Position numbers and translations under genes: made by a program. From an uncultured Flavobacteriales bacterium (GTDB lineage Bacteria; Bacteroidota; Bacteroidia; Flavobacteriales_D; Crocinitomicaceae): a DNA stretch of 64,000 nt. Shown one piece after another: positions 1 through 64,000 of the stretch. Within the stretch, counting starts at the first letter, position 1. The number at the start of each line of letters is the position of its first letter. Where the stretch lies: assembly GCA_943789205.1 (NCBI GenBank), contig CALSTG010000001.1, positions 1,044,435-1,108,434 of the forward strand. The letters run 5' to 3'. The notes beneath the pieces were generated by a model. That model had not been told where the DNA came from and did no database searches. It worked only from the letters and a program-made list of their open reading frames with translations.

Positions 1-1014
1 AGAAAAGAATATGCAAAAGAATCTTTTCAGATTTCTTCTCATTATGATACCTCTATTTATAACTATTTCTCAGGCGGATATGATGATGCCCTTAAAATAA
101 GCTCTACGCAGCAGCGTTCACTTAGATATGGAGAAAACCCACATCAAAAAGGTTCTTTTTATGGAGACTTTGATGCTGTCTTCAATCAATTACACGGAAA
201 AGAATTGTCCTACAATAACCTTCTAGATGTAGATGCGGCGACAAATCTAATGCAAGAGTTTATAGATGACGGGCCAACATTCGCAATTACTAAACATAAT
301 AATGCTTGTGGGCTCGCAACGAGAGATACAGTAATAGAAGCCTATGATGCCGCCTTAGCTGGGGATCCTGTTAGTGCCTTTGGGGGTGTTTTAATCTCTA
401 ATACGATTATAGATAAGGCAACGGCAACGCAGATTCATGAATTGTTTTGTGAAGTTTTAATTGCGCCCGCCTTTGATGAAGAAGGCCTCAAAATTTTAAT
501 GCAAAAGAAAAACAGAATACTACTAGAATCAAAACCATTAAAAGCGCCCTTGAAAACAGTGAGGTCTGTATTAAATGGGTACCTCGTGCAAGATAAAGAT
601 AGTGCTATTGAAACTGAAAAAGATCTTAAGAATGCAACGAAACTAAACCCTTCAGCTTCGGAAATTAAGGACTTATTATTTGCTAATAAAATCTCTAAAC
701 ATACGAAGTCAAATACGATTGTGCTGGCTAAAGACCTACAATTACTCGCAAGCGGAACAGGCCAAACTTCAAGGGTTGATGCTCTAAGACAAGCCATTCA
801 CAAAGCAAAATCATTTAATTTTGAACTGAAAGGGGCTGTAATGGCGAGTGATGCTTTTTTCCCTTTTCCAGATTGCGTAGAAATCGCTCATGATGAAGGA
901 ATTGATACGGTAATTCAGCCAGGTGGCTCGATAAAAGATAAGTTGTCCATTGATTATTGTGACGGAAATAATATGAAGATGGTTTTTACAGGAATTCGTC
1001 ATTTCAAACATTAA
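1..1014 (+). CDS. purH: Bifunctional AICAR transformylase/IMP cyclohydrolase PurH, C-terminal part
   Basis: PurH catalyses the last two steps of IMP synthesis in the cytoplasm: formylation of AICAR, then ring closure. The reading frame is open from base 1 and ends at TAA (1012-1014), giving 337 residues, while the family is about 510, so the N-terminal cyclohydrolase domain lies outside the window. The AICAR transformylase signature LRYGENPHQ is visible near base 123, followed by the conserved KHNNACG segment and the typical ending VFTGIRHFKH. A TTG at 205 would give a shorter ORF, but homology runs through it, so it is not the start. A promoter box for mreB follows directly. Confidence is high for identity; the 5' end is missing only because of the window edge. 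Confidence 0.96.
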   Translation, partial: RKEYAKESFQISSHYDTSIYNYFSGGYDDALKISSTQQRSLRYGENPHQKGSFYGDFDAVFNQLHGKELSYNNLLDVDAATNLMQEFIDDGPTFAITKHNNACGLATRDTVIEAYDAALAGDPVSAFGGVLISNTIIDKATATQIHELFCEVLIAPAFDEEGLKILMQKKNRILLESKPLKAPLKTVRSVLNGYLVQDKDSAIETEKDLKNATKLNPSASEIKDLLFANKISKHTKSNTIVLAKDLQLLASGTGQTSRVDALRQAIHKAKSFNFELKGAVMASDAFFPFPDCVEIAHDEGIDTVIQPGGSIKDKLSIDYCDGNNMKMVFTGIRHFKH

Positions 1015-1020
1015 CTTTAG

Positions 1021-1028
1021 TATATTTG
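1021..1028 (+). promoter_or_regulatory. Candidate -7 promoter box for mreB
   Basis: TATATTTG matches the Bacteroidota -7 consensus TAnnTTTG and lies 62 bases upstream of mreB, just after purH ends. I see no convincing TTG -33 element at the usual spacing. It would drive the mreBCD-mrdA-rodA cluster. Confidence 0.45.
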
Positions 1029-1089
1029 AAGAAGGTCCTCTTTAGTTAGAGAAATAGAATTAAAACAAGAGCAAAGTAGCATCTGAAAT

Positions 1090-2115
1090 ATGGGTATTTT
1101 TAGTTTTTTAACACAGGAAATTGCAATTGATTTAGGTACGGCAAATACCCTTATCATTTGGAATGACAAAGTTGTTGTTGATGAACCTTCGATTGTAGCT
1201 AAAGATATTCAATCCGGTAAAATTGTTGCCATTGGTAAAAAGGCGCAGCAAATGCATGGTAAAACACATAAACTTATAGAGACCGTTAGGCCTCTCAAAG
1301 ATGGTGTAATCGCAGACTTCCAAAGTGCAGAACAGATGATTCGTGGAATGATCAAAATGATCAACTCTGGAAGAAGTCTTTTCAACCCGACACTGAGAAT
1401 GGTTATTTGTATCCCCTCTGGAATTACAGAGGTAGAAAAAAGAGCTGTTCGAGATTCAGCTGAACATGCCGGGGCCAAAGAAGTTTATCTTATTCATGAG
1501 CCAATGGCTGCCGCTATTGGAATTGGAATTGATGTAGAAGAACCAATGGGCAATATGATTATAGATATAGGTGGAGGGACTTCAGAGATTGCTGTAATCG
1601 CTCTTGGAGGAATCGTGTGTGATAAATCAATAAGGGTTGCAGGTGATGACTTCACTAATGATATTGAAGAATACATGCGTCGTCAGCATAATATTTTAGT
1701 AGGTGAACGAACAGCTGAGCAGATAAAAATAGAGGTAGGAGCCGCACTTCCTGAGCTATCAGACCCGCCGCCTGAGTATGCAGTTCGTGGACGCGACCTT
1801 ATGACAGGTATTCCTAAAGAAATAAAAGTGACTTACACAGAAGTAGCACATGCTTTAGATAAAACTATTTCAAAAATTGAAGAAGCTATTCTAAGTGCTC
1901 TCGAAATGACACCTCCAGAGTTATCTGCGGACATATACAAAACGGGGATTTACCTTGCTGGCGGAGGGTCAATGTTGAGAGGTCTCGATGATCGCATATC
2001 TTCCAAAACTAAGCTTCCTGTACACATAGCAGAAGACCCATTAAGAGCTGTGGCGAGAGGAACCAGTATTGCTCTTAAAAACATTGACAAATATCAATTC
2101 CTAATTAAAGACTAA
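1090..2115 (+). CDS. mreB: Rod shape-determining protein MreB
   Basis: MreB is the bacterial actin homologue. It forms membrane-bound filaments that guide the elongasome during lateral wall synthesis. The 341-residue length is normal. The actin-fold nucleotide-binding motifs are visible: DLGTANTLI near residue 15, DIGGGTSEIAVI near residue 160 and AGGGSMLRGLD near residue 290. It is the first gene of a same-strand block with mreC, mreD, mrdA and rodA. A second promoter-like box between mreB and mreC (2162-2169) suggests that mreB can be transcribed apart from the rest. Confidence 0.98.
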   Translation: MGIFSFLTQEIAIDLGTANTLIIWNDKVVVDEPSIVAKDIQSGKIVAIGKKAQQMHGKTHKLIETVRPLKDGVIADFQSAEQMIRGMIKMINSGRSLFNPTLRMVICIPSGITEVEKRAVRDSAEHAGAKEVYLIHEPMAAAIGIGIDVEEPMGNMIIDIGGGTSEIAVIALGGIVCDKSIRVAGDDFTNDIEEYMRRQHNILVGERTAEQIKIEVGAALPELSDPPPEYAVRGRDLMTGIPKEIKVTYTEVAHALDKTISKIEEAILSALEMTPPELSADIYKTGIYLAGGGSMLRGLDDRISSKTKLPVHIAEDPLRAVARGTSIALKNIDKYQFLIKD

Positions 2116-2161
2116 GGCTGTAATTTTAAGTATACAGCGCTTCTTTTCTAAGGTACTTTCG

Positions 2162-2169
2162 TATCTTTG
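2162..2169 (+). promoter_or_regulatory. Candidate -7 box directly upstream of mreC
   Basis: TATCTTTG matches TAnnTTTG exactly and ends three bases before the mreC ATG (2173). A start point a few bases after the box would fall at or very near the start codon, giving a leaderless mRNA. The same arrangement recurs at 6755, 41598 and 58481. Confidence 0.45.
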
Positions 2170-2172
2170 GAT

Positions 2173-2991
2173 ATGCAAAATCTCATCGCTTTTATAAAAC
2201 GACTTCGATACTTTATCGTTTTTGTAGCCTTACAGTTTTTTGCACTATCAATGTACGTCTCCTACATGTCTGCTCCTAAAAGCAGTTATTTCACCACAGC
2301 ATCATTCATCTCTGGGAATTTATTTGAAATCCGTCACGCTATTTCTCAGCATTTCAATCTTGAAGAAAATAACCAAGCGCTGCAAAAAGAAAACATTACG
2401 CTTCGTAAAAGTTCATCATTATTTCTTTACAACAAAACTGGAGTAGAAACTAAAGTAAACGATTCCATTTATGCACAGCAATATGATTATATCCCTGGTA
2501 CTATTCTGAATGCTACTACCACAAAACGAAATAATTTTTTCACCCTAGATATTGGAGGTATTCATGGTATAAAAAGAGGAATGGGTGTTTTTTCAAGCAA
2601 CGGTGTGGTAGGTATTATACACAATGTAAGCGATCATTTTAGCGTGGTAAAAAGTGTACTTACTAAAAATATTAATATTGATGTGTTAATCTCTGAAGTC
2701 GGTGTATCTGGTATGCTGAAGTGGGATGGTACAAATGCTAATATTGGTTCTATATCTGGAGTGAGTAACGATATAGCTGTTCCAAAGGGAAGCAAAGTTA
2801 TTACTAGAGGGGGTAGTGGTATTTTCCCTAGAGGTATTGATGTTGGCACCATCAAAAAAACAGAAACTATTGAAGGAGAGGCCTCATGGCATATTGACGT
2901 TACATTTTCACAAAAATATGCAGCTCTAGAAAATGTCTACGTTGTCAAAAATTTGTTTTTAGATGAATTCAAACAAATCCAAAACCAATAG
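2173..2991 (+). CDS. mreC: Rod shape-determining protein MreC
   Basis: MreC is the periplasmic scaffold that links MreB/MreD to PBP2 and RodA in the elongasome. The product begins with a short cytoplasmic segment and one membrane helix (about residues 10-30), then a coiled-coil stretch (about 60-85), then the beta-rich MreC domain with the Gly-rich signature around ITRGGSGIFPRGIDVG. I chose the ATG at 2173 over the TTG two codons upstream because that TTG overlaps the promoter-like box. Its stop codon directly abuts the mreD ATG, which argues for co-transcription. Position between mreB and mreD confirms the call. Confidence 0.95.
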   Translation: MQNLIAFIKRLRYFIVFVALQFFALSMYVSYMSAPKSSYFTTASFISGNLFEIRHAISQHFNLEENNQALQKENITLRKSSSLFLYNKTGVETKVNDSIYAQQYDYIPGTILNATTTKRNNFFTLDIGGIHGIKRGMGVFSSNGVVGIIHNVSDHFSVVKSVLTKNINIDVLISEVGVSGMLKWDGTNANIGSISGVSNDIAVPKGSKVITRGGSGIFPRGIDVGTIKKTETIEGEASWHIDVTFSQKYAALENVYVVKNLFLDEFKQIQNQ

Positions 2992-3501
2992 ATGTCCCAG
3001 ATTCAAATATATTTTTTTAGACTGTTATTGTTTGTTTTTTTACAGTCATTTATCTTTAATCAGCTCGAAATCAATGCCACGATTCATGTAATGATTACCC
3101 CCTTATATATTTTCCTTTTGCCTTTCGACCGTTCTGTTAATAGTCTAATGTTTATTTCACTTCTCATTGGTATTACTGTTGATGCAACATCAAACACTTT
3201 TGGACTGCACACCTCATCACTATTAGTTTTTGCCTATTTAAGACCTGTGATCTTTCGTGTTTTTTCTCCACGAGACGGATATGATGCTTTGAAGACTCCG
3301 TCTATTTTTGATATGGGTAACCGTTGGTTCATTTCTACGTTTTCAATTTTATTAATCGGTCACCATTTATGGTTTTTTACACTAGAGGCCTTTTCATTTA
3401 ATGAAACTTTATTAATTCTTCAAAAAACACTTTTTAGTAGTTTTATTTCATTTGTTGTTTGTGTTATTTTACAGACTATCTTTATTAAAAGAACTGCATA
3501 A
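2992..3501 (+). CDS. mreD: Rod shape-determining protein MreD
   Basis: MreD is a small polytopic inner-membrane component of the rod elongation complex. The 169-residue product is very hydrophobic, with about five membrane segments. It contains the conserved central pattern (LIGITVDATSNTFGLHTSS) typical of MreD in Bacteroidota. It starts at the base after the mreC stop and ends one base before mrdA. Sequence conservation in this family is low, so gene order is a large part of the evidence. Confidence 0.93.
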   Translation: MSQIQIYFFRLLLFVFLQSFIFNQLEINATIHVMITPLYIFLLPFDRSVNSLMFISLLIGITVDATSNTFGLHTSSLLVFAYLRPVIFRVFSPRDGYDALKTPSIFDMGNRWFISTFSILLIGHHLWFFTLEAFSFNETLLILQKTLFSSFISFVVCVILQTIFIKRTA

Positions 3502-5355
3502 TTGAACGTAGAAAATAGAAGATATGTGATCATTGCCTTCATCATTACGGTTGGGGTTATGTATACATTCAGACTTTTTTACATGCAAGTCATTGACGAC
3601 TCTTGGAGTGATCGGGCGCATAAAATCAGTGAAAAAAGAAGAGAAATAACCCCCCCCAGAGCTGTCATTTACGACAGAAATCAAACAAAAATTGTTGCAA
3701 ATAAAACTTATTTCAACCTAATGGTTATCGAAGATAAAATGGGTGAAGATTTCGATACATTAGGCTTTGCAAAGCTTATAGGTTGGACCACTAAAGAAAT
3801 CCATGAGCGCTTTGATGAGATTGTCAAGGGCGAAGGCATCTACTACAACAAGCATAATAATACGAGGGTTTCTAATTACCAAAAAATCCGACCTTATCCA
3901 TTCTTAAAAGAACTTACAAAAGAAGAGATGGCAAGAATTGCTCCTCGTCTTGATGCCTATCCGGGATTCTTTGAAGAAGAAACCAGTATGCGATACTATC
4001 CATATCCCAATGCTGCAAATATTCTGGGGTACTTGTCTGAAGTAAATGCTCAAGAGGTAAAATCAGATATGTTTTATAAGCCGAGCTATAATATTGGAAG
4101 AGCTGGAATTGAACGTTATTACGAGAAAGAGCTTCGAGGATTAAAGGGTGTCCATTATGTTGTTCGGTCAGCTTTAAATAATGATGTTAAAAAATATGAA
4201 AACGGAATCTATGATACTGTTGCAAAACAAGCACCTCCTATTCAGCTCGGTATAGATATTGATCTTCAAGCTTATGGTGAACGCTTAATGCAAAACAAAA
4301 AGGGCTGTATTGTTGCTATTGAACCAAAAAGTGGAGAGATTTTAACAATGGTGTCCGCTCCATCTTTTGACCCTAATCTTTTGGTAGGAAGAAAGAATGT
4401 GAGCAAATATTATCCTAAACTTATTAATGATGAGAACAAGCCTCTTTTCCCGAGACCCACACAAGCAGAATACCCTCCTGGGTCCATCTTTAAACTTGTA
4501 CAAGCTTTAGTAGGTCTTCAAGAAGACGTTATCACACCCAATACAGGGTTCCCTTGTAATAAATCTTTGGTTGGATGTCACAATCACCCAGCTCCAAATT
4601 CTATCTCAAGAGCCGTACAGTATTCATGCAACCCTTATTTTTATTACGCCGTTAAAAAAGTTATTCAACAAGGAAAAGAACAGAGCAATTTTAAAGATGC
4701 TGCACTCGGACTTGATTTATGGGAACGCTATATGCAAAGCTTTGGTTTTGGAAAAAAACTCCATAGTGATTTAACAGGTTTACGTTCTGGAATTATACCA
4801 AATACCGAGTTTTACAATAAGTGGTATGGTAAAAATCGCTGGGCTTTTTCAACGATTAGATCTATAGCGATAGGGCAAGGAGAAGTAAAAATGACCCCCT
4901 TACACATGGCTAATTTGGCAGTGATCATGGCCAATCGTGGATGGTACTATGACCCACACTTTGCCAAGAAGATTGGTAATGAACCCCTCCGTTCATTCCA
5001 AAAAAACACAACAATGGTGGATACAAAATATTTTGAGCCTGTAATTTCTGGAATGTGGCGCGTTGTAAATGAAGACGCAGGTACGGCCAGAAGAGCACAG
5101 ATTGAAGGTATTGATGTGTGTGGAAAAACAGGAACAGTTCAAAACCCGCATGGAGAAGACCATTCTGTATTTATCGCCTTTGCACCACAAGACAATCCTC
5201 AAATAGCTATTGCTGTAATTGTAGAAAATGCCGGTTTTGGTGGTACCTGGGCAGCTCCTATCGCAAGTCTAATGATAGAAAAATACTTACAGAACACATG
5301 TAGCTCCCCTAAAAAAGAGGCGCGCGTATTGAAGGCAAACCTTATGGAACAATAA
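3502..5355 (+). CDS. mrdA: Penicillin-binding protein 2, elongasome transpeptidase
   Basis: PBP2 is the monofunctional DD-transpeptidase that cross-links peptidoglycan in the periplasm together with RodA. The 617-residue protein has one N-terminal membrane helix (about residues 8-25), a PBP dimerisation region with the typical RGxIYDR-like segment PPRAVIYDRNQ near residue 52, and the transpeptidase domain. The active-site serine motif is PGSIFK (near residue 330), the second motif SCN (near 375) and the third KTGT (near 540). Translation starts at TTG, immediately after the mreD stop; no ATG gives a complete N terminus. Only three bases separate it from rodA, its functional partner. Confidence 0.96.
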   Translation: MNVENRRYVIIAFIITVGVMYTFRLFYMQVIDDSWSDRAHKISEKRREITPPRAVIYDRNQTKIVANKTYFNLMVIEDKMGEDFDTLGFAKLIGWTTKEIHERFDEIVKGEGIYYNKHNNTRVSNYQKIRPYPFLKELTKEEMARIAPRLDAYPGFFEEETSMRYYPYPNAANILGYLSEVNAQEVKSDMFYKPSYNIGRAGIERYYEKELRGLKGVHYVVRSALNNDVKKYENGIYDTVAKQAPPIQLGIDIDLQAYGERLMQNKKGCIVAIEPKSGEILTMVSAPSFDPNLLVGRKNVSKYYPKLINDENKPLFPRPTQAEYPPGSIFKLVQALVGLQEDVITPNTGFPCNKSLVGCHNHPAPNSISRAVQYSCNPYFYYAVKKVIQQGKEQSNFKDAALGLDLWERYMQSFGFGKKLHSDLTGLRSGIIPNTEFYNKWYGKNRWAFSTIRSIAIGQGEVKMTPLHMANLAVIMANRGWYYDPHFAKKIGNEPLRSFQKNTTMVDTKYFEPVISGMWRVVNEDAGTARRAQIEGIDVCGKTGTVQNPHGEDHSVFIAFAPQDNPQIAIAVIVENAGFGGTWAAPIASLMIEKYLQNTCSSPKKEARVLKANLMEQ

Positions 5356-5358
5356 AAG

Positions 5359-6750
5359 ATGAGAAAAAGCAACTCGCTTATTAATAATTTGGATTGGCCT
5401 TTATTTTTAGGTTTTATTACCTTGATAATTTTTGGTTTAATTACAATATATTCTGTTGCATTTAACGAGGACCACCCAAGCCTATTTAGTTTCTCAGAAA
5501 AATACGGTAAACAAGTCATGTGGATTTGCATTGCACTTTTCCTTGGTGTTATGGTTTTTCTGATCGACTCAGACATTTACAAGAAGTTTGCCCTTCCGAT
5601 ATATCTTATAACAATGTCGCTACTTGTTATCGTTCTTTTTATGCCTCCTATTAATGGTGCTCGAGCATGGCTTGGAATAGGAAGTATGGGCATACAACCA
5701 GCAGAGTTTGCTAAAATATCAACCGCCCTTTTACTTTCTAAATATATCAGCGCACTGAATATAAAACAGTTGAACTCGAAAAATATTTTTCTTGCCTTAC
5801 TTATACTGTTAGCTCCTATGGTACTGATCCTGCTACAGCCAGATGCTGGAACATTTGTTGTTTTTACTGCATTCTTTTTTGTGCTTTACCGAGAAGGGTT
5901 AACCTTTGATCCATTTCTTTTGAACTTTGTAAACCTTATTCCTAAAGTGAGATTCAAACAAACTTGGCTTGGGACACACTTTATCCCGATATTATTTGTG
6001 TTTGTTTTTTTATCCATTATAACCCTTTTATTTGGAGAAAAAAATATTCCTATTATTCCCGGGGTGAAGCTTTACGGTTCTTTCGGAATTATTACCAGTC
6101 TATTTCTTCTTGCTGGAATCTCAAGTTTTTTTGTGCAACGCTTTGGTTTGAAAAGAGCCCGTTCAAAAGCACAATTGATAATCATCTTGTGCTTTGTATT
6201 GGGAAGTGGGGTATCTTTAATTGTTGAGAAATCTTTTGGAAGTCTTGCCCAGCATCAAAAAGACAGGATCGAATTGTTTCTTGGATTAAAAGAAGATCCT
6301 AATGGAAAAGACTACAATAGATACCGCGCAATGGCAGCTGTTGGTTCAGGAGGCTTAGTTGGCAAGGGTTATAAAAATGCTTCTGTTTCTAGTGTTAAAA
6401 CAAATCATGTCCCTGAGAGTGAAACTGATTTTATCTTCTGTCCTTTTGCAGAAGAGTGGGGGTTTTTAGGAAGTCTCCTTTTAGTTGGTCTATACATGTT
6501 TGTTATTATAAGAATATTTGTAGTTGCAGAGAGACAACGCTCTCAATTCAATAGGATTTATGCCTATTCTGTTGGCATGTTTTTCTTTTATCATTTTGCT
6601 GTTAACATTGGAATGAATATTGGATTTGCCCCCGTTATCGGCATACCGCTTCCCTTCTTCAGTTATGGTGGGTCTTCAATGCTTTCTTTTTCAATTATGG
6701 TGTTTATTTTACTCAAATTAGACAGCCAAAGAAGACACGTACTTAGATAA
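5359..6750 (+). CDS. rodA: Rod shape-determining glycosyltransferase RodA (SEDS family)
   Basis: RodA polymerises lipid II into glycan strands in the inner membrane and works as a pair with PBP2. The 463-residue product has about ten membrane helices. SEDS hallmarks are visible: GIGSMGIQPAEFAKI near residue 110, QPDAGTFVVF near residue 155, HVPESETDFIFCPFAEEWG near residue 345 and the C-terminal PLPFFSYGGSSM. The large loop between helices (about residues 190-240) is longer than in E. coli, which is common in Bacteroidota. It completes the mreBCD-mrdA-rodA order. Confidence 0.96.
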   Translation: MRKSNSLINNLDWPLFLGFITLIIFGLITIYSVAFNEDHPSLFSFSEKYGKQVMWICIALFLGVMVFLIDSDIYKKFALPIYLITMSLLVIVLFMPPINGARAWLGIGSMGIQPAEFAKISTALLLSKYISALNIKQLNSKNIFLALLILLAPMVLILLQPDAGTFVVFTAFFFVLYREGLTFDPFLLNFVNLIPKVRFKQTWLGTHFIPILFVFVFLSIITLLFGEKNIPIIPGVKLYGSFGIITSLFLLAGISSFFVQRFGLKRARSKAQLIIILCFVLGSGVSLIVEKSFGSLAQHQKDRIELFLGLKEDPNGKDYNRYRAMAAVGSGGLVGKGYKNASVSSVKTNHVPESETDFIFCPFAEEWGFLGSLLLVGLYMFVIIRIFVVAERQRSQFNRIYAYSVGMFFFYHFAVNIGMNIGFAPVIGIPLPFFSYGGSSMLSFSIMVFILLKLDSQRRHVLR

Positions 6751-6754
6751 ATTG

Positions 6755-6762
6755 TAATTTTG
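6755..6762 (+). promoter_or_regulatory. Candidate -7 box directly upstream of the class A PBP gene
   Basis: TAATTTTG fits TAnnTTTG and ends four bases before the ATG at 6767. This suggests that the PBP gene has its own promoter and possibly a leaderless transcript, although it follows rodA by only 16 bases. Confidence 0.4.
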
Positions 6763-6766
6763 AATA

Positions 6767-9289
6767 ATGGCTGAAGAAAAAAAGAATATTACAAAACTAG
6801 AAAAGCGAATATTATTTAGCTTTTACTGGGTCTTTACTTTATTGCCACTTGTTGTCATTTCTTCACTTTACTTATTGCAGTCAGAAGATGATTTGCCACC
6901 TGTTTCCATGTTAGATAACCCTCCGGAATTATTGGCTTCAAATATTATTGCAAATGATGCGTCTGGTTCAAACATTATTATCGGAAAGTTTTGGCAGGTG
7001 AATAGATCTAGTGTTCCCTTTTCTAAAATTTCAACCAATGTTATTGATGCTTTAATTTCAACAGAAGACGAGCGTTTTCTAGACCACTCAGGTATTGACT
7101 TCAGAGCATTAATGAGATCGATCTCTTCCATGGGAAAAAGTGGTGGAGCCTCAACAATACCTCAACAATTAGCGAAACTTTTATTTACCCTTCAAAAAAG
7201 AGCTGATGATTCAGAAGTTGAACGAACCGGAGTCTCTAAGTTCTTAGGTAAGTTTGGTAGAATCAACGAAAAAGCACAGGAACATATTATAGCTACAAGG
7301 CTAGAAAAAAGATATACCAAAAAAGAGATATTAACGATGTATCTCAATCAATTTGATTACTTATATAACGCTGTTGGTATTGAAAATGCAGCAAAAGTAT
7401 ACTTTAATAAAACCGCAGCTGAGTTGTCTATTACGGAAGCCGCTACGCTCGTTGGAATGTGTAAAAACCCTAGTCTTTACAACCCCCACTCCTATCAAAC
7501 AAGAAATTATGCTAGACGTCTAGCTAATAAAAAGAAATTAGCTATTGAAGACATTTCAAAAAACGAAATTGATGCCGCAAGGTCTGAAGACTCTTTAAGG
7601 GCACTACAAAGAAGAAACCAAGTCTTGTTTCAATGGCTTAGAAATAGCGATAAAGGGAACCCTGCTTTAACCAATAAATTGAACCGCAGTACCTATGATT
7701 CATTAAAGCAGACACCCATAACTATCGATTATACCACGGTCGATCATAAAGAAGGGCTCGCACCGTACTTTAGGGAGAGCTTAAGAAAAGAAGTTAGCAC
7801 ACTACTAAAGAGCAAAAATAAAAACGGAATTTACAACTATGCCAAGAAAGATGGAACGCCCTATAATATTTATCGAGATGGATTGAAAATATATACCACG
7901 CTTAACACCTCGTTACAAGAAAAAGCAGAGGCTGCAGTTGTTAAACATTTAAGTGGCTCTGACCCTCTCGATAAAGCCGCTAAAAAAGTACCTTCACTTC
8001 AAGAAAAGTTTGATAAAAACAATAGAAACCTTAGGCGGTTTCCGTTTTCAAATACGCTCTCAGCGACAACTGTTAAATCTATTTTAGCGCGTGCAAAACG
8101 TCAGAGCGCTAGAACAATCGCCATGAAACGCGCAGGCTACAGCTCCACTGAAATAGATGATGCCTTTGAACAGCCTACGGGGATGAAGGTTTTTAGCTGG
8201 GGCGGGGAAGTTGATACGGTAATGACACCTATGGACTCTATAAAATACTATAAGTCCTTTTTACATACTGGTTTAATTTCTATTGAACCTGAAACTGGTT
8301 TTGTTAAAGCTTGGGTTGGAGGAGCGAATTTCAAGCATTTTTCTTATGACCATGCAAGGCAAGGGAAACGACAAGTAGGCTCTACCATCAAACCTTTTGT
8401 GTATGCTACTGCGCTATCCATGAAAGTAGTTAACCCGTGTACGCAATTTACAGAGGAAGAGCACTGTGTGGATATCGTGGATGAAAACAATGTATTAATT
8501 AAACAATACTGTCCGGGAGGAGATGCCGCAGAAACAGTGAGTTTAGGTATTGCTAAATCATCAAATCCTACTACTGCAGGAGTTATGGGGCGTATGGGGC
8601 GTTTTAATTCATTTTTAAAGACAGGTGGGCCTTTTCAAATAGACAAGCTACTTAGAAAAATGAACGTCTTTCTTCGGCCTGAAGACTTAGTCCCTGCGAT
8701 GTGTCTTGGTAGTATGGATCTTTCACTATTCGAGCTCGTCTCTGCCCAATGCGTTTTTGCAAATAATGGTTTGTATATAAAGCCCACTACTATAGAAAGA
8801 ATCGAAGATAGAAATGGAAAAGTCATCTATGCAGCCAAGCCTGAGGAAAAAGAGGTCCTTAGCCCTACTGTTGCACACGAAATACTCAAAATGATGCTTG
8901 GTGTGGTTCAAGGTGGAACAGGTTCAAGTCTTCGAGGAACTTGGAAGCCTTGGGGGGGTGTTACTGCTCAAACTGCCGGAAAAACAGGCACGACTCAAAA
9001 TAATTCTGATGGGTGGTTTATGGGTTTAACACCTGGCTTAGTTACGGGAGTATGGGTGGGTGCAGAGGACCGATCAGTTAGATTTAAAACAATGACTTGG
9101 GGACAGGGTGCTAGAATGGCATTACCTATTTATGGGTATTATATGCAGAAAGCATATGCTGATACTAAGCTTAATTTATCTCGAGAAGATTTTGTAATAC
9201 CAGAAGAGTATAATCCAGAAGAATTCAAATGCGATAAAACCGACACACCTGACGATGGTGACATCAGAGGTGGTGAACCTGATTTTTAA
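6767..9289 (+). CDS. mrcA: Class A penicillin-binding protein (PBP1A type), transglycosylase/transpeptidase
   Basis: This bifunctional enzyme polymerises lipid II and cross-links the strands in the periplasm. The 840-residue product has an N-terminal membrane helix (about residues 17-37). A GT51 transglycosylase domain follows (about 75-260), with the catalytic-Glu motif STEDERFLDHSGID and the ASTIPQQLAKLL segment. The transpeptidase domain has the serine motif GSTIK near residue 540, SSNP near 600 and KTGTT near 740. An acidic C-terminal tail rich in Asp follows. It is four bases upstream of scoA, but there is no obvious functional link to that gene. Confidence 0.95.
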   Translation: MAEEKKNITKLEKRILFSFYWVFTLLPLVVISSLYLLQSEDDLPPVSMLDNPPELLASNIIANDASGSNIIIGKFWQVNRSSVPFSKISTNVIDALISTEDERFLDHSGIDFRALMRSISSMGKSGGASTIPQQLAKLLFTLQKRADDSEVERTGVSKFLGKFGRINEKAQEHIIATRLEKRYTKKEILTMYLNQFDYLYNAVGIENAAKVYFNKTAAELSITEAATLVGMCKNPSLYNPHSYQTRNYARRLANKKKLAIEDISKNEIDAARSEDSLRALQRRNQVLFQWLRNSDKGNPALTNKLNRSTYDSLKQTPITIDYTTVDHKEGLAPYFRESLRKEVSTLLKSKNKNGIYNYAKKDGTPYNIYRDGLKIYTTLNTSLQEKAEAAVVKHLSGSDPLDKAAKKVPSLQEKFDKNNRNLRRFPFSNTLSATTVKSILARAKRQSARTIAMKRAGYSSTEIDDAFEQPTGMKVFSWGGEVDTVMTPMDSIKYYKSFLHTGLISIEPETGFVKAWVGGANFKHFSYDHARQGKRQVGSTIKPFVYATALSMKVVNPCTQFTEEEHCVDIVDENNVLIKQYCPGGDAAETVSLGIAKSSNPTTAGVMGRMGRFNSFLKTGGPFQIDKLLRKMNVFLRPEDLVPAMCLGSMDLSLFELVSAQCVFANNGLYIKPTTIERIEDRNGKVIYAAKPEEKEVLSPTVAHEILKMMLGVVQGGTGSSLRGTWKPWGGVTAQTAGKTGTTQNNSDGWFMGLTPGLVTGVWVGAEDRSVRFKTMTWGQGARMALPIYGYYMQKAYADTKLNLSREDFVIPEEYNPEEFKCDKTDTPDDGDIRGGEPDF

Positions 9290-9292
9290 AAT

Positions 9293-9988
9293 ATGAATAA
9301 AGTAGTGAACACTGTATCCGAGGCGGTACACGGAATTAAAGATAATATGACCCTAATGCTTGGGGGTTTTGGCCTTTGTGGTATTCCTGAAAACTCAATT
9401 GCTGAATTGGTAAGAAAAGGTATTTCTGGGCTTACATGTATCAGTAATAATGCTGGGGTTGACGATTTTGGACTCGGATTGTTGCTTCAAAAGAAACAAA
9501 TCAAAAAGATGATCAGCTCGTATGTTGGTGAAAACGATGAGTTTGAAAGACAAATGCTTTCAGGAGAACTAGAGGTTGATCTTATTCCTCAAGGAAGCCT
9601 TGCAGAAAGGTGTAGAGCAGGCGGTGCAGGAATTCCAGCTTTCTATACTCCTGCAGGCTTCGGAACCGAGGTTGCTGAAGGTAAAGAAGTTCGCGAATTT
9701 AATGGTAAGCCTCATATTTTGGAGCATGCCTTGCACGCCGACTATGCCATAGTAAAAGCGTGGAAGGGAGACACTGAAGGTAACCTAGTATTCAAGGCAA
9801 CGGCAAGAAATTTTAACCCCATGATGGCTATGGCCGGTAAAATTACGATTGCTGAAGTAGAAGAGCTAGTTCCAGCAGGAACCCTCAAACCAAATGAAAT
9901 ACACACGCCGGGGATATTCGTTCAACGCATATTTCAAGGAGCCCGGTTTGAAAAAAGAATAGAACAAAGAACAACAAGAACGAAGTAA
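9293..9988 (+). CDS. scoA: 3-oxoacid CoA-transferase subunit A
   Basis: Together with subunit B it transfers CoA from succinyl-CoA to acetoacetate or a similar 3-oxoacid, feeding ketone bodies and branched-chain amino acid products into central metabolism. The 231-residue protein contains the CoA-transferase family I signature [11 protein letters not shown] near residue 23 and the loop EYSYV-like segment [15 protein letters not shown]. Length and order are normal for scoA, and scoB starts two bases after its stop. Substrate could also be acetate or butyrate (AtoD-like), which the sequence does not settle. Confidence 0.93.
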
Positions 9989-9989
9989 T

Positions 9990-10646
9990 ATGGCTTTAGA
10001 TAAAAATGGAATTGCTCAAAGAATTGCTCAAGAGCTTAGAGATGGTTGGTATGTCAATTTAGGAATTGGTATACCAACACTTGTAGCAAACTATATCCCA
10101 GAAGGGATTGAAGTTGAGTTTCAATCCGAAAATGGTGTGTTAGGTATGGGGCCTTTTCCATTTGAAGGTGAAGAAGATGCTGACCTCATAAATGCAGGAA
10201 AACAAACTATTACAACAATGAAAGGGGCTTCCTTTTTTGATTCTGCAACATCATTTGCCATGATTCGTGGGCAACATGTACAACTGACAGTATTAGGCGC
10301 TATGGAGGTTTCTGAAAATGGTGATATTGCCAACTGGAAAATTCCAGGAAAAATGGTAAAGGGTATGGGGGGCGCTATGGATTTAGTGGCCTCGGCGGAT
10401 AATATTATTGTCGCCATGATGCACTCCAATCGTGCTGGTGTTTCTAAGCTTTTAAAGGCTTGTTCATTACCCTTAACTGGTGTGGGATGCGTAAAAAAGG
10501 TCGTTACCGACCTTGCTGTTCTTGAAATTAAAACCGGCGCATTTCACCTTTTAGAACGGGCGCCAGGTGTAAGTGTCGAAGAAATTCAAGCTAAGACCGA
10601 AGGAACGCTAATTGTTAATGGGATTATTCCAGAAATGTCCTTTTAA
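9990..10646 (+). CDS. scoB: 3-oxoacid CoA-transferase subunit B
   Basis: This is the catalytic subunit of the heterodimeric transferase encoded with scoA. The active-site glutamate lies in the signature QSENGVLGMGP near residue 45; this Glu forms the thioester intermediate in the family. The 218-residue length is standard. The glycine-rich GMGGAMDLV segment near residue 123 is also conserved. It is translationally close to scoA (two-base gap), and cysQ starts a few bases downstream. Confidence 0.94.
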   Translation: MALDKNGIAQRIAQELRDGWYVNLGIGIPTLVANYIPEGIEVEFQSENGVLGMGPFPFEGEEDADLINAGKQTITTMKGASFFDSATSFAMIRGQHVQLTVLGAMEVSENGDIANWKIPGKMVKGMGGAMDLVASADNIIVAMMHSNRAGVSKLLKACSLPLTGVGCVKKVVTDLAVLEIKTGAFHLLERAPGVSVEEIQAKTEGTLIVNGIIPEMSF

Positions 10647-10650
10647 ATTC

Positions 10651-11460
10651 TTGGAAACATTGGAAGTCAAATATATTACCGCAATAAGAGCTGCTGTTGA
10701 AGCCTCCAAAAAAATTATGGACATTTATGAAAATGAATTTGACACCATAATCAAAGATGATGGGTCTCCTTTAACGAAAGCAGACTTGGCATCCACGAAG
10801 ATCATCCATAAACATCTCGAACCATTAGACATTCCTATCACGGGCGAAGAAACAGACAAAATGCCTTTCTCTGAACGTAAACACTGGATAGAGTGTTGGT
10901 GTATAGACCCCCTTGATGGAACAAAAGAATTTATCAATAGAAATGGGGAGTTCGCTGTAAATATTGCCTTGTTACGTGATGGAAAACCTGTCTTTGGACT
11001 AATAGCATCTCCCGTCCAAAAACTGATGTATGTCGGAGGTACCGAAACTGGTGTTTTCAAAATTGCATTTGATGCAATTGAAAAAAGTACGGAATGGATT
11101 AAATTAAATGACCCAACTGAAATTAATAACCCAATTATAATGACGTGCTCACGCAGCCACCATTCTGGTCCGGTTATTCACTTTATAAATGAACTAAAAA
11201 AAATATCACCCACTGTATCTTTCGCTAAAAAGGGATCTTCTTTAAAGTTTTTCGATCTAGCCACTGGGGCTGCTGATGCCTACCCACGCTTTGCGCCTAC
11301 AATGGAGTGGGATATTGCAGCAGGACAAGCTATTCTTGAAGCACTCGGGGGTTCGGTTGTTCATGCCGAAACGGGGTTGCCCTTATACTACAATAAAGAA
11401 AACCTCACCAATCCTTATTTTATAGCCAAAACTAAACCTTTATTAGCTCTGTCTTCATGA
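10651..11460 (+). CDS. cysQ: 3'(2'),5'-bisphosphate nucleotidase CysQ
   Basis: CysQ hydrolyses 3'-phosphoadenosine 5'-phosphate to AMP, recycling the by-product of sulfate assimilation and sulfotransfer. The inositol-monophosphatase-fold metal motifs are visible: GEET near residue 70, DPLDGTKEF near residue 95 and the C-terminal MEWDIAAGQAILEALGG. The ATG at 10612 would overlap scoB by 35 bases. I prefer the TTG at 10651 (TTG at 10660 is the alternative) because homology starts with the segment KYITAIRAAVEASKKIM. The last bases overlap the next gene as ATGA. Confidence 0.88.
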   Translation: METLEVKYITAIRAAVEASKKIMDIYENEFDTIIKDDGSPLTKADLASTKIIHKHLEPLDIPITGEETDKMPFSERKHWIECWCIDPLDGTKEFINRNGEFAVNIALLRDGKPVFGLIASPVQKLMYVGGTETGVFKIAFDAIEKSTEWIKLNDPTEINNPIIMTCSRSHHSGPVIHFINELKKISPTVSFAKKGSSLKFFDLATGAADAYPRFAPTMEWDIAAGQAILEALGGSVVHAETGLPLYYNKENLTNPYFIAKTKPLLALSS

Positions 11461-12977
11461 AAAAACTAAGTGGCCTCGTAGTTATCATGATTGCCTTTTC
11501 AGCGTTTTCCCAAACGAGTTCACTTGCAGTCAATACATATTATCGTGACTTTTCACTTAAACCTATTGTAATGTCATCCAAGCCATTTATGCCAAAAGTG
11601 GTTCTTAAGAACATTGCAACTATTCCCGGTAATAATGATACTGATAGTAAATCCAAGTTTATGTCACGCGTTAAAAAGCATTTTTGCGATCAATATCTAT
11701 TTGAGGTGCATGATGAAGCCGTCCATTTATATTTTTCACCTATCATAAATTTTCAGCTTGGACAAAATTGGCTCAACAATGAAGGCTCAACATTGTATCA
11801 GAATACTCGTGGTATATATGTTAAAGGGACCTTACTTAAAAACTTTTCGTTCTCTACGGCTTTTGTAGAGAACCAGGCTCGGTTTAGCGATTACGAAAAT
11901 CATTTTATATCCAATCATGGTGAGTTTTATCCGAACGCATCGACTGAACAGCAAAATGGAGTAATTCCCGGTGGGGGTCGAACAAAGCCCTTTAAAGACG
12001 GAGGTTACGATTATGGCTACGCCATTGGTTCATTTTTATACCAACCCATTAAAAATCTCGAAATAAGGGCAGGTAATGCACCTGCTTTTGTGGGTTCCGG
12101 TTACCGCTCTTTAATTCTATCCGATAACAGTTATCAGGCGCCAAATATTGACATAAAATACACTTTTCTAAAAAAATGGAGCTACGGTGCGCGCAAGGCA
12201 AGAGGATTTAATTTAATTCGAAAAACAGCTTTTTCTACAGTGGAAGGCTATTACCAACCAAAAGCTTATTCAAGGCACTATTTAAACTATCAAGTCAATC
12301 AAAACATAATTGTTGGACTCTCTGAAAATTCCATTTGGGCAATGGGAGACACGCTCAGTAAACCTCCAAATGGCTTATATTATGCTCCGGTCCCCTTTCT
12401 TGGTTTGACGCAATCTACAAATCATACAATCTATGGTTTTGATGCCTCGGAAGTGGCAGGAAAAAAAACAAGGTTTTACCAACAATTTGTGCTTTCAGGG
12501 TTGGGTATATCGCAGATGGGTTTCCAGTTGGGAGTACGTTTTTATGACGTGCTTCCAAATTCATTGCTTCAAATCGAATATAACAAAGTGGGTGGTGAAT
12601 TGTATGCCGCTGACGCACCAAATATGAGCTATACCCACTACAACCTTCCGTTGGCTCATCCAAAAGGACAGGGTTTTAATGAGCTGGTTATTCGTGCGAA
12701 TGTCTCGGTCAATCGTATTTATGGAGAAAGCAAAACCGTTTGCTATTGGCTTAAAAATTATAACGAACGCGATCTTCTTCCAATGGACAACGAGGGTAAT
12801 AAAATTGAAGATCGAATTATTCACCAACAATTCGAATTAGGCTATCGTATCAATCCAAAAATCAATTTTTGTTTTTTTGGACGCACCATACTTCGAATTT
12901 CTGACAATGACCCAACTCAAATATTACTGCATATTGGCCTGACTACAAATCTTTTTAACAGCTACAATGATTATTAG
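11457..12977 (+). CDS. Capsule assembly Wzi family outer-membrane protein
   Basis: Wzi proteins are outer-membrane beta-barrels with a lectin-like role in attaching capsule polysaccharide. The 506-residue product has a signal peptide (about 1-20, ending AFSQ) and a long run of alternating hydrophobic/aromatic residues expected for a barrel. Conserved patches are RAGNAPAFVGSGYRSLILSD near residue 205 and LPLAHPKGQGFNELVIRANV near residue 395. These match the Wzi pattern of an HP-x-G box. It overlaps cysQ by ATGA and overlaps a second Wzi-like gene by 11 bases. The assignment is from sequence pattern, with no capsule biosynthesis genes nearby. Confidence 0.78.
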   Translation: MKKLSGLVVIMIAFSAFSQTSSLAVNTYYRDFSLKPIVMSSKPFMPKVVLKNIATIPGNNDTDSKSKFMSRVKKHFCDQYLFEVHDEAVHLYFSPIINFQLGQNWLNNEGSTLYQNTRGIYVKGTLLKNFSFSTAFVENQARFSDYENHFISNHGEFYPNASTEQQNGVIPGGGRTKPFKDGGYDYGYAIGSFLYQPIKNLEIRAGNAPAFVGSGYRSLILSDNSYQAPNIDIKYTFLKKWSYGARKARGFNLIRKTAFSTVEGYYQPKAYSRHYLNYQVNQNIIVGLSENSIWAMGDTLSKPPNGLYYAPVPFLGLTQSTNHTIYGFDASEVAGKKTRFYQQFVLSGLGISQMGFQLGVRFYDVLPNSLLQIEYNKVGGELYAADAPNMSYTHYNLPLAHPKGQGFNELVIRANVSVNRIYGESKTVCYWLKNYNERDLLPMDNEGNKIEDRIIHQQFELGYRINPKINFCFFGRTILRISDNDPTQILLHIGLTTNLFNSYNDY

Positions 12978-14439
12978 AAGTGTCCTGCTGTTTTTATTAC
13001 TTAATCTAAGCCTCAAGCTCTTTAGCCAATCTGATGTGGGTTATCTTAACGGTGCATTTATAAGCGCAGGGCCTCAAAATAATTCCTTACAAGACAGCAC
13101 TACGCACTCTCAAAAAAGTTATGCGCGAAGTGATTTACGTCCAGCTATACGGCTTCGGAATACATCTCTAGGATATGATCTATTCAAAAAACAAAAAACC
13201 AATCTCGTTCCTATTGTGAATTTTGGAGGTCAATATAACTATGGCCTTCAGCACAGAAATGGATTGGGTTTTCTTTTTGAATCTAGGCCTGTAAAAAATA
13301 GCTATCTACGTATCGGGGGCCTCTTTGATATCTCAAATTCAACTATTCTAAATCCAGGAAGTATCAATCTCTCTAAACAAGAATCAGGACAGCAGTTCTG
13401 GTTTTTACCAATGGCGCGTTTGGCATACACACCAAATGAGATATTCTCTTTTCATTTGGGTTATGACAAAAACTTTATTGGAGCTGGAAGGCGGTCGTTA
13501 TTTTTAAGTGATTATGGAAAACCCATGCCTTTTGGACAAATTAGAGCACAGTTTTGGCATATGGAATACAGCGTAAATTATCAGTTTCTATCTGAAAACT
13601 ATGAAGGGCAAAGACAGTCAAAATTTGTAACAAGTCACCACCTCAGCTGGGATCTTTTACCTTGGTTGAACTTAGGCATTTTTGAAGCGGTGGTTTTTCA
13701 ACCCAAAGACACCTTACTCAATCGAGGCTATGATGTAGAATATCTTAACCCTTTTGTGTTTTATCGCCCACAGGAATATTCAATGGGGTCTTCTGATAAT
13801 GTTATTATAGGTTTATCCCTAAAGGCGTCATTAAAAAACACAACGGTTTATTCGCAAGTTGTTCTCGATGAGTTCTTACTATCGGAGTTACGTGCAAGGA
13901 GTGGCTGGTGGGCTAATAAGTTTGGTCTGCAATTAGGTATCAAAGGCAAAATATCTGACAACCTCAATTATCGGGTTGAAGGTAACCTGGTTCGCCCTTA
14001 TACTTTTTCACATTTAACTCCCTTACAGGTGTATGGGCATAGGGGGGCTGCACTGGCACATCCTTATGGTAGTAATTTTGCAGAAGTTCTTTCAGAATTG
14101 AACTGGCGAAAAAAAATGAATGCAAAATTGCGATTTAAATTTTTCGCTTCGTTCGGAATAATTGGAAGAGATTTCGATGGAATGAATTACGGATCAGACA
14201 TATATGAAAGCTATATTAATCGACCGAATGATTACGGAAACTTCATTGGACAAGGGCAAACACAATCCTTTTTCATTACATCTACCCGAATCTCATATCC
14301 TATGCTAAAAGAAGGCAGAATACATGCCTTTGCGGAATTTCAAACACAATTCTTAAAATCTGATGACTTTAAAGAGCTTAACCTATTGCCTATGATCGGG
14401 GTTCGGTCGTATTTATGGAACGATTATAGAAACTATTGA
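12967..14439 (+). CDS. Capsule assembly Wzi family outer-membrane protein, second paralogue
   Basis: This 490-residue exported protein has the same plan as its upstream neighbour: signal peptide (about 1-20, ending LFSQ), barrel-like alternation, a [20 protein letters not shown] patch near residue 170 and [18 protein letters not shown] near residue 360. Both end with a Phe/Tyr-containing C terminus (DYRNY) as outer-membrane barrels do. The 11-base overlap with the first gene suggests translational coupling and perhaps a paired function. The two proteins are clearly diverged paralogues, so the duplication is old. Confidence 0.77.
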
Positions 14440-14440
14440 T

Positions 14441-14656
14441 ATGATTGGTGAACAAAAAAACAACCCCCTGCACGGCGTTAAGCTTGCTGATATATTAGAG
14501 GCTTTAGTAAACGAATATGGTTGGGAGGAACTTGGTTACCGCATAGATATTCGGTGCTTTAACTATGACCCGTCCATCAAGTCCAGCTTAAAGTTTTTAA
14601 GGCGCACACCGTGGGCTCGGCAAAAAGTAGAACGCTTATATTTAAAAACGTTTTAG
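14441..14656 (+). CDS. VF530-family small DNA-binding protein
   Basis: This 71-residue protein matches the VF530/DUF2132 family pattern: [17 protein letters not shown] at the start, YGWEELG in the centre and [16 protein letters not shown] near the end. A family member from Vibrio fischeri has a solved structure and is described as a double-stranded-DNA-binding fold; no cellular role is established as far as I know. It starts one base after the Wzi-like gene stops, so it is probably in the same transcript. Confidence 0.85.
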
Positions 14657-14658
14657 CA

Positions 14659-15342
14659 ATGCGAAGAAAGAAATTCAAAAAGTCTAAATTCTTTACTGGG
14701 GCCCTTATTATGTGTCTTTTTGGTGGGTTTTATTTGTTCTCTTCAAAACCTGAAGCTGTAAAAAAAGTGCTAAAAAAAACCATTAATTACACCAAGCTTA
14801 AGGTTTCAGGGTCATACAGCTCGCGGCTAAAAGACAAGATGTCCGCTTATATTAGTACCGTTGAACGCACAGGAATTACGCCTTGCCGAAATGAAGAAGA
14901 TTTAAGTTCCCGGAGAAATTTATACAAACTTAAATCAGGTACTTACTACTCTATCGATCACCTAGATTACAGCCATGCTTACCTATCAAAAAAAGGTAAA
15001 GCGCTGCTGGAGGCTATCGAAACTGATTTCGGAGAGAAACTTTCGACCACAGATTTACACGATTCTAGATTTATTGTTACCTCACTTACAAGAACGAAGG
15101 AGAACGTAAGACGTTTGAGAAAAAACAATGGCAACGCAAGCGATAAAAGCGCACACATGTACGGGGGGTGTTTTGATATAACCTATGCGCGCTTTGAGAA
15201 CGACAGCAGAAGATTGAACTCTAATGATATTTATCGTTTAAAAGAGACCTTAGCACAGGTCATCTTTGAATTGAAAGAAAAGAAAAAGTGCTGGGCAATC
15301 ACTGAAAAAAGACAGCCTTGCTTTCATGTCGTAGCGCGATAA
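14659..15342 (+). CDS. DUF5715-like exported protein with peptidase M15-like motif
   Basis: The 227-residue product starts MRRKKFKKS, followed by one membrane helix or uncleaved signal (about 10-27). The C-terminal half carries the run SAHMYGGCFDI, which resembles the metal-binding SxHxxGxAxDI box of M15/Hedgehog-type DD-peptidases; here the residue before Asp is Phe and a Cys follows the Gly pair. An arginine-rich stretch (TRTKENVRRLRKNN) precedes it, as in related proteins annotated DUF5715. I chose the ATG at 14659; a longer frame from 14611 overlaps the previous gene without a signal-like start. A role in peptidoglycan trimming is inference. Confidence 0.65.
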   Translation: MRRKKFKKSKFFTGALIMCLFGGFYLFSSKPEAVKKVLKKTINYTKLKVSGSYSSRLKDKMSAYISTVERTGITPCRNEEDLSSRRNLYKLKSGTYYSIDHLDYSHAYLSKKGKALLEAIETDFGEKLSTTDLHDSRFIVTSLTRTKENVRRLRKNNGNASDKSAHMYGGCFDITYARFENDSRRLNSNDIYRLKETLAQVIFELKEKKKCWAITEKRQPCFHVVAR

Positions 15343-15386
15343 AGTTTCGGCTTTTTATTTAGGTACAAGAACGGAATGTATCTGAA

Positions 15387-16025
15387 TCATTCTGTAAAAA
15401 TCAAATCAATATAAGGGACTGCATAATTCAGCAAAGACCCACCTCCCGATGGGGTCGCTTGGTAAAAGTTTGCACTTGTTATTGTCATTGTACCTTCTGT
15501 GTACGGAAAACTCATTTCACCTTTACGCGCAACTCTTCCAATAAGGTTAATAAACTGCCCGTTAGCATTGTCCAACAAGAGGGTTCTTCTTAAAGTATAG
15601 GTCACTCCTGACTGTAAATCAATCATTGATACTACAGGGGCAGCAAATGGCGAATCAATCGTTGATGTTGGTGTTACGAAAGAGGTTTCAGATGAAGAAA
15701 AATTGTGATTACCATCATAAATAGTTGTGCCGGTTGCACTGTCAATTATTTCTATCAAATAAAGCGCCGACGATATTGCGGGTTGACTTTGGTAACCAAT
15801 CTCACAGACTTCTTTATCTTCTAGAAGCACAAACGTATATTCATGAATTTCTGTATCGAAGAAGACTTCATCCGTGTGTTCATTCAAAATCATATTTTGA
15901 AAAATTGATTGAAATGAAGAAGAAGAATGATCACATGAACTTTTGACCTCCTGTTTTCGACAGGAAAGACCTATTATTAGAATGCTAAGAAGCCAAATGA
16001 AATTATTTAAACGATTTTGCTTCAT
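15387..16025 (-). CDS. Putative lipoprotein of unknown function
   Basis: I do not recognise this 212-residue protein. It starts MKQNRLNNF, then a hydrophobic stretch (about 9-20) ending in the lipobox-like IGLSC, so it is probably a lipoprotein with Cys22 as the first mature residue. The rest looks like an all-beta domain with many Ser/Thr residues and no catalytic motif that I can see. It is on the opposite strand from its neighbours and divergent from the metallophosphoesterase gene, with an 86-base spacer for both promoters. Confidence 0.6.
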   Translation of the reverse strand: MKQNRLNNFIWLLSILIIGLSCRKQEVKSSCDHSSSSFQSIFQNMILNEHTDEVFFDTEIHEYTFVLLEDKEVCEIGYQSQPAISSALYLIEIIDSATGTTIYDGNHNFSSSETSFVTPTSTIDSPFAAPVVSMIDLQSGVTYTLRRTLLLDNANGQFINLIGRVARKGEMSFPYTEGTMTITSANFYQATPSGGGSLLNYAVPYIDLIFTE

Positions 16026-16111
16026 GCATATTTAAACGACAGACAAGCCCTTTTATTGTCTATTACTGATGGAGGATTATCGAAGTTAAAGGTCTTATAA
16101 TTATTTCACTA

Positions 16112-18514
16112 ATGCGTGACAATTACGTATCTTGTTTAAAAAATGTGATGCCCAAACTGGTCTTTTCCTTATTTAATGTGTTCTTTTTCGGAGCCTCTTT
16201 TTGTTTCAGTCAAATGTTACGCGTCGGCCCCTATCTTCAAAATGCAAGCCCTACTACAATAACTGTTATGTGGGAGACAAGTAGTATTGATGAAAGTATT
16301 GTCGAATGGGGAAACACTTCTTCCTTCGGAAATACCGCTTTGGGAACATTTGTTTCTGGAAATGGCTTGTCAAAAGTACATACGGTTAAAATAACGGGGC
16401 TGACTCCTGATACTCGTTATTACTATAGAATTCACACAGATGCAGTTGTAGGTCAAACTTATGACTTTATTAGCCCTCCCCTTCCTGAAAGTGAAAAAAG
16501 CTTCAATCTTATTTCTATGAGTGATATGCAACAAGATGGGGCGCATCCTGAAGTTTTTTCTGATATCGTAAATAATGATCTCATTCCTTTCGTCAACGAC
16601 CGTTATGGTAATAATAACGACCTCGCAAATGATATCGCATATGTTTTTATCCCAGGAGACCTTGTAACAACTGGGGGGAATTATCCATCTTGGAAAAGTA
16701 CATTTTTCGATCCCGCACAGACCCTTTTTAACCATGTGCCTGTATACCCCGTAGCGGGCAATCATGAACAAAACTCGGAGAATTACTTTAGATATTTCAA
16801 TTTACCAGAAAATGGAACAAACAACAATGATTACCTGGAGCATTGGTATTATACTGATTACTCAAATGTGAGGCTTGTTGGTCTAGAAACAAATAATGGA
16901 TACCGCATCCAAGAACAGCTCGATTGGTTACAAGGTGTTCTAGATGATGCTTGTGCAAACGAAAACATAGACTTTGTTTTTGCACAACTTCATCACCCGC
17001 ACAAATCAGAATTATGGATTGCTGGAAACACAGATTATACGGGTCAAATCATTGAAATTCTAGAATCTTTCTCAACAAACTGCGGTAAACCTAGTGTCCA
17101 TTTTTTTGGACATACACACGGCTATTCGAGAGGTCAAAGTAGAGACCACCAACATTTAATGATAAATGTTGCCTCTTCTGGGGGGGCAATTGATAACTGG
17201 GGAGAATACGCACAGCAAGATTATAAAGAATACTCTAAAAGCACGGATGATTATGGTTTTGTGCTCGTGGAAGTAGAGGCTGGAGTAAGCCCACAATTTC
17301 TTTTGTCCCGTGTGAGTCACGGTAGCTTTGAAAATGGCATAGTAAACGCAGAAATCAGAGACACCTTTAGGGTGATGAAAAACAACATTCCTCCTAACCA
17401 ACCAACAGGTCTATTCCCAAATGAGGGTGCTTCGCTCAACCCCGACTGCATCAAGTTTCTTGGTTCTAGTTTTAGCGATGAAAATGGTGGGTCTCACGGA
17501 GCGACACATTGGCAAATAGCGAGTGATAATAATTTTCAGAACCTTTTATATAACGAATGGTTTCAACATGAAAATTGGTATTTCGATGAAGATCTAGAAG
17601 CGGGGAATAGCCTTAATGAGAAAAAAATAACAGCACTAGCTGAAAATACTACTTACTTTTGGAGACTTCGTTACCGAGACAGAAACTTAGGTTGGAGCCC
17701 CTGGTCAACTGATATTTCGTTTAATACCACAAGCTCAATGCTTTCAGAAAACCTATTATTGAATGGTGGGGCTGAAAACGGCACAATGAATTGGACTGAG
17801 GTCTCTGGTTCTTTTGAATCTATTTTAAGTGGAGAATGCGCAGGTAATGATTCTCATTCCGGGGCCAGTTTATTTGCAGTTGGTGGCGTTTGTGAGCCGA
17901 ATGCCTATGGAGAAGGGTATCAAGATATTTCATTGACGGACTTTACTTCGAGTATTGATAATGATTCTGCGGCAGTCAGTTTTGGAGGCTACCTTAGTGA
18001 TTACGCTGGTTCTGATATCCCAGAGCTCAAACTTGTTTTCTTTGATGGCGCAGGAAATTTAATTTCAGAATCCGAAAGCTACTCAAACCAAACACCAAGT
18101 TGGACTTATATTCAGAATTCAATTCCTATCCCTAATGGCAGTCGAACTGTTCGTATGGTTTTAATAGGCACTAGAAATGCTGGGACTGATAATGACTCTT
18201 ACTTCGATGATTTATTTATTCGGGTACAAAACGGCTTATTTGATTGTGAAGAGCAAACTTTAAGTGTCGGTAGTTTAAATAACACCTCTTTACTTGAGGT
18301 TTATCCTAATCCATCGACAGGTATTATTTCCTTTAATACAGACGAACAGCTGAAAGGTGTTTCCTATATCATTTTCAATTCAAAAGGAGCTGAAGTTTTC
18401 CAAGGACATTTTATGGATAGTGTTGAAAATGTAAATCTTTCATCGATCGGAAAAGGTGTCTATGTTGTAACTGTTCCTGGATTTGCCGTTAACAAACGAT
18501 TTGTAATTCATTAA
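16112..18514 (+). CDS. Secreted purple-acid-phosphatase-like metallophosphoesterase with T9SS sorting domain
   Basis: The 800-residue protein has a signal peptide (residues about 13-33; the ATG at 16148 may be the true start). Next comes a fibronectin-III-like N-domain of purple acid phosphatases (LRVGPYLQNASPTTITVMWE). The metallophosphoesterase core has SMSDMQ, FIPGDLV, AGNHE and HFFGHTHGYSRG providing the metal ligands. After that come a second Fn3-like region (about 430-545), a carbohydrate-binding-like jelly-roll region (about 545-710) and a C-terminal T9SS type A sorting domain starting near LLEVYPNPSTG. It is therefore probably displayed or released outside the cell to hydrolyse phosphomonoesters. 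Its exact substrate is unknown. Confidence 0.85.
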   Translation: MRDNYVSCLKNVMPKLVFSLFNVFFFGASFCFSQMLRVGPYLQNASPTTITVMWETSSIDESIVEWGNTSSFGNTALGTFVSGNGLSKVHTVKITGLTPDTRYYYRIHTDAVVGQTYDFISPPLPESEKSFNLISMSDMQQDGAHPEVFSDIVNNDLIPFVNDRYGNNNDLANDIAYVFIPGDLVTTGGNYPSWKSTFFDPAQTLFNHVPVYPVAGNHEQNSENYFRYFNLPENGTNNNDYLEHWYYTDYSNVRLVGLETNNGYRIQEQLDWLQGVLDDACANENIDFVFAQLHHPHKSELWIAGNTDYTGQIIEILESFSTNCGKPSVHFFGHTHGYSRGQSRDHQHLMINVASSGGAIDNWGEYAQQDYKEYSKSTDDYGFVLVEVEAGVSPQFLLSRVSHGSFENGIVNAEIRDTFRVMKNNIPPNQPTGLFPNEGASLNPDCIKFLGSSFSDENGGSHGATHWQIASDNNFQNLLYNEWFQHENWYFDEDLEAGNSLNEKKITALAENTTYFWRLRYRDRNLGWSPWSTDISFNTTSSMLSENLLLNGGAENGTMNWTEVSGSFESILSGECAGNDSHSGASLFAVGGVCEPNAYGEGYQDISLTDFTSSIDNDSAAVSFGGYLSDYAGSDIPELKLVFFDGAGNLISESESYSNQTPSWTYIQNSIPIPNGSRTVRMVLIGTRNAGTDNDSYFDDLFIRVQNGLFDCEEQTLSVGSLNNTSLLEVYPNPSTGIISFNTDEQLKGVSYIIFNSKGAEVFQGHFMDSVENVNLSSIGKGVYVVTVPGFAVNKRFVIH

Positions 18515-18535
18515 TTTGCCAAAATTATAAGCCTT

Positions 18536-19159
18536 TTGAAAACCTATAACATCAAATTATTTCTTGTATCGTTGCTGTTTTTTTTAAGTGTACTTTTTAG
18601 TTTAAGCTCTGAATTTCCTAAGCAACAACTTCTTCAGCACCTAGGAACTTTATTGGTTTCATCGATATTACTTTTTGACCTTATAGTAAAACGCTTAAGC
18701 TTGCCTTCATTTATTGGTGTATTTCTATTTATTTTATTGCATATCATAGGCGCAAAATGGATTTATTCTTTTGTTCCTTATGAAAGTTTCTTTAGTGCTT
18801 TTGGGATAGATCTTAATGAGCTTTTAAAACTAAGTGGCCATAGAAACCACTACGATCGTTTTGTTCATTTTTCATTTGGAGTATTGATGCTTCCCTATGT
18901 TTATGAAGTCTTTAAACATCGAATTAAAAACAGTTTACTTTGTCTATTGCTGGCTTGGCTTTCCATTCAAACTTTCAGTATGATTTACGAAGTCTTTGAA
19001 TGGCTTTTAACTGTTGTGATTTCTGGAGAGGCTGCAACCGATTACAATGGACAGCAAGGAGATATTTGGGACGCTCAAAAAGACATGGCCCTGGCCATGC
19101 TTGGTTCGAGTTTGGTATCAATTGTATACCTTTACAAACAACTAAAAAAACGAAAATGA
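18536..19159 (+). CDS. YjdF-like (DUF2238) inner-membrane protein
   Basis: The 207-residue product has about six membrane helices and the DUF2238 pattern: RNHYDRFVHFSFGVLMLP near residue 103 and IYEVFEWL followed by YNGQQGDIWDAQKDM near residue 165, with conserved acidic residues. The function of this family is not established. The start codon is TTG at 18536, as no in-frame ATG precedes the first helix. The last four bases overlap the start of the next gene (ATGA). Confidence 0.8.
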   Translation: MKTYNIKLFLVSLLFFLSVLFSLSSEFPKQQLLQHLGTLLVSSILLFDLIVKRLSLPSFIGVFLFILLHIIGAKWIYSFVPYESFFSAFGIDLNELLKLSGHRNHYDRFVHFSFGVLMLPYVYEVFKHRIKNSLLCLLLAWLSIQTFSMIYEVFEWLLTVVISGEAATDYNGQQGDIWDAQKDMALAMLGSSLVSIVYLYKQLKKRK

Positions 19160-19488
19160 AATTAATAATAGCCTGTGTTAGTGTTTTAATATCTCTGAAT
19201 AGCTTTAGTCAAAAAATATTCTCTGTTGATTATGAATCTCGGGCAGATGTTAAGGTTTTTGTTGTTGATTATGAATCTCGGGCAGACTTACTCGTCCATA
19301 AGGTAGACTATGAATCTCGCGCTAAGGGTAATGATGGCCGCTGGTTTTTTGTAGATTATGAATCAAGGGCCGATAAAAAAATATTCTTTGTAGAATATGA
19401 ATCAAGAGCCGACCTTAAGGTTTTCTTTGTGGATTATGAATCAAGGGCTGGATGGAAAAACACTAGTAAAAAGCATTTGTTATACTAA
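19156..19488 (+). CDS. Exported short-repeat protein (DUF6150-like), VDYESRAD repeats
   Basis: This 110-residue protein has a signal peptide (about 1-18, ending NSFSQ). The rest is seven copies of a 12-15-residue repeat with the core V(D/E)YESRA, separated by short segments such as DVKVFV or DKKIFF. The pattern resembles what is annotated as DUF6150, where the repeats are predicted beta hairpins; I cannot confirm the family. The longer frame from 19000 lies inside the DUF2238 gene and is rejected; the ATG at 19156 overlaps that gene's stop. The DNA repeats have drifted at third positions while the peptide is kept, which suggests selection. Confidence 0.7.
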   Translation: MKLIIACVSVLISLNSFSQKIFSVDYESRADVKVFVVDYESRADLLVHKVDYESRAKGNDGRWFFVDYESRADKKIFFVEYESRADLKVFFVDYESRAGWKNTSKKHLLY

Positions 19489-19491
19489 ATC

Positions 19492-20688
19492 ATGAAGTTA
19501 TTATCGCGTTACTCAGGCGTGTTTTCAAGTCTTTATTTAATCTTTTTTTTACTGTTATTGGCTTGTCAAGAACACATGGAGGAAAATCCTTCAAAAGAGA
19601 AGATATCACAAGTAGCTGAACCTGAACATCTCATAGCGGAATTGCCTCAAGACTCAATATTTGAAATTGACGTCCCTGACGACTCTATATTAACCATACA
19701 AATTATCAATTCAATGGAACTTGATAGTTTTACAAGGTTCGCCTTTTACGAAACCATACAAATAAATAACACACGGTTTTGCCCCTCGGGTTTTGTTATA
19801 GAAACAAGCTCCCAGGGAGGTACACCATGTGAACAAATACAAGTGAGCAGCTTTGACAGAAATGCAAAAATTATTCAAGTTGTGCCGTTAACGCTGGGTT
19901 GCGATTGTCCTTCAGAATGCGAAGGTTGTGAATGGCAAAAATCCATAGATTGGCAGGACAATACCCATTTCAATATTAATGAAGAAGCGACAAATGTATT
20001 GAACTCAAATGAAGAACTTGCAAGACTTAATTATGAGGATTGCGACACAAAAACAACCTATTCAAAAACAGCGTGTTCCATCGACGGTCAAGGAGCAATA
20101 AATATAGGCCAGAAAAAAAACATAACCCGAAAAGAGGCACTTTTACAGGCGCTAAAAGGCAAGCACTCTTTGAGTGCAATAAGCGGTTTTTCGGGAGCCA
20201 ATACAATGTATGATTATACCCAAACAAATCACGTTTGGAATGCGTTTGGATCTTCTATTCATCAAGCTAGAAGAGAGCCCTTTGATATAGCGCTTGATGC
20301 TGAAGAGATTTCTATTTTACAAGGACTACAAATTTCTGTTCAAAAGGATTTAAGTGTTGCTGTTATGGTAAATGACACCTCTATAATTTCGATTCCATTT
20401 AACCCTAATGGCCTACTCTTAGAGCTTTCACAAAAACCAGAAGCTTATATTATGGGAGTTCCTGATTCTCTAACTCCATCTACCACAGTAATTAATGAAG
20501 TACTTTATCTTGCTACAAAAGATCAGTTAGAGGGCAATGCGCTAAATCCAATCGACCTGGTTATCGGTATCGCCGATGCTTACACGCTAGCATTCAATGT
20601 CATTGAGAACCGATTTGAACTAACGCTTTTCTATGCGGACTGCTGCGACAATGCAATCTATTTGTTCAAAAATCAAAACAACTATTAG
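19492..20688 (+). CDS. Putative lipoprotein of unknown function
   Basis: I do not recognise this 398-residue protein. It has a basic start, a hydrophobic segment (about 11-24) and a lipobox LLAC near residue 26, then a Glu/Pro-rich linker. A cysteine-rich patch, CDCPSECEGCEW near residue 143, with further single Cys residues suggests disulfides or metal binding. No enzymatic motif is evident. It starts three bases after the repeat-protein gene, so the YjdF-like, repeat and lipoprotein genes may form an operon. Confidence 0.6.
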   Translation: MKLLSRYSGVFSSLYLIFFLLLLACQEHMEENPSKEKISQVAEPEHLIAELPQDSIFEIDVPDDSILTIQIINSMELDSFTRFAFYETIQINNTRFCPSGFVIETSSQGGTPCEQIQVSSFDRNAKIIQVVPLTLGCDCPSECEGCEWQKSIDWQDNTHFNINEEATNVLNSNEELARLNYEDCDTKTTYSKTACSIDGQGAINIGQKKNITRKEALLQALKGKHSLSAISGFSGANTMYDYTQTNHVWNAFGSSIHQARREPFDIALDAEEISILQGLQISVQKDLSVAVMVNDTSIISIPFNPNGLLLELSQKPEAYIMGVPDSLTPSTTVINEVLYLATKDQLEGNALNPIDLVIGIADAYTLAFNVIENRFELTLFYADCCDNAIYLFKNQNNY

Positions 20689-20691
20689 CAT

Positions 20692-21066
20692 ATGTCTGAA
20701 ATTACACCCGTCAACATCCGTGATAAATTTAATGCGTTTAATAAAACCTGGACGCCACATATCATTGGAGAGCTCAACGAACAATACGTCAAACTCTGTA
20801 AGCTCAAAGATGAATTTGTATGGCATAGCCATGAACATGAAGACGAGCTGTTTATGGTTTTTGAGGGTTCACTTTTTATGGATTTCAAAGATCAAGATAC
20901 GGTAGAAGTTAAAGCAGGTGAGATATTAATTGTTCCAAAAGGAATTGAGCACCGCCCTAGGACAAATGGAGAAATCGTGTTAAATTTACTTTTCGAGCCT
21001 AAAGAAACTAAACATACTGGCACCGTAAAAAGCACAAAAACCGTTGAGAAACAAGACTGGATCTAA
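20692..21066 (+). CDS. Small cupin-domain protein
   Basis: The 124-residue protein is a single-domain cupin. Motif 1 is WHSHEHEDELFMVFEG (two His and Glu as metal ligands, near residues 44-59). Motif 2 is PKGIEHRP (near residues 84-91) with the fourth ligand His. Such proteins bind divalent metals; many are small isomerases, dioxygenases or sensors, and the substrate cannot be told from sequence. It begins three bases after the lipoprotein gene and ends 34 bases before a CotH gene. Confidence 0.85.
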   Translation: MSEITPVNIRDKFNAFNKTWTPHIIGELNEQYVKLCKLKDEFVWHSHEHEDELFMVFEGSLFMDFKDQDTVEVKAGEILIVPKGIEHRPRTNGEIVLNLLFEPKETKHTGTVKSTKTVEKQDWI

Positions 21067-21100
21067 AACCTACTTATTTAATATTAATAGAATTCAAACC

Positions 21101-22957
21101 ATGAAATTCAAACATATTCTTTTGGGAGTTGCCTTACTTTTCACAAGTAGCAGCTTAAAAAGCCAAGAAATATACAACCCTCAAGCCCTCTATGATGCTC
21201 CTGGGGGAGTTTTTGATATTTCCTTTGTGCGCGAAATGAATCTCGTTTTTGAAGACCCTAATTATCACAGTGTATTGGTGAACTCCTTCTTTAATGCGCC
21301 TAGCTATAGAATTCCTGCCACACTCAACTTCGAAGGGGAAAGCTATGATAGCGTAGGAGTTCGATATAAAGGAAATTCAACGTTTTGTCTTCCAACAGAT
21401 CAGGGGAATAGAAAGGTCCCGTACAACATTGAAATGAATCATTTTATACAAGGCCAAAAACTTGAAAACCTTAAAAAAATAAAGTTGGCCAATGCTTGGA
21501 TGGATCCAACCTTTGCCAAAGAAATTACTGCATCACATATCTACAAAAAATACCTACCCAGTCCAGAGGTTAATTTATTGAAATTAAATGTACAAGGCAA
21601 CTATCTCGGTATTTACGTAAATACTGAGTCTATTGACAAGCAGTTTTTACAAAAGCACTTTGGAGAAAAAGATGGCGTCTTTTTTAAATGTGACCCTGTA
21701 CAGGTGTTTTGTGGAGAAAACACGGGAAATGGAAATCCAGATTTAAAATGGCTCGGTGCAGATAGCGCCAGTTATTATAACAGCTATGATTTAAAATCGG
21801 ATAGGGGTTGGGGAGCACTGATGGAGCTTATAGAGAAAATCAACTTTGACTTTGATAATTTAGGAGAGGTCTTGAATATAGATCGAACATTATGGGCTTT
21901 TGCTGTTAACTCTTCCATCTTAAATCTCGATACCTACAACGGCTACTATGTTCACAATTATTATTTATACCAAACGGAAGATGGATTGTTTCAAATGATT
22001 CCTTGGGATTTTGACAATGCTTTTGCGGGTGCTATATTGGGCTGGGAATTTTTTGAGCCTGAAGTTGTGCACAATTATGATACCTATGGCAATCAATATT
22101 TTCCTAATGAAAGACCTTTACTTCAAAAGCTTTTGAATGACCCGCTCCGCAAAAAACAATACAATGCGCATCTTCGAACAATTTTAACAGAAACTCTACT
22201 CGATACCGCAACTATTCGTGGCGGAATAAACGAGCTTCATAACCTAGCATATAGTGCCGTTCAATCTGACTTCAATAAAGCATTCTCCATGCAACAATTC
22301 AGCTCCAATGTGGAAGAAGACCTTTGGACAGGTTGGGGTTTTGGGGGCATTCTATCTATGGTAGACGCAAGAAATAACTACCTATCCAACCTGTCAACCA
22401 TGGTGCTGCCTGTACCAAACATTTCAAACATGAGCTTAAATAATGGTGTGCTTACTGTAGATGTGGAATTGGCATCACAAGTTGATGTGATGGCAACAAC
22501 GAGCAATCACAATTCTAAGTTTGAAGCTTTTGAGATGTTCGATGACGGAACGAATGGAGATCTTATTGCTAATGACAATACCTATACCGCCTTTCTTCCA
22601 TATGTCGTTTCAGGCGATGCCGTAAAGTTCTACATTCGCGCACAAAACTCTTCAAACATGAGTTTACTTCCCGAACGTGCAGAATATGAATTCTTTATTT
22701 ATGACCCGAATGCAAGCATAGCAGACAACAACTTCAGCACAGTAGTCAATGTATACCCAAACCCAGCCTCCTCCATGCTGAACGTAAGCAGTAAAGAAAC
22801 GCAAAAACTTCACTGTGAATTGTATTCGATGATGGGGGAAAAAGTCTTAGAAAAAGACTATTGGGGCGCTAATGCGAGTCTTAATATAGCAACGCTTCGT
22901 TCCGGAGCATATATTCTCAAAGTCAACGGACAAAGCTTTAAGGTCCTAAAAAAATAG
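21101..22957 (+). CDS. Secreted CotH-kinase-family protein with T9SS sorting domain
   Basis: The product (618 residues) has a signal peptide (about 1-20, ending LKSQ). A CotH-like kinase domain follows, with VGVRYKGNSTF near residue 87, the segment EVNLLKLNVQGNYLGIYVNTE near residue 160, and MIPWDFDNAF near residue 300, which fits the catalytic WDxD-type motif. An Ig-like region (about 440-540) and a C-terminal T9SS sorting domain (VNVYPNPASS) come last. Bacillus CotH is a spore-coat protein kinase; the role in Bacteroidota is unknown. The longer frame from 21044 is rejected because the signal peptide starts at 21101. Confidence 0.83.
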   Translation: MKFKHILLGVALLFTSSSLKSQEIYNPQALYDAPGGVFDISFVREMNLVFEDPNYHSVLVNSFFNAPSYRIPATLNFEGESYDSVGVRYKGNSTFCLPTDQGNRKVPYNIEMNHFIQGQKLENLKKIKLANAWMDPTFAKEITASHIYKKYLPSPEVNLLKLNVQGNYLGIYVNTESIDKQFLQKHFGEKDGVFFKCDPVQVFCGENTGNGNPDLKWLGADSASYYNSYDLKSDRGWGALMELIEKINFDFDNLGEVLNIDRTLWAFAVNSSILNLDTYNGYYVHNYYLYQTEDGLFQMIPWDFDNAFAGAILGWEFFEPEVVHNYDTYGNQYFPNERPLLQKLLNDPLRKKQYNAHLRTILTETLLDTATIRGGINELHNLAYSAVQSDFNKAFSMQQFSSNVEEDLWTGWGFGGILSMVDARNNYLSNLSTMVLPVPNISNMSLNNGVLTVDVELASQVDVMATTSNHNSKFEAFEMFDDGTNGDLIANDNTYTAFLPYVVSGDAVKFYIRAQNSSNMSLLPERAEYEFFIYDPNASIADNNFSTVVNVYPNPASSMLNVSSKETQKLHCELYSMMGEKVLEKDYWGANASLNIATLRSGAYILKVNGQSFKVLKK

Positions 22958-22958
22958 C

Positions 22959-22983
22959 CAGTATTAATTTAGTTTTAATACTG
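22959..22983 (+). terminator. Candidate terminator hairpin after the CotH gene
   Basis: Two 9-base arms (CAGTATTAA and TTAATACTG) around a 7-base loop lie directly after the stop codon. There is no clear T-tract, so termination is plausible but not certain. Confidence 0.45.
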
Positions 22984-23065
22984 TCAATGTTGATTTGGCA
23001 AGATGATTGCCTAAGTGCTTTTCGTAAATAAATAACTACTTTTAAATTTAACCAAAAAACAAAAC

Positions 23066-25058
23066 ATGAAAAGCTTGAAACTTACCGTAACATTCTTCTT
23101 TTTTTTGCTCGCATTTTTTAATTTTTCACAATCCAATACTCTAGTTGTTTTCTCGCAAGACCCAACACCATTTTACATAGTTCTTGACGGCGTCAAAAAA
23201 AATGAAGTTGCAGAAACGAGGGTTGTCGTTCCTGGTATCAGACAAACAAATAGTAATGTTCAAATCTATTTCAAGGATGAAAGCATAGCACCAATTACCA
23301 AAAATATTTGGTGGGAAGAGGGACATGAAAATGACGAGGTTACCTATCGTATTGTACCCGTAAAAAGGGGCTACAAGCTGCGTTTTTTCAGTACGGTGCC
23401 AAATAAAGTAACACCAACCCCACCGCCTACCACTGCAGTAATTGCAGGGAATACAGTTACGGCTCCTGCATCTTTAGTAGGATGTGTGAATCCTGTTCAG
23501 GACATAGGAAGCATTATGGGTGCCATTGACGATGAAAGTTTTGATGAAGGGAAAATGACTGTCGCAAAGCAAGCGACATCAAAAAAGTGTTTGACGGTAA
23601 ATCAAATCAAACAAATCATGGATGAATTTAGCTTCAGCAAAAACAAACTTGACTTCGCTAAATATGGCTACACACGATGCTACAATCCAGATGATTATTA
23701 TCAAGTGAATGCTGCTTTTGATTTTGACTCGGAAAAAAAAGAGCTCAACGAATACATAACGTCAACTCCACTAGCCACAGCTCCAGTGGCAGTTAGCACC
23801 TCAGGTAAACACAAAATGTACAATCGACAACAACAACTGTTGTAACTGAAACCACAACAATAAGCAACAACGGCGATGCAAATTCAATTAACGCGAATAC
23901 AAATAATACGGTGACAAATAGCAATGCGAATGTAAATGGCAATATGAATACAGGTGTTAACATGAATGTAAATTCAGGTACAGACAACACGAGTATGAAT
24001 AATGCGGTGACAAACAGCAATACGAACGTAAATGGTAATATAAATACTGGTATTAACATGAACGTAAATTCAGGTATAGATATGAACGCCGGTGGAACTG
24101 TAAACAATTCGCCTGATATGGTTGGTGGCTCTATAAGTATGAACATCAATATGAATGATGGGGCAAACATGAATACGGGTAATGAAAACATGAATATGAA
24201 CGTCAATGTAAATGATGGAAACATGAATGCCGTAAATCCTCCTAATAACGGAAACGTGTCAATTAATATGAATGTCAATGAGGGCTATACCAATACGGCG
24301 GTTCCTGTAAATGGACAAGTGAATGTCAGTATGAATGACGGAAGCGAACATGAATACGGGTAATGAAAACTATGAATATGAACGTCAATGTAAATGATGG
24401 AAACATGAATGCCGTAAATCCTCCTAATAATGGAAATATGTCAATTAATATGAATGTCAATGAAGGCCAAACCAATATGGCCGTTCCTATTAATGGGCAG
24501 GTGAACGTTAATATGAATATGAATGATGCAGGCTTCAACAATGGTATGAATCAAGCAAACAACAATATGGAGGTGAACATGAATGTCAATGAATCGGTTA
24601 CACCGAATACAACAAACAACGCTGCAGCATTCAACAATAACACGAATACCACCAATATAGACGTTAACGAAACCGTAACGACAACCGTAACGACAACTAC
24701 AACCACAATTAACGAGACACCTATTGCTGCCGCTCCTGTTGTTGCCGCACCTGTTTCTTCAGGAGGGTGTGTAAACCCGGTTCAGGATATGGGAAGTATT
24801 ATGGCTGCTATTGATGATGAAAGCTTTGACGAGGGGAAAATAATTGTCGCTAAGCAGGCAACATCAAAAAAGTGTTTAACTGTAGATCAAATCAAACAAA
24901 TAATGGATGAATTTAGCTTTAGCAAAAACAAGCTGAACTTCGCCAAATACGCCTATAAAAGATGCTACAATCCAGATGATTATTATCAAGTAAATGGTGC
25001 TTTTGACTTTAGCTCGGACAAAGAGGAAATGAACGAGTTTATCAACGACCAGAATTAA
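23066..25058 (+). pseudogene. Exported double-DUF4476 protein with Asn/Met-rich linker, broken by three frameshifts
   Basis: Read across three small indels, this is one exported protein of about 660 residues. It has a signal peptide (about 1-21), a beta-rich N-domain, a first DUF4476 domain (CVNPVQDIGSIM, near base 23480), a long linker dominated by NMNVN-type repeats, and a second, nearly identical DUF4476 domain (near base 24766). The frame is lost at 23807-23809 (an A-run), near 24341-24346 and at about 24371. Three ORFs result: 23066-23845, 23911-24363 and 24363-25058. Adjacent frames join without loss of similarity. The breaks are either recent mutations or sequencing errors in a repetitive region. 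DUF4476 has no established function. Confidence 0.75.
24167..24528 (+). repeat. Two-copy tandem repeat of about 180 bp inside the Asn/Met-rich linker
   Basis: Unit 1 starts at 24167 and unit 2 at 24348; the 181-base period equals 60 codons plus the one inserted base that breaks the frame. Each unit encodes NMNTGNENMNMNVNVN, then an AVNPPNNGN stretch and a VPxNGQVNV stretch. Two of the gene's three frameshifts sit at the start of unit 2. Confidence 0.75.
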
Positions 25059-25080
25059 TAATCACGAACTCAAAATAAAA

Positions 25081-25105
25081 GACCTCATCAAAGAATGATG
25101 AGGTC
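25081..25105 (-). terminator. Terminator hairpin at the end of the ssb pair
   Basis: GACCTCATCA and TGATGAGGTC form a perfect 10-bp stem with a 5-base loop. On the minus strand the stem is followed by a T-rich tract (TTTTATTTT), as in a Rho-independent terminator. The stop codon of the shorter ssb lies inside the stem. It can also insulate the DUF4476 gene on the plus strand. Confidence 0.75.
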
Positions 25106-25399
25106 ATTGATCTCTATCTCCGAGAACATTTTGCGGCTACCCCGATCGTGGTAAAAACGACTCACGATTCGACCTTCAATGGCTACTGAGGTGCCTTTTG
25201 TACCATATTCATTTAGGACCTGAACCCATCTTCCCCAAGCCGATAGCGTATGCCAATTTTTGCGTGTTTTTTTAGCACCTTGAACATCTAAATAGCTTTC
25301 TTGTGTAGTTAAGGTAAACTTCACCTGGCGCCTGCCATTAGACAGCAGGTGAAGCTCTGGTTTAGAATGAATCTCACCAATAAGGTGTACCAAGTTCAT
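25088..25399 (-). CDS. Small single-stranded DNA-binding protein, second of pair
   Basis: The 103-residue protein is a single OB-fold SSB: MNLVHLIGEI at the start, the FTLTTQESYLD strand near residue 28, WHTLSAWGRWVQV near residue 49 and VAIEGRIVSRFYHD near residue 72. It ends directly after the fold and lacks the acidic C-terminal tail by which housekeeping SSB recruits repair proteins. It overlaps the upstream ssb by one base (TAATG). It lies upstream of and divergent from the integrase, so a role in single-stranded DNA handling during cassette movement or DNA uptake is possible (inference). Confidence 0.85.
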   Translation of the reverse strand: MNLVHLIGEIHSKPELHLLSNGRRQVKFTLTTQESYLDVQGAKKTRKNWHTLSAWGRWVQVLNEYGTKGTSVAIEGRIVSRFYHDRGSRKMFSEIEINDLIIL

Positions 25400-25755
25400 T
25401 ACTCAGCTACCTCACCTCTGTATGGAGCAGACAACACCAAAAACTCATTTGCCTCAACGACGGTTCTATTCTTGCGCTCGCCGGCTTTGGTTTCATAGGT
25501 TTGGTGTAAAAGTCGGCCTTCCACCATGACCTTGCTGCCCTTCTCAAGTGCATCTCGCATCTTGTCGCCCAATGGACCCCAAGCATTCACGTTGTGCCAC
25601 TGTACCTGTTCATCCCAGTCGCCATTCTTTTGTTTATAGCGCTGGTGGGTAGCCATGCTGAATTTTGTAATTGACTTTCCTGAGTCAAAGGAGACCGTTT
25701 CCGGATCTCTTCCTAATCGCCCGATTAAACTGACTTTGTTTCGTAATGCATTCAT
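25399..25755 (-). CDS. ssb: Single-stranded DNA-binding protein, first of pair
   Basis: This 118-residue SSB has the canonical order: MNALRNKVSLIGRLGRDPE at the N terminus, FSMATHQRYKQKNGDW with the DNA-contacting aromatic residues, WHNVNAWGPLGD near residue 54 and KVMVEGRLLHQTYE near residue 74. Its C terminus (RGEVAE) is short and not the usual DDDIPF-type tail. It is probably not the housekeeping SSB, but I cannot see the rest of the genome. It is transcribed away from the integrase; the 169 bases between them must hold both promoters. Confidence 0.88.
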   Translation of the reverse strand: MNALRNKVSLIGRLGRDPETVSFDSGKSITKFSMATHQRYKQKNGDWDEQVQWHNVNAWGPLGDKMRDALEKGSKVMVEGRLLHQTYETKAGERKNRTVVEANEFLVLSAPYRGEVAE

Positions 25756-25924
25756 AATGTAAAAATTTAAAAGTTTAAAAAAATTGCTTGTCGCTAAATT
25801 CGACAGGACAAAATTGAGGGCAATGAAAAGCCATAAACGGTTCCTTGTCGTTTAGTGTCGATATTTAGTCGTTTGTAATTGATTAAGGTGCGAATACTTG
25901 ATCTAATTTCTAGACGTTTGCACC

Positions 25925-26758
25925 ATGAACAACCTCGAACAAGTCATTCAAAAAATGCGCATCAAGCGCTACAGTACAAATACAATTAACACCTATGTGT
26001 CATGCCTAAAGCAATTCTTTAACTATCTCAAGCAAGCAGACACAAAAGAACTCGGCAAAGAAGAGGTCATGTCCTATCTAGAACATTTAGTAAAAAAGGG
26101 CTATTCCAAGAGCGCACAAAACCAGCATATCAATGCGATAAAGTTCTATTATGAAAAACACCTTGGACACAAACGTACTTTCTATTTTATCGAACGGCCT
26201 TTTAAAGATCAAAGGATTCCTGTGGTGCTCAGCAAAGCAGAAACCCAAAGACTATTTCAGGCTGTTGACAACCTAAAGCACAGAACAATTCTATATACCA
26301 TCTATGGTTGCGGGCTACGCATTTCAGAGCTGATCAACCTGCAAATGAGTGATGTAGATCGGGAACGCATGTGCCTATGGGTTAGAAAAGGAAAGGGAAA
26401 TAAAGACCGTCAAATACCCATTTCGCCAAAGTTACTCGCGCTACTGGAGCGCTACTATAAATCCTATAGGCCCCAAGTATTCCTTATCAATGGACAACAT
26501 GGCTTAAAATACTCAGCAGGGAGCGTACAAAAGATCGTTAAAGCCGCCTGTAAAAAAGCGTCTATTCAAAAGCATGTCACTCCACATACACTTCGACATA
26601 GTTTTGCTACACATCTTTTAGAAAACGGAACGGACTTGCGATGCATTCAAAGTATATTAGGGCATAACGATATCAAAACCACACAGATTTATACCCACGT
26701 CACATCAGCGCACTTGAATAGCATCAAAAATCCATTTGATGACATGGATCTCAGCTAA
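25925..26758 (+). CDS. XerC/D-type tyrosine recombinase adjoining the cassette array
   Basis: The 277-residue enzyme has an N-terminal SAM-like core-binding domain (about 1-85) and a complete catalytic domain: R132 (GCGLRISEL), the lysine hairpin KGKGNKDR (155-162), H221 and R224 (PHTLRHSFATHLL), H247 (LGHNDI) and nucleophile Y256 (QIYTHV). It ends in SIKNPFDDMDLS. There is no IntI-specific insertion between the lysine hairpin and the HxxR helix: only a short loop is present where IntI proteins have an extra helix. It points toward the cassettes, as in so-called inverse integrons. A near-match to the -7 box (GACGTTTG) ends four bases before its ATG. It is the obvious candidate for moving the cassettes; this is inference from position. 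Confidence 0.92.
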   Translation: MNNLEQVIQKMRIKRYSTNTINTYVSCLKQFFNYLKQADTKELGKEEVMSYLEHLVKKGYSKSAQNQHINAIKFYYEKHLGHKRTFYFIERPFKDQRIPVVLSKAETQRLFQAVDNLKHRTILYTIYGCGLRISELINLQMSDVDRERMCLWVRKGKGNKDRQIPISPKLLALLERYYKSYRPQVFLINGQHGLKYSAGSVQKIVKAACKKASIQKHVTPHTLRHSFATHLLENGTDLRCIQSILGHNDIKTTQIYTHVTSAHLNSIKNPFDDMDLS

Positions 26759-26770
26759 AAAATATAAGCG

Positions 26771-26793
26771 AAATAAACGTATTACGTTTATTT
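26771..26793. repeat. Perfect palindrome after the integrase gene
   Basis: The arms AAATAAACGTA and TACGTTTATTT surround a single T. The same palindrome with central A recurs inside both attI-like sites (26939-26959 and 55120-55140). Thirteen bases after the integrase stop, it could be a terminator, but the shared sequence suggests a protein-binding site, perhaps for the recombinase. Confidence 0.7.
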
Positions 26794-26915
26794 CTACATC
26801 CCAATATCCGACTTCACCACTACTCTGAAGAATACAACCGGTATTTATAAAAAACTCATATTCAGTAGTTTACATATTCAATATCTTTCCTTATTAGGGT
26901 CTCAAGCATTCTATT

Positions 26916-26923
26916 TATATTTG
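26916..26923 (+). promoter_or_regulatory. Candidate cassette promoter (Pc-like) of array 1
   Basis: TATATTTG matches TAnnTTTG and lies 11 bases upstream of the attI-like site, pointing into the cassettes. At array 2 a near-match (TATCTTTA, 55093-55100) sits in a similar place, which supports a shared design. Confidence 0.4.
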
Positions 26924-26934
26924 AGTATTAAACT

Positions 26935-26969
26935 CAGAAATAAACGTAATACGTTTATTCCCTCGTTAT
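26935..26969 (+). other. attI-like recombination site of array 1
   Basis: This 35-bp segment is repeated exactly at 55116-55150 and nowhere else that I found. It comprises CAG, the palindrome with arms AATAAACGTA and TACGTTTATT, the spacer CCCTC and then GTTAT. The inferred crossover is between G26965 and T26966, where the first cassette begins. In integrons the primary site attI has one GTTRRRY crossover box next to integrase-binding sequence; this fits, but the palindromic part is unlike the attI sites I know. Confidence 0.7.
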
Positions 26970-26974
26970 AAACA

Positions 26975-28315
26975 ATGAACATAACCAGAGACTTCATATA
27001 CAATATAATCTTCATAGCCATAATCTCGATTTACGGAATAGAAGTATGTCCTCATGTCTCAAAACTTGGGCTTACTTTAACTGGCTTAAGCTTTTTATTA
27101 GTCGTATTACCTTTATTCATTGCTCGAATACTGATTTCTAAAAGAAACAATAATAACTACAGACAGTTCATAATTGACTTCAGCTACTTTGCTATTGTAG
27201 GGACTTTCGTAGGACTTTTCAACTACATTTATAGAGATTACCCAATAGAGAGTGCATTAAAGATAATTGTTGGGGCGCTTTCTTTGGGCACTCTGAACGC
27301 AATTATATACTCTTTAGAAGCTCCTTTTCTAAAAACAATAAACAGGTTTTCTTTCACCAGCAGAATATCATTGTTTTTGTCGTTGATTTTAATCTTAATT
27401 GGTGGAGTTTGGATTCTTTTAGTAAAGCAAAATCTAAACTTATTTGATGAAGTTCAAAACGGATCCATGATAGATTTGGTCACGAGCATAACAATTGAAA
27501 CCTTATTTGTTATCACCATTCTAATCTCTTACTTGTTTCGAATAATCTATTTGTATAAAAAGAATTTGCAAGCTGGCATAAAGGGCCAAATCGCAAGTCT
27601 TAAAGAAGTTCGAAGAGATAATTTAAACGTAACTATTTCTAGATTCTCAAATGACGAATTCTCAATTATTGGCGATGAGGTAAACGACATGATATCTCGC
27701 CTTAAGTACGGTCAAAAAATAAAAGATGGTTTTGAAAAAGTAACAGGTAAAAATGTTGGCACGAATCTTATTGAACGAATTTCAGAACGTGATTTCTCAT
27801 CAGAACAAAAAGAAATGACCGTCCTATTTACAGACATAAAAGGTTTCACCACTTTGTGCGAAAACTCTGAACCTAAACAATTTGTGATTGATTTGAACCA
27901 GCATTTTGAATTAATGGTGAGCATAATTCGTGAACTTGATGGAAATGTAAACAAATTTATAGGAGATGCAATTCTAGTATATTTTGAAGGAAATAACTCT
28001 TGCACTCGAGCTACTGTAGCTGCTCATAAAATGATTGAAAAATCGAATTTCAATATCGGGGTTGGCATAAGTCATGGTGAATTAATGGCAGGGCTAATCG
28101 GTTGTGAAGAACGACTCGAGTATTCTATCATAGGAAGCGTTGTGAACAAGGCGGCTAGATTAGAATCAGCAACCAGAACCTTAGATTCTGATCTTGTTAT
28201 TTGTGATTCCACTGCAATGAAGCTAATGGCCAAGGAGTTTAAAACTTTTGAGAATACTAAAATACGTTTGAAAGGATTTGAAGAGAATGAAACCGTATAT
28301 TTTAAAAGTTTATAA
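26975..28315 (+). CDS. Membrane class III adenylate/guanylate cyclase (cassette 1)
   Basis: The 446-residue protein has about six membrane helices (residues 8-190), a HAMP-like linker (about 190-245) and a class III cyclase domain (about 275-446). Catalytic residues are present: metal-binding D287 (FTDIKGFT) and D331 (KFIGDAIL), base-selecting K327, and N391/R395 (NKAARLES) for transition-state binding. It should make cAMP (or cGMP) from the nucleotide triphosphate on the cytoplasmic side; Lys327 favours adenine. The gene starts nine bases after the cassette boundary, with hardly any leader, and its stop codon is part of the attC-like R'' box. An apparently identical copy is cassette 4 (30018-31358). 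Confidence 0.9.
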   Translation: MNITRDFIYNIIFIAIISIYGIEVCPHVSKLGLTLTGLSFLLVVLPLFIARILISKRNNNNYRQFIIDFSYFAIVGTFVGLFNYIYRDYPIESALKIIVGALSLGTLNAIIYSLEAPFLKTINRFSFTSRISLFLSLILILIGGVWILLVKQNLNLFDEVQNGSMIDLVTSITIETLFVITILISYLFRIIYLYKKNLQAGIKGQIASLKEVRRDNLNVTISRFSNDEFSIIGDEVNDMISRLKYGQKIKDGFEKVTGKNVGTNLIERISERDFSSEQKEMTVLFTDIKGFTTLCENSEPKQFVIDLNQHFELMVSIIRELDGNVNKFIGDAILVYFEGNNSCTRATVAAHKMIEKSNFNIGVGISHGELMAGLIGCEERLEYSIIGSVVNKAARLESATRTLDSDLVICDSTAMKLMAKEFKTFENTKIRLKGFEENETVYFKSL

Positions 28316-28361
28316 CAAAACCTAAACTGCATTGAAACCCAGTTTAGCTAAAACGTTATAG
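28308..28361 (+). other. attC-like site 1
   Basis: The R''-like box GTTTATAAC is the reverse complement of the left end of cassette 1 (GTTATAAAC). It is followed by a stem of CTAAACTG and CAGTTTAG around a short loop and ends in AAACG|TTATAG, where cassette 2 begins. The cyclase stop codon lies inside the R'' box. Confidence 0.82.
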
Positions 28362-28451
28362 TACATTGAAATTCAGTGGAGACCAGAGACCACAAAAAAA
28401 ACGGGGCGACACCGAAAAGCCAAATGAGTAGAAAAATTAAACTTAAATAAA

Positions 28452-28805
28452 ATGAATAATAACTTTCCTACACCCGAAGATTTTGTTTCACAAAAAACAG
28501 AAGAAAATTTAAGGGAATTGTTAAATGAAGTGAATTCTAAGGCTATGTTTGATATTAAATCAGATATGCATATAGCATATCTAAATCAAACACTTGAAAA
28601 TTTTATAATTAACTTAAAAGAAACATACAGTAATCAAAAACAAGTTTATGAAATGAGTGGCAACACTTTTGTCTCAAGATTACAATTTTATGGATTTATT
28701 AACAGAGTTGTTGACAATATATATCCAGAATTTAATCCAAACTGGAATAGTCAAAAAAAGTATTCAAAATATCGTGACCCAGACAATGAGCTTTTAATGT
28801 ATTAG
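28452..28805 (+). CDS. Small hypothetical protein (cassette 2)
   Basis: I do not recognise this 117-residue, probably cytoplasmic protein. It is rich in Asn, Glu and Lys, predicted mainly helical, with no signal peptide or membrane segment; the central part SDMHIAYLNQTLENFIINLK looks amphipathic. It is the only gene of a 512-bp cassette and has about 95 bases of leader after the cassette boundary, longer than in cassette 1. A toxin or antitoxin role would be typical of cassettes, but nothing in the sequence shows it. Confidence 0.65.
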   Translation: MNNNFPTPEDFVSQKTEENLRELLNEVNSKAMFDIKSDMHIAYLNQTLENFIINLKETYSNQKQVYEMSGNTFVSRLQFYGFINRVVDNIYPEFNPNWNSQKKYSKYRDPDNELLMY

Positions 28806-28819
28806 TTATTAATAAAATT

Positions 28820-28875
28820 TACTATAACAAAACCTAAACTGCATTATAACGCAGTTTAGCCAGAACGTTGGCGGT
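28820..28875 (+). other. attC-like site 2
   Basis: The box TACTATAAC is the reverse complement of the left end of cassette 2 (GTTATAGTA). The stem is CTAAACTGC/GCAGTTTAG with an 8-base loop, and the site ends GAACG|TTGGCGG. The loop and right arm differ from site 1, while the stem is conserved. Confidence 0.82.
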
Positions 28876-28935
28876 AATTAAATTAAACCTTAGATGATTT
28901 TAAAAGTCTAAGAAGAAAATTTAAAAGAGTAAATT

Positions 28936-29928
28936 ATGATGAAACAGATTTTTACAACTTTACTAATTATGGTTTCTTTGATATCATGTGATAAAGATGA
29001 TAATAACATAATTACACCGGAAACCTCAGCTCCAACAGTGAAGTTAAATACTACCTATGAAGTAACTATTACGGAAGACATCACGTACGCTGAAGGACTT
29101 AGTCATGATAGTTGGAACAGTGCCAATACCTCTGTAGTTCCTTTATTAATGGACTCTTACATTCCAGACAATGATTTACAAAATCGCCCTTTACTAATGT
29201 TAATTCATGGTGGAGCATTTTATGGTGGTTCAAAACAACAGGAAGCATTAGTGGATATGGCAAATTATTACGCTTCTAGAGGCTTTGTTGTATTTTCAAT
29301 TGACTACAGGCTTAACGCCCATAAGGGAACGATTCCTCAAGAATGGATTGATGCCACTTCTGATGTTGCCCCTGCAAATCTCGACCAACTTTATGCAATG
29401 TACCCTGCTCACAGAGATGCTAAAGCTGCTTTAAGGTGGATTATAGCAAATGCCGATAATTTCCACATAAATAAAGATTATATCACTGTAGGTGGTGGTT
29501 CTGCAGGAGCAATTACATCTATTGGGCTTGGTGTATCAGAATTAGGTGATTATAAAGATGAAATAAGTTTAAGTGAAGATAATACCCTATCAACAACCAA
29601 TCTTTCTCAAACCTATGAAGTACAAACAATTTTAGACTTTTGGGGCTCCAATGTATCTGTAGAAATACTGGAGTTAATTTATGGACACCAAAGATTTGAC
29701 TCAAATGACCCAGCATTGTTTATAGCTCATGGCACAGAAGACCCTACCGTACCTTTTAGTAGTGCTGAAGATTTAAAAACTATATGTGAAACAAATGAAA
29801 TCGATTTCGTTTATTATCCATTAGAAGGCAGAGGTCATGGTCCCTGGGGTGCTACTGTGAATGGAAAAAGCTTATCAGATTTATCTTTTGATTTTATAGT
29901 GGACAACCAAGATTTGAATGTCGAATAA
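28936..29928 (+). CDS. Lipoprotein alpha/beta-hydrolase, carboxylesterase type (cassette 3)
   Basis: The 330-residue product has a lipoprotein signal (about 1-17, lipobox SLISC). It then has an esterase/lipase fold with oxyanion motif HGGAFYGG near residue 91, nucleophile motif GGGSAGAI near residue 188 and the catalytic His region GRGHGPWG near residue 298. It therefore hydrolyses esters at the cell envelope; substrate unknown. Two ATGs are adjacent (28936 and 28939); either could be used. It is carried on a cassette whose terminal site differs from the others, so it may have come from another array. Confidence 0.87.
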   Translation: MMKQIFTTLLIMVSLISCDKDDNNIITPETSAPTVKLNTTYEVTITEDITYAEGLSHDSWNSANTSVVPLLMDSYIPDNDLQNRPLLMLIHGGAFYGGSKQQEALVDMANYYASRGFVVFSIDYRLNAHKGTIPQEWIDATSDVAPANLDQLYAMYPAHRDAKAALRWIIANADNFHINKDYITVGGGSAGAITSIGLGVSELGDYKDEISLSEDNTLSTTNLSQTYEVQTILDFWGSNVSVEILELIYGHQRFDSNDPALFIAHGTEDPTVPFSSAEDLKTICETNEIDFVYYPLEGRGHGPWGATVNGKSLSDLSFDFIVDNQDLNVE

Positions 29929-29932
29929 AAAC

Positions 29933-30016
29933 TACCGCCAACACGCGGTAAATAAAGCATAGGCTTGCCGCAGGCGCAACACAAGCCAACGCTTCATACC
30001 GCCATCCGTTATAAAC
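29933..30016 (+). other. attC-like site 3 (long type)
   Basis: The box TACCGCCAAC is the reverse complement of the left end of cassette 3 (GTTGGCGGTA), a 10-base match. The site is about 30 bases longer than its neighbours, with nested stem segments GCGGT/ACCGC, AAGC/GCTT and GGCTTG/CAAGCC, mismatches between them, and the end CATCCG|TTATAAAC. This interrupted-stem layout resembles long integron attC sites. Confidence 0.82.
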
Positions 30017-30017
30017 A

Positions 30018-31358
30018 ATGAACATAACCAGAGACTTCATATACAATATAATCTTCATAGCCATAATCTCGATTTACGGAATAGAAGTATGTCCTCATGT
30101 CTCAAAACTTGGGCTTACTTTAACTGGCTTAAGCTTTTTATTAGTCGTATTACCTTTATTCATTGCTCGAATACTGATTTCTAAAAGAAACAATAATAAC
30201 TACAGACAGTTCATAATTGACTTCAGCTACTTTGCTATTGTAGGGACTTTCGTAGGACTTTTCAACTACATTTATAGAGATTACCCAATAGAGAGTGCAT
30301 TAAAGATAATTGTTGGGGCGCTTTCTTTGGGCACTCTGAACGCAATTATATACTCTTTAGAAGCTCCTTTTCTAAAAACAATAAACAGGTTTTCTTTCAC
30401 CAGCAGAATATCATTGTTTTTGTCGTTGATTTTAATCTTAATTGGTGGAGTTTGGATTCTTTTAGTAAAGCAAAATCTAAACTTATTTGATGAAGTTCAA
30501 AACGGATCCATGATAGATTTGGTCACGAGCATAACAATTGAAACCTTATTTGTTATCACCATTCTAATCTCTTACTTGTTTCGAATAATCTATTTGTATA
30601 AAAAGAATTTGCAAGCTGGCATAAAGGGCCAAATCGCAAGTCTTAAAGAAGTTCGAAGAGATAATTTAAACGTAACTATTTCTAGATTCTCAAATGACGA
30701 ATTCTCAATTATTGGCGATGAGGTAAACGACATGATATCTCGCCTTAAGTACGGTCAAAAAATAAAAGATGGTTTTGAAAAAGTAACAGGTAAAAATGTT
30801 GGCACGAATCTTATTGAACGAATTTCAGAACGTGATTTCTCATCAGAACAAAAAGAAATGACCGTCCTATTTACAGACATAAAAGGTTTCACCACTTTGT
30901 GCGAAAACTCTGAACCTAAACAATTTGTGATTGATTTGAACCAGCATTTTGAATTAATGGTGAGCATAATTCGTGAACTTGATGGAAATGTAAACAAATT
31001 TATAGGAGATGCAATTCTAGTATATTTTGAAGGAAATAACTCTTGCACTCGAGCTACTGTAGCTGCTCATAAAATGATTGAAAAATCGAATTTCAATATC
31101 GGGGTTGGCATAAGTCATGGTGAATTAATGGCAGGGCTAATCGGTTGTGAAGAACGACTCGAGTATTCTATCATAGGAAGCGTTGTGAACAAGGCGGCTA
31201 GATTAGAATCAGCAACCAGAACCTTAGATTCTGATCTTGTTATTTGTGATTCCACTGCAATGAAGCTAATGGCCAAGGAGTTTAAAACTTTTGAGAATAC
31301 TAAAATACGTTTGAAAGGATTTGAAGAGAATGAAACCGTATATTTTAAAAGTTTATAA
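30018..31358 (+). CDS. Membrane class III adenylate/guanylate cyclase, second copy (cassette 4)
   Basis: The protein is identical over all 446 residues to the cassette 1 cyclase, and the DNA also appears identical from the cassette boundary (TT at 30009) to the G at 31398. Both cassettes are 1390 bp. Sequence outside the boundaries differs completely, so the repeat unit is exactly one cassette. Domain layout and catalytic residues are as in copy 1. Two intact copies could raise dosage, or show recent cassette excision and re-insertion; an assembly duplication is less likely because the flanks are distinct. Confidence 0.9.
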   Translation: MNITRDFIYNIIFIAIISIYGIEVCPHVSKLGLTLTGLSFLLVVLPLFIARILISKRNNNNYRQFIIDFSYFAIVGTFVGLFNYIYRDYPIESALKIIVGALSLGTLNAIIYSLEAPFLKTINRFSFTSRISLFLSLILILIGGVWILLVKQNLNLFDEVQNGSMIDLVTSITIETLFVITILISYLFRIIYLYKKNLQAGIKGQIASLKEVRRDNLNVTISRFSNDEFSIIGDEVNDMISRLKYGQKIKDGFEKVTGKNVGTNLIERISERDFSSEQKEMTVLFTDIKGFTTLCENSEPKQFVIDLNQHFELMVSIIRELDGNVNKFIGDAILVYFEGNNSCTRATVAAHKMIEKSNFNIGVGISHGELMAGLIGCEERLEYSIIGSVVNKAARLESATRTLDSDLVICDSTAMKLMAKEFKTFENTKIRLKGFEENETVYFKSL

Positions 31359-31404
31359 CAAAACCTAAACTGCATTGAAACCCAGTTTAGCTAAAACGTT
31401 GGCA
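31351..31404 (+). other. attC-like site 4
   Basis: Same as site 1 (box GTTTATAAC, stem CTAAACTG/CAGTTTAG) up to AAACG, then joins TTGGCATC of cassette 5. The change of sequence exactly after G marks the crossover point. Confidence 0.82.
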
Positions 31405-31427
31405 TCAATAAACAAAATGAACATTAA

Positions 31428-31958
31428 ATGATAAGTAAGGTGTTATTAGTGGTATTGCTAACGACAATAAGTCTCATGTCGTTTTCTCAGAAGCAAGAAG
31501 AAATTATCGATACAAGACCATTGAATAATATTAATATTAACCTCTTAGGTGATGCTTCAAGAGTTTCGATAAATTACGAGAGACAATTTTTAGTCAGTAC
31601 AACTTTTAATTTAACAAGTAAATTAGGATTAGGATATAATCAAGAATATCAGTTGTGCCTTGGCGGAGGATGCGGTCCACCAGATAAATACTTCACCCTG
31701 CCACATCACATCACAGGTAATTTAGGAAAAGGGCGTCATTTCTTTGAATTTGGATTTGGAGGCACATTCCTGACAGGAAATAAAACCTTGTTCTATTATA
31801 TTTACCCAACAATTGGATACAGAATTTCACCGCTCAAGTCAAAAAAAATTAATTTCAGAATATTTGGGCAAGTACCGCTGTATAAATTTGACAGATTGGA
31901 TCAATTAAATGATTTCATATTTTTACCCTTTGGTTTAAGTATGGGCATGAGTTTTTAA
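31428..31958 (+). CDS. Small exported protein, probable outer-membrane beta-barrel (cassette 5)
   Basis: I cannot assign a family. The 176-residue product has a signal peptide (about 1-21, ending LMSFSQ) and alternating aromatic/hydrophobic strands such as HFFEFGFGGTFL and TLFYYIYPTIGYRI, ending in GLSMGMSF with a C-terminal Phe, as outer-membrane barrels do. A CLGGGCGPP segment near residue 72 may be a disulfide loop. It is the last cassette of array 1. Confidence 0.7.
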   Translation: MISKVLLVVLLTTISLMSFSQKQEEIIDTRPLNNININLLGDASRVSINYERQFLVSTTFNLTSKLGLGYNQEYQLCLGGGCGPPDKYFTLPHHITGNLGKGRHFFEFGFGGTFLTGNKTLFYYIYPTIGYRISPLKSKKINFRIFGQVPLYKFDRLDQLNDFIFLPFGLSMGMSF

Positions 31959-31993
31959 CTAATTATAAAATAGAATTACAAATATAAAACTGC

Positions 31994-32045
31994 TGCCGAC
32001 AAAACCTAAACTGCATTGAAACCCAGTTTAGCTAAAACGTTAAAA
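31994..32045 (+). other. attC-like site 5, end of array 1
   Basis: The box TGCCGAC pairs with the left end of cassette 5 (GTTGGCA) at 6 of 7 positions; the mismatch would be a G-T pair when folded. The stem is CTAAACTG/CAGTTTAG and the end is AAACG|TTAAAACC. No matching downstream site exists, so this is the array's right edge. Confidence 0.78.
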
Positions 32046-32058
32046 CCAACACTCTAAA

Positions 32059-32586
32059 ATGACAAGAAAAATCATACTCCTTGCCCTGATTATACTGACT
32101 TTTCAATCATGTAAGATTGTTAAATATAAAGAAATATACACCATCTATCTCGTTCGTCACGCTGAAAAAGACCTCTCCTCGGGTGAGTTTGGAGATCCCG
32201 ACCTCACGGATTGTGGTACACAAAGGTCTGAACTGCTTCGTGATTTCTTGAGAGATGTGAAGCTGGATGCTATATACAGTACAGACTATGTACGAACAAA
32301 AAATACGGCCCTCCCAACAGCTCTCTCCAAGGAGCTAAAAATTCAAAAATACGGAGAGCGTGACCTTGAAGAATTTTCCAAAAAATTAATCGATGCCAAA
32401 CAAGATGCGCTTGTCGTTGGACACAGTAATACTACCGGAGTGTTAGCGGGCTTACTAACAGACACAGAAATTGGTGCCTTTGATTTAGATATTTATGACC
32501 GCATTTATCAAGTCGTGATTTTTAAGAAAAAAAGAAAGCTACAATTACTTCACAGCGTTTTTAACTGCAATAGTGTTACAAATTAG
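32059..32586 (+). CDS. SixA-like histidine phosphatase family lipoprotein
   Basis: The 175-residue protein has a short hydrophobic N terminus with a lipobox-like FQSC near residue 18, so it may be membrane-anchored. It then has a small histidine-phosphatase core: phosphohistidine motif YLVRHAEKD near residue 31, a conserved YSTDYVRTKNTA segment with the second Arg near residue 77, and VVGHSN near residue 120 for the second His. The substrate is unknown. It starts directly after array 1 and has no terminal attC-like site, so I take it as resident chromosome, not a cassette. Confidence 0.85.
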   Translation: MTRKIILLALIILTFQSCKIVKYKEIYTIYLVRHAEKDLSSGEFGDPDLTDCGTQRSELLRDFLRDVKLDAIYSTDYVRTKNTALPTALSKELKIQKYGERDLEEFSKKLIDAKQDALVVGHSNTTGVLAGLLTDTEIGAFDLDIYDRIYQVVIFKKKRKLQLLHSVFNCNSVTN

Positions 32587-32678
32587 AACTGCTAATTAAA
32601 TAAGCAACGAAGTGAATTTAACGACGTTAGTGATGTAGAAGTAACGCCTTTACAATTAACATTTGTAACTTGTAGGTC

Positions 32679-32686
32679 TAATTTTG
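32679..32686 (+). promoter_or_regulatory. Candidate -7 box of the GWD-like secreted protein gene
   Basis: TAATTTTG matches TAnnTTTG, 27 bases upstream of the ATG at 32714. A TTTG lies 13 bases further upstream, closer than the usual spacing, so the -33 element is uncertain. Confidence 0.4.
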
Positions 32687-32713
32687 TAGATACCAAACTA
32701 AATATATTAAACG

Positions 32714-35700
32714 ATGAAACACCTTTTACTCATCTTTTCTGTCATTTTTTCAATACATCTTTCATTCGCGCAGAATGTTCCCATTGATAACTATTCAGTA
32801 AATAACTTGGGCCAAGTTCAGCTCTCTATTCAAGGGCAAACGGGTAAATACTATATACTTCATGCGCAACACAGCCCTACGTTTAATTGGGCCGTTTCCT
32901 TAACTATGGGGGTGAACGGAACTATGGTAATTTCGGAATCTTCTGCTGCGTATCCTATTGAAAATTATACAATTACTGAGCACGACATCGCAAATCCGGA
33001 TGATTATGATGGAGATGGAGTCGATGACATAACCGAGTTTAATAACATGCCTACCGATGCGCCTATAAATTTTGCGCCTCCAATTAATTTTATTGATGGA
33101 GCAACGTCAATACCTGATGCTGAAACCTTTATGGATTTAGCAACAATCAATAATGTAGGTTGGGCGCCATTTCTTGATGACCAGCTTTATGTGAAATTTG
33201 GTATTCTAAATAGAGACACCCCCGAACCCCAAGTATACTTCATTAATAGCAATACCTATGTCATTCATGCCAGCTTTTGGAATGGGATTGGAGCAAACGT
33301 CAGTGGAGATGATGGCTCTGGAGAAATTGTTTTTAATCCTAACGTAATTACTCCAGAAGGGGTGATTGGGACCTATTCGTTTAATTTTTCTTTTGGAGAT
33401 GCTTATAATTTCGAAGAGACACAAAGAACGTATGAGCTTCTTGTAGCGAACATGCCGTTTCTCCAAAATAATATGAATCACTTCATCGGTGCGAATAGCG
33501 AAAACAATCACCTTAACAATTATGCAAGTGAATTTGAAGGGTCAAGAATAGAAGTCGCATTGGAATCTGATGTTTTTGCTGAAATCAACTATATTCCTTT
33601 TCACGAGGCTGAAGGATATGGTTTTTTCAAGCATATGACGGATCTAAACGAAACTCCAGGAAGTAGAGATATTGTGCTTTACGATGCCTTACCAAACTCT
33701 TTACCTCGAGTTGGGGGTATTATAACTTCTGTTATACAAACACCTTTATCTCATGTTAATCTAAGAGCGATTCAGGACAATGTTCCCAACGCCTATATCG
33801 CAAATCCTTTATCCATTGATACGATTGCCAACTTATTAGGCAGCTATATCTATTATAAAGTTGAAAATGAAACCTTCCAAATACGAGAAGCCACGCTAGA
33901 CGAGGTTAACGAATGGTATGAAGCCCTGCGACCAACAGAGCCTCAAATACCTGTTCGGGACTTAAGTATTACAGATATTAAACCTTTAGACTCTATTGAA
34001 TTCGATATGTCCACAGCATTCGGTGCAAAGTGTTCTAATGTTGCCACGATGAGAACGTTCGGGTTCCCAGAGGGGACCATCCCTGATGGTTTCGGAATTC
34101 CGTTTTACTATTATCATGAATTTATGCTCTTCAACAACTTTTATGAAGAGGCTCAAGTAATGATTGATAACCCAACATTCCAGAACGATATCAATTTTAG
34201 AATAGAGAGACTAAAGGATTTTAGAAAAGATATTAAAGACGCGCCTATGCCACAGTGGATCATGGATGATTTACAAGCTATGCATGATGACTTCCCTGAA
34301 GGAACGGCTGTAAGATGCAGGTCAAGTACGAATAATGAAGATTTACCAGGTTTTAGTGGTGCTGGTTTATATACCTCAAAAACACAACATTTAGATGAGG
34401 GACATATCTCTAAATCCATCAAACAGGTTTATGCCAGTATGTGGAATTTCAGAGCCTATGAGGAACGAGACTTTTACCGCGTCGACCACTTTATGGCGGC
34501 TATGGGTGTGCTTTGTCACCCAAATTTCCAAGAAGAAAAGTCAAATGGTGTTGGTATCAGTATTGATCCTATATATGATACAGAAGGCACCTTTTATTTA
34601 AATACTCAAGTCGGAGAATCTCTCATAACAAACCCAGACCCCAATTCAGTTCCTGAAGAAATCTTATTATATGAAGACCCAAATCAAGGTGGGGGTTATC
34701 TTGTTCTTAGACTCTCTAATTTAGTGAACCCAGGAGAGCTCGTTATGGATGTTGAATACCTCGACCAAATGAGAGAATATTTATCCGTTATTCATGATGA
34801 ATTTGCTGTTCTTTATGATGTTGTTGGAGCTGAAGGGTTTGGAATGGATATCGAATACAAGGTTACCGCCCAAAATCAATTAGCTATTAAGCAAGCTAGA
34901 CCGTGGGTTTCTTTCTGGGCGGATATCAATGGTGATTATGACTTGGGTGTTACGGCCATCGATCCACAACCTTCGTCTGACCTCGGAAGCAACGAACTTG
35001 TCTCAGCAACCATTGCCAATCAAGGCTTAAATGACATGACTGATTTTGATGTAGAACTTATCGTGGACGGAGCGTCCATAGAAACAATTTCTGTATCGCA
35101 AACGATAGCGCCTTTTGAGGATGCGTCAATTGAATTTACAGTGCCTCAAGATTTTTCAGCTATTGGAGACTATGACGTCACGGCCATTGTGAGTCATGAG
35201 GATGATGAATACGGAAACAACGACACATTGAGTGTTGTTCTAAGCAAGGTATACGAATACAATGGAGCAATAGCAATCAGTGAACAAAATGTAGTTTGCG
35301 ATGGCATTGTGGAAATTAACGCCGTTATAACAAATGAGGGTGCAGCAACCATTACTGACGTACAGATTCAAGTTTTTGCTAATGGCTCCTTGGTAGATTT
35401 GGTCAACGCCACAGTTGAAATCCCTTACCTCGAGCAAGGAACAGTTGCAATAAGCATTGATAATAACTTAAACCCTGATAATAATAATATTACACTGAAC
35501 TTATTAAGTGTAAACAGTCAGCTAGACGGAGACTTAAGTAACAACTCTGCATCAACAATTACAAACTCAAATTCTAGTTATGATATTATTACATTCATAA
35601 TCAACCCGGACAACTATCCAGGTGAAACATCCTGGGAGTTCTTTGACGAAGGGACTGGCGAGATGATTTCTAGTGGGCAATTAGAAAATGGAAATCAGTA

Positions 35701-36649
35701 CGTTGAAGACATCTGTGTAAATTACAGCTCTTGCTTTTCTTTGTACTTCTATGATTCTTATGGAGACGGTATCTGTTGTGGTTATGGTATAGGCGACTTC
35801 TCGGTTTTAAATTCTTCAGGGCAACCACTTGTTGTAAACAATGGTGAGTTTGACTCTGAGGTCGTAGAGGTCTTTTGTCCCGATGGCTCTGGATGCAGTA
35901 TTGATGCTAGCGTAAACGTATATAATGCTTCTTCCGAAAATGTTTATGACGGCGTAATAACCATTAACACTAGTTCTGGTGTTGGTCCTTTTGAGTATAG
36001 TATAGATGGTGGTCAAACTTTTGTGAATTCCAATTCGTTCACAGACCTAGAGCCTGGAATTTATGTGGTGGTTGTGCAAGGGGCTTCTGGCATTTGTGAC
36101 TACGTTGAAAGCGTTACTATCGCGTATTGCGAATTTACTTCTGCAGACATCGTAGCAATCGATGCTTCATCTGTTGTATCAACAGATGGGTCTATTGAAA
36201 TCACGCCTACGTCTGGGCAAGGGCCATACATGTACAGTATTGATGGGGGGCAAAACTTTGAAACGACAAGCCTGTTTACAGACCTGCCTGTTGGTCCGTA
36301 TAATGTGGTCGTACAGGATGAATCAAATATTTGCAACTATGAGGAAGTTGTACCGATTGAAGTTGAGGCCGCTGGTCTTAATGATGCTGATTTAATAAAT
36401 GAGATTAAGTTATATCCGAACCCGACAAATAATGATTTTACAATCGCAATAGCATCTGCTTATGCGCTCACCGATGCTGTTGACATACAATTATACGATA
36501 ATATTGGTAGGGTCATTCAAACTGGGACAATCTCAAAAGATAGTACAGGTAAAATTAAAATGTCTTTAGGAGCTTGTGTTTCAGGAACATATTTTATTAA
36601 ATGCTTCAACAATTCATTTGAAAAACATTTTAAGGTCGTAAAGCTTTAG
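32714..36649 (+). CDS. Large secreted protein with PEP/pyruvate-dikinase-type (glucan-water-dikinase-like) domains and T9SS sorting domain
   Basis: The 1311-residue protein has a signal peptide (about 1-19) and an N-domain. A phosphohistidine swivel-like segment follows with TPLSHVNLRA near residue 343. A PPDK-type ATP-binding domain (about 430-725) has FGAKCSNVATM, RCRSSTNNEDLPGFSGAG near residue 534 and the closing IKQARPWV. The order swivel then ATP domain, and the SHVNLRA motif, resemble plant-type glucan water dikinase more than PEP synthase. After that come two CARDB-like Ig regions (about 745-960), a Cys-bearing domain, two SprB-like repeats (GPFEYSIDGGQTF and GPYMYSIDGGQNF) and a T9SS sorting domain (LYPNPTNN). 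An ATP-using fold outside the cell is puzzling; activity is not assured. Confidence 0.8.
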   Translation: MKHLLLIFSVIFSIHLSFAQNVPIDNYSVNNLGQVQLSIQGQTGKYYILHAQHSPTFNWAVSLTMGVNGTMVISESSAAYPIENYTITEHDIANPDDYDGDGVDDITEFNNMPTDAPINFAPPINFIDGATSIPDAETFMDLATINNVGWAPFLDDQLYVKFGILNRDTPEPQVYFINSNTYVIHASFWNGIGANVSGDDGSGEIVFNPNVITPEGVIGTYSFNFSFGDAYNFEETQRTYELLVANMPFLQNNMNHFIGANSENNHLNNYASEFEGSRIEVALESDVFAEINYIPFHEAEGYGFFKHMTDLNETPGSRDIVLYDALPNSLPRVGGIITSVIQTPLSHVNLRAIQDNVPNAYIANPLSIDTIANLLGSYIYYKVENETFQIREATLDEVNEWYEALRPTEPQIPVRDLSITDIKPLDSIEFDMSTAFGAKCSNVATMRTFGFPEGTIPDGFGIPFYYYHEFMLFNNFYEEAQVMIDNPTFQNDINFRIERLKDFRKDIKDAPMPQWIMDDLQAMHDDFPEGTAVRCRSSTNNEDLPGFSGAGLYTSKTQHLDEGHISKSIKQVYASMWNFRAYEERDFYRVDHFMAAMGVLCHPNFQEEKSNGVGISIDPIYDTEGTFYLNTQVGESLITNPDPNSVPEEILLYEDPNQGGGYLVLRLSNLVNPGELVMDVEYLDQMREYLSVIHDEFAVLYDVVGAEGFGMDIEYKVTAQNQLAIKQARPWVSFWADINGDYDLGVTAIDPQPSSDLGSNELVSATIANQGLNDMTDFDVELIVDGASIETISVSQTIAPFEDASIEFTVPQDFSAIGDYDVTAIVSHEDDEYGNNDTLSVVLSKVYEYNGAIAISEQNVVCDGIVEINAVITNEGAATITDVQIQVFANGSLVDLVNATVEIPYLEQGTVAISIDNNLNPDNNNITLNLLSVNSQLDGDLSNNSASTITNSNSSYDIITFIINPDNYPGETSWEFFDEGTGEMISSGQLENGNQYVEDICVNYSSCFSLYFYDSYGDGICCGYGIGDFSVLNSSGQPLVVNNGEFDSEVVEVFCPDGSGCSIDASVNVYNASSENVYDGVITINTSSGVGPFEYSIDGGQTFVNSNSFTDLEPGIYVVVVQGASGICDYVESVTIAYCEFTSADIVAIDASSVVSTDGSIEITPTSGQGPYMYSIDGGQNFETTSLFTDLPVGPYNVVVQDESNICNYEEVVPIEVEAAGLNDADLINEIKLYPNPTNNDFTIAIASAYALTDAVDIQLYDNIGRVIQTGTISKDSTGKIKMSLGACVSGTYFIKCFNNSFEKHFKVVKL

Positions 36650-36658
36650 AGTTATATA

Positions 36659-36695
36659 AACGGTTTTAATCCTACTTCCTTGGGTTAAAACCGTT
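36659..36695. terminator. Bidirectional terminator between convergent genes
   Basis: Arms AACGGTTTTAA (36659-36669) and TTAAAACCGTT (36685-36695) form an 11-bp perfect stem with a 15-base loop between the ends of two convergent genes. The right arm reaches the stop codon of the minus-strand gene. Confidence 0.7.
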
Positions 36696-37746
36696 AAAGC
36701 TTATAATACGTTATTTTTCTCCTTGTGCGATAGTTATCTACGCGATCCGTAACATCGTCAAAATCTATATAGTACTGAATGCTCTTGTTTTGAATCGTCC
36801 AATTGTTTTTATCGTCGTATATATAGCTATATTTTGTGTTTAGATGGTGCCGCCCATCATATTCCGAATTAGAATACTCCGAAAGAACATCATTAAGTTG
36901 ATTATGATTAAATGATTTATAACAGTACCAATAATCCGCCAAGGTATCTCCACTAATATAGGATTTAAGATTACCTTGTGAATCATAATACCATTTCCCT
37001 TCCTTGTCCCAATCCTCATCTAAAGAAGAAGTAAAAACCTTGCTTGCTAGAATTGAATTATTCAACCCATAATTATATTGATAGGTGCCTGTTGATTTAC
37101 CGGAAGTATCAATACCTACAACGACTTTTATTAGCTGACTGTTTTTTGGACTATAGCTATACCTCCTTGTTTTTAATAGGGTTTTCCCATTGCGCAAGCT
37201 AAAAACCCTTTGCTCTGTTAAAAGATTCCCATCGTATATATAGTCGACTTGACATGTATCACCATATGGTCCAATTTGCCATTGCCCTATGACAAGAACA
37301 GATTGTATTCTTTGATTTTTATAGCTGTATTCCAAGGTTCTTGAAGACCAATTCTCTCCTTTAAAAGGCTCGTGCTTTTTCCAGATATTCATTTCGTGTT
37401 CGGCTATTTTTGAAATTCTATCTTGTGCATCGTATTCTATCTGTATCACAACCATCGTGTCTCCCGAACTATCTTCTTGATACATGGTAGTCAAATTCCC
37501 TTTTTCGTTAAAGTTTAACCTATCAATTAAAAAATGGTCTCCCCAGACTCTATGTATGATCTCGAACTCTCCTGCTTCATTTTGTGTTTCATGGATTCCC
37601 GTTACGTGTTTTACAGGGCCTTTATAACCGAGTTGTTCTGAAGAGTATTTATACTCTAAAACATCGAGAGCCTCAAGCGAAATCATGCAGTTTTGCGCGT
37701 TTAACGAGACGCTTATTAAAAATGAAAATAGAACAATTGGTTTCAT
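36694..37746 (-). CDS. Exported protein of unknown function, RHS/YD-repeat-like strands
   Basis: The 350-residue protein has a signal peptide (about 1-18, ending LNAQ). The mature part is built of repeated hairpin units such as LNFNEKGNLTTMYQ, IEYDAQDRISKI, YSYKNQRIQSV and YYDSQGNLKSYIS, which recall the YD-repeat pattern (xYDxxGRLxxx). No enzymatic motif is visible. It is likely periplasmic or surface-exposed. It is transcribed convergently with the GWD-like gene and divergently from the esterase at 37889. A near-match to the -7 box is TATTCTTG on the minus strand upstream of its start. Confidence 0.65.
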   Translation of the reverse strand: MKPIVLFSFLISVSLNAQNCMISLEALDVLEYKYSSEQLGYKGPVKHVTGIHETQNEAGEFEIIHRVWGDHFLIDRLNFNEKGNLTTMYQEDSSGDTMVVIQIEYDAQDRISKIAEHEMNIWKKHEPFKGENWSSRTLEYSYKNQRIQSVLVIGQWQIGPYGDTCQVDYIYDGNLLTEQRVFSLRNGKTLLKTRRYSYSPKNSQLIKVVVGIDTSGKSTGTYQYNYGLNNSILASKVFTSSLDEDWDKEGKWYYDSQGNLKSYISGDTLADYWYCYKSFNHNQLNDVLSEYSNSEYDGRHHLNTKYSYIYDDKNNWTIQNKSIQYYIDFDDVTDRVDNYRTRRKITYYKL

Positions 37747-37888
37747 ATCTGATATTTTTTAAGTTAAAGCAAGAATAGTACCAAGGCCATGAAACAAATA
37801 GAAAAAACAAGTGTCTCTATGAAAAAATGAATGCTTTAATTCTCTATTTATTACTTAATTTAAAGCTTTAAAATATTACCAACATAAG

Positions 37889-39040
37889 ATGAAAATATTA
37901 ATTACAGCCCTCACATTCCTATTTATCGGCGCTCAAACAATTAAAGCACAAACGCTCTTAAACCAAACTTTAGTGCATGACGGAAATAATAGAGAGTACG
38001 CCATATATATCCCTGCAAGCTATGACCAAAGTCAAGCGGTTCCCTTGCTCTTTAATTTCCATGGGGGCGGAGGAAATATTGTTGATTATATGGCAAGTGT
38101 GGATATGCGGCCTATTGCCGATACGGCCAACTTTATTTTAGTTTACCCTCAGGCAGTTCCTGACCCAGGAAATGGAGGCGCTACAAGCTGGATGCACAAG
38201 GCGCCAACAACTTTTGATGATGTCCCTTTTGTTGAGTCAATGATCGATGTTATAGCGGCAGCGTATATGATTGATGACAATAGAGTTTATGTGTGTGGTT
38301 ATTCTTTAGGAGGAGAATTTACCTACGAACTGGCGTGCAGTTTAAACAATCGAATTGCTGCTGCTGGGGCTGTGGCAAGAACGATGCAGGGAGAAACTTT
38401 TAACAACTGTGCGCCTCAACATCCGACTGGAGTACTTACAATTCTTGGCACTGCAGACGGCATATCAGATTATAATGGAATAACTTTTAATGGAATTCAG
38501 TATTACATGTCGGCTGCTGAAACGCATGAATACTGGGCAACAGCCAACAATTGTGATGCCAATCCAACCATGTCGACCGTCCCAAATACCAATACCTCTG
38601 ACGGAAGCACTGTTGAACGATATTCCTGGAAAGACGCTTCAGGTTGCACATATGTAGAGCACCTAAAAGTTATTAATGGTGGACATGACTGGCCTGGTGT
38701 TTTTGGCAACATGGACATTGATGCGAGTCAGGAAATTTGGAGCTTTGTATCAAGGTACAACTTATCAGGCCTTGTAGGTTGTGCAACAAATTCAATAGAA
38801 GATACTTTAGGCCAAGAAGATGTGTTGCGGGTTTTTCCAAACCCTTTTAAGGATCAACTGATTGTCGAATCACCCTTTGAAGAAACCCAAAATTACGCGC
38901 TCTACTCCATTCTCGGGGAACACGTTTTGACTGGGTCAATTCATTCTGGAAGTACGCTTATTGAGCTTTCAAAAATCCCTGATGGGCTGTATGTTTTAAA
39001 GACAAGGGGTCAAGCCATAAAGCTGATTAAAAGAAAGTAG
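37889..39040 (+). CDS. Secreted PHB-depolymerase/feruloyl-esterase-like hydrolase with T9SS sorting domain
   Basis: The 383-residue protein has a signal peptide (about 1-20, ending IKAQ) and an esterase D/LpqC-type alpha/beta hydrolase: oxyanion segment FNFHGGGGN near residue 52, nucleophile motif CGYSLGGEF near residue 137, and the His region INGGHDWPG near residue 263. The C terminus is a T9SS sorting domain starting LRVFPNPF. Relatives are annotated as polyhydroxybutyrate depolymerases or feruloyl esterases; the substrate cannot be decided here. It is five bases upstream of the aminotransferase gene. Confidence 0.87.
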   Translation: MKILITALTFLFIGAQTIKAQTLLNQTLVHDGNNREYAIYIPASYDQSQAVPLLFNFHGGGGNIVDYMASVDMRPIADTANFILVYPQAVPDPGNGGATSWMHKAPTTFDDVPFVESMIDVIAAAYMIDDNRVYVCGYSLGGEFTYELACSLNNRIAAAGAVARTMQGETFNNCAPQHPTGVLTILGTADGISDYNGITFNGIQYYMSAAETHEYWATANNCDANPTMSTVPNTNTSDGSTVERYSWKDASGCTYVEHLKVINGGHDWPGVFGNMDIDASQEIWSFVSRYNLSGLVGCATNSIEDTLGQEDVLRVFPNPFKDQLIVESPFEETQNYALYSILGEHVLTGSIHSGSTLIELSKIPDGLYVLKTRGQAIKLIKRK

Positions 39041-39045
39041 TCAAA

Positions 39046-40170
39046 ATGAAGTTAAAAGACTTTGCTATAGAGCGCTACTTCGCTAAATATGAATTTAGCG
39101 CAAAATATATGATGTCTAGTTCAGATTGTGACGGGTTTGGAATGGATGAAGTATTGAGCCTCGCATCAGCCTCAGAAAAAGCGGATTGGTTAGGTCTAAA
39201 GCTGGGATATACAGAAACAAGGGGTAGTATCCCCTTGAGAAAAGCAATACAAAAGCATTATCAAAATATCGGGCTTGATGAGATAATAGTGACCTCTCCC
39301 GGTGAGGCAAACTTCGTCTTGATGAATGTCTTGCTTTCTGAGGGAGACGAAGTCGTTTGCATGGCACCTATGTACCAATCACTTTATCAAATTGCAAAAG
39401 ATATTGGTTGTCGACTAACCCTATGGGAACCGATTGAAGACAATGGGGCTTGGAATTATGCAGTTGACCAGCTTAATCGTCTAATAACAGAAAAAACAAA
39501 GCTGCTTATTGTAAATTTCCCTCACAACCCAACAGGTTATAGCCCAAGTAAAGAAGAGCAATTAGATATCATTAAAATATGTAGAAAAAACGATGTTTAT
39601 ATTTTCAGTGATGAGATGTATCGTTTTCTCGATCACACACAAGAAGAGAACTTGCCTTCAATGTGTGATGTTTATGAAAAAAGTATAAGCCTTTGGGGCA
39701 CGTCAAAAACATTTGGTTTAGCCGGGGTTCGAATTGGTTGGATTACATCAAAGGATCGAGACCTACTTCAAAAAATTGAAAACTTCAAAGATTATTTATC
39801 TATTTGTAGCAGTGCACCAAGTGAAATCCTTGCCACAATAGCGTTGAACAATCTTGATTATTTTCTGGACAAGAATCTTAAAAAGATCCGTTATAACATT
39901 CAATTGTTTGAGGCTTTTCAAAAAAAACACGACGCCCTCTTTGACTTTCAAGCACCACCTACAAGCTCTACCGCTTTTGTTCGTTTTCATCTAGAAAGTA
40001 GTACTGCAGCATTTGCAGAAAAGCTTGTTAAAGAAACTGGGATTATGTTGTTGCCCTCAGAAGCATTTGAATACGGCTCCAAACATGCAAGAATCGGTTT
40101 CGGAAGAAAAAACTTTGAAGAAGTCCTATCGGTATTTGACGCTTACCTTTCAGGTAGTAATAAATACTAA
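39046..40170 (+). CDS. PLP-dependent aminotransferase, class I/II
   Basis: The 374-residue cytoplasmic enzyme has the fold-type I features: LGYTETRGSIPLRKAI near residue 57, NFPHNPTGY near residue 162 (cofactor contact), SDEMYRF near residue 188 and the PLP-lysine motif GTSKTFGLAGVRIGW near residue 225. The final arginine for the substrate carboxylate is probably in HARIGFGRKNFEE near residue 347. The amino-acid substrate is unclear. It follows the esterase by five bases and overlaps the convergent DUF1456 gene by four bases. Confidence 0.9.
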   Translation: MKLKDFAIERYFAKYEFSAKYMMSSSDCDGFGMDEVLSLASASEKADWLGLKLGYTETRGSIPLRKAIQKHYQNIGLDEIIVTSPGEANFVLMNVLLSEGDEVVCMAPMYQSLYQIAKDIGCRLTLWEPIEDNGAWNYAVDQLNRLITEKTKLLIVNFPHNPTGYSPSKEEQLDIIKICRKNDVYIFSDEMYRFLDHTQEENLPSMCDVYEKSISLWGTSKTFGLAGVRIGWITSKDRDLLQKIENFKDYLSICSSAPSEILATIALNNLDYFLDKNLKKIRYNIQLFEAFQKKHDALFDFQAPPTSSTAFVRFHLESSTAAFAEKLVKETGIMLLPSEAFEYGSKHARIGFGRKNFEEVLSVFDAYLSGSNKY

Positions 40171-40412
40171 CCTTTTTTAGCCCTCTCTTCTCTTGGTCCT
40201 CTTTTAAGAATAATTAATCCATTCAAAAACTTTCTAAGAATTTGATCTTGAAGATCCATATATTTCGGATGGTCCTCACTTCTAAAAAAAGCCCCTAATT
40301 CACTTTTTGAAATCTCAAAATCTACTAAGGACAATACATGAATAATTTCATCATCCCGCATCTTTAATGCCACTCTAAGCTTCTTTAATATATCATTGTT
40401 TGTTAAACCCAT
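40167..40412 (-). CDS. Half-length YehS-like protein, one DUF1456 domain
   Basis: The 81-residue protein shows a single DUF1456 unit: NNDILKKLRVALKMRDDEII at the N terminus, then SKSELGAFFRSEDHPKY and the conserved end FLNGLIILKRGPRE. E. coli YehS and most relatives are about 150 residues with two such units, so this is a one-unit version. No frameshift or second unit is visible upstream, where only 20 bases separate it from the glycosyltransferase gene. Function of the family is not known. Confidence 0.82.
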   Translation of the reverse strand: MGLTNNDILKKLRVALKMRDDEIIHVLSLVDFEISKSELGAFFRSEDHPKYMDLQDQILRKFLNGLIILKRGPREERAKKG

Positions 40413-40432
40413 AGTTTCAATTTTATATTCAT

Positions 40433-41521
40433 TTATTTCGGGCGGATAACCGCTTCTACTTTCTCAAAAATATCGGTAGCCTCAAAATTATCTTTTACAA
40501 ACCGCTTTGCTGCTCTACCCATTTCTATTCTTAAAGATTCGTTTTTACAAAGTTTCTCAATAGCATCTGCAAAGTGGGTTATATCGCCTTCAGGCACTAG
40601 GGTTCCGGTTTTTCCCTCTTGGATAATTTGTGCATTACTTGATAAATCAAAGGCTACTGAAGGGAGCTCACAAAGACTGGCTTCTGCTAAAACATAGCCA
40701 AAACCTTCCCAAAATGATGACAACACAAACAGGTCCGCGGAATTATAAAAATTTTTTGGTTCCTCTATAAAACCCAAAAACAAAACTTCTTTTAAAAGCG
40801 CTTTTTCGCGAGCGGACTCCTTTAATGCTTCTTCTAAAGGTCCAACGCCTCCTATGATCAGTTTAAAACGCATCCCTCTCTGCTTTAATTCTAAGGCTAA
40901 ATTCAATAAAAAGTTGTGATTTTTCTGAGCAACTAGCCTTCCAAGAGTACACAAAATGAATTCGTCATTTTGCCTTTCATAAAGTTTATTTATGGCTCCA
41001 CCAAGAAATACTTTAGAATCAATTCCGTTAGGGACCAAATGAATTTTTATATCCGGCACCATACTCTTATTCTTCTTATTTAATGATGCTTTTGTTGCGG
41101 CTGAGTTTACAAGGACCCGATGCACTACCCGTTGATATAAGAATCGATTTAAAAAGTTGTTTTTAACTGGGATATCACTACCTCTTCGAAATATTATAAG
41201 TGGGGATTTGATCAGCTTAGAGGCGATACCGGCACTTTTTAAATCACGCGGTGAATTCATTACGAGACTTTTCACCTTATTTCTCTTTAAAATATGCGCT
41301 ATACGAATGAGAACTAAAGGATTTAAAAAGCTCAGATTAGATAGCTTTATTGTTTTTACGGTTATGCCTAGCGCCATTGCTTTTTCTGACAATGGACTAT
41401 TTGGAGCAGCGACAACGAGTACGTTTTTTCCTTTTTTATGAAGATAATTTGCCATCTCTAGATGCCACTTTTCTCCTCCGCCCCACGCTTTTACCGTATT
41501 AAAAAAACAATAGTTAGACAT
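40433..41521 (-). CDS. Glycosyltransferase family 4 protein
   Basis: The 362-residue protein has the GT-B fold pattern of GT4 enzymes: GGGEKWHLEMANYL near residue 13, HLVPNGIDSKVF near residue 161, LGRLVAQKNHNFLL near residue 188 and the C-terminal nucleotide-sugar site SSFWEGFGYVLAEAS near residue 267 (the EGFGxxxxE motif). It should transfer a sugar from a nucleotide donor to a cell-surface glycan on the cytoplasmic face of the membrane; donor and acceptor are unknown. It is not in a polysaccharide cluster here, although Wzi-like genes lie at 11.5 kb. Confidence 0.9.
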   Translation of the reverse strand: MSNYCFFNTVKAWGGGEKWHLEMANYLHKKGKNVLVVAAPNSPLSEKAMALGITVKTIKLSNLSFLNPLVLIRIAHILKRNKVKSLVMNSPRDLKSAGIASKLIKSPLIIFRRGSDIPVKNNFLNRFLYQRVVHRVLVNSAATKASLNKKNKSMVPDIKIHLVPNGIDSKVFLGGAINKLYERQNDEFILCTLGRLVAQKNHNFLLNLALELKQRGMRFKLIIGGVGPLEEALKESAREKALLKEVLFLGFIEEPKNFYNSADLFVLSSFWEGFGYVLAEASLCELPSVAFDLSSNAQIIQEGKTGTLVPEGDITHFADAIEKLCKNESLRIEMGRAAKRFVKDNFEATDIFEKVEAVIRPK

Positions 41522-41597
41522 CGTATGTAAATTGATTCTAAAGTTAGGGAGTATTCTTTGGCCCGAACGATAAAAGGGATATAATTTAAAAACGCAG

Positions 41598-41605
41598 TAT
41601 ATTTG
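41598..41605 (+). promoter_or_regulatory. Candidate -7 box of the second CotH gene
   Basis: TATATTTG matches TAnnTTTG exactly and ends three bases before the ATG at 41609, the same tight spacing as upstream of mreC. Confidence 0.45.
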
Positions 41606-41608
41606 AAC

Positions 41609-43816
41609 ATGGCGTTAAAACACCCTTTTTCAGGTGCCTCTTTTATACTATCAAAACGATTGCTTTTCACCCTGTTTGCACCTTTGTGCATTTTTTTCTC
41701 CATAAAGGCACAAATAAATCATTGGGAAACAGTCGTTTATGATACTGATACCTGGAAATACCTTGTACCTAATAGTGTGGTTAATCCAGCGTGGGTAAAT
41801 CTTAATTTCAACGACACTGACTGGCTTCAAGGACAAGGTGGTTTTGGATATGGTGATGGTGATGACAACACAGAGGTTAACAATACAATTTCTTGTTATC
41901 AGCGCATATCTTTTAATATCTCAGATCTTTCGCAAATAGAGTCTTTCATACTAAATGTAGATTATGATGATGCGTTTGTGGCTTATTTAAATGGTAGTGA
42001 AATTGCGAGAGCAAATATTGTCACCTCCGGTCAGCCTAGTTTCAATAGTACTGCCAATGGAAATCATGAGGCGGTGCTTTATCAGGGAGGAGCTCCTGAA
42101 AACTATCAGTTTGACGCAAGTATTTTAACAGAAGGAGAAAACATTCTTTGTGTTCAAGTGCATAATGTTCTCCTAAACTCTAGTGATTTAACGTGCAGAA
42201 CTTTTCTTTCTTTGGGTATTAATAATGCAAGTCAAAACTATGGACCTACGCCGAGTTGGTTCGATGCTCCTTTTATTTTTGAAAGCTCAAATCTACCTAT
42301 TGTTGTTATTGAAACAGAAAATGGTGCGCCCATTCCTGATGACCCTAAAATTAATGGGTCTATTGGTATTATATACAACGGTGAGGGTGAGCGAAACTAT
42401 ATAGGCGATGCTTACAATGAATATTCAGGTCCAATTGGTATTTCTAAGCGTGGATCTTCTTCTCAGATGTTTCCTAAAAAGCAGTGGGGTTTTGAAACTC
42501 GAGACAACCAAGGAGCACCCTATGATGTCACAATGTTTAATATGGCATGGGATAATGATTGGGTACTATATGCGCCATACTCAGATAAATCTTTGATTCG
42601 TAATGTTTTAGCGTACCAAATGGGTTGGGATCTTGGGGTATATGCGCCACGCACAAAGCTTGTAGAGGTTGTTCTTAATGGAAGCTATGAAGGTGTTTAT
42701 GTACTTACAGAAAAAATAAAACGGAAAGACGGAAAGGTAGGCAGTAACGATGTTGAAATCGAAGAAAATGATGGTAATGATATTACTGGGGATTATATCT
42801 TGAAATTAGATAAAACAACCTCTGGCGGTGTCGTCTCATGGTATTCTCCTATACCTCCTTATGCCGGAGCAAATCAGGCTGTTGGCTTTCAGCATCACGA
42901 TCCGAAAATTGATGAACTGAGCATTTTTCAAAAAAACTATATACAAGACTATATTACAAACTTTGAAAATGCGCTCAATGGCCCAAATTTTATGGACCCT
43001 AATTTAGGTTATAAACCATATATAGACGTGAATTCCTTTATTGCTTTCTTTCTCGTTAATGAAATCAGTAAGAATGTCGATGGGTATAGAATAAGCAGTT
43101 TTCTCCACAAGCTTAGAACGAGTGAAGGGGGGCTGATTCACGCAGGTCCTTTATGGGATTTTAATCTTGCCTTTGGAAATGCTGACTACTGCCAAGGAGC
43201 ATATGTTTCGAACTGGCAAATGGATTTCTATCAATGGTGTGGCGGTAAAGTTCCTTTTTGGTGGAATAAGCTAACTCAGGATCCCGCATATGCACATGAC
43301 CTGCATTGTAAATGGTTAGAAATGCGACAGGGTGTTTGGAACACAGATTCTTTAATGCAACGTATAGATGCTTTGGCTTTGTACTTAGATGAAGCACAGC
43401 AAAGAAATTTTCAGCGTTGGAATATTCTGAATAGTTATGTTTGGCCCAACCAATACATTGGCGGATCCTTTTCGGCTGAAATTGATTATCTCAAAAACTG
43501 GATTACCACCAGAATAACTTGGATGGACAATAACATGCCCGGCTCCTGTACAGACCTTGGAAGCTCCCATCTAAAACAAGAAGTCATAAAAGTCTACCCA
43601 AACCCAAGCATAGGAAATATAAATATTGCGTTTGGGGGCCAGATAAACTACGGAAGCCTTCGGGTTGTTAACATTCATGGACAGTGTGTCTATGAAAACA
43701 CAAAACTATTTGGTGCTGGTCTCAAAATCCATCTAAATGATTTATCTCCAGGCTTGTACAATTGTCAAATGATTTTAGATGGAACATTCTATGATAAAAA
43801 AATAATGGTTGAATAA
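41609..43816 (+). CDS. Secreted CotH-kinase-family protein with T9SS sorting domain
   Basis: The product (735 residues) has a signal peptide (about 15-35, ending SIKAQ). A beta-sandwich region (about 40-205) follows with WVNLNFNDTDWLQGQGGFGYG, a pattern seen in proteins with a lamin-tail-like or discoidin-like N-domain. The CotH kinase domain has GPIGISKRGSSSQMFPKKQW near residue 275, NDWVLYAPYSDKSLIRN near 315, YEGVYVLTEKIKRKDGK near 355 and AGPLWDFNLAFGN near 515. The C terminus is a T9SS sorting domain (VKVYPNPSIG). The TTG two codons upstream of the ATG overlaps the promoter box. Its stop overlaps the start of the next gene (TAATG), so the three following genes form an operon. Confidence 0.85.
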   Translation: MALKHPFSGASFILSKRLLFTLFAPLCIFFSIKAQINHWETVVYDTDTWKYLVPNSVVNPAWVNLNFNDTDWLQGQGGFGYGDGDDNTEVNNTISCYQRISFNISDLSQIESFILNVDYDDAFVAYLNGSEIARANIVTSGQPSFNSTANGNHEAVLYQGGAPENYQFDASILTEGENILCVQVHNVLLNSSDLTCRTFLSLGINNASQNYGPTPSWFDAPFIFESSNLPIVVIETENGAPIPDDPKINGSIGIIYNGEGERNYIGDAYNEYSGPIGISKRGSSSQMFPKKQWGFETRDNQGAPYDVTMFNMAWDNDWVLYAPYSDKSLIRNVLAYQMGWDLGVYAPRTKLVEVVLNGSYEGVYVLTEKIKRKDGKVGSNDVEIEENDGNDITGDYILKLDKTTSGGVVSWYSPIPPYAGANQAVGFQHHDPKIDELSIFQKNYIQDYITNFENALNGPNFMDPNLGYKPYIDVNSFIAFFLVNEISKNVDGYRISSFLHKLRTSEGGLIHAGPLWDFNLAFGNADYCQGAYVSNWQMDFYQWCGGKVPFWWNKLTQDPAYAHDLHCKWLEMRQGVWNTDSLMQRIDALALYLDEAQQRNFQRWNILNSYVWPNQYIGGSFSAEIDYLKNWITTRITWMDNNMPGSCTDLGSSHLKQEVIKVYPNPSIGNINIAFGGQINYGSLRVVNIHGQCVYENTKLFGAGLKIHLNDLSPGLYNCQMILDGTFYDKKIMVE

Positions 43817-44685
43817 TGAAAAAAAACAAATTGTCTAAATATCACTGGGTCACAAATGCTACAATAGGAGAAAGAAATTACCAAGGCAAGCTCATCGCAA
43901 ACGCTGTGAGGTCTAATTTATACTTTGCGCTCATTATTTTTGTGTTGTTAGGTTGTGAAAAAATAGAAGGATCCGGCGGTTCTTCAGCGATTACAGGAAA
44001 CCTATCTGGACGCAGCTATACCTTTTCAAACAACTCTAATGAAGAGCAAGAAATAACAAGTATTACGATTCCCAATGGAAGCAATATTGAAGACGGGGAA
44101 TATATTTTGCTTAATACCCCTAACGGAGGAACGCTTTACTATATTTGGTTTAAGTGGGATAATGGTTTGGCGCCCAGCCCCAATCTTTCAGGCAGAACAG
44201 CTATTCAAGTCTCATTCAGTTTCACACAGAGCAATACAACGGTTGCCCAAAACATGACAAGTGCTATTCTTAACATTGCTGGAGAAGACTTTTCTGTAGC
44301 TGTCAATAATGATATTGTTACTATTTCCAATATACAAAGCGGGGAAGTGACAGATGCCGAAGAGTTCACACAAAATATAACGGTAGATATTTCCAATCAA
44401 GGAAAAGATAATACGACAGAGGGCACCACCTTCATAGAAGGCCCCATCGTTGACAACAGGGTTTATTTGATTTACGGAGACGATGCCTTTTACAGCGAAG
44501 ATACACGAAGCGACGCTGAGGGCAACTATCAATTCCGAAACCTAAACAGAGGTGATTATACTGTCTTTACCTACAGCATTGATACTTTAAATCCAGATGA
44601 TGAGCCTGTTGCTGTGATGCAATCAGTCATTATCAAGGAAAGAAAAGAGATTGTACAGGCACCCGGAATTTTCATTTATCAATGA
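43816..44685 (+). CDS. Putative lipoprotein with C-terminal carboxypeptidase-regulatory-like domain
   Basis: The 289-residue product starts with an unusually long basic stretch and has its hydrophobic segment at about residues 35-46, ending in the lipobox LLGC near residue 47; a later ATG or TTG could be the true start. The last 80 residues (GPIVDNRVYLIYGDDAFYSE and NYQFRNLNRGDYTVF) look like a carboxypeptidase-regulatory/SdrD-B-like beta-sandwich. The middle part is not recognised. It overlaps the CotH gene by one base and the DUF2490 gene by four bases, so the three products probably act together at the envelope. Confidence 0.65.
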   Translation: MKKNKLSKYHWVTNATIGERNYQGKLIANAVRSNLYFALIIFVLLGCEKIEGSGGSSAITGNLSGRSYTFSNNSNEEQEITSITIPNGSNIEDGEYILLNTPNGGTLYYIWFKWDNGLAPSPNLSGRTAIQVSFSFTQSNTTVAQNMTSAILNIAGEDFSVAVNNDIVTISNIQSGEVTDAEEFTQNITVDISNQGKDNTTEGTTFIEGPIVDNRVYLIYGDDAFYSEDTRSDAEGNYQFRNLNRGDYTVFTYSIDTLNPDDEPVAVMQSVIIKERKEIVQAPGIFIYQ

Positions 44686-45383
44686 AAACTTCAGTATTGT
44701 TTTTCGGTGTTGTCTTAACATTGTTTTCTCCTGTTAATCTTTCGGCACAACAGGACTTTGGTTTATGGACAGGTATAGATGGAAAGTTGAGTCTCTCAAA
44801 AAAGATACAGGTTGGAGCGGTCGTACAAATGCGTTTTAAAGAAAACATTAATGCGCGATCAGAGTCTTTTATCTCTCCTTACATTGCCTGCAACCCTTTT
44901 AAACACTTTAAAATCGGCCTAGATTATCGGTTTTCTAACAATTGGGACAATGGGTATATCTCTGAAAATAGACATCGTATTACTATAGACCTTGGGTTTA
45001 AAAAACTTTTGGGCCTTTTGAATATAAAGAGCAGGTTCAATTTTGACTCTCGATTAAGGTATGTCGGAGAGTCTCGCATAGGAGACGTAAATAGCCATTA
45101 TTTAAGGGGTCGAATAAAGCTAGTCTACAACCTTCCAAAAACAAAAATAGAACCGCATATTAGTTCGGAGCTATTTTATCATTTTAATGATCAATTAAGC
45201 TATACTGAAAATCAAGTAATTACCAACCATCGTTTTAATAAGTATAGGGTTCGAGCTGGCTTTGAAATTCCCGTAGCCAAACAACATCAAATACGCGTTT
45301 TTTATATAATTCAAAAAGAAATTAGCGGACCAAATACTGATTATATCGGTGGTTTAACTTATCGTTTTCGATGGAAATTGTGA
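44682..45383 (+). CDS. DUF2490 family outer-membrane beta-barrel protein
   Basis: The 233-residue protein has a signal peptide (about 1-22, ending LSAQQ) and a barrel-like pattern: DFGLWTGIDGKLSLSKKIQ at the start, HFKIGLDYRFSNNWDN near residue 84, LRGRIKLVYNLPKTKIEPH near residue 145 and the C-terminal YIGGLTYRFRWKL. These match DUF2490 proteins, which are outer-membrane proteins of unknown role common in Bacteroidota. It is the last gene of the CotH-lipoprotein-DUF2490 operon. Confidence 0.82.
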   Translation: MKTSVLFFGVVLTLFSPVNLSAQQDFGLWTGIDGKLSLSKKIQVGAVVQMRFKENINARSESFISPYIACNPFKHFKIGLDYRFSNNWDNGYISENRHRITIDLGFKKLLGLLNIKSRFNFDSRLRYVGESRIGDVNSHYLRGRIKLVYNLPKTKIEPHISSELFYHFNDQLSYTENQVITNHRFNKYRVRAGFEIPVAKQHQIRVFYIIQKEISGPNTDYIGGLTYRFRWKL

Positions 45384-45388
45384 TGTCT

Positions 45389-46399
45389 TTACATCGACTC
45401 CTTTACCGATATTGCTGTATCTAAAACAGTTGTTTCAAAGGCATAAGGTTTCCAATTAAAGGTTTTCATAGCAGGGGAAACATCTGCATCATAGGTTTTG
45501 CCTATAAAACCCCTCATGCTTTTTAAATCGCGATTAAAATTTGACATTAACATCAATAAGAAGTTTGGTGCGACCTTTGTGCTTACCTTTTCATAACCGT
45601 TTGACTTTAATATCTGAGCCATTTCTTGAAAAGAGTACGCTTTTTCAGTGCCGACTATAAAACGCTGTCCATTTGCGGCTTTATTTTCAAGAGCCAAAAC
45701 ATGTATTTTAGCAATATCACGAACATCTGACATGTTAATAGAAGCTTGCGGAAGCATGGGCATTTTACCTTGGATCAAATCTCTAAACATCCCCATAGAT
45801 GCACCAGATAAATCTCCAGAAAGCGTGGGTCCAAATACTGGGCCTGGGTTAACTACTGCTAACTCTAATGGCGTCTCCTTGTCTTGATCCTCAATAAACT
45901 TCCAAGCGCTCTTTTCTGCAAGTGTTTTGCTCTTTGCATAAGCCGATACATTCTTCGAAGATATATTTGTCCATGTGGACTGATTCAAGACGGTGGACTT
46001 GTCAGCATCACCTAACATGGATACCATAGAAGAGGTTAAAACCATTCTTTTAATCCCTGCTTTTTTTGCGGCTCTTAAGGCTCTTTGTGTTCCTTCAACA
46101 GCCGGTTTAATGTATAGGTTTTCATCCTTTGGTTCCTTATTTATAAAGGGCGAAGCGACATGTAAAACATATTCACAACCCTTCATTGCTTCATTCCAAC
46201 CCTCCTCTTTTAATAAATCCAATTCACAAAATTCTAAGTTTCCTTTTGGGTCAATATGTTTGCTTATATCGGCTAAAATCTTCTCTGTTTTAGAAAGACT
46301 TCTTACCGATCCTTTCACCGCGTATCCTTGTTTTAATAATTCCAATGCGCAATGCGCGCCAATATATCCTGATATTCCTGTAACTAATACTTTTTTCAT
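45389..46399 (-). CDS. NAD(P)-dependent aldehyde/dihydroflavonol-reductase-like extended SDR
   Basis: The 336-residue enzyme starts with the Rossmann motif VTGISGYIGAHCALELLKQG. The central part has YVLHVASPF near residue 80, the serine-containing segment MVLTSSMVSMLGD near residue 120 and the catalytic YAKSK near residue 155 (YxxxK). It resembles aldehyde reductases of the dihydroflavonol-4-reductase group; the substrate is unknown. It is divergent from an HxlR regulator (46527), the usual arrangement for a reductase controlled by a redox- or electrophile-sensing regulator. Confidence 0.88.
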   Translation of the reverse strand: MKKVLVTGISGYIGAHCALELLKQGYAVKGSVRSLSKTEKILADISKHIDPKGNLEFCELDLLKEEGWNEAMKGCEYVLHVASPFINKEPKDENLYIKPAVEGTQRALRAAKKAGIKRMVLTSSMVSMLGDADKSTVLNQSTWTNISSKNVSAYAKSKTLAEKSAWKFIEDQDKETPLELAVVNPGPVFGPTLSGDLSGASMGMFRDLIQGKMPMLPQASINMSDVRDIAKIHVLALENKAANGQRFIVGTEKAYSFQEMAQILKSNGYEKVSTKVAPNFLLMLMSNFNRDLKSMRGFIGKTYDADVSPAMKTFNWKPYAFETTVLDTAISVKESM

Positions 46400-46526
46400 G
46401 TTGTTTCTAATGCTTAAACGGTTTATTGCTTTTATATTGCAAGTAAAATTAACAAAATACTTTTATACGACAAGTTTTTCTAGTTTGGCTCATTTTTTCG
46501 ATAACTTTTAATTAATTTTAAGAAGT

Positions 46527-46961
46527 ATGAGCACCGAGTTTAGATGTAGTTGTCCTATTACTTCAGCAATAGATATGATTGGTGATAAATGGTCTTTAGT
46601 GGTCATTAAGAACATGCTGCTGTATAACCTTAAAACATTTAAGGACCTTTCCGAGACAAACGAGAAAATTGCTACAAATATATTGGCTTCACGATTAAAA
46701 GCGCTCGAAGCTAAAGGTTTTATTACAAAAACAAAGCCCGCTAACAACAAAAAAACCAACATCTATCTTTTAACAGATAAAGGGTTAAGTTTAATTCCGA
46801 TTATTATTGAACTTGCAATATGGGGGGACACTAATTTAAATGAAATCCACACATCGTTAAACAGGGACAACCCCATCGAATATATCAAGCTGAACAAAGA
46901 GAAATTTGTAGGCGTTTTTAAAGATCAATATTTAGAAAAAGTTAAAGCCGCTGCAGTCTAG
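46527..46961 (+). CDS. HxlR-family transcriptional regulator
   Basis: The 144-residue protein has the HxlR winged-helix pattern: CSCPITSAIDMIGDKWSLVV at the N terminus, LKTFKDLSETNEKIATNILA (recognition helix region) and a wing around TKTKPANNKKTNIYLLTDKG. Two cysteines at the N terminus (CSC, residues 7-9) are typical of quinone- or aldehyde-sensing family members. The 127-base spacer to the divergent reductase gene should contain its operator; I do not see a clear palindrome that I would assign. Confidence 0.92.
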   Translation: MSTEFRCSCPITSAIDMIGDKWSLVVIKNMLLYNLKTFKDLSETNEKIATNILASRLKALEAKGFITKTKPANNKKTNIYLLTDKGLSLIPIIIELAIWGDTNLNEIHTSLNRDNPIEYIKLNKEKFVGVFKDQYLEKVKAAAV

Positions 46962-46984
46962 ACCCATTAGCTAGATTCAAGAAA

Positions 46985-47855
46985 TCAATCGGCTAAAATT
47001 TCATATACATTCGCTTTTATCTTTTCACTAAGCCCATCCGTTGGCAGGTCGTTGTCGTCTGTACCAAAAGGATCTTCGATTTCTTCTGCAAGAATCTCCA
47101 TGCTCACCAATATGTAGAATACAAAAATCGAAACCAAAGAAGCGTAGTAACCAAATGCGTTTACGAAAGCAAGTGGTAACGTTGTTACATATAAAAAGAT
47201 AAACTTTTTGAAAAAAACACTGTATGAATAAGGTATCGGTGTGTTCTTTATGCGCTCGCACGCACCTATTATATCGGAAAACGTTTTCATGTTCGTGTCC
47301 ACTACAATATAATTTTGCTCAGACAGCACTCCGCTCTTTTTTAAATGCTCTAGCCTTTCATATAGTCCCTTTAAAATGTAGTTTGGTTTGTGATCAAAGG
47401 CTTGTATTTCTCCTTGCTCTTGTGCTGTTAGGTCTAATTCTTCTAGCTTAACACCTTCGCGAAGATGCTCCTTCATAGCAATAGCATAATTCGAAATCAT
47501 CCGACTAAAATAAAGGCGGTCTTCTTTGTTTTTAGTGATTGAATTAATTTTAAGTGCAAGATTTCTAGTGTTGTTTACAAGCTCTCCCCATTTCTTTCTG
47601 CCTTCCCACCATCGATCATACGCTGTGTTCGTTCTAAAAACAAGCAATAAAGAAAGGGCAAAACCAACTAAAGAATACACCTGCATTAAGCTGCTTAAGC
47701 GGCTCTGTGTTTTCTACATAATTAACCTCTAAATATGCTATTCCAAGAGCCAACAAGCCTATCGCGATAAGCTCTTTCCATAGCTTCGTAAATGTGTCGC
47801 TATGCTTTAACGATATAATATGCTTAAACCAGCTTTTAGGATTATACTTGATCAT
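46985..47855 (-). pseudogene. Bestrophin-family (UPF0187) membrane channel, frameshifted
   Basis: The N-terminal piece starts MIKYNPKSWFKHIISLKHSD (start at 47855) and reads to the segment NTEPLKQL. The rest continues in another frame as VYSLVGFALSLLLVFRTNTA, followed by YDRWWEGRKKWG, the family signature. The two pieces join at 47684-47690 if one base is removed (AA in CTTAATG). The whole protein would be about 290 residues with several membrane helices, forming an anion channel as in bacterial bestrophins. The single break is either a new mutation or a sequence error. The gene ends next to the convergent HxlR gene. Confidence 0.82.
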
Positions 47856-47958
47856 CGAAAAATAATTTCTGATAAAAATACAAAAGTTGGCCCTTTGAAC
47901 TATGTTAAAGGGTGATTTTTGTACCTTAGACCTATCAAGAAAAACCAAGTCAAAAGCA

Positions 47959-48474
47959 ATGAAAAACCATACGTTTAGAGAAGGCGACCCTTGAGGACGC
48001 GGACAATATCTGGGGTGTTTTACGACAAGCAATAGCGCGGAGGAAAGCAGACGGGAGCAACCAGTGGCAAGATGGGTATCCAAACCTAGAAGTTGTAAAA
48101 AAAGACATCTCTAATGGGAACGGCTTTGTCCTGTGTCAAGGACGGCTGTGGTACTTGGTTATACGGCTTTGCTTATAAATGATGAGCCAGAATATGACAA
48201 TCTTGAAGGAGCTTGGCTTACGCATGAAGACTTTGTTGTCTTTCACCGTGTTGCGATTTCAGAAAACCACCTTGGCAAAGGCCTGGCAAAAAAAATGTTC
48301 GCACATATCGAAGCTTATGCAAGGCAAAACAATATAAACAGTGTTAAAGCAGACACCAATTTTGACAACCCTGCAATGCTTTATTTATTTGAAAGTTGTG
48401 GTTATCATTTTTGTGGAACTGTTTACTTTAGGGGCAGCCCAAGAAAAGCCTACGAAAAAGTCTTATTCCCTTAA
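47959..48474 (+). pseudogene. GNAT-family N-acetyltransferase, two frameshifts
   Basis: With one A removed from the run at 47962-47966, the start reads MKTIRLEKATLEDADNIW and continues to NGNGFVLCQG. One base must then be added near 48137-48145 to continue as TAVVLGYTALLINDEPEYD. The acetyl-CoA-binding part follows: FHRVAISENHLGKGLAKKMF. It would be a 170-residue cytoplasmic acetyltransferase of unknown substrate. It lies 18 bases upstream of the kinase/phospho-lyase gene, so they were probably co-transcribed. Confidence 0.78.
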
Positions 48475-48492
48475 CCACAGATTTTGTTTTCA

Positions 48493-50753
48493 ATGGAGAC
48501 ACTTATTCAAAATGCCTTTGGCATAAAACCTCTGGAAATCATACAGCTCAACGGCTATGAAAACAAAAACTACCTGGTTAAAACCGGCTGAAAAAAACTT
48601 ACATCTTTAAAACGTATCCCAAACACCCTAAAACAGCTTCGTTAATTGATGCTGAATGTGACGCCTTAAATTATTTACAAGCCTCACACAAGAACAAAAT
48701 ACCCAAACCAATTCCTTTTGCTTCAGGCGAATTCAACAAGCTGCTATCAGTAAATAATGAGCTTAGGCTTTGTAGATTGTTGTCTTTTTTGCCAGGGGCG
48801 TTTTTAGGAGACGTTAACGCTAACAAAGATCTGATGGTTAACCTTGGGTGTTTTTTAGCAGAAATAAATAAAGGATTAGCGGGGTTTCACAGTCTCGCAT
48901 TCAAGGCACGAAATTATGAGTGGGACCTTCAAAATTTAATGCTTAATAAAAAGCATATTTCAACCATTTCGAGTGCAGAAAAAAGAAGCTTAGTCTCCTA
49001 TTTTTTTCAACAATTCGAGACAAACGTATTACCTGAAATACCGGCGCTAAGAAAAGCTTTTATACATAGTGACTTCAACGAGTGGAACGTACTCGTAGAT
49101 GAAACGAAGGTCGTTGGTTTAATTGATTTTGGAGATATGGTTTATTCGCCTTTAATCAATGAAGTTGCTACAGCAATATGCTATTTAACCTATGATAAGG
49201 ACTCGTTTTTTAAATGGGCAACGCCTTTTTTGAGAGCCTATCACAAAGAAAACCCGCTTCAAGAAAAAGAAGTGAAGTTGTTGTACTATCTCGTAGCAAC
49301 AAAGCTCTGTATTAGTGTTTGTCAATCTGCTCAAGCAAGGGTTGAACAGCCTGAGAACCAATATGCTTCTGCTAGCGAAAAAAAGGCATGGCGTGCTTTA
49401 AATGCGCTACTAAAAATAAACCCTGTAGCAGCTGAGCGTCACTTTTTAGACGCCTTAGGTTTTGGTTTTAGCTGCAAACAAAGTATTGATGTAAAACTTG
49501 AAGAACGACGCAAACATCTAAGCTCAATTTTATCTGTTAGTTATAACCACCCCATTCATATGCAAGCATCCGCGTTTCAGTATATGTATGACGGATACGG
49601 AAACACTTTTTTAGATGCCTATAATAACATTCCGCATGTCGGGCATGGGCACCCAAGGGTCGTAGAAGCGGGTCAAAAGCAGCTTGCTAAGCTCAACACA
49701 AATACGCGTTATTTATATGACTTGCTTCCAAAATATGCGGATAAGCTTTTAAGTAAATTTCCAAAATCCTTGGATAAGGTCTTCTTTGTCAATTCAGGCA
49801 GCGAGGCAAACGACCTGGCCATTAGAATGGCCCAAAAACACACGGGGAATAAAAAAATAATGGTTTTAGAGCATGGTTATCATGGACATACACAAACCGG
49901 TATAGACATCAGTGATTACAAGTTTAACAACCCTAAAGGCCAAGGTCAGAAAAGTCATATATTGAAAGTCGATCTGCCAGGTGAGTATCACTACCAAGAA
50001 GGTAAGATTTCTGAAGCCGGGTCGCATTATGCGGATAAAGCCATTGACGCTTTACGAAGTAACAAAGACGGCCTTGCAGCCTTCATCGCTGAGCCTATAG
50101 TTGGATGTGGTGGACAAGTGCCGCTTGCGCCTGGCTACCTAAAAGCTTTATATCCTGAAATCAGAAAACAAGGAGGGGTGTGCATCAGCGATGAGGTTCA
50201 AACTGGTTTTGGTAGGCTTGGGTCTTGGTTTTGGGGGTTTGAAATGCATGGCATTGTGCCTGACATTGTGGTGCTTGGAAAACCTATGGGTAATGGACAC
50301 CCTATTGGCGCTGTAGTTACCTCATCGGATATTGCGACGTCTTTTTCCAATGGTGTTGAGTTCTTTAGTTCTTTTGGAGGAAATCCAGTTTCTTGCGCTA
50401 TAGGTTTGTCTGTTCTCGAAACAATTGAAGAAGAAGCACTTCAAGAAAAAGCAAAAACTGTCGGGTCATATTACAAAAGCTTACTTAAAACATTACAAAA
50501 GAAAGATTCTCGAATAGGAGATGTTCGTGGAGAAGGCCTCTTTCTTGGAATAGCGCTTATTGATGAGTCGGGAAAACCAAACAGGGCTCTTGCTCAATTT
50601 CTTAAAAATGACCTCCGTAAAAAGCATATTTTAATCAGCACCGACGGTCCACAAGACAGCGTTATTAAAACAAAGCCACCATTAGTTTTTACTCAAAAAA
50701 ATGCGCTTCATGTTGTGGAAGCGTTGGCGCATTCCTTAAAACACTTTAAATAA
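48493..50753 (+). pseudogene. Hydroxylysine-kinase-like/phospho-lyase (class III aminotransferase fold) fusion, one frameshift
   Basis: The first piece starts METLIQNAFGIKPLEII; the frame breaks at 48587-48598 (next to a 7-A run) and resumes as TYIFKTYPKHPKTASLIDAE. The N-terminal half is an APH-type kinase with HSDFNEWNVLVD and LIDFGDMV (catalytic and metal motifs). The C-terminal half, from about 49560, is a fold-type I PLP enzyme with [27 protein letters not shown] and the PLP lysine in [10 protein letters not shown]. Fusions of this kind led to the assignment of human hydroxylysine kinase and phosphohydroxylysine phospho-lyase; the substrate here could be a related amino alcohol. All domains are otherwise complete, so the break is recent or an error. 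Confidence 0.82.
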
Positions 50754-51390
50754 TGACTTTAAAAGCTTAAAGTTTTATTATTTATTGCCGAGCGAACTTT
50801 TAACTGATTCTTTTTTAATACATTAACTAAAATTAAAACTATGAAACACCTCTTTCTTGCCTTTTTGTTTTTTACCTGCTCCGGGTTCGCACAAAACATA
50901 GACGACAACTTTATTACCTTTCCTTATGTCCAGCTACCCTTTATTCCTATTGAAGAAGACCTACGATTTGTTCGTTTTGAGGTGGCAACGAATGTTGAAT
51001 CAGCAAACCAAGATAGTTTATCAATACAAAAGGTAAAACAAGCTAATGCAGCGGCCATCTATAAACAAAATCTTTCAACTTGGTATACTCAAATGTCTTT
51101 GCTTCAACAACAAGAAAACTCGAGTGGTTTATCCCAGGCGGCAAACTACCCACCAAAACCTTCTTTAGAGCTTATTCCCGAACCTATTTTAAATACTATT
51201 GATGTCGGCTCCCTGCTTTCTACAGCTGAGGGATTAACTATTTCAGGTTTCGAAAAAGGCAACAATGGTCTTTTGATCTCTTTTCAAATCATGCCACCTA
51301 GAGACGTTAAAGTATACTTTAAGAGAACAGGGTCTGCGGCTGCAACTAAGATATAGCTACTCTTGCAGCTATTACCTACCAACCATGATG
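49541..51390 (+). repeat. Tandem duplication, copy 1
   Basis: This 1850-bp unit, from within the kinase/phospho-lyase gene to within the following exported-protein gene, is repeated head-to-tail at 51391-53241. At the borders only one base is shared (G), and there is no insertion sequence or longer homology. Differences between copies cluster near 50444-50540 and 51330-51384. Confidence 0.9.
50841..51356 (+). pseudogene. Exported protein of unknown function, copy 1, truncated by the duplication
   Basis: The 171-residue ORF starts with a signal peptide (MKHLFLAFLFFTCSGFAQ) and is identical to the first ORF of copy 2. The frame ends at TAG 51354-51356. If one base is restored in the ATATAG at 51351, reading continues as YSYSCSYYLP to the duplication border at 51390, where the gene is cut. 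The complete form would have continued into the DNA now found after 53241. I do not recognise the family. Confidence 0.65.
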
Positions 51391-53241
51391 TTATAACCAC
51401 CCCATTCATATGCAAGCATCCGCGTTTCAGTATATGTATGACGGATACGGAAACACTTTTTTAGATGCCTATAATAACATTCCGCATGTCGGGCATGGGC
51501 ACCCAAGGGTCGTAGAAGCGGGTCAAAAGCAGCTTGCTAAGCTCAACACAAATACGCGTTATTTATATGACTTGCTTCCAAAATATGCGGATAAGCTTTT
51601 AAGTAAATTTCCAAAATCCTTGGATAAGGTCTTCTTTGTCAATTCAGGCAGCGAGGCAAACGACCTGGCCATTAGAATGGCCCAAAAACACACGGGGAAT
51701 AAAAAAATAATGGTTTTAGAGCATGGTTATCATGGACATACACAAACCGGTATAGACATCAGTGATTACAAGTTTAACAACCCTAAAGGCCAAGGTCAGA
51801 AAAGTCATATATTGAAAGTCGATCTGCCAGGTGAGTATCACTACCAAGAAGGTAAGATTTCTGAAGCCGGGTCGCATTATGCGGATAAAGCCATTGACGC
51901 TTTACGAAGTAACAAAGACGGCCTTGCAGCCTTCATCGCTGAGCCTATAGTTGGATGTGGTGGACAAGTGCCGCTTGCGCCTGGCTACCTAAAAGCTTTA
52001 TATCCTGAAATCAGAAAACAAGGAGGGGTGTGCATCAGCGATGAGGTTCAAACTGGTTTTGGTAGGCTTGGGTCTTGGTTTTGGGGGTTTGAAATGCATG
52101 GCATTGTGCCTGACATTGTGGTGCTTGGAAAACCTATGGGTAATGGACACCCTATTGGCGCTGTAGTTACCTCATCGGATATTGCGACGTCTTTTTCCAA
52201 TGGTGTTGAGTTCTTTAGTTCTTTTGGAGGAAATCCAGTTTCTTGCGCTATAGGTTTGTCTGTTCTCGAAACAATTGAAGAAGAAGCACTTCAGGAAAGA
52301 GCAAAAACTGTCGGCTCATATTACAAAAACTTACTTAAAACATTACAAAAGAAAGGATTCTCGAATAGGAGATGTTCGTGGAGAAGGTCTCTTTCTTGGA
52401 ATAGCGCTTATTGATGAGTCGGGAAAACCAAACAGGGCTCTTGCTCAATTTCTTAAAAATGACCTCCGTAAAAAGCATATTTTAATCAGCACCGACGGTC
52501 CACAAGACAGCGTTATTAAAACAAAGCCACCATTAGTTTTTACTCAAAAAAATGCGCTTCATGTTGTGGAAGCGTTGGCGCATTCCTTAAAACACTTTAA
52601 ATAATGACTTTAAAAGCTTAAAGTTTTATTATTTATTGCCGAGCGAACTTTTAACTGATTCTTTTTTAATACATTAACTAAAATTAAAACTATGAAACAC
52701 CTCTTTCTTGCCTTTTTGTTTTTTACCTGCTCCGGGTTCGCACAAAACATAGACGACAACTTTATTACCTTTCCTTATGTCCAGCTACCCTTTATTCCTA
52801 TTGAAGAAGACCTACGATTTGTTCGTTTTGAGGTGGCAACGAATGTTGAATCAGCAAACCAAGATAGTTTATCAATACAAAAGGTAAAACAAGCTAATGC
52901 AGCGGCCATCTATAAACAAAATCTTTCAACTTGGTATACTCAAATGTCTTTGCTTCAACAACAAGAAAACTCGAGTGGTTTATCCCAGGCGGCAAACTAC
53001 CCACCAAAACCTTCTTTAGAGCTTATTCCCGAACCTATTTTAAATACTATTGATGTCGGCTCCCTGCTTTCTACAGCTGAGGGATTAACTATTTCAGGTT
53101 TCGAAAAAGGCAACAATGGTCTTTTGATCTCTTTTCAAATCATGCCACCTAGAGACGTTAAAGTATACTTTAAGAGAACGGGGTCTGCGGCAGCAACTAA
53201 GATATAGCTACTCTTGCAGCTATTACCTACCAGCCATGATG
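51391..53241 (+). repeat. Tandem duplication, copy 2
   Basis: Head-to-tail copy of 49541-51390, one base longer because of an extra G near 52355. It contains a 5'-truncated phospho-lyase and the start of the exported-protein gene, which here continues into its natural 3' part. Confidence 0.9.
51410..52604 (+). pseudogene. 5'-truncated, frameshifted phospho-lyase fragment (duplication copy 2)
   Basis: This copy begins inside the PLP domain (MQASAFQYMYDGYGNTFLD), so the kinase half is missing. An extra G at about 52355 shifts the frame, so the first ORF ends at 52414, while the true C terminus continues as DSRIGDVRGEGLFLGIALID in another frame to 52604. The PLP lysine motif [10 protein letters not shown] is still present. 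It has no start region of its own and is almost certainly non-functional. Copy 1 differs at only a few sites. Confidence 0.85.
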
Positions 53242-53866
53242 ACCGTTCGTAACAATGACGGCTCCATTGTTCTTCAGACAAACAATGATCGGCAATACAA
53301 AGCGCACCAAGTCATTAGGTAAATACAAAAGCACCTATGCTTTTTTGGATTGGTATATGAAAAACAAGACGGTTGTCTATAAGGAAATAGAAAACGAAGG
53401 GAGGGCTGCATCTGTTCAGTCCGCAAAAGGGCTCTTAGAAAGTCAGCTTGGTTTTGTAAATAAGACGAGGCGTGCAGAAGTTTATTCTGTGAAAAAATAC
53501 AAAGATTATGATTATACGGATGTCTCTCTTGCTTACAACAAAACAAACGAAGGTCTTCTTAAGCTAGGTGAAAACGCTGATCGCTCCAATGCCTATGAAA
53601 CGCTACGCGAAGCTCGTAAAATGTGGAACAGTATACTAGAAGAAAGCAACCTACAAAATAAAAAAGAACGAATCAACCCAAAAGTCTCTGCAATTATATG
53701 GTGCAATATTGCTGAAATTTCTGTTTGGATGGGCGACTTTAATCAGGTTGATGTTCAAGTGCAAAACATTAAAAACTCTGGTGTCTTTAAGGCAAAGAAC
53801 CATATCGCTGGAGAAACGAACTTCTATAATGATCAAAAAACGCGCTGGAAAGCAAACTTTGAATAG
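52692..53866 (+). pseudogene. Exported protein of unknown function, copy 2, with two frameshifts
   Basis: Read across breaks at about 53202-53206 (one T missing, also in copy 1) and 53316-53319, this gives an exported protein of about 390 residues. It has a signal peptide (1-18), a mixed alpha/beta part, the strand-rich YSYSCSYYLPAMMTVRNNDG segment, and a helical C-terminal half (GKYKSTYAFLDWYMKNKTVV to WKANFE) that looks TPR-like. I recognise no enzyme motif. The first break occurs in both copies, so it predates the duplication or reflects a common consensus error. Confidence 0.65.
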
Positions 53867-53875
53867 TTTTCCTCT

Positions 53876-53883
53876 TATTTTTG
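53876..53883 (+). promoter_or_regulatory. Candidate -7 box of the Rieske oxygenase gene
   Basis: TATTTTTG matches TAnnTTTG, 18 bases upstream of the ATG at 53902 and just after the exported-protein gene ends. Confidence 0.4.
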
Positions 53884-53901
53884 GGAAAGAACGTTAAGCC
53901 T

Positions 53902-54993
53902 ATGTATGATTTTCATGTTGACCCAGACATCACAAAAGCAGAAACCCTTCCTGCTTCATTTTACCGCAGTGATGCCGTTTTCGAAGCACTAAAGGATCGT
54001 GTATTTAAGCGATCTTTCCAATGGTTTGGTTCCGTTTCAGAGCTCCTGCCTATCGAAAGTTTTGTTAAGCCACTAAGTTTTATTGATGGTTTTATTGAAG
54101 AGCCTTTTTTTCTAAAAAAAACAGGTGAAGAAATTTCTTGTTTTTCAAATGTTTGTACCCACCGCGGAAACCTCATCTTTCATCATGAAGGCCCTTCAAA
54201 GCGTATTGCTTGTGGCTATCATGGAAGGCAATGGAAAAACGACGGCACTTTAAAATTTATGCCTGAGTTTACAGATGTCGAAAACTTTCCGCGGGCTTGT
54301 GACCATTTACAAGCCTTTAAAACGGCTTTTTTAGGGCCTCAAGTTTTTGTTGGGCTCAACAGCAACATGAACATCGAAGGGGTGTTTGCTAAAATGAATG
54401 AACGTATTGGGTTTCTACCCTTAAATGAGTTTAAGCTCGATATTAATCAAAGCAAAGACTATCTCGTAAACTGTCATTGGGCCTTGTATTGTGACAACTA
54501 CCTTGAGGGGTTTCATATCCCCTTTGTGCATGAAGATCTTAACGCAGCACTAGATTATGGCGCCTATGAAACGGAGCTTTTTGAAAACGGGTCGTTACAA
54601 ATTGGTTATGCCGCTGGCGGTGATGAAGTCTTTGATTTACCAAAAGGGCACCCAGATTATGATAAAGCTGTTTCAGCATATTACTACTGGGTATTTCCAA
54701 ACATGATGTTTAACTTCTATCCTTGGGGCTTGTCTGTGAATGTGGTAAGGCCCATCTCAAAAAATAAAACCCGAGTCTTATTTCGGTCCTATGTTTGGAA
54801 GGAAGATAAACTGAGCCAAGGAGCTGGAGCTTTGCTTGACAAAGTTGAAAGAGAAGACGAGTTTGTTGTTGAGGGAGTACATAAGGGTCTGCAGTCATCT
54901 TTTTATCAAACAGGAAGGTTTTCTCCTAAACGAGAGCAGGGCGTTCATCATTTTCATAGATTACTAGCCAATTCACTTTCACAAGAAGGCTAA
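53902..54993 (+). CDS. Rieske-type aromatic-ring-hydroxylating/demethylating oxygenase, alpha subunit
   Basis: The product (363 residues) has an N-terminal Rieske [2Fe-2S] domain with CTHRGNLIFH and, 17 residues on, CGYHGRQW (near residues 77-105). The C-terminal catalytic domain has CDNYLEGFHIPFVHEDL (near residue 195), whose two His plus a later Asp bind mononuclear iron. The family includes carnitine and glycine-betaine demethylases and choline monooxygenase as well as aromatic dioxygenases; the substrate is not evident. No reductase or ferredoxin gene is adjacent. The TTG at 53881 overlaps the promoter box, so the ATG at 53902 is preferred. The gene is intact in a region full of broken genes. 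Confidence 0.9.
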   Translation: MYDFHVDPDITKAETLPASFYRSDAVFEALKDRVFKRSFQWFGSVSELLPIESFVKPLSFIDGFIEEPFFLKKTGEEISCFSNVCTHRGNLIFHHEGPSKRIACGYHGRQWKNDGTLKFMPEFTDVENFPRACDHLQAFKTAFLGPQVFVGLNSNMNIEGVFAKMNERIGFLPLNEFKLDINQSKDYLVNCHWALYCDNYLEGFHIPFVHEDLNAALDYGAYETELFENGSLQIGYAAGGDEVFDLPKGHPDYDKAVSAYYYWVFPNMMFNFYPWGLSVNVVRPISKNKTRVLFRSYVWKEDKLSQGAGALLDKVEREDEFVVEGVHKGLQSSFYQTGRFSPKREQGVHHFHRLLANSLSQEG

Positions 54994-55115
54994 AAATTGA
55001 CCAATAAACACTTCCTTGTTTTCTTAAAAACCAGAGAAACCTCTCCTAAAACCTCTTTATAAACAGCGCTTAACAATGGAAAAATAAAGATGTATCTTTA
55101 GCCAAACATTAAATA

Positions 55116-55150
55116 CAGAAATAAACGTAATACGTTTATTCCCTCGTTAT
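55116..55150 (+). other. Second attI-like site
   Basis: Exact 35-bp copy of 26935-26969: CAG, the palindrome with arms AATAAACGTA/TACGTTTATT (55120-55140), CCCTC, then GTTAT. The cassette boundary is between G55146 and T55147. No recombinase gene lies nearby; a promoter-like TATCTTTA sits at 55093-55100. Confidence 0.75.
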
Positions 55151-55196
55151 GTGTAACATTTAGACAGCATAAAATGTATTATACCAAAGAACTCTA

Positions 55197-56018
55197 TTGA
55201 AACAATTTTTATTTATTCTCATATTAGGCATACCGTCTTTTTGTAATGCTCAAAACATCAATCATGAAGTGAGCATCACCCCCATTAGCCTTTACACGGG
55301 AGCTGCCACCATTTTTTATACCCATGGTCTAAAATATAAAATGGCATACAAAAAGAATGCAGTTTCTCTTAGTAGCCATGGCACACTTTTTAATAAACTG
55401 GATGGTAGAAAAAAGCGACAAAATCCTATTGATCGTGCACACATTCCCTTTTTAAATGCAAGCGCAATATCAGTGAGTCGTAGGATTATTGATTTTGATA
55501 AATATCCCGAGAAGCTTAATCAATTGTATATTAACGGAGGATATCATTTTTTTCAATTTAGTGCGCCCCGTGATGAATATTGGTATGTAGATTCAATTGA
55601 CAATGGTGGCGTGAAAATATTGAGCGGTTTTAGAACACATTCCCTTACTATTGGAGTGAGCTGGTTAAACACCAAAACAATTCCTTCAAAAAATAAAAAG
55701 TCATTACAAGCAAAGAATAAATTTACATACGAATATATACACGGTTTGGTAATGAATTTAACTGGATATAATCGATTCGATTCATATTCGGAGAGTACTG
55801 AAATCCCTAACATTTACAACTTTAAGCGGAGTGGTTTTCAATTCAGCTACTTATACGCAAGAGAGCTTTCAAAACACATTGGTCTTTTTACTGAATTTGA
55901 GGTTTTGTATGTCCCTTTCATAGATTATTTCTATAATACAGAAATAGTTGTGCCAAGAGGAGGTGAAAGGATAAAACCATGGTTTGCAGGAATTAAAATC
56001 GGAATTAACCTTTTCTAG
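55197..56018 (+). CDS. Exported outer-membrane-like protein (array 2, cassette A)
   Basis: The 273-residue product has a signal peptide (about 1-18, ending CNAQ) and a barrel-like mature part with many Tyr/Phe strands (FQFSYLYARELSKHIGLF near residue 215) and the C-terminal FAGIKIGINLF ending in Phe. I do not recognise a family. Start is TTG at 55197; no ATG precedes the signal peptide in frame. It is the only gene of the cassette, 50 bases after the boundary. Confidence 0.7.
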   Translation: MKQFLFILILGIPSFCNAQNINHEVSITPISLYTGAATIFYTHGLKYKMAYKKNAVSLSSHGTLFNKLDGRKKRQNPIDRAHIPFLNASAISVSRRIIDFDKYPEKLNQLYINGGYHFFQFSAPRDEYWYVDSIDNGGVKILSGFRTHSLTIGVSWLNTKTIPSKNKKSLQAKNKFTYEYIHGLVMNLTGYNRFDSYSESTEIPNIYNFKRSGFQFSYLYARELSKHIGLFTEFEVLYVPFIDYFYNTEIVVPRGGERIKPWFAGIKIGINLF

Positions 56019-56023
56019 ATACC

Positions 56024-56078
56024 CATAACACAGTCTAAACTAAATTGAATAGCTTAGTTTAGACGCAACGTTAGCTGC
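56024..56078 (+). other. attC-like site A
   Basis: The box CATAAC matches the left end of cassette A (GTTATG). The stem GTCTAAACTAA/TTAGTTTAGAC is 11 bp and perfect, and the site ends CAACG|TTAGCTGC. The stem keeps the CTAAACT core of the array 1 sites. Confidence 0.8.
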
Positions 56079-56162
56079 AAGGAAAAAAAAACGACTGAGT
56101 GATGTTTAAAACTTTGACTGACAATAACAGTTCACAAATAACAAAAAGATAAAAACAAAAGA

Positions 56163-56660
56163 ATGATAAAAATTAAAACCTCAATTTTGGCTGGAATAGC
56201 ATTCGGACTTCTACTCGGAACTTTTCTGGGATTTATGCATGGAATTAATGCTGCTATTATTATGGGGCCGATTTCAGGTCTTTTATTTGGAATTTTCATT
56301 CATTTGTTTGGAAATTCAAAAACTGTTAAACGTCAGACACAAATAGAAACCAAAGACGGAGAAAGCATAATTCACTCAGGAGGGGCAAATCACTTAAAGA
56401 ACAGTGAAGGTGTTGGCGGAAAACTTTACTTGTTGTCTGACAAACTTCAATTTAAATCTCACAGTTTTAACTTACAGAATCACGAACTTGTGATTTATAT
56501 AGACCAAATCAAAGACATAACTTTTTATAACAACCTTGGTATTGTTCCAAATGGACTTGCGGTTTCGTTGAAAGACGGTAGACAAGAGAAATTTGTTGTT
56601 AGTGGCAGACAACTCTGGAAAACTGAAATTGAGAAGCTAAGAGCAATTAAGAACAATTGA
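56163..56660 (+). CDS. Membrane-anchored GRAM/PH-like domain protein (array 2, cassette B)
   Basis: The 165-residue product has two N-terminal membrane helices (about 7-25 and 30-48), then a cytoplasmic GRAM-like domain: ANHLKNSEGVGGKLYLLSDKLQFK near residue 76 and ITFYNNLGIVPNGLAVSLKDG near residue 120. GRAM domains bind membranes or proteins; no catalytic role is indicated. It lies about 90 bases after the cassette left end and ends 26 bases before the degenerate attC-like site B. Confidence 0.72.
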   Translation: MIKIKTSILAGIAFGLLLGTFLGFMHGINAAIIMGPISGLLFGIFIHLFGNSKTVKRQTQIETKDGESIIHSGGANHLKNSEGVGGKLYLLSDKLQFKSHSFNLQNHELVIYIDQIKDITFYNNLGIVPNGLAVSLKDGRQEKFVVSGRQLWKTEIEKLRAIKNN

Positions 56661-56686
56661 AAACAAAATTTAAAACAGAATTGCCA

Positions 56687-56708
56687 GCAGCTAACATTGT
56701 GTAGCATT
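56687..56708 (+). other. Degenerate attC-like site B
   Basis: The box GCAGCTAAC is a perfect reverse complement of the left end of cassette B. Only ATTGT separates it from GTAGCATT, the damaged left end of cassette C (GTTAGCATT expected from site C). The stem is gone, so this site should not recombine. Confidence 0.65.
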
Positions 56709-56722
56709 AATTGACAAACAAT

Positions 56723-57322
56723 ATGAAAAGACTATTATTAATTACACTATTCGTTGGAGCTATGTTTCATGATAGCTTTGCTCAAAACACTGATACTGTA
56801 GTAATTGGTAGGCAAATATGGATGGCGCATAACCTGAATGTAAAAACGTTTCAAAATGGTGATACAATCCCACATGCTCAAACAGAAGAAGAATGGGAAA
56901 AAGCTGGAAAGGAAGGCACTCCAGCTTGGTGTTATTATGATAATACCAATTATGACGTTGATTCAGTTATAAATGAAAACTCTGAGCGTATGTATAATTG
57001 GTATGCCGTAAATGATACCAGAAAATTAACACCTGAAGGCTGGCATATTCCAAGTCATTCAGAATGGGAGAGCCTAATAACTCATTTAGGTGGAGAAAAC
57101 ACAAGTAGCGCTGAGGCGGAGGATTTTTTGTATGTTGGGTGTCATGGAAACAATTTCGGTGGTACATTCAGTCAAATTGGTCATCAGAATGGATGGTGGA
57201 GCTCTACGGAGTTTGATGATGGATACGCCTGGTATCGTTTTGCGCCAGATATAGTAGGTGGTTTTGGCAAAGACTATGGCTTAAAAGGACTTGGCTTTTC
57301 TGTACGTTGCATTCGTAATTAG
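56723..57322 (+). CDS. Exported FISUMP-domain protein (array 2, cassette C)
   Basis: The product (199 residues) has a signal peptide (about 1-21, ending DSFAQ) and the Fibrobacter succinogenes major paralogous (FISUMP) domain: VVIGRQIWMAHNLNVKTFQN at the start, RMYNWYAVNDTRKLTPEGWH near residue 88, IPSHSEWESLITHLGG and the closing GFSVRCIRN. Function of this domain is unknown. The TTG at 56711 is not needed; the ATG at 56723 precedes the signal peptide. Confidence 0.83.
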   Translation: MKRLLLITLFVGAMFHDSFAQNTDTVVIGRQIWMAHNLNVKTFQNGDTIPHAQTEEEWEKAGKEGTPAWCYYDNTNYDVDSVINENSERMYNWYAVNDTRKLTPEGWHIPSHSEWESLITHLGGENTSSAEAEDFLYVGCHGNNFGGTFSQIGHQNGWWSSTEFDDGYAWYRFAPDIVGGFGKDYGLKGLGFSVRCIRN

Positions 57323-57339
57323 AATTTCAGAAGAAAACC

Positions 57340-57386
57340 AATGCTAACATCACCTAAAAAGCATAAGGGTTAATGCTTCGTTTGAT
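57340..57386 (+). other. attC-like site C, end of array 2
   Basis: The box AATGCTAAC pairs with the left end of cassette C, allowing for its one-base deletion. A short stem AAGCAT/ATGCTT follows and the site ends CTTCG|TTTGAT. The right flank does not fit GTTRRRY at its fourth base. Confidence 0.65.
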
Positions 57387-57473
57387 TATTCTTGGTAGAA
57401 AATCATTCTTAACTTTAAAACTCATTCTCAGTAAAAAGTCCTTACGGCTTCTTAGCTGAGAACCGTTAAAAAT

Positions 57474-58355
57474 ATGAAACACACAGAAAAAATGCTTCGG
57501 GATGACGCCTTAAAAGGAAAAGTAATCGTAGTCACAGGAGGAGGAAGTGGTCTCGGAAAAGCCATGACACGATACTTCATGGAACTTGGTGCTAAAGTTG
57601 CAATTACGTCAAGAAACCTTGACAAATTAAAGAACACCGCTCAAGAATTAGAGGTAGAAACAGGCGGTTCATGCTTGCCTGTCCAGTGTGATGTGCGTCA
57701 TTACGATCAAGTCGAGTCTGTCTTAAAAGATGTTTTAAATCATTTCGGCCAGGTGGATGTGTTGCTCAATAATGCGGCGGGAAACTTTATTTCCCCCACA
57801 GAACGTTTGTCGGCAAATGCCTTTGATACAATTATAGATATTGTGCTCAAGGGTTCTAAAAACTGCACGCTTGCTTTTGGAAAGCATTGGATCAATAGCA
57901 AACAAGAAAGCGCAAAGGTGCTCAACATTGTAACAACATACGCTTGGACCGGGTCAGGATATGTGGTGCCAAGCGCAGCTGCAAAAGCAGGAGTCTTAGC
58001 CATGACGAGAAGCTTGGCTGTGGAATGGGCAAAATATGGTATTCAATTTAACGCTATAGCCCCAGGCCCTTTCCCCACAAAAGGCGCATGGGACCGTTTG
58101 CTCCCAGGAAACCTTAAAGACAAGTTTGATATGGCAAAAAAGGTACCCTTAAATCGAGTGGGAGAGCACCAAGAGTTGGCGAACCTTTCTGCCTATCTCG
58201 TTTCTGACTTTTCATCATACATTAACGGAGAAGTCATTACCATAGATGGTGGAGAATGGCTAAAAGGAGCCGGAGAGTTTAATTTACTGGAGGACATTCC
58301 CCAAGAAATGTGGGATCAGCTTGAAGCCATGATTCGCGCAACGAAGAAGAAATAG
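57474..58355 (+). CDS. SDR-family oxidoreductase, 2,4-dienoyl-CoA-reductase-like
   Basis: The 293-residue enzyme has the NAD(P) motif VTGGGSGLGKAMTRYF near residue 20, LNNAAGNF near residue 98 and the end ITIDGGEWLKG. The classic YxxxK is replaced by a YVVPSAAAKAG segment with Ser and Lys, as in peroxisomal-type 2,4-dienoyl-CoA reductases. The likely role is reduction of unsaturated acyl-CoA in beta-oxidation, in line with the scoAB genes at 9.3 kb, although the two are not linked. It is the first gene after array 2. Confidence 0.87.
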   Translation: MKHTEKMLRDDALKGKVIVVTGGGSGLGKAMTRYFMELGAKVAITSRNLDKLKNTAQELEVETGGSCLPVQCDVRHYDQVESVLKDVLNHFGQVDVLLNNAAGNFISPTERLSANAFDTIIDIVLKGSKNCTLAFGKHWINSKQESAKVLNIVTTYAWTGSGYVVPSAAAKAGVLAMTRSLAVEWAKYGIQFNAIAPGPFPTKGAWDRLLPGNLKDKFDMAKKVPLNRVGEHQELANLSAYLVSDFSSYINGEVITIDGGEWLKGAGEFNLLEDIPQEMWDQLEAMIRATKKK

Positions 58356-58480
58356 CAGCGCATTTGCAGGACTTTAAAAGTCTGTTTTTACCCACCTTTT
58401 AAGGGGACACGCATGGTAAAACAACTCAAACCATACGATAAAGCTTCTTTTTAAAATAGCTTACCAAGCCCGCATCTTTG

Positions 58481-58488
58481 TATTTTTG
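58481..58488 (+). promoter_or_regulatory. Candidate -7 box of the pseudouridine synthase gene
   Basis: TATTTTTG matches TAnnTTTG and ends four bases before the GTG start at 58493. It overlaps a second partial match (ATCTTTG) just upstream. Confidence 0.4.
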
Positions 58489-58492
58489 TTTT

Positions 58493-60139
58493 GTGGACAA
58501 AAATAAACTTCTTCATTTCTTTAATGAGCCTACACCGAATGTATCTCGGCCTAAAAAATTCCCATTTCCTTTTTACCACAAACCAGATGCCCTGGCCCTG
58601 CTAGCTGCGGATCATGTAAAAAGTATTATTCACAAAGCCACTCGGCACGACTTTCAGAAACAAGGAAAAATGTTTGGTGTTCTTGTGGTTGAATACAAAC
58701 CAGGGGGGCTTGGTTACTTAATGGGGTATTCAGGAAAACTACAGGACGATGAACGGCCACAGGGTTTCGTACCACCGATTGTGGACGTGCATCAAAAAGA
58801 CAGCTTTTTTAAATTAGGGGAGCAGGTTTTAGATACACTTACCGAGCAAATCGAAACGCTAGCTACCCACCCAGAATTTATAACCGCTAAAAAAAAGTAT
58901 CAAGCTGCACTTAATGCACATAACGGTGTTCTTGCATCAACTAGGCTAGAAATAAATACCAATAAGAGCACGCGTAAGAAAATTAGGGCAACGCTAACGA
59001 ATAAAGAAAACCCAGAACAAATTGAGACGCTTTCTAAACTAAACCTCGAAAGCAAACTCGAACAACTAGCTTACAAAAAGATAAAACGTCAAGGCTCCGA
59101 AACTCTTTTAATACTCAAAGAGGCCGTAATGACTTTTGAACGGGAAATAAAAGCTTTAAAAAAACAAAGAGCCGAAAAGTCTAAGAAACATTCAAGAAGA
59201 GGTATTTAAAACCGCGTCTCTTTTTGAATTTTGAAGGAAAGTCAAACCATCTTTTATCGCTCTTTAAAGATACTTATGAAGGTGTTCCTCCTGCAGGCGC
59301 CGGGGAATGTGCCGCCCCTAGACTACTTCAGAGTTGCTATAAACTAGGTCTCAAACCTATTACTTTTACCGAGTTTTGGTGGGGAGCTAGCGCCCAAAAA
59401 ACAGCTGCGTAAACACGACACGCACTACGCGGCATGTAGGGGTAAATGCGAGCCTATTCTTAACCACATGTTAAAGGGCATTCCTGTACAAGAAAGCCCA
59501 CTTAATGTTTCAGTAAAAGAAGAAGAAATAGAGGTGCTTTATGAGGATGGGGATTTATTAGCTGTCAATAAGCCCTCCGGGTTGCTTTCGGTTCCTGGGA
59601 AAAACATAAAGCAATCTGTTCTCAGCGTATTAAAAAAACAATGTAAAAGCGAGGCGCTTTTTCCCGTTCATCGACTTGACCGACAAACCTCAGGCGTTTT
59701 GCTCTTGGCTAAAAACAAAAAGGCACTGTCTAATTTACAAATGCAGTTTGAAAAAAGAAGTACTAAAAAAAGATATATTGCCATACTCGATGGTGTCTTG
59801 ACTAAAGAAAGCGGAAGCATTTCCCTACCCTTAGCTACTGATTATAACGATAGACCAAGACAATTAATTTGTTTTGAAAAAGGAAAAGAAGCGATTACGG
59901 ATTTTAAGCTTTTAAGTGTTAAAAACTCACTTTCTCGAGTTGCTTTCTTCCCAAAAACAGGCAGAAGCCATCAGCTCCGCGTTCACGCTGCCTTCCATCA
60001 AGGGTTAAATATGGCTATTCTAGGTGACGATTTATATGGAACACAAAAAGAACGCATGTTTTTACATGCAGAACACCTTGTTTTTCTGCAGCCAAACTCC
60101 TTAAAAGAAATTAAATTAGAGTGTCTCGCTCCTTTTTAA
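58493..60139 (+). pseudogene. Long RluA-family RNA pseudouridine synthase, two frameshifts
   Basis: Three ORFs form one protein of about 545 residues. The first (58493-59209) is the N-terminal extension with a long helical, charged region. The frame breaks at about 59195-59203. The middle piece (GVPPAGAGECAAPRLLQSCY and FTEFWWGASAQ) runs to 59399-59407, an A-run. The last piece resumes before 59468 as RKHDTHYAACRGKCEPILNH, then the catalytic RluA domain: NKPSGLLSVPGK, active-site HRLDRQTSGVLLLAK near base 59665, and KTGRSHQLRVHAA. It isomerises uridines in rRNA or tRNA. Order, spacing and homology show one gene; the breaks are mutation or sequence error. Confidence 0.85.
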
Positions 60140-60142
60140 AGC

Positions 60143-63100
60143 CTAGGCGGGAAGACTAAAGCTAAAAACACTCCCTTCGTTTAAAACGGAAGAAAAAGAA
60201 ATATTTCCACCGTGGTTCTCAACAATCTGCTTTACAAGAGAAAGCCCTATTCCAGAGCCTGTTGTTTTCGTCGTAAACCTGGGTATAAAGACACTTTTCA
60301 TATGCTCCTCATCAATACCAGAACCATTATCTGTAATAAATACCTCAAAACTGTTTTTCACTACATCTTTAACAATGTTTACTTCTATTTCACCCGAATC
60401 TTTGTCATAAAAAGACTGTATCGCGTTTTTAATTAAGTTATTAAGCACCTGAACTATTTGATCTTTGTCGATATATACATTCGCTTCTATTGGTTCACTA
60501 TTAAAAATAATTTCATACTTCTCGTTTCCTTGAAAAACAGCAAGTGTGTTTTTGGTGAGTGAAACAAGGTCCGTTTCTTTTTTTATGGGTTCCGGCATTC
60601 TTGCAAAGTTGGAAAACTCATTTGCAATTCGTGCCAAACCATCAATCTGTTCAATTATGCCATCAACTACCTTTTTTATTTTGGTCAAGCTACCCTTTGG
60701 GTCGTTTTCATCATAGCTCCTTAATAAGTGCTGTACACTCAACTTCATTGGGGTCAGCGGGTTTTTGATCTCATGCGCCACCTGCTTGGCCATATCTCTC
60801 CAGGCGGATTCCCTTTCTGTTCTTGTTAGCTGGTCTGCCGCGCTTTCTAACTCTTCTATTTTATCATTATAGAGCTGAACTATCGAGCCAATTTCATCAT
60901 TTGTAGCATAGGCGATTTTTTTATTTCGACCACCTAGTTTTAGCTTGGACAGGCTGTCTTGCAAAACCTGAAGTGGTAATGTGAGCCAATTAGAAATCAC
61001 CAAGGAAAGAATAATTGATAAGGCTAAAAGAAACATAAAGACATTGATAATAGCCACTAAAAACCCTTGTATTTGTGATTCATAATCTTCCTGTTGTCCG
61101 AAATGCTGCAGGTTTATAAAACCAAGTGTTTTTCGCTCCTTATTATAGACTGGCATATATGACGATGTGTAGCTCAGCTTGCCTATATTTTCTTCTTGAG
61201 AAAAGTGTGTTTTTTCTCTCTTAACAAGGCTTTCAAAAGCTATTGGGTTTATTTGTTCACTCAACAGCCCCATGTTAAACACTTGTTGCCTTGACGAAGA
61301 AATTAAAAAGCCATCGACATCATAAATGTTGATGTCTGTGAGAAAAACACGAGAAAGCTTGTTTAAAGTTTTTTCTAAGAACACACCGTCTTTCTCAATG
61401 TCAAAGCGGTCCATTTTGGAGATTTTATTTTTAAGCTCTTCACTTACAGATTGGAGTTTTTCATTAATGACTCTTTTGTTATAGTTTGTGTATTGATTTT
61501 TCACAAAAAGCCCACTCCCGGCTCCAAAAAGAAATAAAGAAAGCACAACCATTGAAACTAAAATTGCTTGTATTTTAAAAGCCAACGATACTGTTTGGGT
61601 TTCTGGTTCTGAGGCATTTCTTATTAACAAAAGGAGCAAGAGCCTAACAACCCCCATAAGGCAAAACACATATGCATATGGGGTGAACAGCGCCAGTCCT
61701 TGCGGCTGTTTTGAAGAAAGGACGACTGCGTTTTTATGAACTCCCCGCATAAAGTAATGACTTTGACCTTCGTAAAAGGTATGAGCGTCTACCCCGCTCG
61801 AATATGTATTTAAATAAACAGGGTAGCTATATGGGCCAAAAGACTTAAAGAGCTTGCCGTCTTTATATTTAGCAATAGAATATTTTTTAAGGTAGTCAAG
61901 CGTGTTTGCTTTATCAGAAATCAACAACCTGGGAAATCCAATTGCTTCAGGTATAAGCTTGGTCTTTAGCCCAATATAAAGAACTGCTTCCTCCCCGCCT
62001 GACTTGGCTGGTATTCTTTGTTGTATTATATAATTAAACCCACTTTTAGAGGTGGGCACGAAGTAAACACTTGAACATATTTCTGAGCGTTCACCAAAAT
62101 CGTTTATTATTGTTTCCCAGTCCTGAAAGGACATATTTTCTTTGAGTACTAAAGGATCGCCTTTGCTATCAAAAAAGTTAAAAGAACACTCATAACCCTC
62201 CCAAAATCCATTAAAAAATTTATTTTCTAAAACGTGAGAAAATTTTGATGGTGTAAGGTTTTCTTGCCTTCCTTTTGCTATGTTAATTAAAAACGGCGCT
62301 GTCTCTACCGTTGTTGTTAAAGAGCGGTATTTGACCTCTAACTCTCGGTCTCTTTCTTTAATTACTTTTTTTGCTAAAACCTTTCTTTCTAAAAGGTCTT
62401 TTTGATTGTGATTTATAGTTAGCAAAGATACCAATGCGGTAGATAGAATAATGATAGAAAAAACGCTTTTAAACAACCGCTGCCTAAATGAGTTTTTATT
62501 CATAAACGCAAGGCTAAGTAAAGTCAATGCAAGCGGAAGCGCCAGCGACAACGAAATGTCACCCTGGGCAAAAACCTCAAATAATAGAAAGACAATACTT
62601 AAAACGAACAGCAAAACCACGCCCCGCGTTCCTCCTCTTGAAGTAAAGTCACTAAAAAAGGATTTAAACAAGGAGTTGTAAACCAAAAAAAGGAAAACAA
62701 ACACCATAATAATGATATAGGAAAAAACTTCGAGCTCAAAAAGGTTGTCTAGGCTCATTGGAATAGAAGAATTGTTTAAAACAAAAGGAACGGACCTTTC
62801 TATAAGCCACCAGGTAATCAATAGTAAAAGCGGTTTTACATATATGGCACCTTTAATCTTTACAAAGGCATTATTTGTAAATGAAACAATCAAAAAACCA
62901 TAAGCAACGAGCAAAACCAAGACCGAAAGAATGTTTGGCAACCAAGTGTTGTATGCAAATAAACGAGGAGAAACCAAGTCTGAAGAGAGCGCACCTGAAA
63001 CACTCAAAACATACATTAAGACAAAAAACAAAACGACTGAAAGCGTTTTAAACGACGTGTTTTTAATTTTTAATAACCCCAAAAACAAAAACAAAAAAGC

Positions 63101-63724
63101 CATCACCGAAGAAATCAATGTGTAGTTTTTCTTTCCCCTGTCCTCAATAACTGGGTTTGAAACAGAAAAAGCATACTCTTTTTTGTGATTAAAAACCGGA
63201 ACGCCTTGCTGATCATCAAGGGTTAAAAGAAAAAACGCTGGACTAATGGCTGAGCTCACATGGTTTTTAAGATATTCATTTTGATATCTGTACTTTTTTT
63301 TAACTAAAAAAGATGCTGTTGCTATAACGTCTTGATGAGAAGCGGTGCATGTGTAATACCAACCATTCTTTAAATGAATAAGGCCCTCAGACGGGAATTT
63401 TAGTGAGGCAAATCGAGGCACTGGAGTTTTATTCGAGGACCAGTGTTTTAGAGAGTCTCTTTCATACACGTGTAAAGCTATAACTGTATCCTTTGGTGTT
63501 GAAAACCCATTACCCTGAAGCGCTTCAATAAGCAATTCTTTTGCTGCGGTCTCTGCTTTTTTTTCTAGCTTAAGAAAATTGCCCTGAACTTGTTTATCAA
63601 CCGATTCTTTTGATTGCCAGAATAGATTTGTTACGAATAACGATGAAGCGAAAAACAAAGACAATAACATATACCAAACCCCTGTTCTCGTGGTAAAAAT
63701 GTCGTAAATCTTTTTGTTTTTCAT
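60143..63724 (-). CDS. Large multi-pass membrane sensor histidine kinase
   Basis: The 1193-residue protein has a first membrane helix (about 17-33) followed by a periplasmic region, a block of about ten membrane helices (about 200-430), a second periplasmic region and a final membrane helix near residue 925. A HAMP domain (PLQVLQDSLSKLKLGG), a HisKA domain with phosphoacceptor His in MAKQVAHEIKNPLTPMKLS, and a HATPase domain (NNLIKNAIQSF, DNGSGID, TGSGIGLSLVKQIVENHGG) follow. It autophosphorylates in response to an envelope signal; a partner response regulator is not in view. The HATPase ending is complete (SVFSFSLPA). Its gene ends four bases from the convergent pseudouridine synthase gene. 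Confidence 0.9.
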   Translation of the reverse strand: MKNKKIYDIFTTRTGVWYMLLSLFFASSLFVTNLFWQSKESVDKQVQGNFLKLEKKAETAAKELLIEALQGNGFSTPKDTVIALHVYERDSLKHWSSNKTPVPRFASLKFPSEGLIHLKNGWYYTCTASHQDVIATASFLVKKKYRYQNEYLKNHVSSAISPAFFLLTLDDQQGVPVFNHKKEYAFSVSNPVIEDRGKKNYTLISSVMAFLFLFLGLLKIKNTSFKTLSVVLFFVLMYVLSVSGALSSDLVSPRLFAYNTWLPNILSVLVLLVAYGFLIVSFTNNAFVKIKGAIYVKPLLLLITWWLIERSVPFVLNNSSIPMSLDNLFELEVFSYIIIMVFVFLFLVYNSLFKSFFSDFTSRGGTRGVVLLFVLSIVFLLFEVFAQGDISLSLALPLALTLLSLAFMNKNSFRQRLFKSVFSIIILSTALVSLLTINHNQKDLLERKVLAKKVIKERDRELEVKYRSLTTTVETAPFLINIAKGRQENLTPSKFSHVLENKFFNGFWEGYECSFNFFDSKGDPLVLKENMSFQDWETIINDFGERSEICSSVYFVPTSKSGFNYIIQQRIPAKSGGEEAVLYIGLKTKLIPEAIGFPRLLISDKANTLDYLKKYSIAKYKDGKLFKSFGPYSYPVYLNTYSSGVDAHTFYEGQSHYFMRGVHKNAVVLSSKQPQGLALFTPYAYVFCLMGVVRLLLLLLIRNASEPETQTVSLAFKIQAILVSMVVLSLFLFGAGSGLFVKNQYTNYNKRVINEKLQSVSEELKNKISKMDRFDIEKDGVFLEKTLNKLSRVFLTDINIYDVDGFLISSSRQQVFNMGLLSEQINPIAFESLVKREKTHFSQEENIGKLSYTSSYMPVYNKERKTLGFINLQHFGQQEDYESQIQGFLVAIINVFMFLLALSIILSLVISNWLTLPLQVLQDSLSKLKLGGRNKKIAYATNDEIGSIVQLYNDKIEELESAADQLTRTERESAWRDMAKQVAHEIKNPLTPMKLSVQHLLRSYDENDPKGSLTKIKKVVDGIIEQIDGLARIANEFSNFARMPEPIKKETDLVSLTKNTLAVFQGNEKYEIIFNSEPIEANVYIDKDQIVQVLNNLIKNAIQSFYDKDSGEIEVNIVKDVVKNSFEVFITDNGSGIDEEHMKSVFIPRFTTKTTGSGIGLSLVKQIVENHGGNISFSSVLNEGSVFSFSLPA

Positions 63725-64000
63725 GCTTTGCTATCTAAAGCCTTTATTAATTTTTTAAACTCCTCTTTTGAACGATCGTCATTGTTAAAAACAAAGTCCG
63801 CATAAGGCTCAAAGGGTAGAATGTGTTTTTCAAAACAAGGCAAAACGTGTTCGTTCCATTGGTATCGTATTGCATCTTTTGAATATCCCCTCGTTTTTTC
63901 ATCTCGCATTATTCTACGAGACAATTGGTGCTTTGGGTCTACGTTGATATAAATGGAAAAATCCAAAGATTTTTTAACCTCTTCAAAATAAAACAAAAAT
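63721..64000 (-). CDS. udk: Uridine-kinase-like P-loop kinase, C-terminal part
   Basis: The 92 visible codons run off the window edge (the frame remains open at 64000). The segment YFEEVKKSLDFSIYINVDP, RRIMRDEKTRGYSKDAIRYQ and FEPYADFVFNND match the lid and C-terminal part of uridine kinase/phosphoribulokinase-family enzymes, which phosphorylate uridine and cytidine in salvage. The P-loop lies outside the window. It overlaps the histidine kinase start by four bases (ATGA), so the two are co-transcribed. A related kinase of the same superfamily cannot be excluded. Confidence 0.75.
   Translation of the reverse strand, partial: FLFYFEEVKKSLDFSIYINVDPKHQLSRRIMRDEKTRGYSKDAIRYQWNEHVLPCFEKHILPFEPYADFVFNNDDRSKEEFKKLIKALDSKA

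Follow-up and report, generated by a model that had tools for sequence, protein, structure and literature searches.

The question raised by this locus is whether a row of genes that follows a tyrosine recombinase gene, each gene closed by a hairpin, is an integron-like cassette array, and which enzyme would move its cassettes. The window, i.e. the whole stretch of DNA that was analyzed, comprises 64,000 nucleotides from an uncultured Flavobacteriales bacterium. Array 1 (25925–32039) consists of the recombinase gene rec1, then an attI-like site, then five cassettes, with the coordinates given in Table 1. The junctions are of the form G|TT, with the G at 26965, 28355, 28867, 30008, 31398, and 32039, and each cassette spans G|TT to G|TT with a hairpin at its end. 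The recombinase, the attI-like site and the five hairpin-bearing cassettes had been described in a sequence-only reading of this DNA, and all were found again at the same positions. That reading had also held that the left end of every cassette is the reverse complement of the box of its own terminal site. This is the case for cassettes 1–4, where the 3' box pairs with the own left end over 8/8 nt, and is partly so for cassette 5, which matches at 6/8 (CTGCCGAC compared with ATGCCAAC) and consequently falls outside the strict chain. The count of five also stands, with the qualification that cassettes 1 and 4 are one unit, 100% identical over 1,394 bp with the identity stopping at the junctions on either side, so that only four of the five cassettes differ. 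Of the five hairpins in the array, that of cassette 3 is the longest and the weakest (stem score 6). The 176-aa ORF of cassette 5 gave no match in a Pfam comparison. Cassette 2 has a DUF805 RNA (RF03081, 82.5 bits) in its leader; the DNA of the RNA stretch finds matches in many genomes of the order, and the RNA was absent at the gathering score from the 11 other loci scanned.

Table 1. Features of the window around the two arrays.
Feature	Coordinates	Strand	Remarks
Single-strand-binding protein (SSB) gene	25088..25399	-	Divergent from recombinase; PF00436, 73 bits
Second SSB gene	25399..25755	-	PF00436, 99.7 bits
rec1, tyrosine recombinase, 277 aa	25925..26758	+	Predicted cassette integrase without the IntI insertion; PF00589, NF040815, TIGR02249 scores
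Extra 21-bp palindrome copy	26772..26792		Without a G|TT junction
attI-like site of array 1	26935..26967	+	Palindrome AATAAACGTAATACGTTTATT then CCCTCG|TT; ends at G26965|TT
Cassette 1	26966..28355	+	MASE10 + guanylate cyclase-type domain protein, ORF 26975–28315; 100% copy of cassette 4
attC-like site of cassette 1	28307..28364	+	
Cassette 2	28356..28867	+	117-aa ORF 28452–28805; DUF805 RNA at 28371–28438
attC-like site of cassette 2	28819..28876	+	
Cassette 3	28868..30008	+	BD-FAE esterase-like ORF 28936–29928; 89% copy beside rec2 on contig C3
attC-like site of cassette 3	29933..30017	+	Long type
Cassette 4	30009..31398	+	Identical to cassette 1
attC-like site of cassette 4	31350..31407	+	
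Cassette 5	31399..32039	+	176-aa ORF 31428–31958
attC-like site of cassette 5	31991..32045	+	Box matches own left end 6/8
attI-like site of array 2	55116..55148	+	Same 35 bases as the array 1 site (55116–55150)
Array 2, cassette A	55147..56070	+	ORF 55197–56018; box 56022–56029, 7/8 with own left end
Array 2, cassette B	56071..56695	+	ORF 56163–56660; box 56688–56695, 8/8 with own left end; hairpin looks truncated

The array is very probably integron-like and worked by the neighboring rec1, which would join the folded, single-stranded attC hairpin to the double-stranded attI site at G|TT. That the folded single strand is the substrate is suggested by the hairpin and by analogy with IntI, and a free circular cassette would restore its attC by the pairing of its two boxes. 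As read from the DNA, the system has unit cassettes with G|TT bounds, boxes that pair with their own ends, attI-like copies at six places, identical cassettes in unlinked arrays, and a single polarity. Some cassettes are present in more than one array of this genome, at unlinked places, as indicated by the 89% copy of cassette 3 and by a 2,970-bp cassette that is 100% identical between the array at C1:1993045 and the array of a second recombinase, rec2, on contig C3, with the identity ending at the junctions. From such identical copies with junction-exact ends, the cassettes appear to behave as units. At another locus, L009, the recombinase flank is the same as that of rec1 and the cassettes are different, as judged by eye; L009 and the G355 locus appear to be one genome and do not count as independent.

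The recombinase passes the NF040815 model for XerA and integron integrases (236 bits, cut-off 220) and stays under the cut-off of the TIGR02249 IntI model (233 bits, cut-off 265), to which it aligns in two segments, of which the better one ends at residue 180. Residues Arg-132, His-221, Arg-224, His-247, and Tyr-256 (rec1 numbering), which we take to be the catalytic residues of tyrosine recombinases, are invariant across the 26 aligned sequences. The IntI insertion around patch III (I2), about 42 residues in length, is present in nine IntI proteins of the alignment and missing in 17 family members, and rec1 is without it. The spacing from the KDR to the RHS motif is 64 residues in rec1 and 64–69 in its family, apart from one row (L217) that gave 136, compared with 106 in the 11 IntI rows that yielded a value. 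The alignment, the spacing, and the TIGR02249 score thus agree with the earlier claim that the recombinase lacks the IntI-specific insertion. A search of the window genome with rec1 at 1e-3 returns only rec1, rec2 (51% identical to rec1), and two further recombinases, which type as XerD (over the cut-off) and XerC (best model, under the cut-off). A recombinase about 51% identical to rec1 is also encoded on Acinetobacter plasmids (matches H4–H28) and is called TnpF in one record.

Relatives of rec1 were found at 1e-55 in 43 of the 118 phylum genomes (53 places). Thirty loci were examined, namely 20 of the 53 places, chosen by hand and non-randomly, together with ten earlier loci, and 27 of these have 1.5 kb of downstream sequence. 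At least one strict cassette starts within 600 bp after the recombinase match in 16 of the 27 loci, one of which (L204) rests on an A/T-rich box, and two or more are present in nine, including one (L047, genome G115) with a stop codon within the recombinase gene. In the reversed upstream sequence of the 30 loci, used as control, the corresponding counts were 2/30 and 0/30. For five of the 27 (L201, L203, L204, L210, and L211) the genome also has a true IntI, and either enzyme could act. The G118 locus is scored as having no cassette because its first box fails the strict test, and seven cassettes there show box pairing by eye. The cassette-bearing loci include lineages distant from the window, e.g. 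Gelidibacter algens (L010). In 15 phylum genomes a true IntI and a rec1 relative are found together, so cassettes may be shared or exchanged between the two kinds of system. In another Bacteroidota order, plasmid p2 of Flammeovirga kamogawensis (L198) carries an array of tandem cassettes that are similar in size, about 455 bp each, and have the same kind of hairpin. At L050 (G074, 9793–18400) two cassette chains start 4.3 kb and 10 kb past the recombinase, and two tandem cassettes are alike in size, ends, and attC.

Instead of rec1, another enzyme could have placed the cassettes, either an IntI that was later lost or XerC/XerD, leaving rec1 as a bystander. The genome does encode XerD- and XerC-type recombinases, and a true IntI (TIGR02249 over the cut-off) is present in 39 of the 118 phylum genomes. 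However, this explanation is quite unlikely, as the window genome, which is 95% complete, has no TIGR02249 match over the cut-off, the first junction lies 46–111 bp past the recombinase match in 14 of the 16 cassette-bearing loci (196 and 457 bp in the others), and the identical cassettes point to recent activity.

The window holds a second array, overlooked in the sequence-only reading, at about 55116–56695, with an attI-like site and two cassettes; no recombinase gene adjoins this site. Within 3 mismatches the attI-like 29-mer occurs at six places in the window genome, and its reversed control at none. Outside the window, two cassettes lie downstream of the copy at C1:1179364, the second box being short of one base, and two downstream of that at C1:1993045. 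The copy at C3:437 is followed by one cassette with a box of 8/8 by eye, the contig ending within the attC, and reading the sequence downstream of the copy at C1:388302 revealed no cassette. Across the order, the 29-mer is found with the same tolerance at 39 places in 21 of 399 genomes, again with none for the reversed control. The dispersed attI sites would be served in trans by rec1 or its paralogue rec2. Alternatively, the dispersed palindromes could be regulator or terminator sites of which only the recombinase-adjacent copy is used as attI, a reading that would account for the extra copy at 26772, which has no junction and whose minus strand scans as terminator-like. It is decidedly unlikely, since at most listed sites the conservation extends through CCCTCG|TT and then ends, and box-matched cassettes follow copies that are distant from the recombinase gene. 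The dispersed copies are probably attI sites. Upstream of several of these sites (window 55072–55110; L069 2254; L070) a sequence of about 29 bp, AATGGAAAAATAAAGATGTATCTTTAGCC, is present in whole or in part, and it also forms the attI region of rec2 (L044); it is possibly a cassette promoter or a second type of attI. The upstream sequence of about 29 bp that is common to some attI sites contains TATCTTTAG. A promoter scan of 26700–27000 found no sigma-70-type promoter, and a promoter within the shared upstream sequence is our guess, made with what we take to be the -7 motif of Bacteroidota promoters in mind.

The pairing between box and left end is far above chance. An exact 8-nt box for the own left end together with a hairpin follows 15 of the 29 attI-like sites that have at least 400 bp downstream (eight shorter sites being excluded), compared with 7/1,033 when left ends are swapped. 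No strict cassette was scored at the other 14, at least two of which (window 55146 and C3:437) have a cassette by eye. Decay, contig ends, a different attI, or lack of function may account for these 14 sites and for the 11 of 27 recombinases without a strict cassette. Covariation of the boxes is also seen in other arrays whose recombinase is of this kind, an outcome on which the sequence-only reading had staked its claim, and hairpins of very unlike sequence chain there in the same manner. Where a hairpin and an attI copy are found on one contig, the hairpin is without exception downstream and on the same strand (18/18); six more hairpins in the same genomes are on contigs without an attI match. 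The hairpin pattern is found in 59 of the 399 genomes of the order and the attI pattern in 21, the reversed patterns in none; the 49 genomes with the hairpin and without the attI pattern count against the reading favored here. It is highly improbable that the hairpins are no more than common repeats or terminators, with the genes stacked by homologous recombination via a shared sequence of about 40 bp. Many hairpins do have a common 28-mer core (59/399 genomes), and homology could copy cassettes too, but this reading leaves unexplained the pairing of each box with the left end of its own cassette, the box covariation in arrays with unlike hairpins, and the insertion of cassettes at attI, whose resemblance to the hairpins by eye hardly goes beyond CGTT.

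The hairpins of the family differ from those of IntI integrons in their stems. A stem bulge was scored in seven of 48 distinct attC sites from 22 family loci compared with 27 of 29 in nine IntI arrays that also come from this phylum (Fisher, 3.7e-12), and a bulge within 8 pairs of the stem base in 4 compared with 27 sites (2.5e-14), these p-values being too small because the attC sites within a locus are related. Counted by locus, bulged sites are absent from 16 of the 22 family loci and present in all of the IntI loci. Both groups were scored by one purpose-written script; at L070, which contributes to the seven bulged family sites, it ended the site at a GTT beyond the true junction. Of 20 IntI regions, nine contained a chain of at least two and supplied the IntI arrays, each read on whichever strand gave the longer chain. 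In 17 of 22 attC sites the 3' spacer exceeds the 5' spacer by two nucleotides, and the strand may be chosen by the asymmetric spacers and the conserved loop instead of bulged bases. Hairpins without bulged bases would be workable, as a Vibrio attC from which the bulged bases were deleted still recombines, with a weaker choice of strand, according to the available text of Bouvier et al. (PMC2727003).

In trees with a XerC/D outgroup the rec1 family groups with IntI in one clade, supported at 97/88 in the first tree and 100/99 in the wider trees, and the XerC/XerD-type proteins of the window genome fall outside it. IntI alone is a clade (100/100) that excludes rec1. The sequence-only reading had left open a separate integron-like lineage or a convergent one; the separate lineage is favored, and convergence is disfavored by the common clade with IntI relative to the Xer and XerA rows (100/99). 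The wider tree nests IntI next to two insertion-less members (89/85), and constraining the rec1 family to a single group carries a cost of 1.24 log units (AU p 0.43), which does not separate an IntI beside the family from one inside it. The rec1 family is predicted to comprise integron integrases homologous to IntI, as its sister or ancestral lineage, and the window system likely belongs to an integron lineage that is separate and possibly older. Members that have arrays and lack the insertion lie on both sides of the deepest split, as would fit an integron function before I2, the support of the two sides being only 98/83 and 89/72. A loss of I2 in the rec1 family, as against a later gain in IntI, is possible. 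The wider proposal, which we consider tentative and a little short of probable, is that integrons predate the IntI insertion. A second, older kind in the Bacteroidota would combine an integrase that lacks the I2 helix with unbulged attC hairpins, and would in some genomes be distributed, with one or two integrases and many chromosomal attI sites; I2 and bulged bases would have been gained together in a later branch, the classical IntI integrons.

With IntI integrons (class 1, the Vibrio superintegron, and archaeal ones) the window system has in common a tyrosine recombinase, attI, G|TT cassettes, R''/R' boxes, and one polarity. It differs in the missing insertion, the mostly unbulged attC stems, and the occurrence of attI at several places. 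The rec1 gene also points towards its cassettes, an orientation different from that of the integrase gene in the usual IntI layout. The separate XerD- and XerC-type proteins outside the clade set rec1 apart from the XerA, XerC, and XerD dimer resolvases. In the portions of the literature available, the insertion and the bulged attC bases are treated as hallmarks of integrons (PMC9668308, PMC8138268, PMC2727003). The "integron-like" simple tyrosine recombinases of Smyshlyaev et al. 2021 (PMC8138268) come close to the present family, as the insertion is not fully conserved there either and the subgroup has insertion-less members; the accessible text calls the insertion essential for integron function and names no cassette arrays for those members, whereas the rec1 family has arrays. 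The attG sites of Loot et al. 2024, as presented in the accessible part of PMC12901181, likewise take up cassettes away from the main attI, but they diverge from classical att sites and the copies in the window genome are near-identical to the main attI. An IntI search (PMC9024848) gives, in its available text, Salinibacter ruber M1 as the complete Bacteroidetes integron, beside cases in Chlorobi and Ignavibacteriae. In the literature searched, no earlier description of an insertion-less lineage of cassette integrases was found. For Riemerella anatipestifer, homology-independent uptake of aph(3')-IVb with an attC-like stem-loop downstream of the mobile gene has been reported, no enzyme being named in the accessible text (PMC13148043); like the window system, this case combines a Bacteroidota host with an attC-like fold, and the rec1 family is a candidate for the insertion.

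A widespread lineage that follows the cassette logic of integrons and has neither hallmark would distinguish the requirements of integrons in general from the particular features acquired by IntI, and, if true, a separate and possibly older lineage would make the origin of gene-capturing machines testable. A Xer-like ancestor acquiring I2 is considered possible in the available text of Escudero et al. (PMC4792948), and the rec1 family would provide living proteins for testing this idea. Across a large phylum, IntI-based searches would overlook rec1-type integrases. A cassette system with scattered attI copies would have another layout, with several small platforms instead of a single long array.

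The two SSB proteins encoded next to rec1 could conceivably govern the folding of the hairpins, a guess from gene order. A similar SSB pair adjoins rec2 and the L009 copy, and none was seen at the G118 locus, in each case by eye. Adjoining the SSB pair of the window, 24363–25058 encodes a DUF4476 protein with low-complexity N/M-rich repeats, and a similar ORF adjoins rec2.
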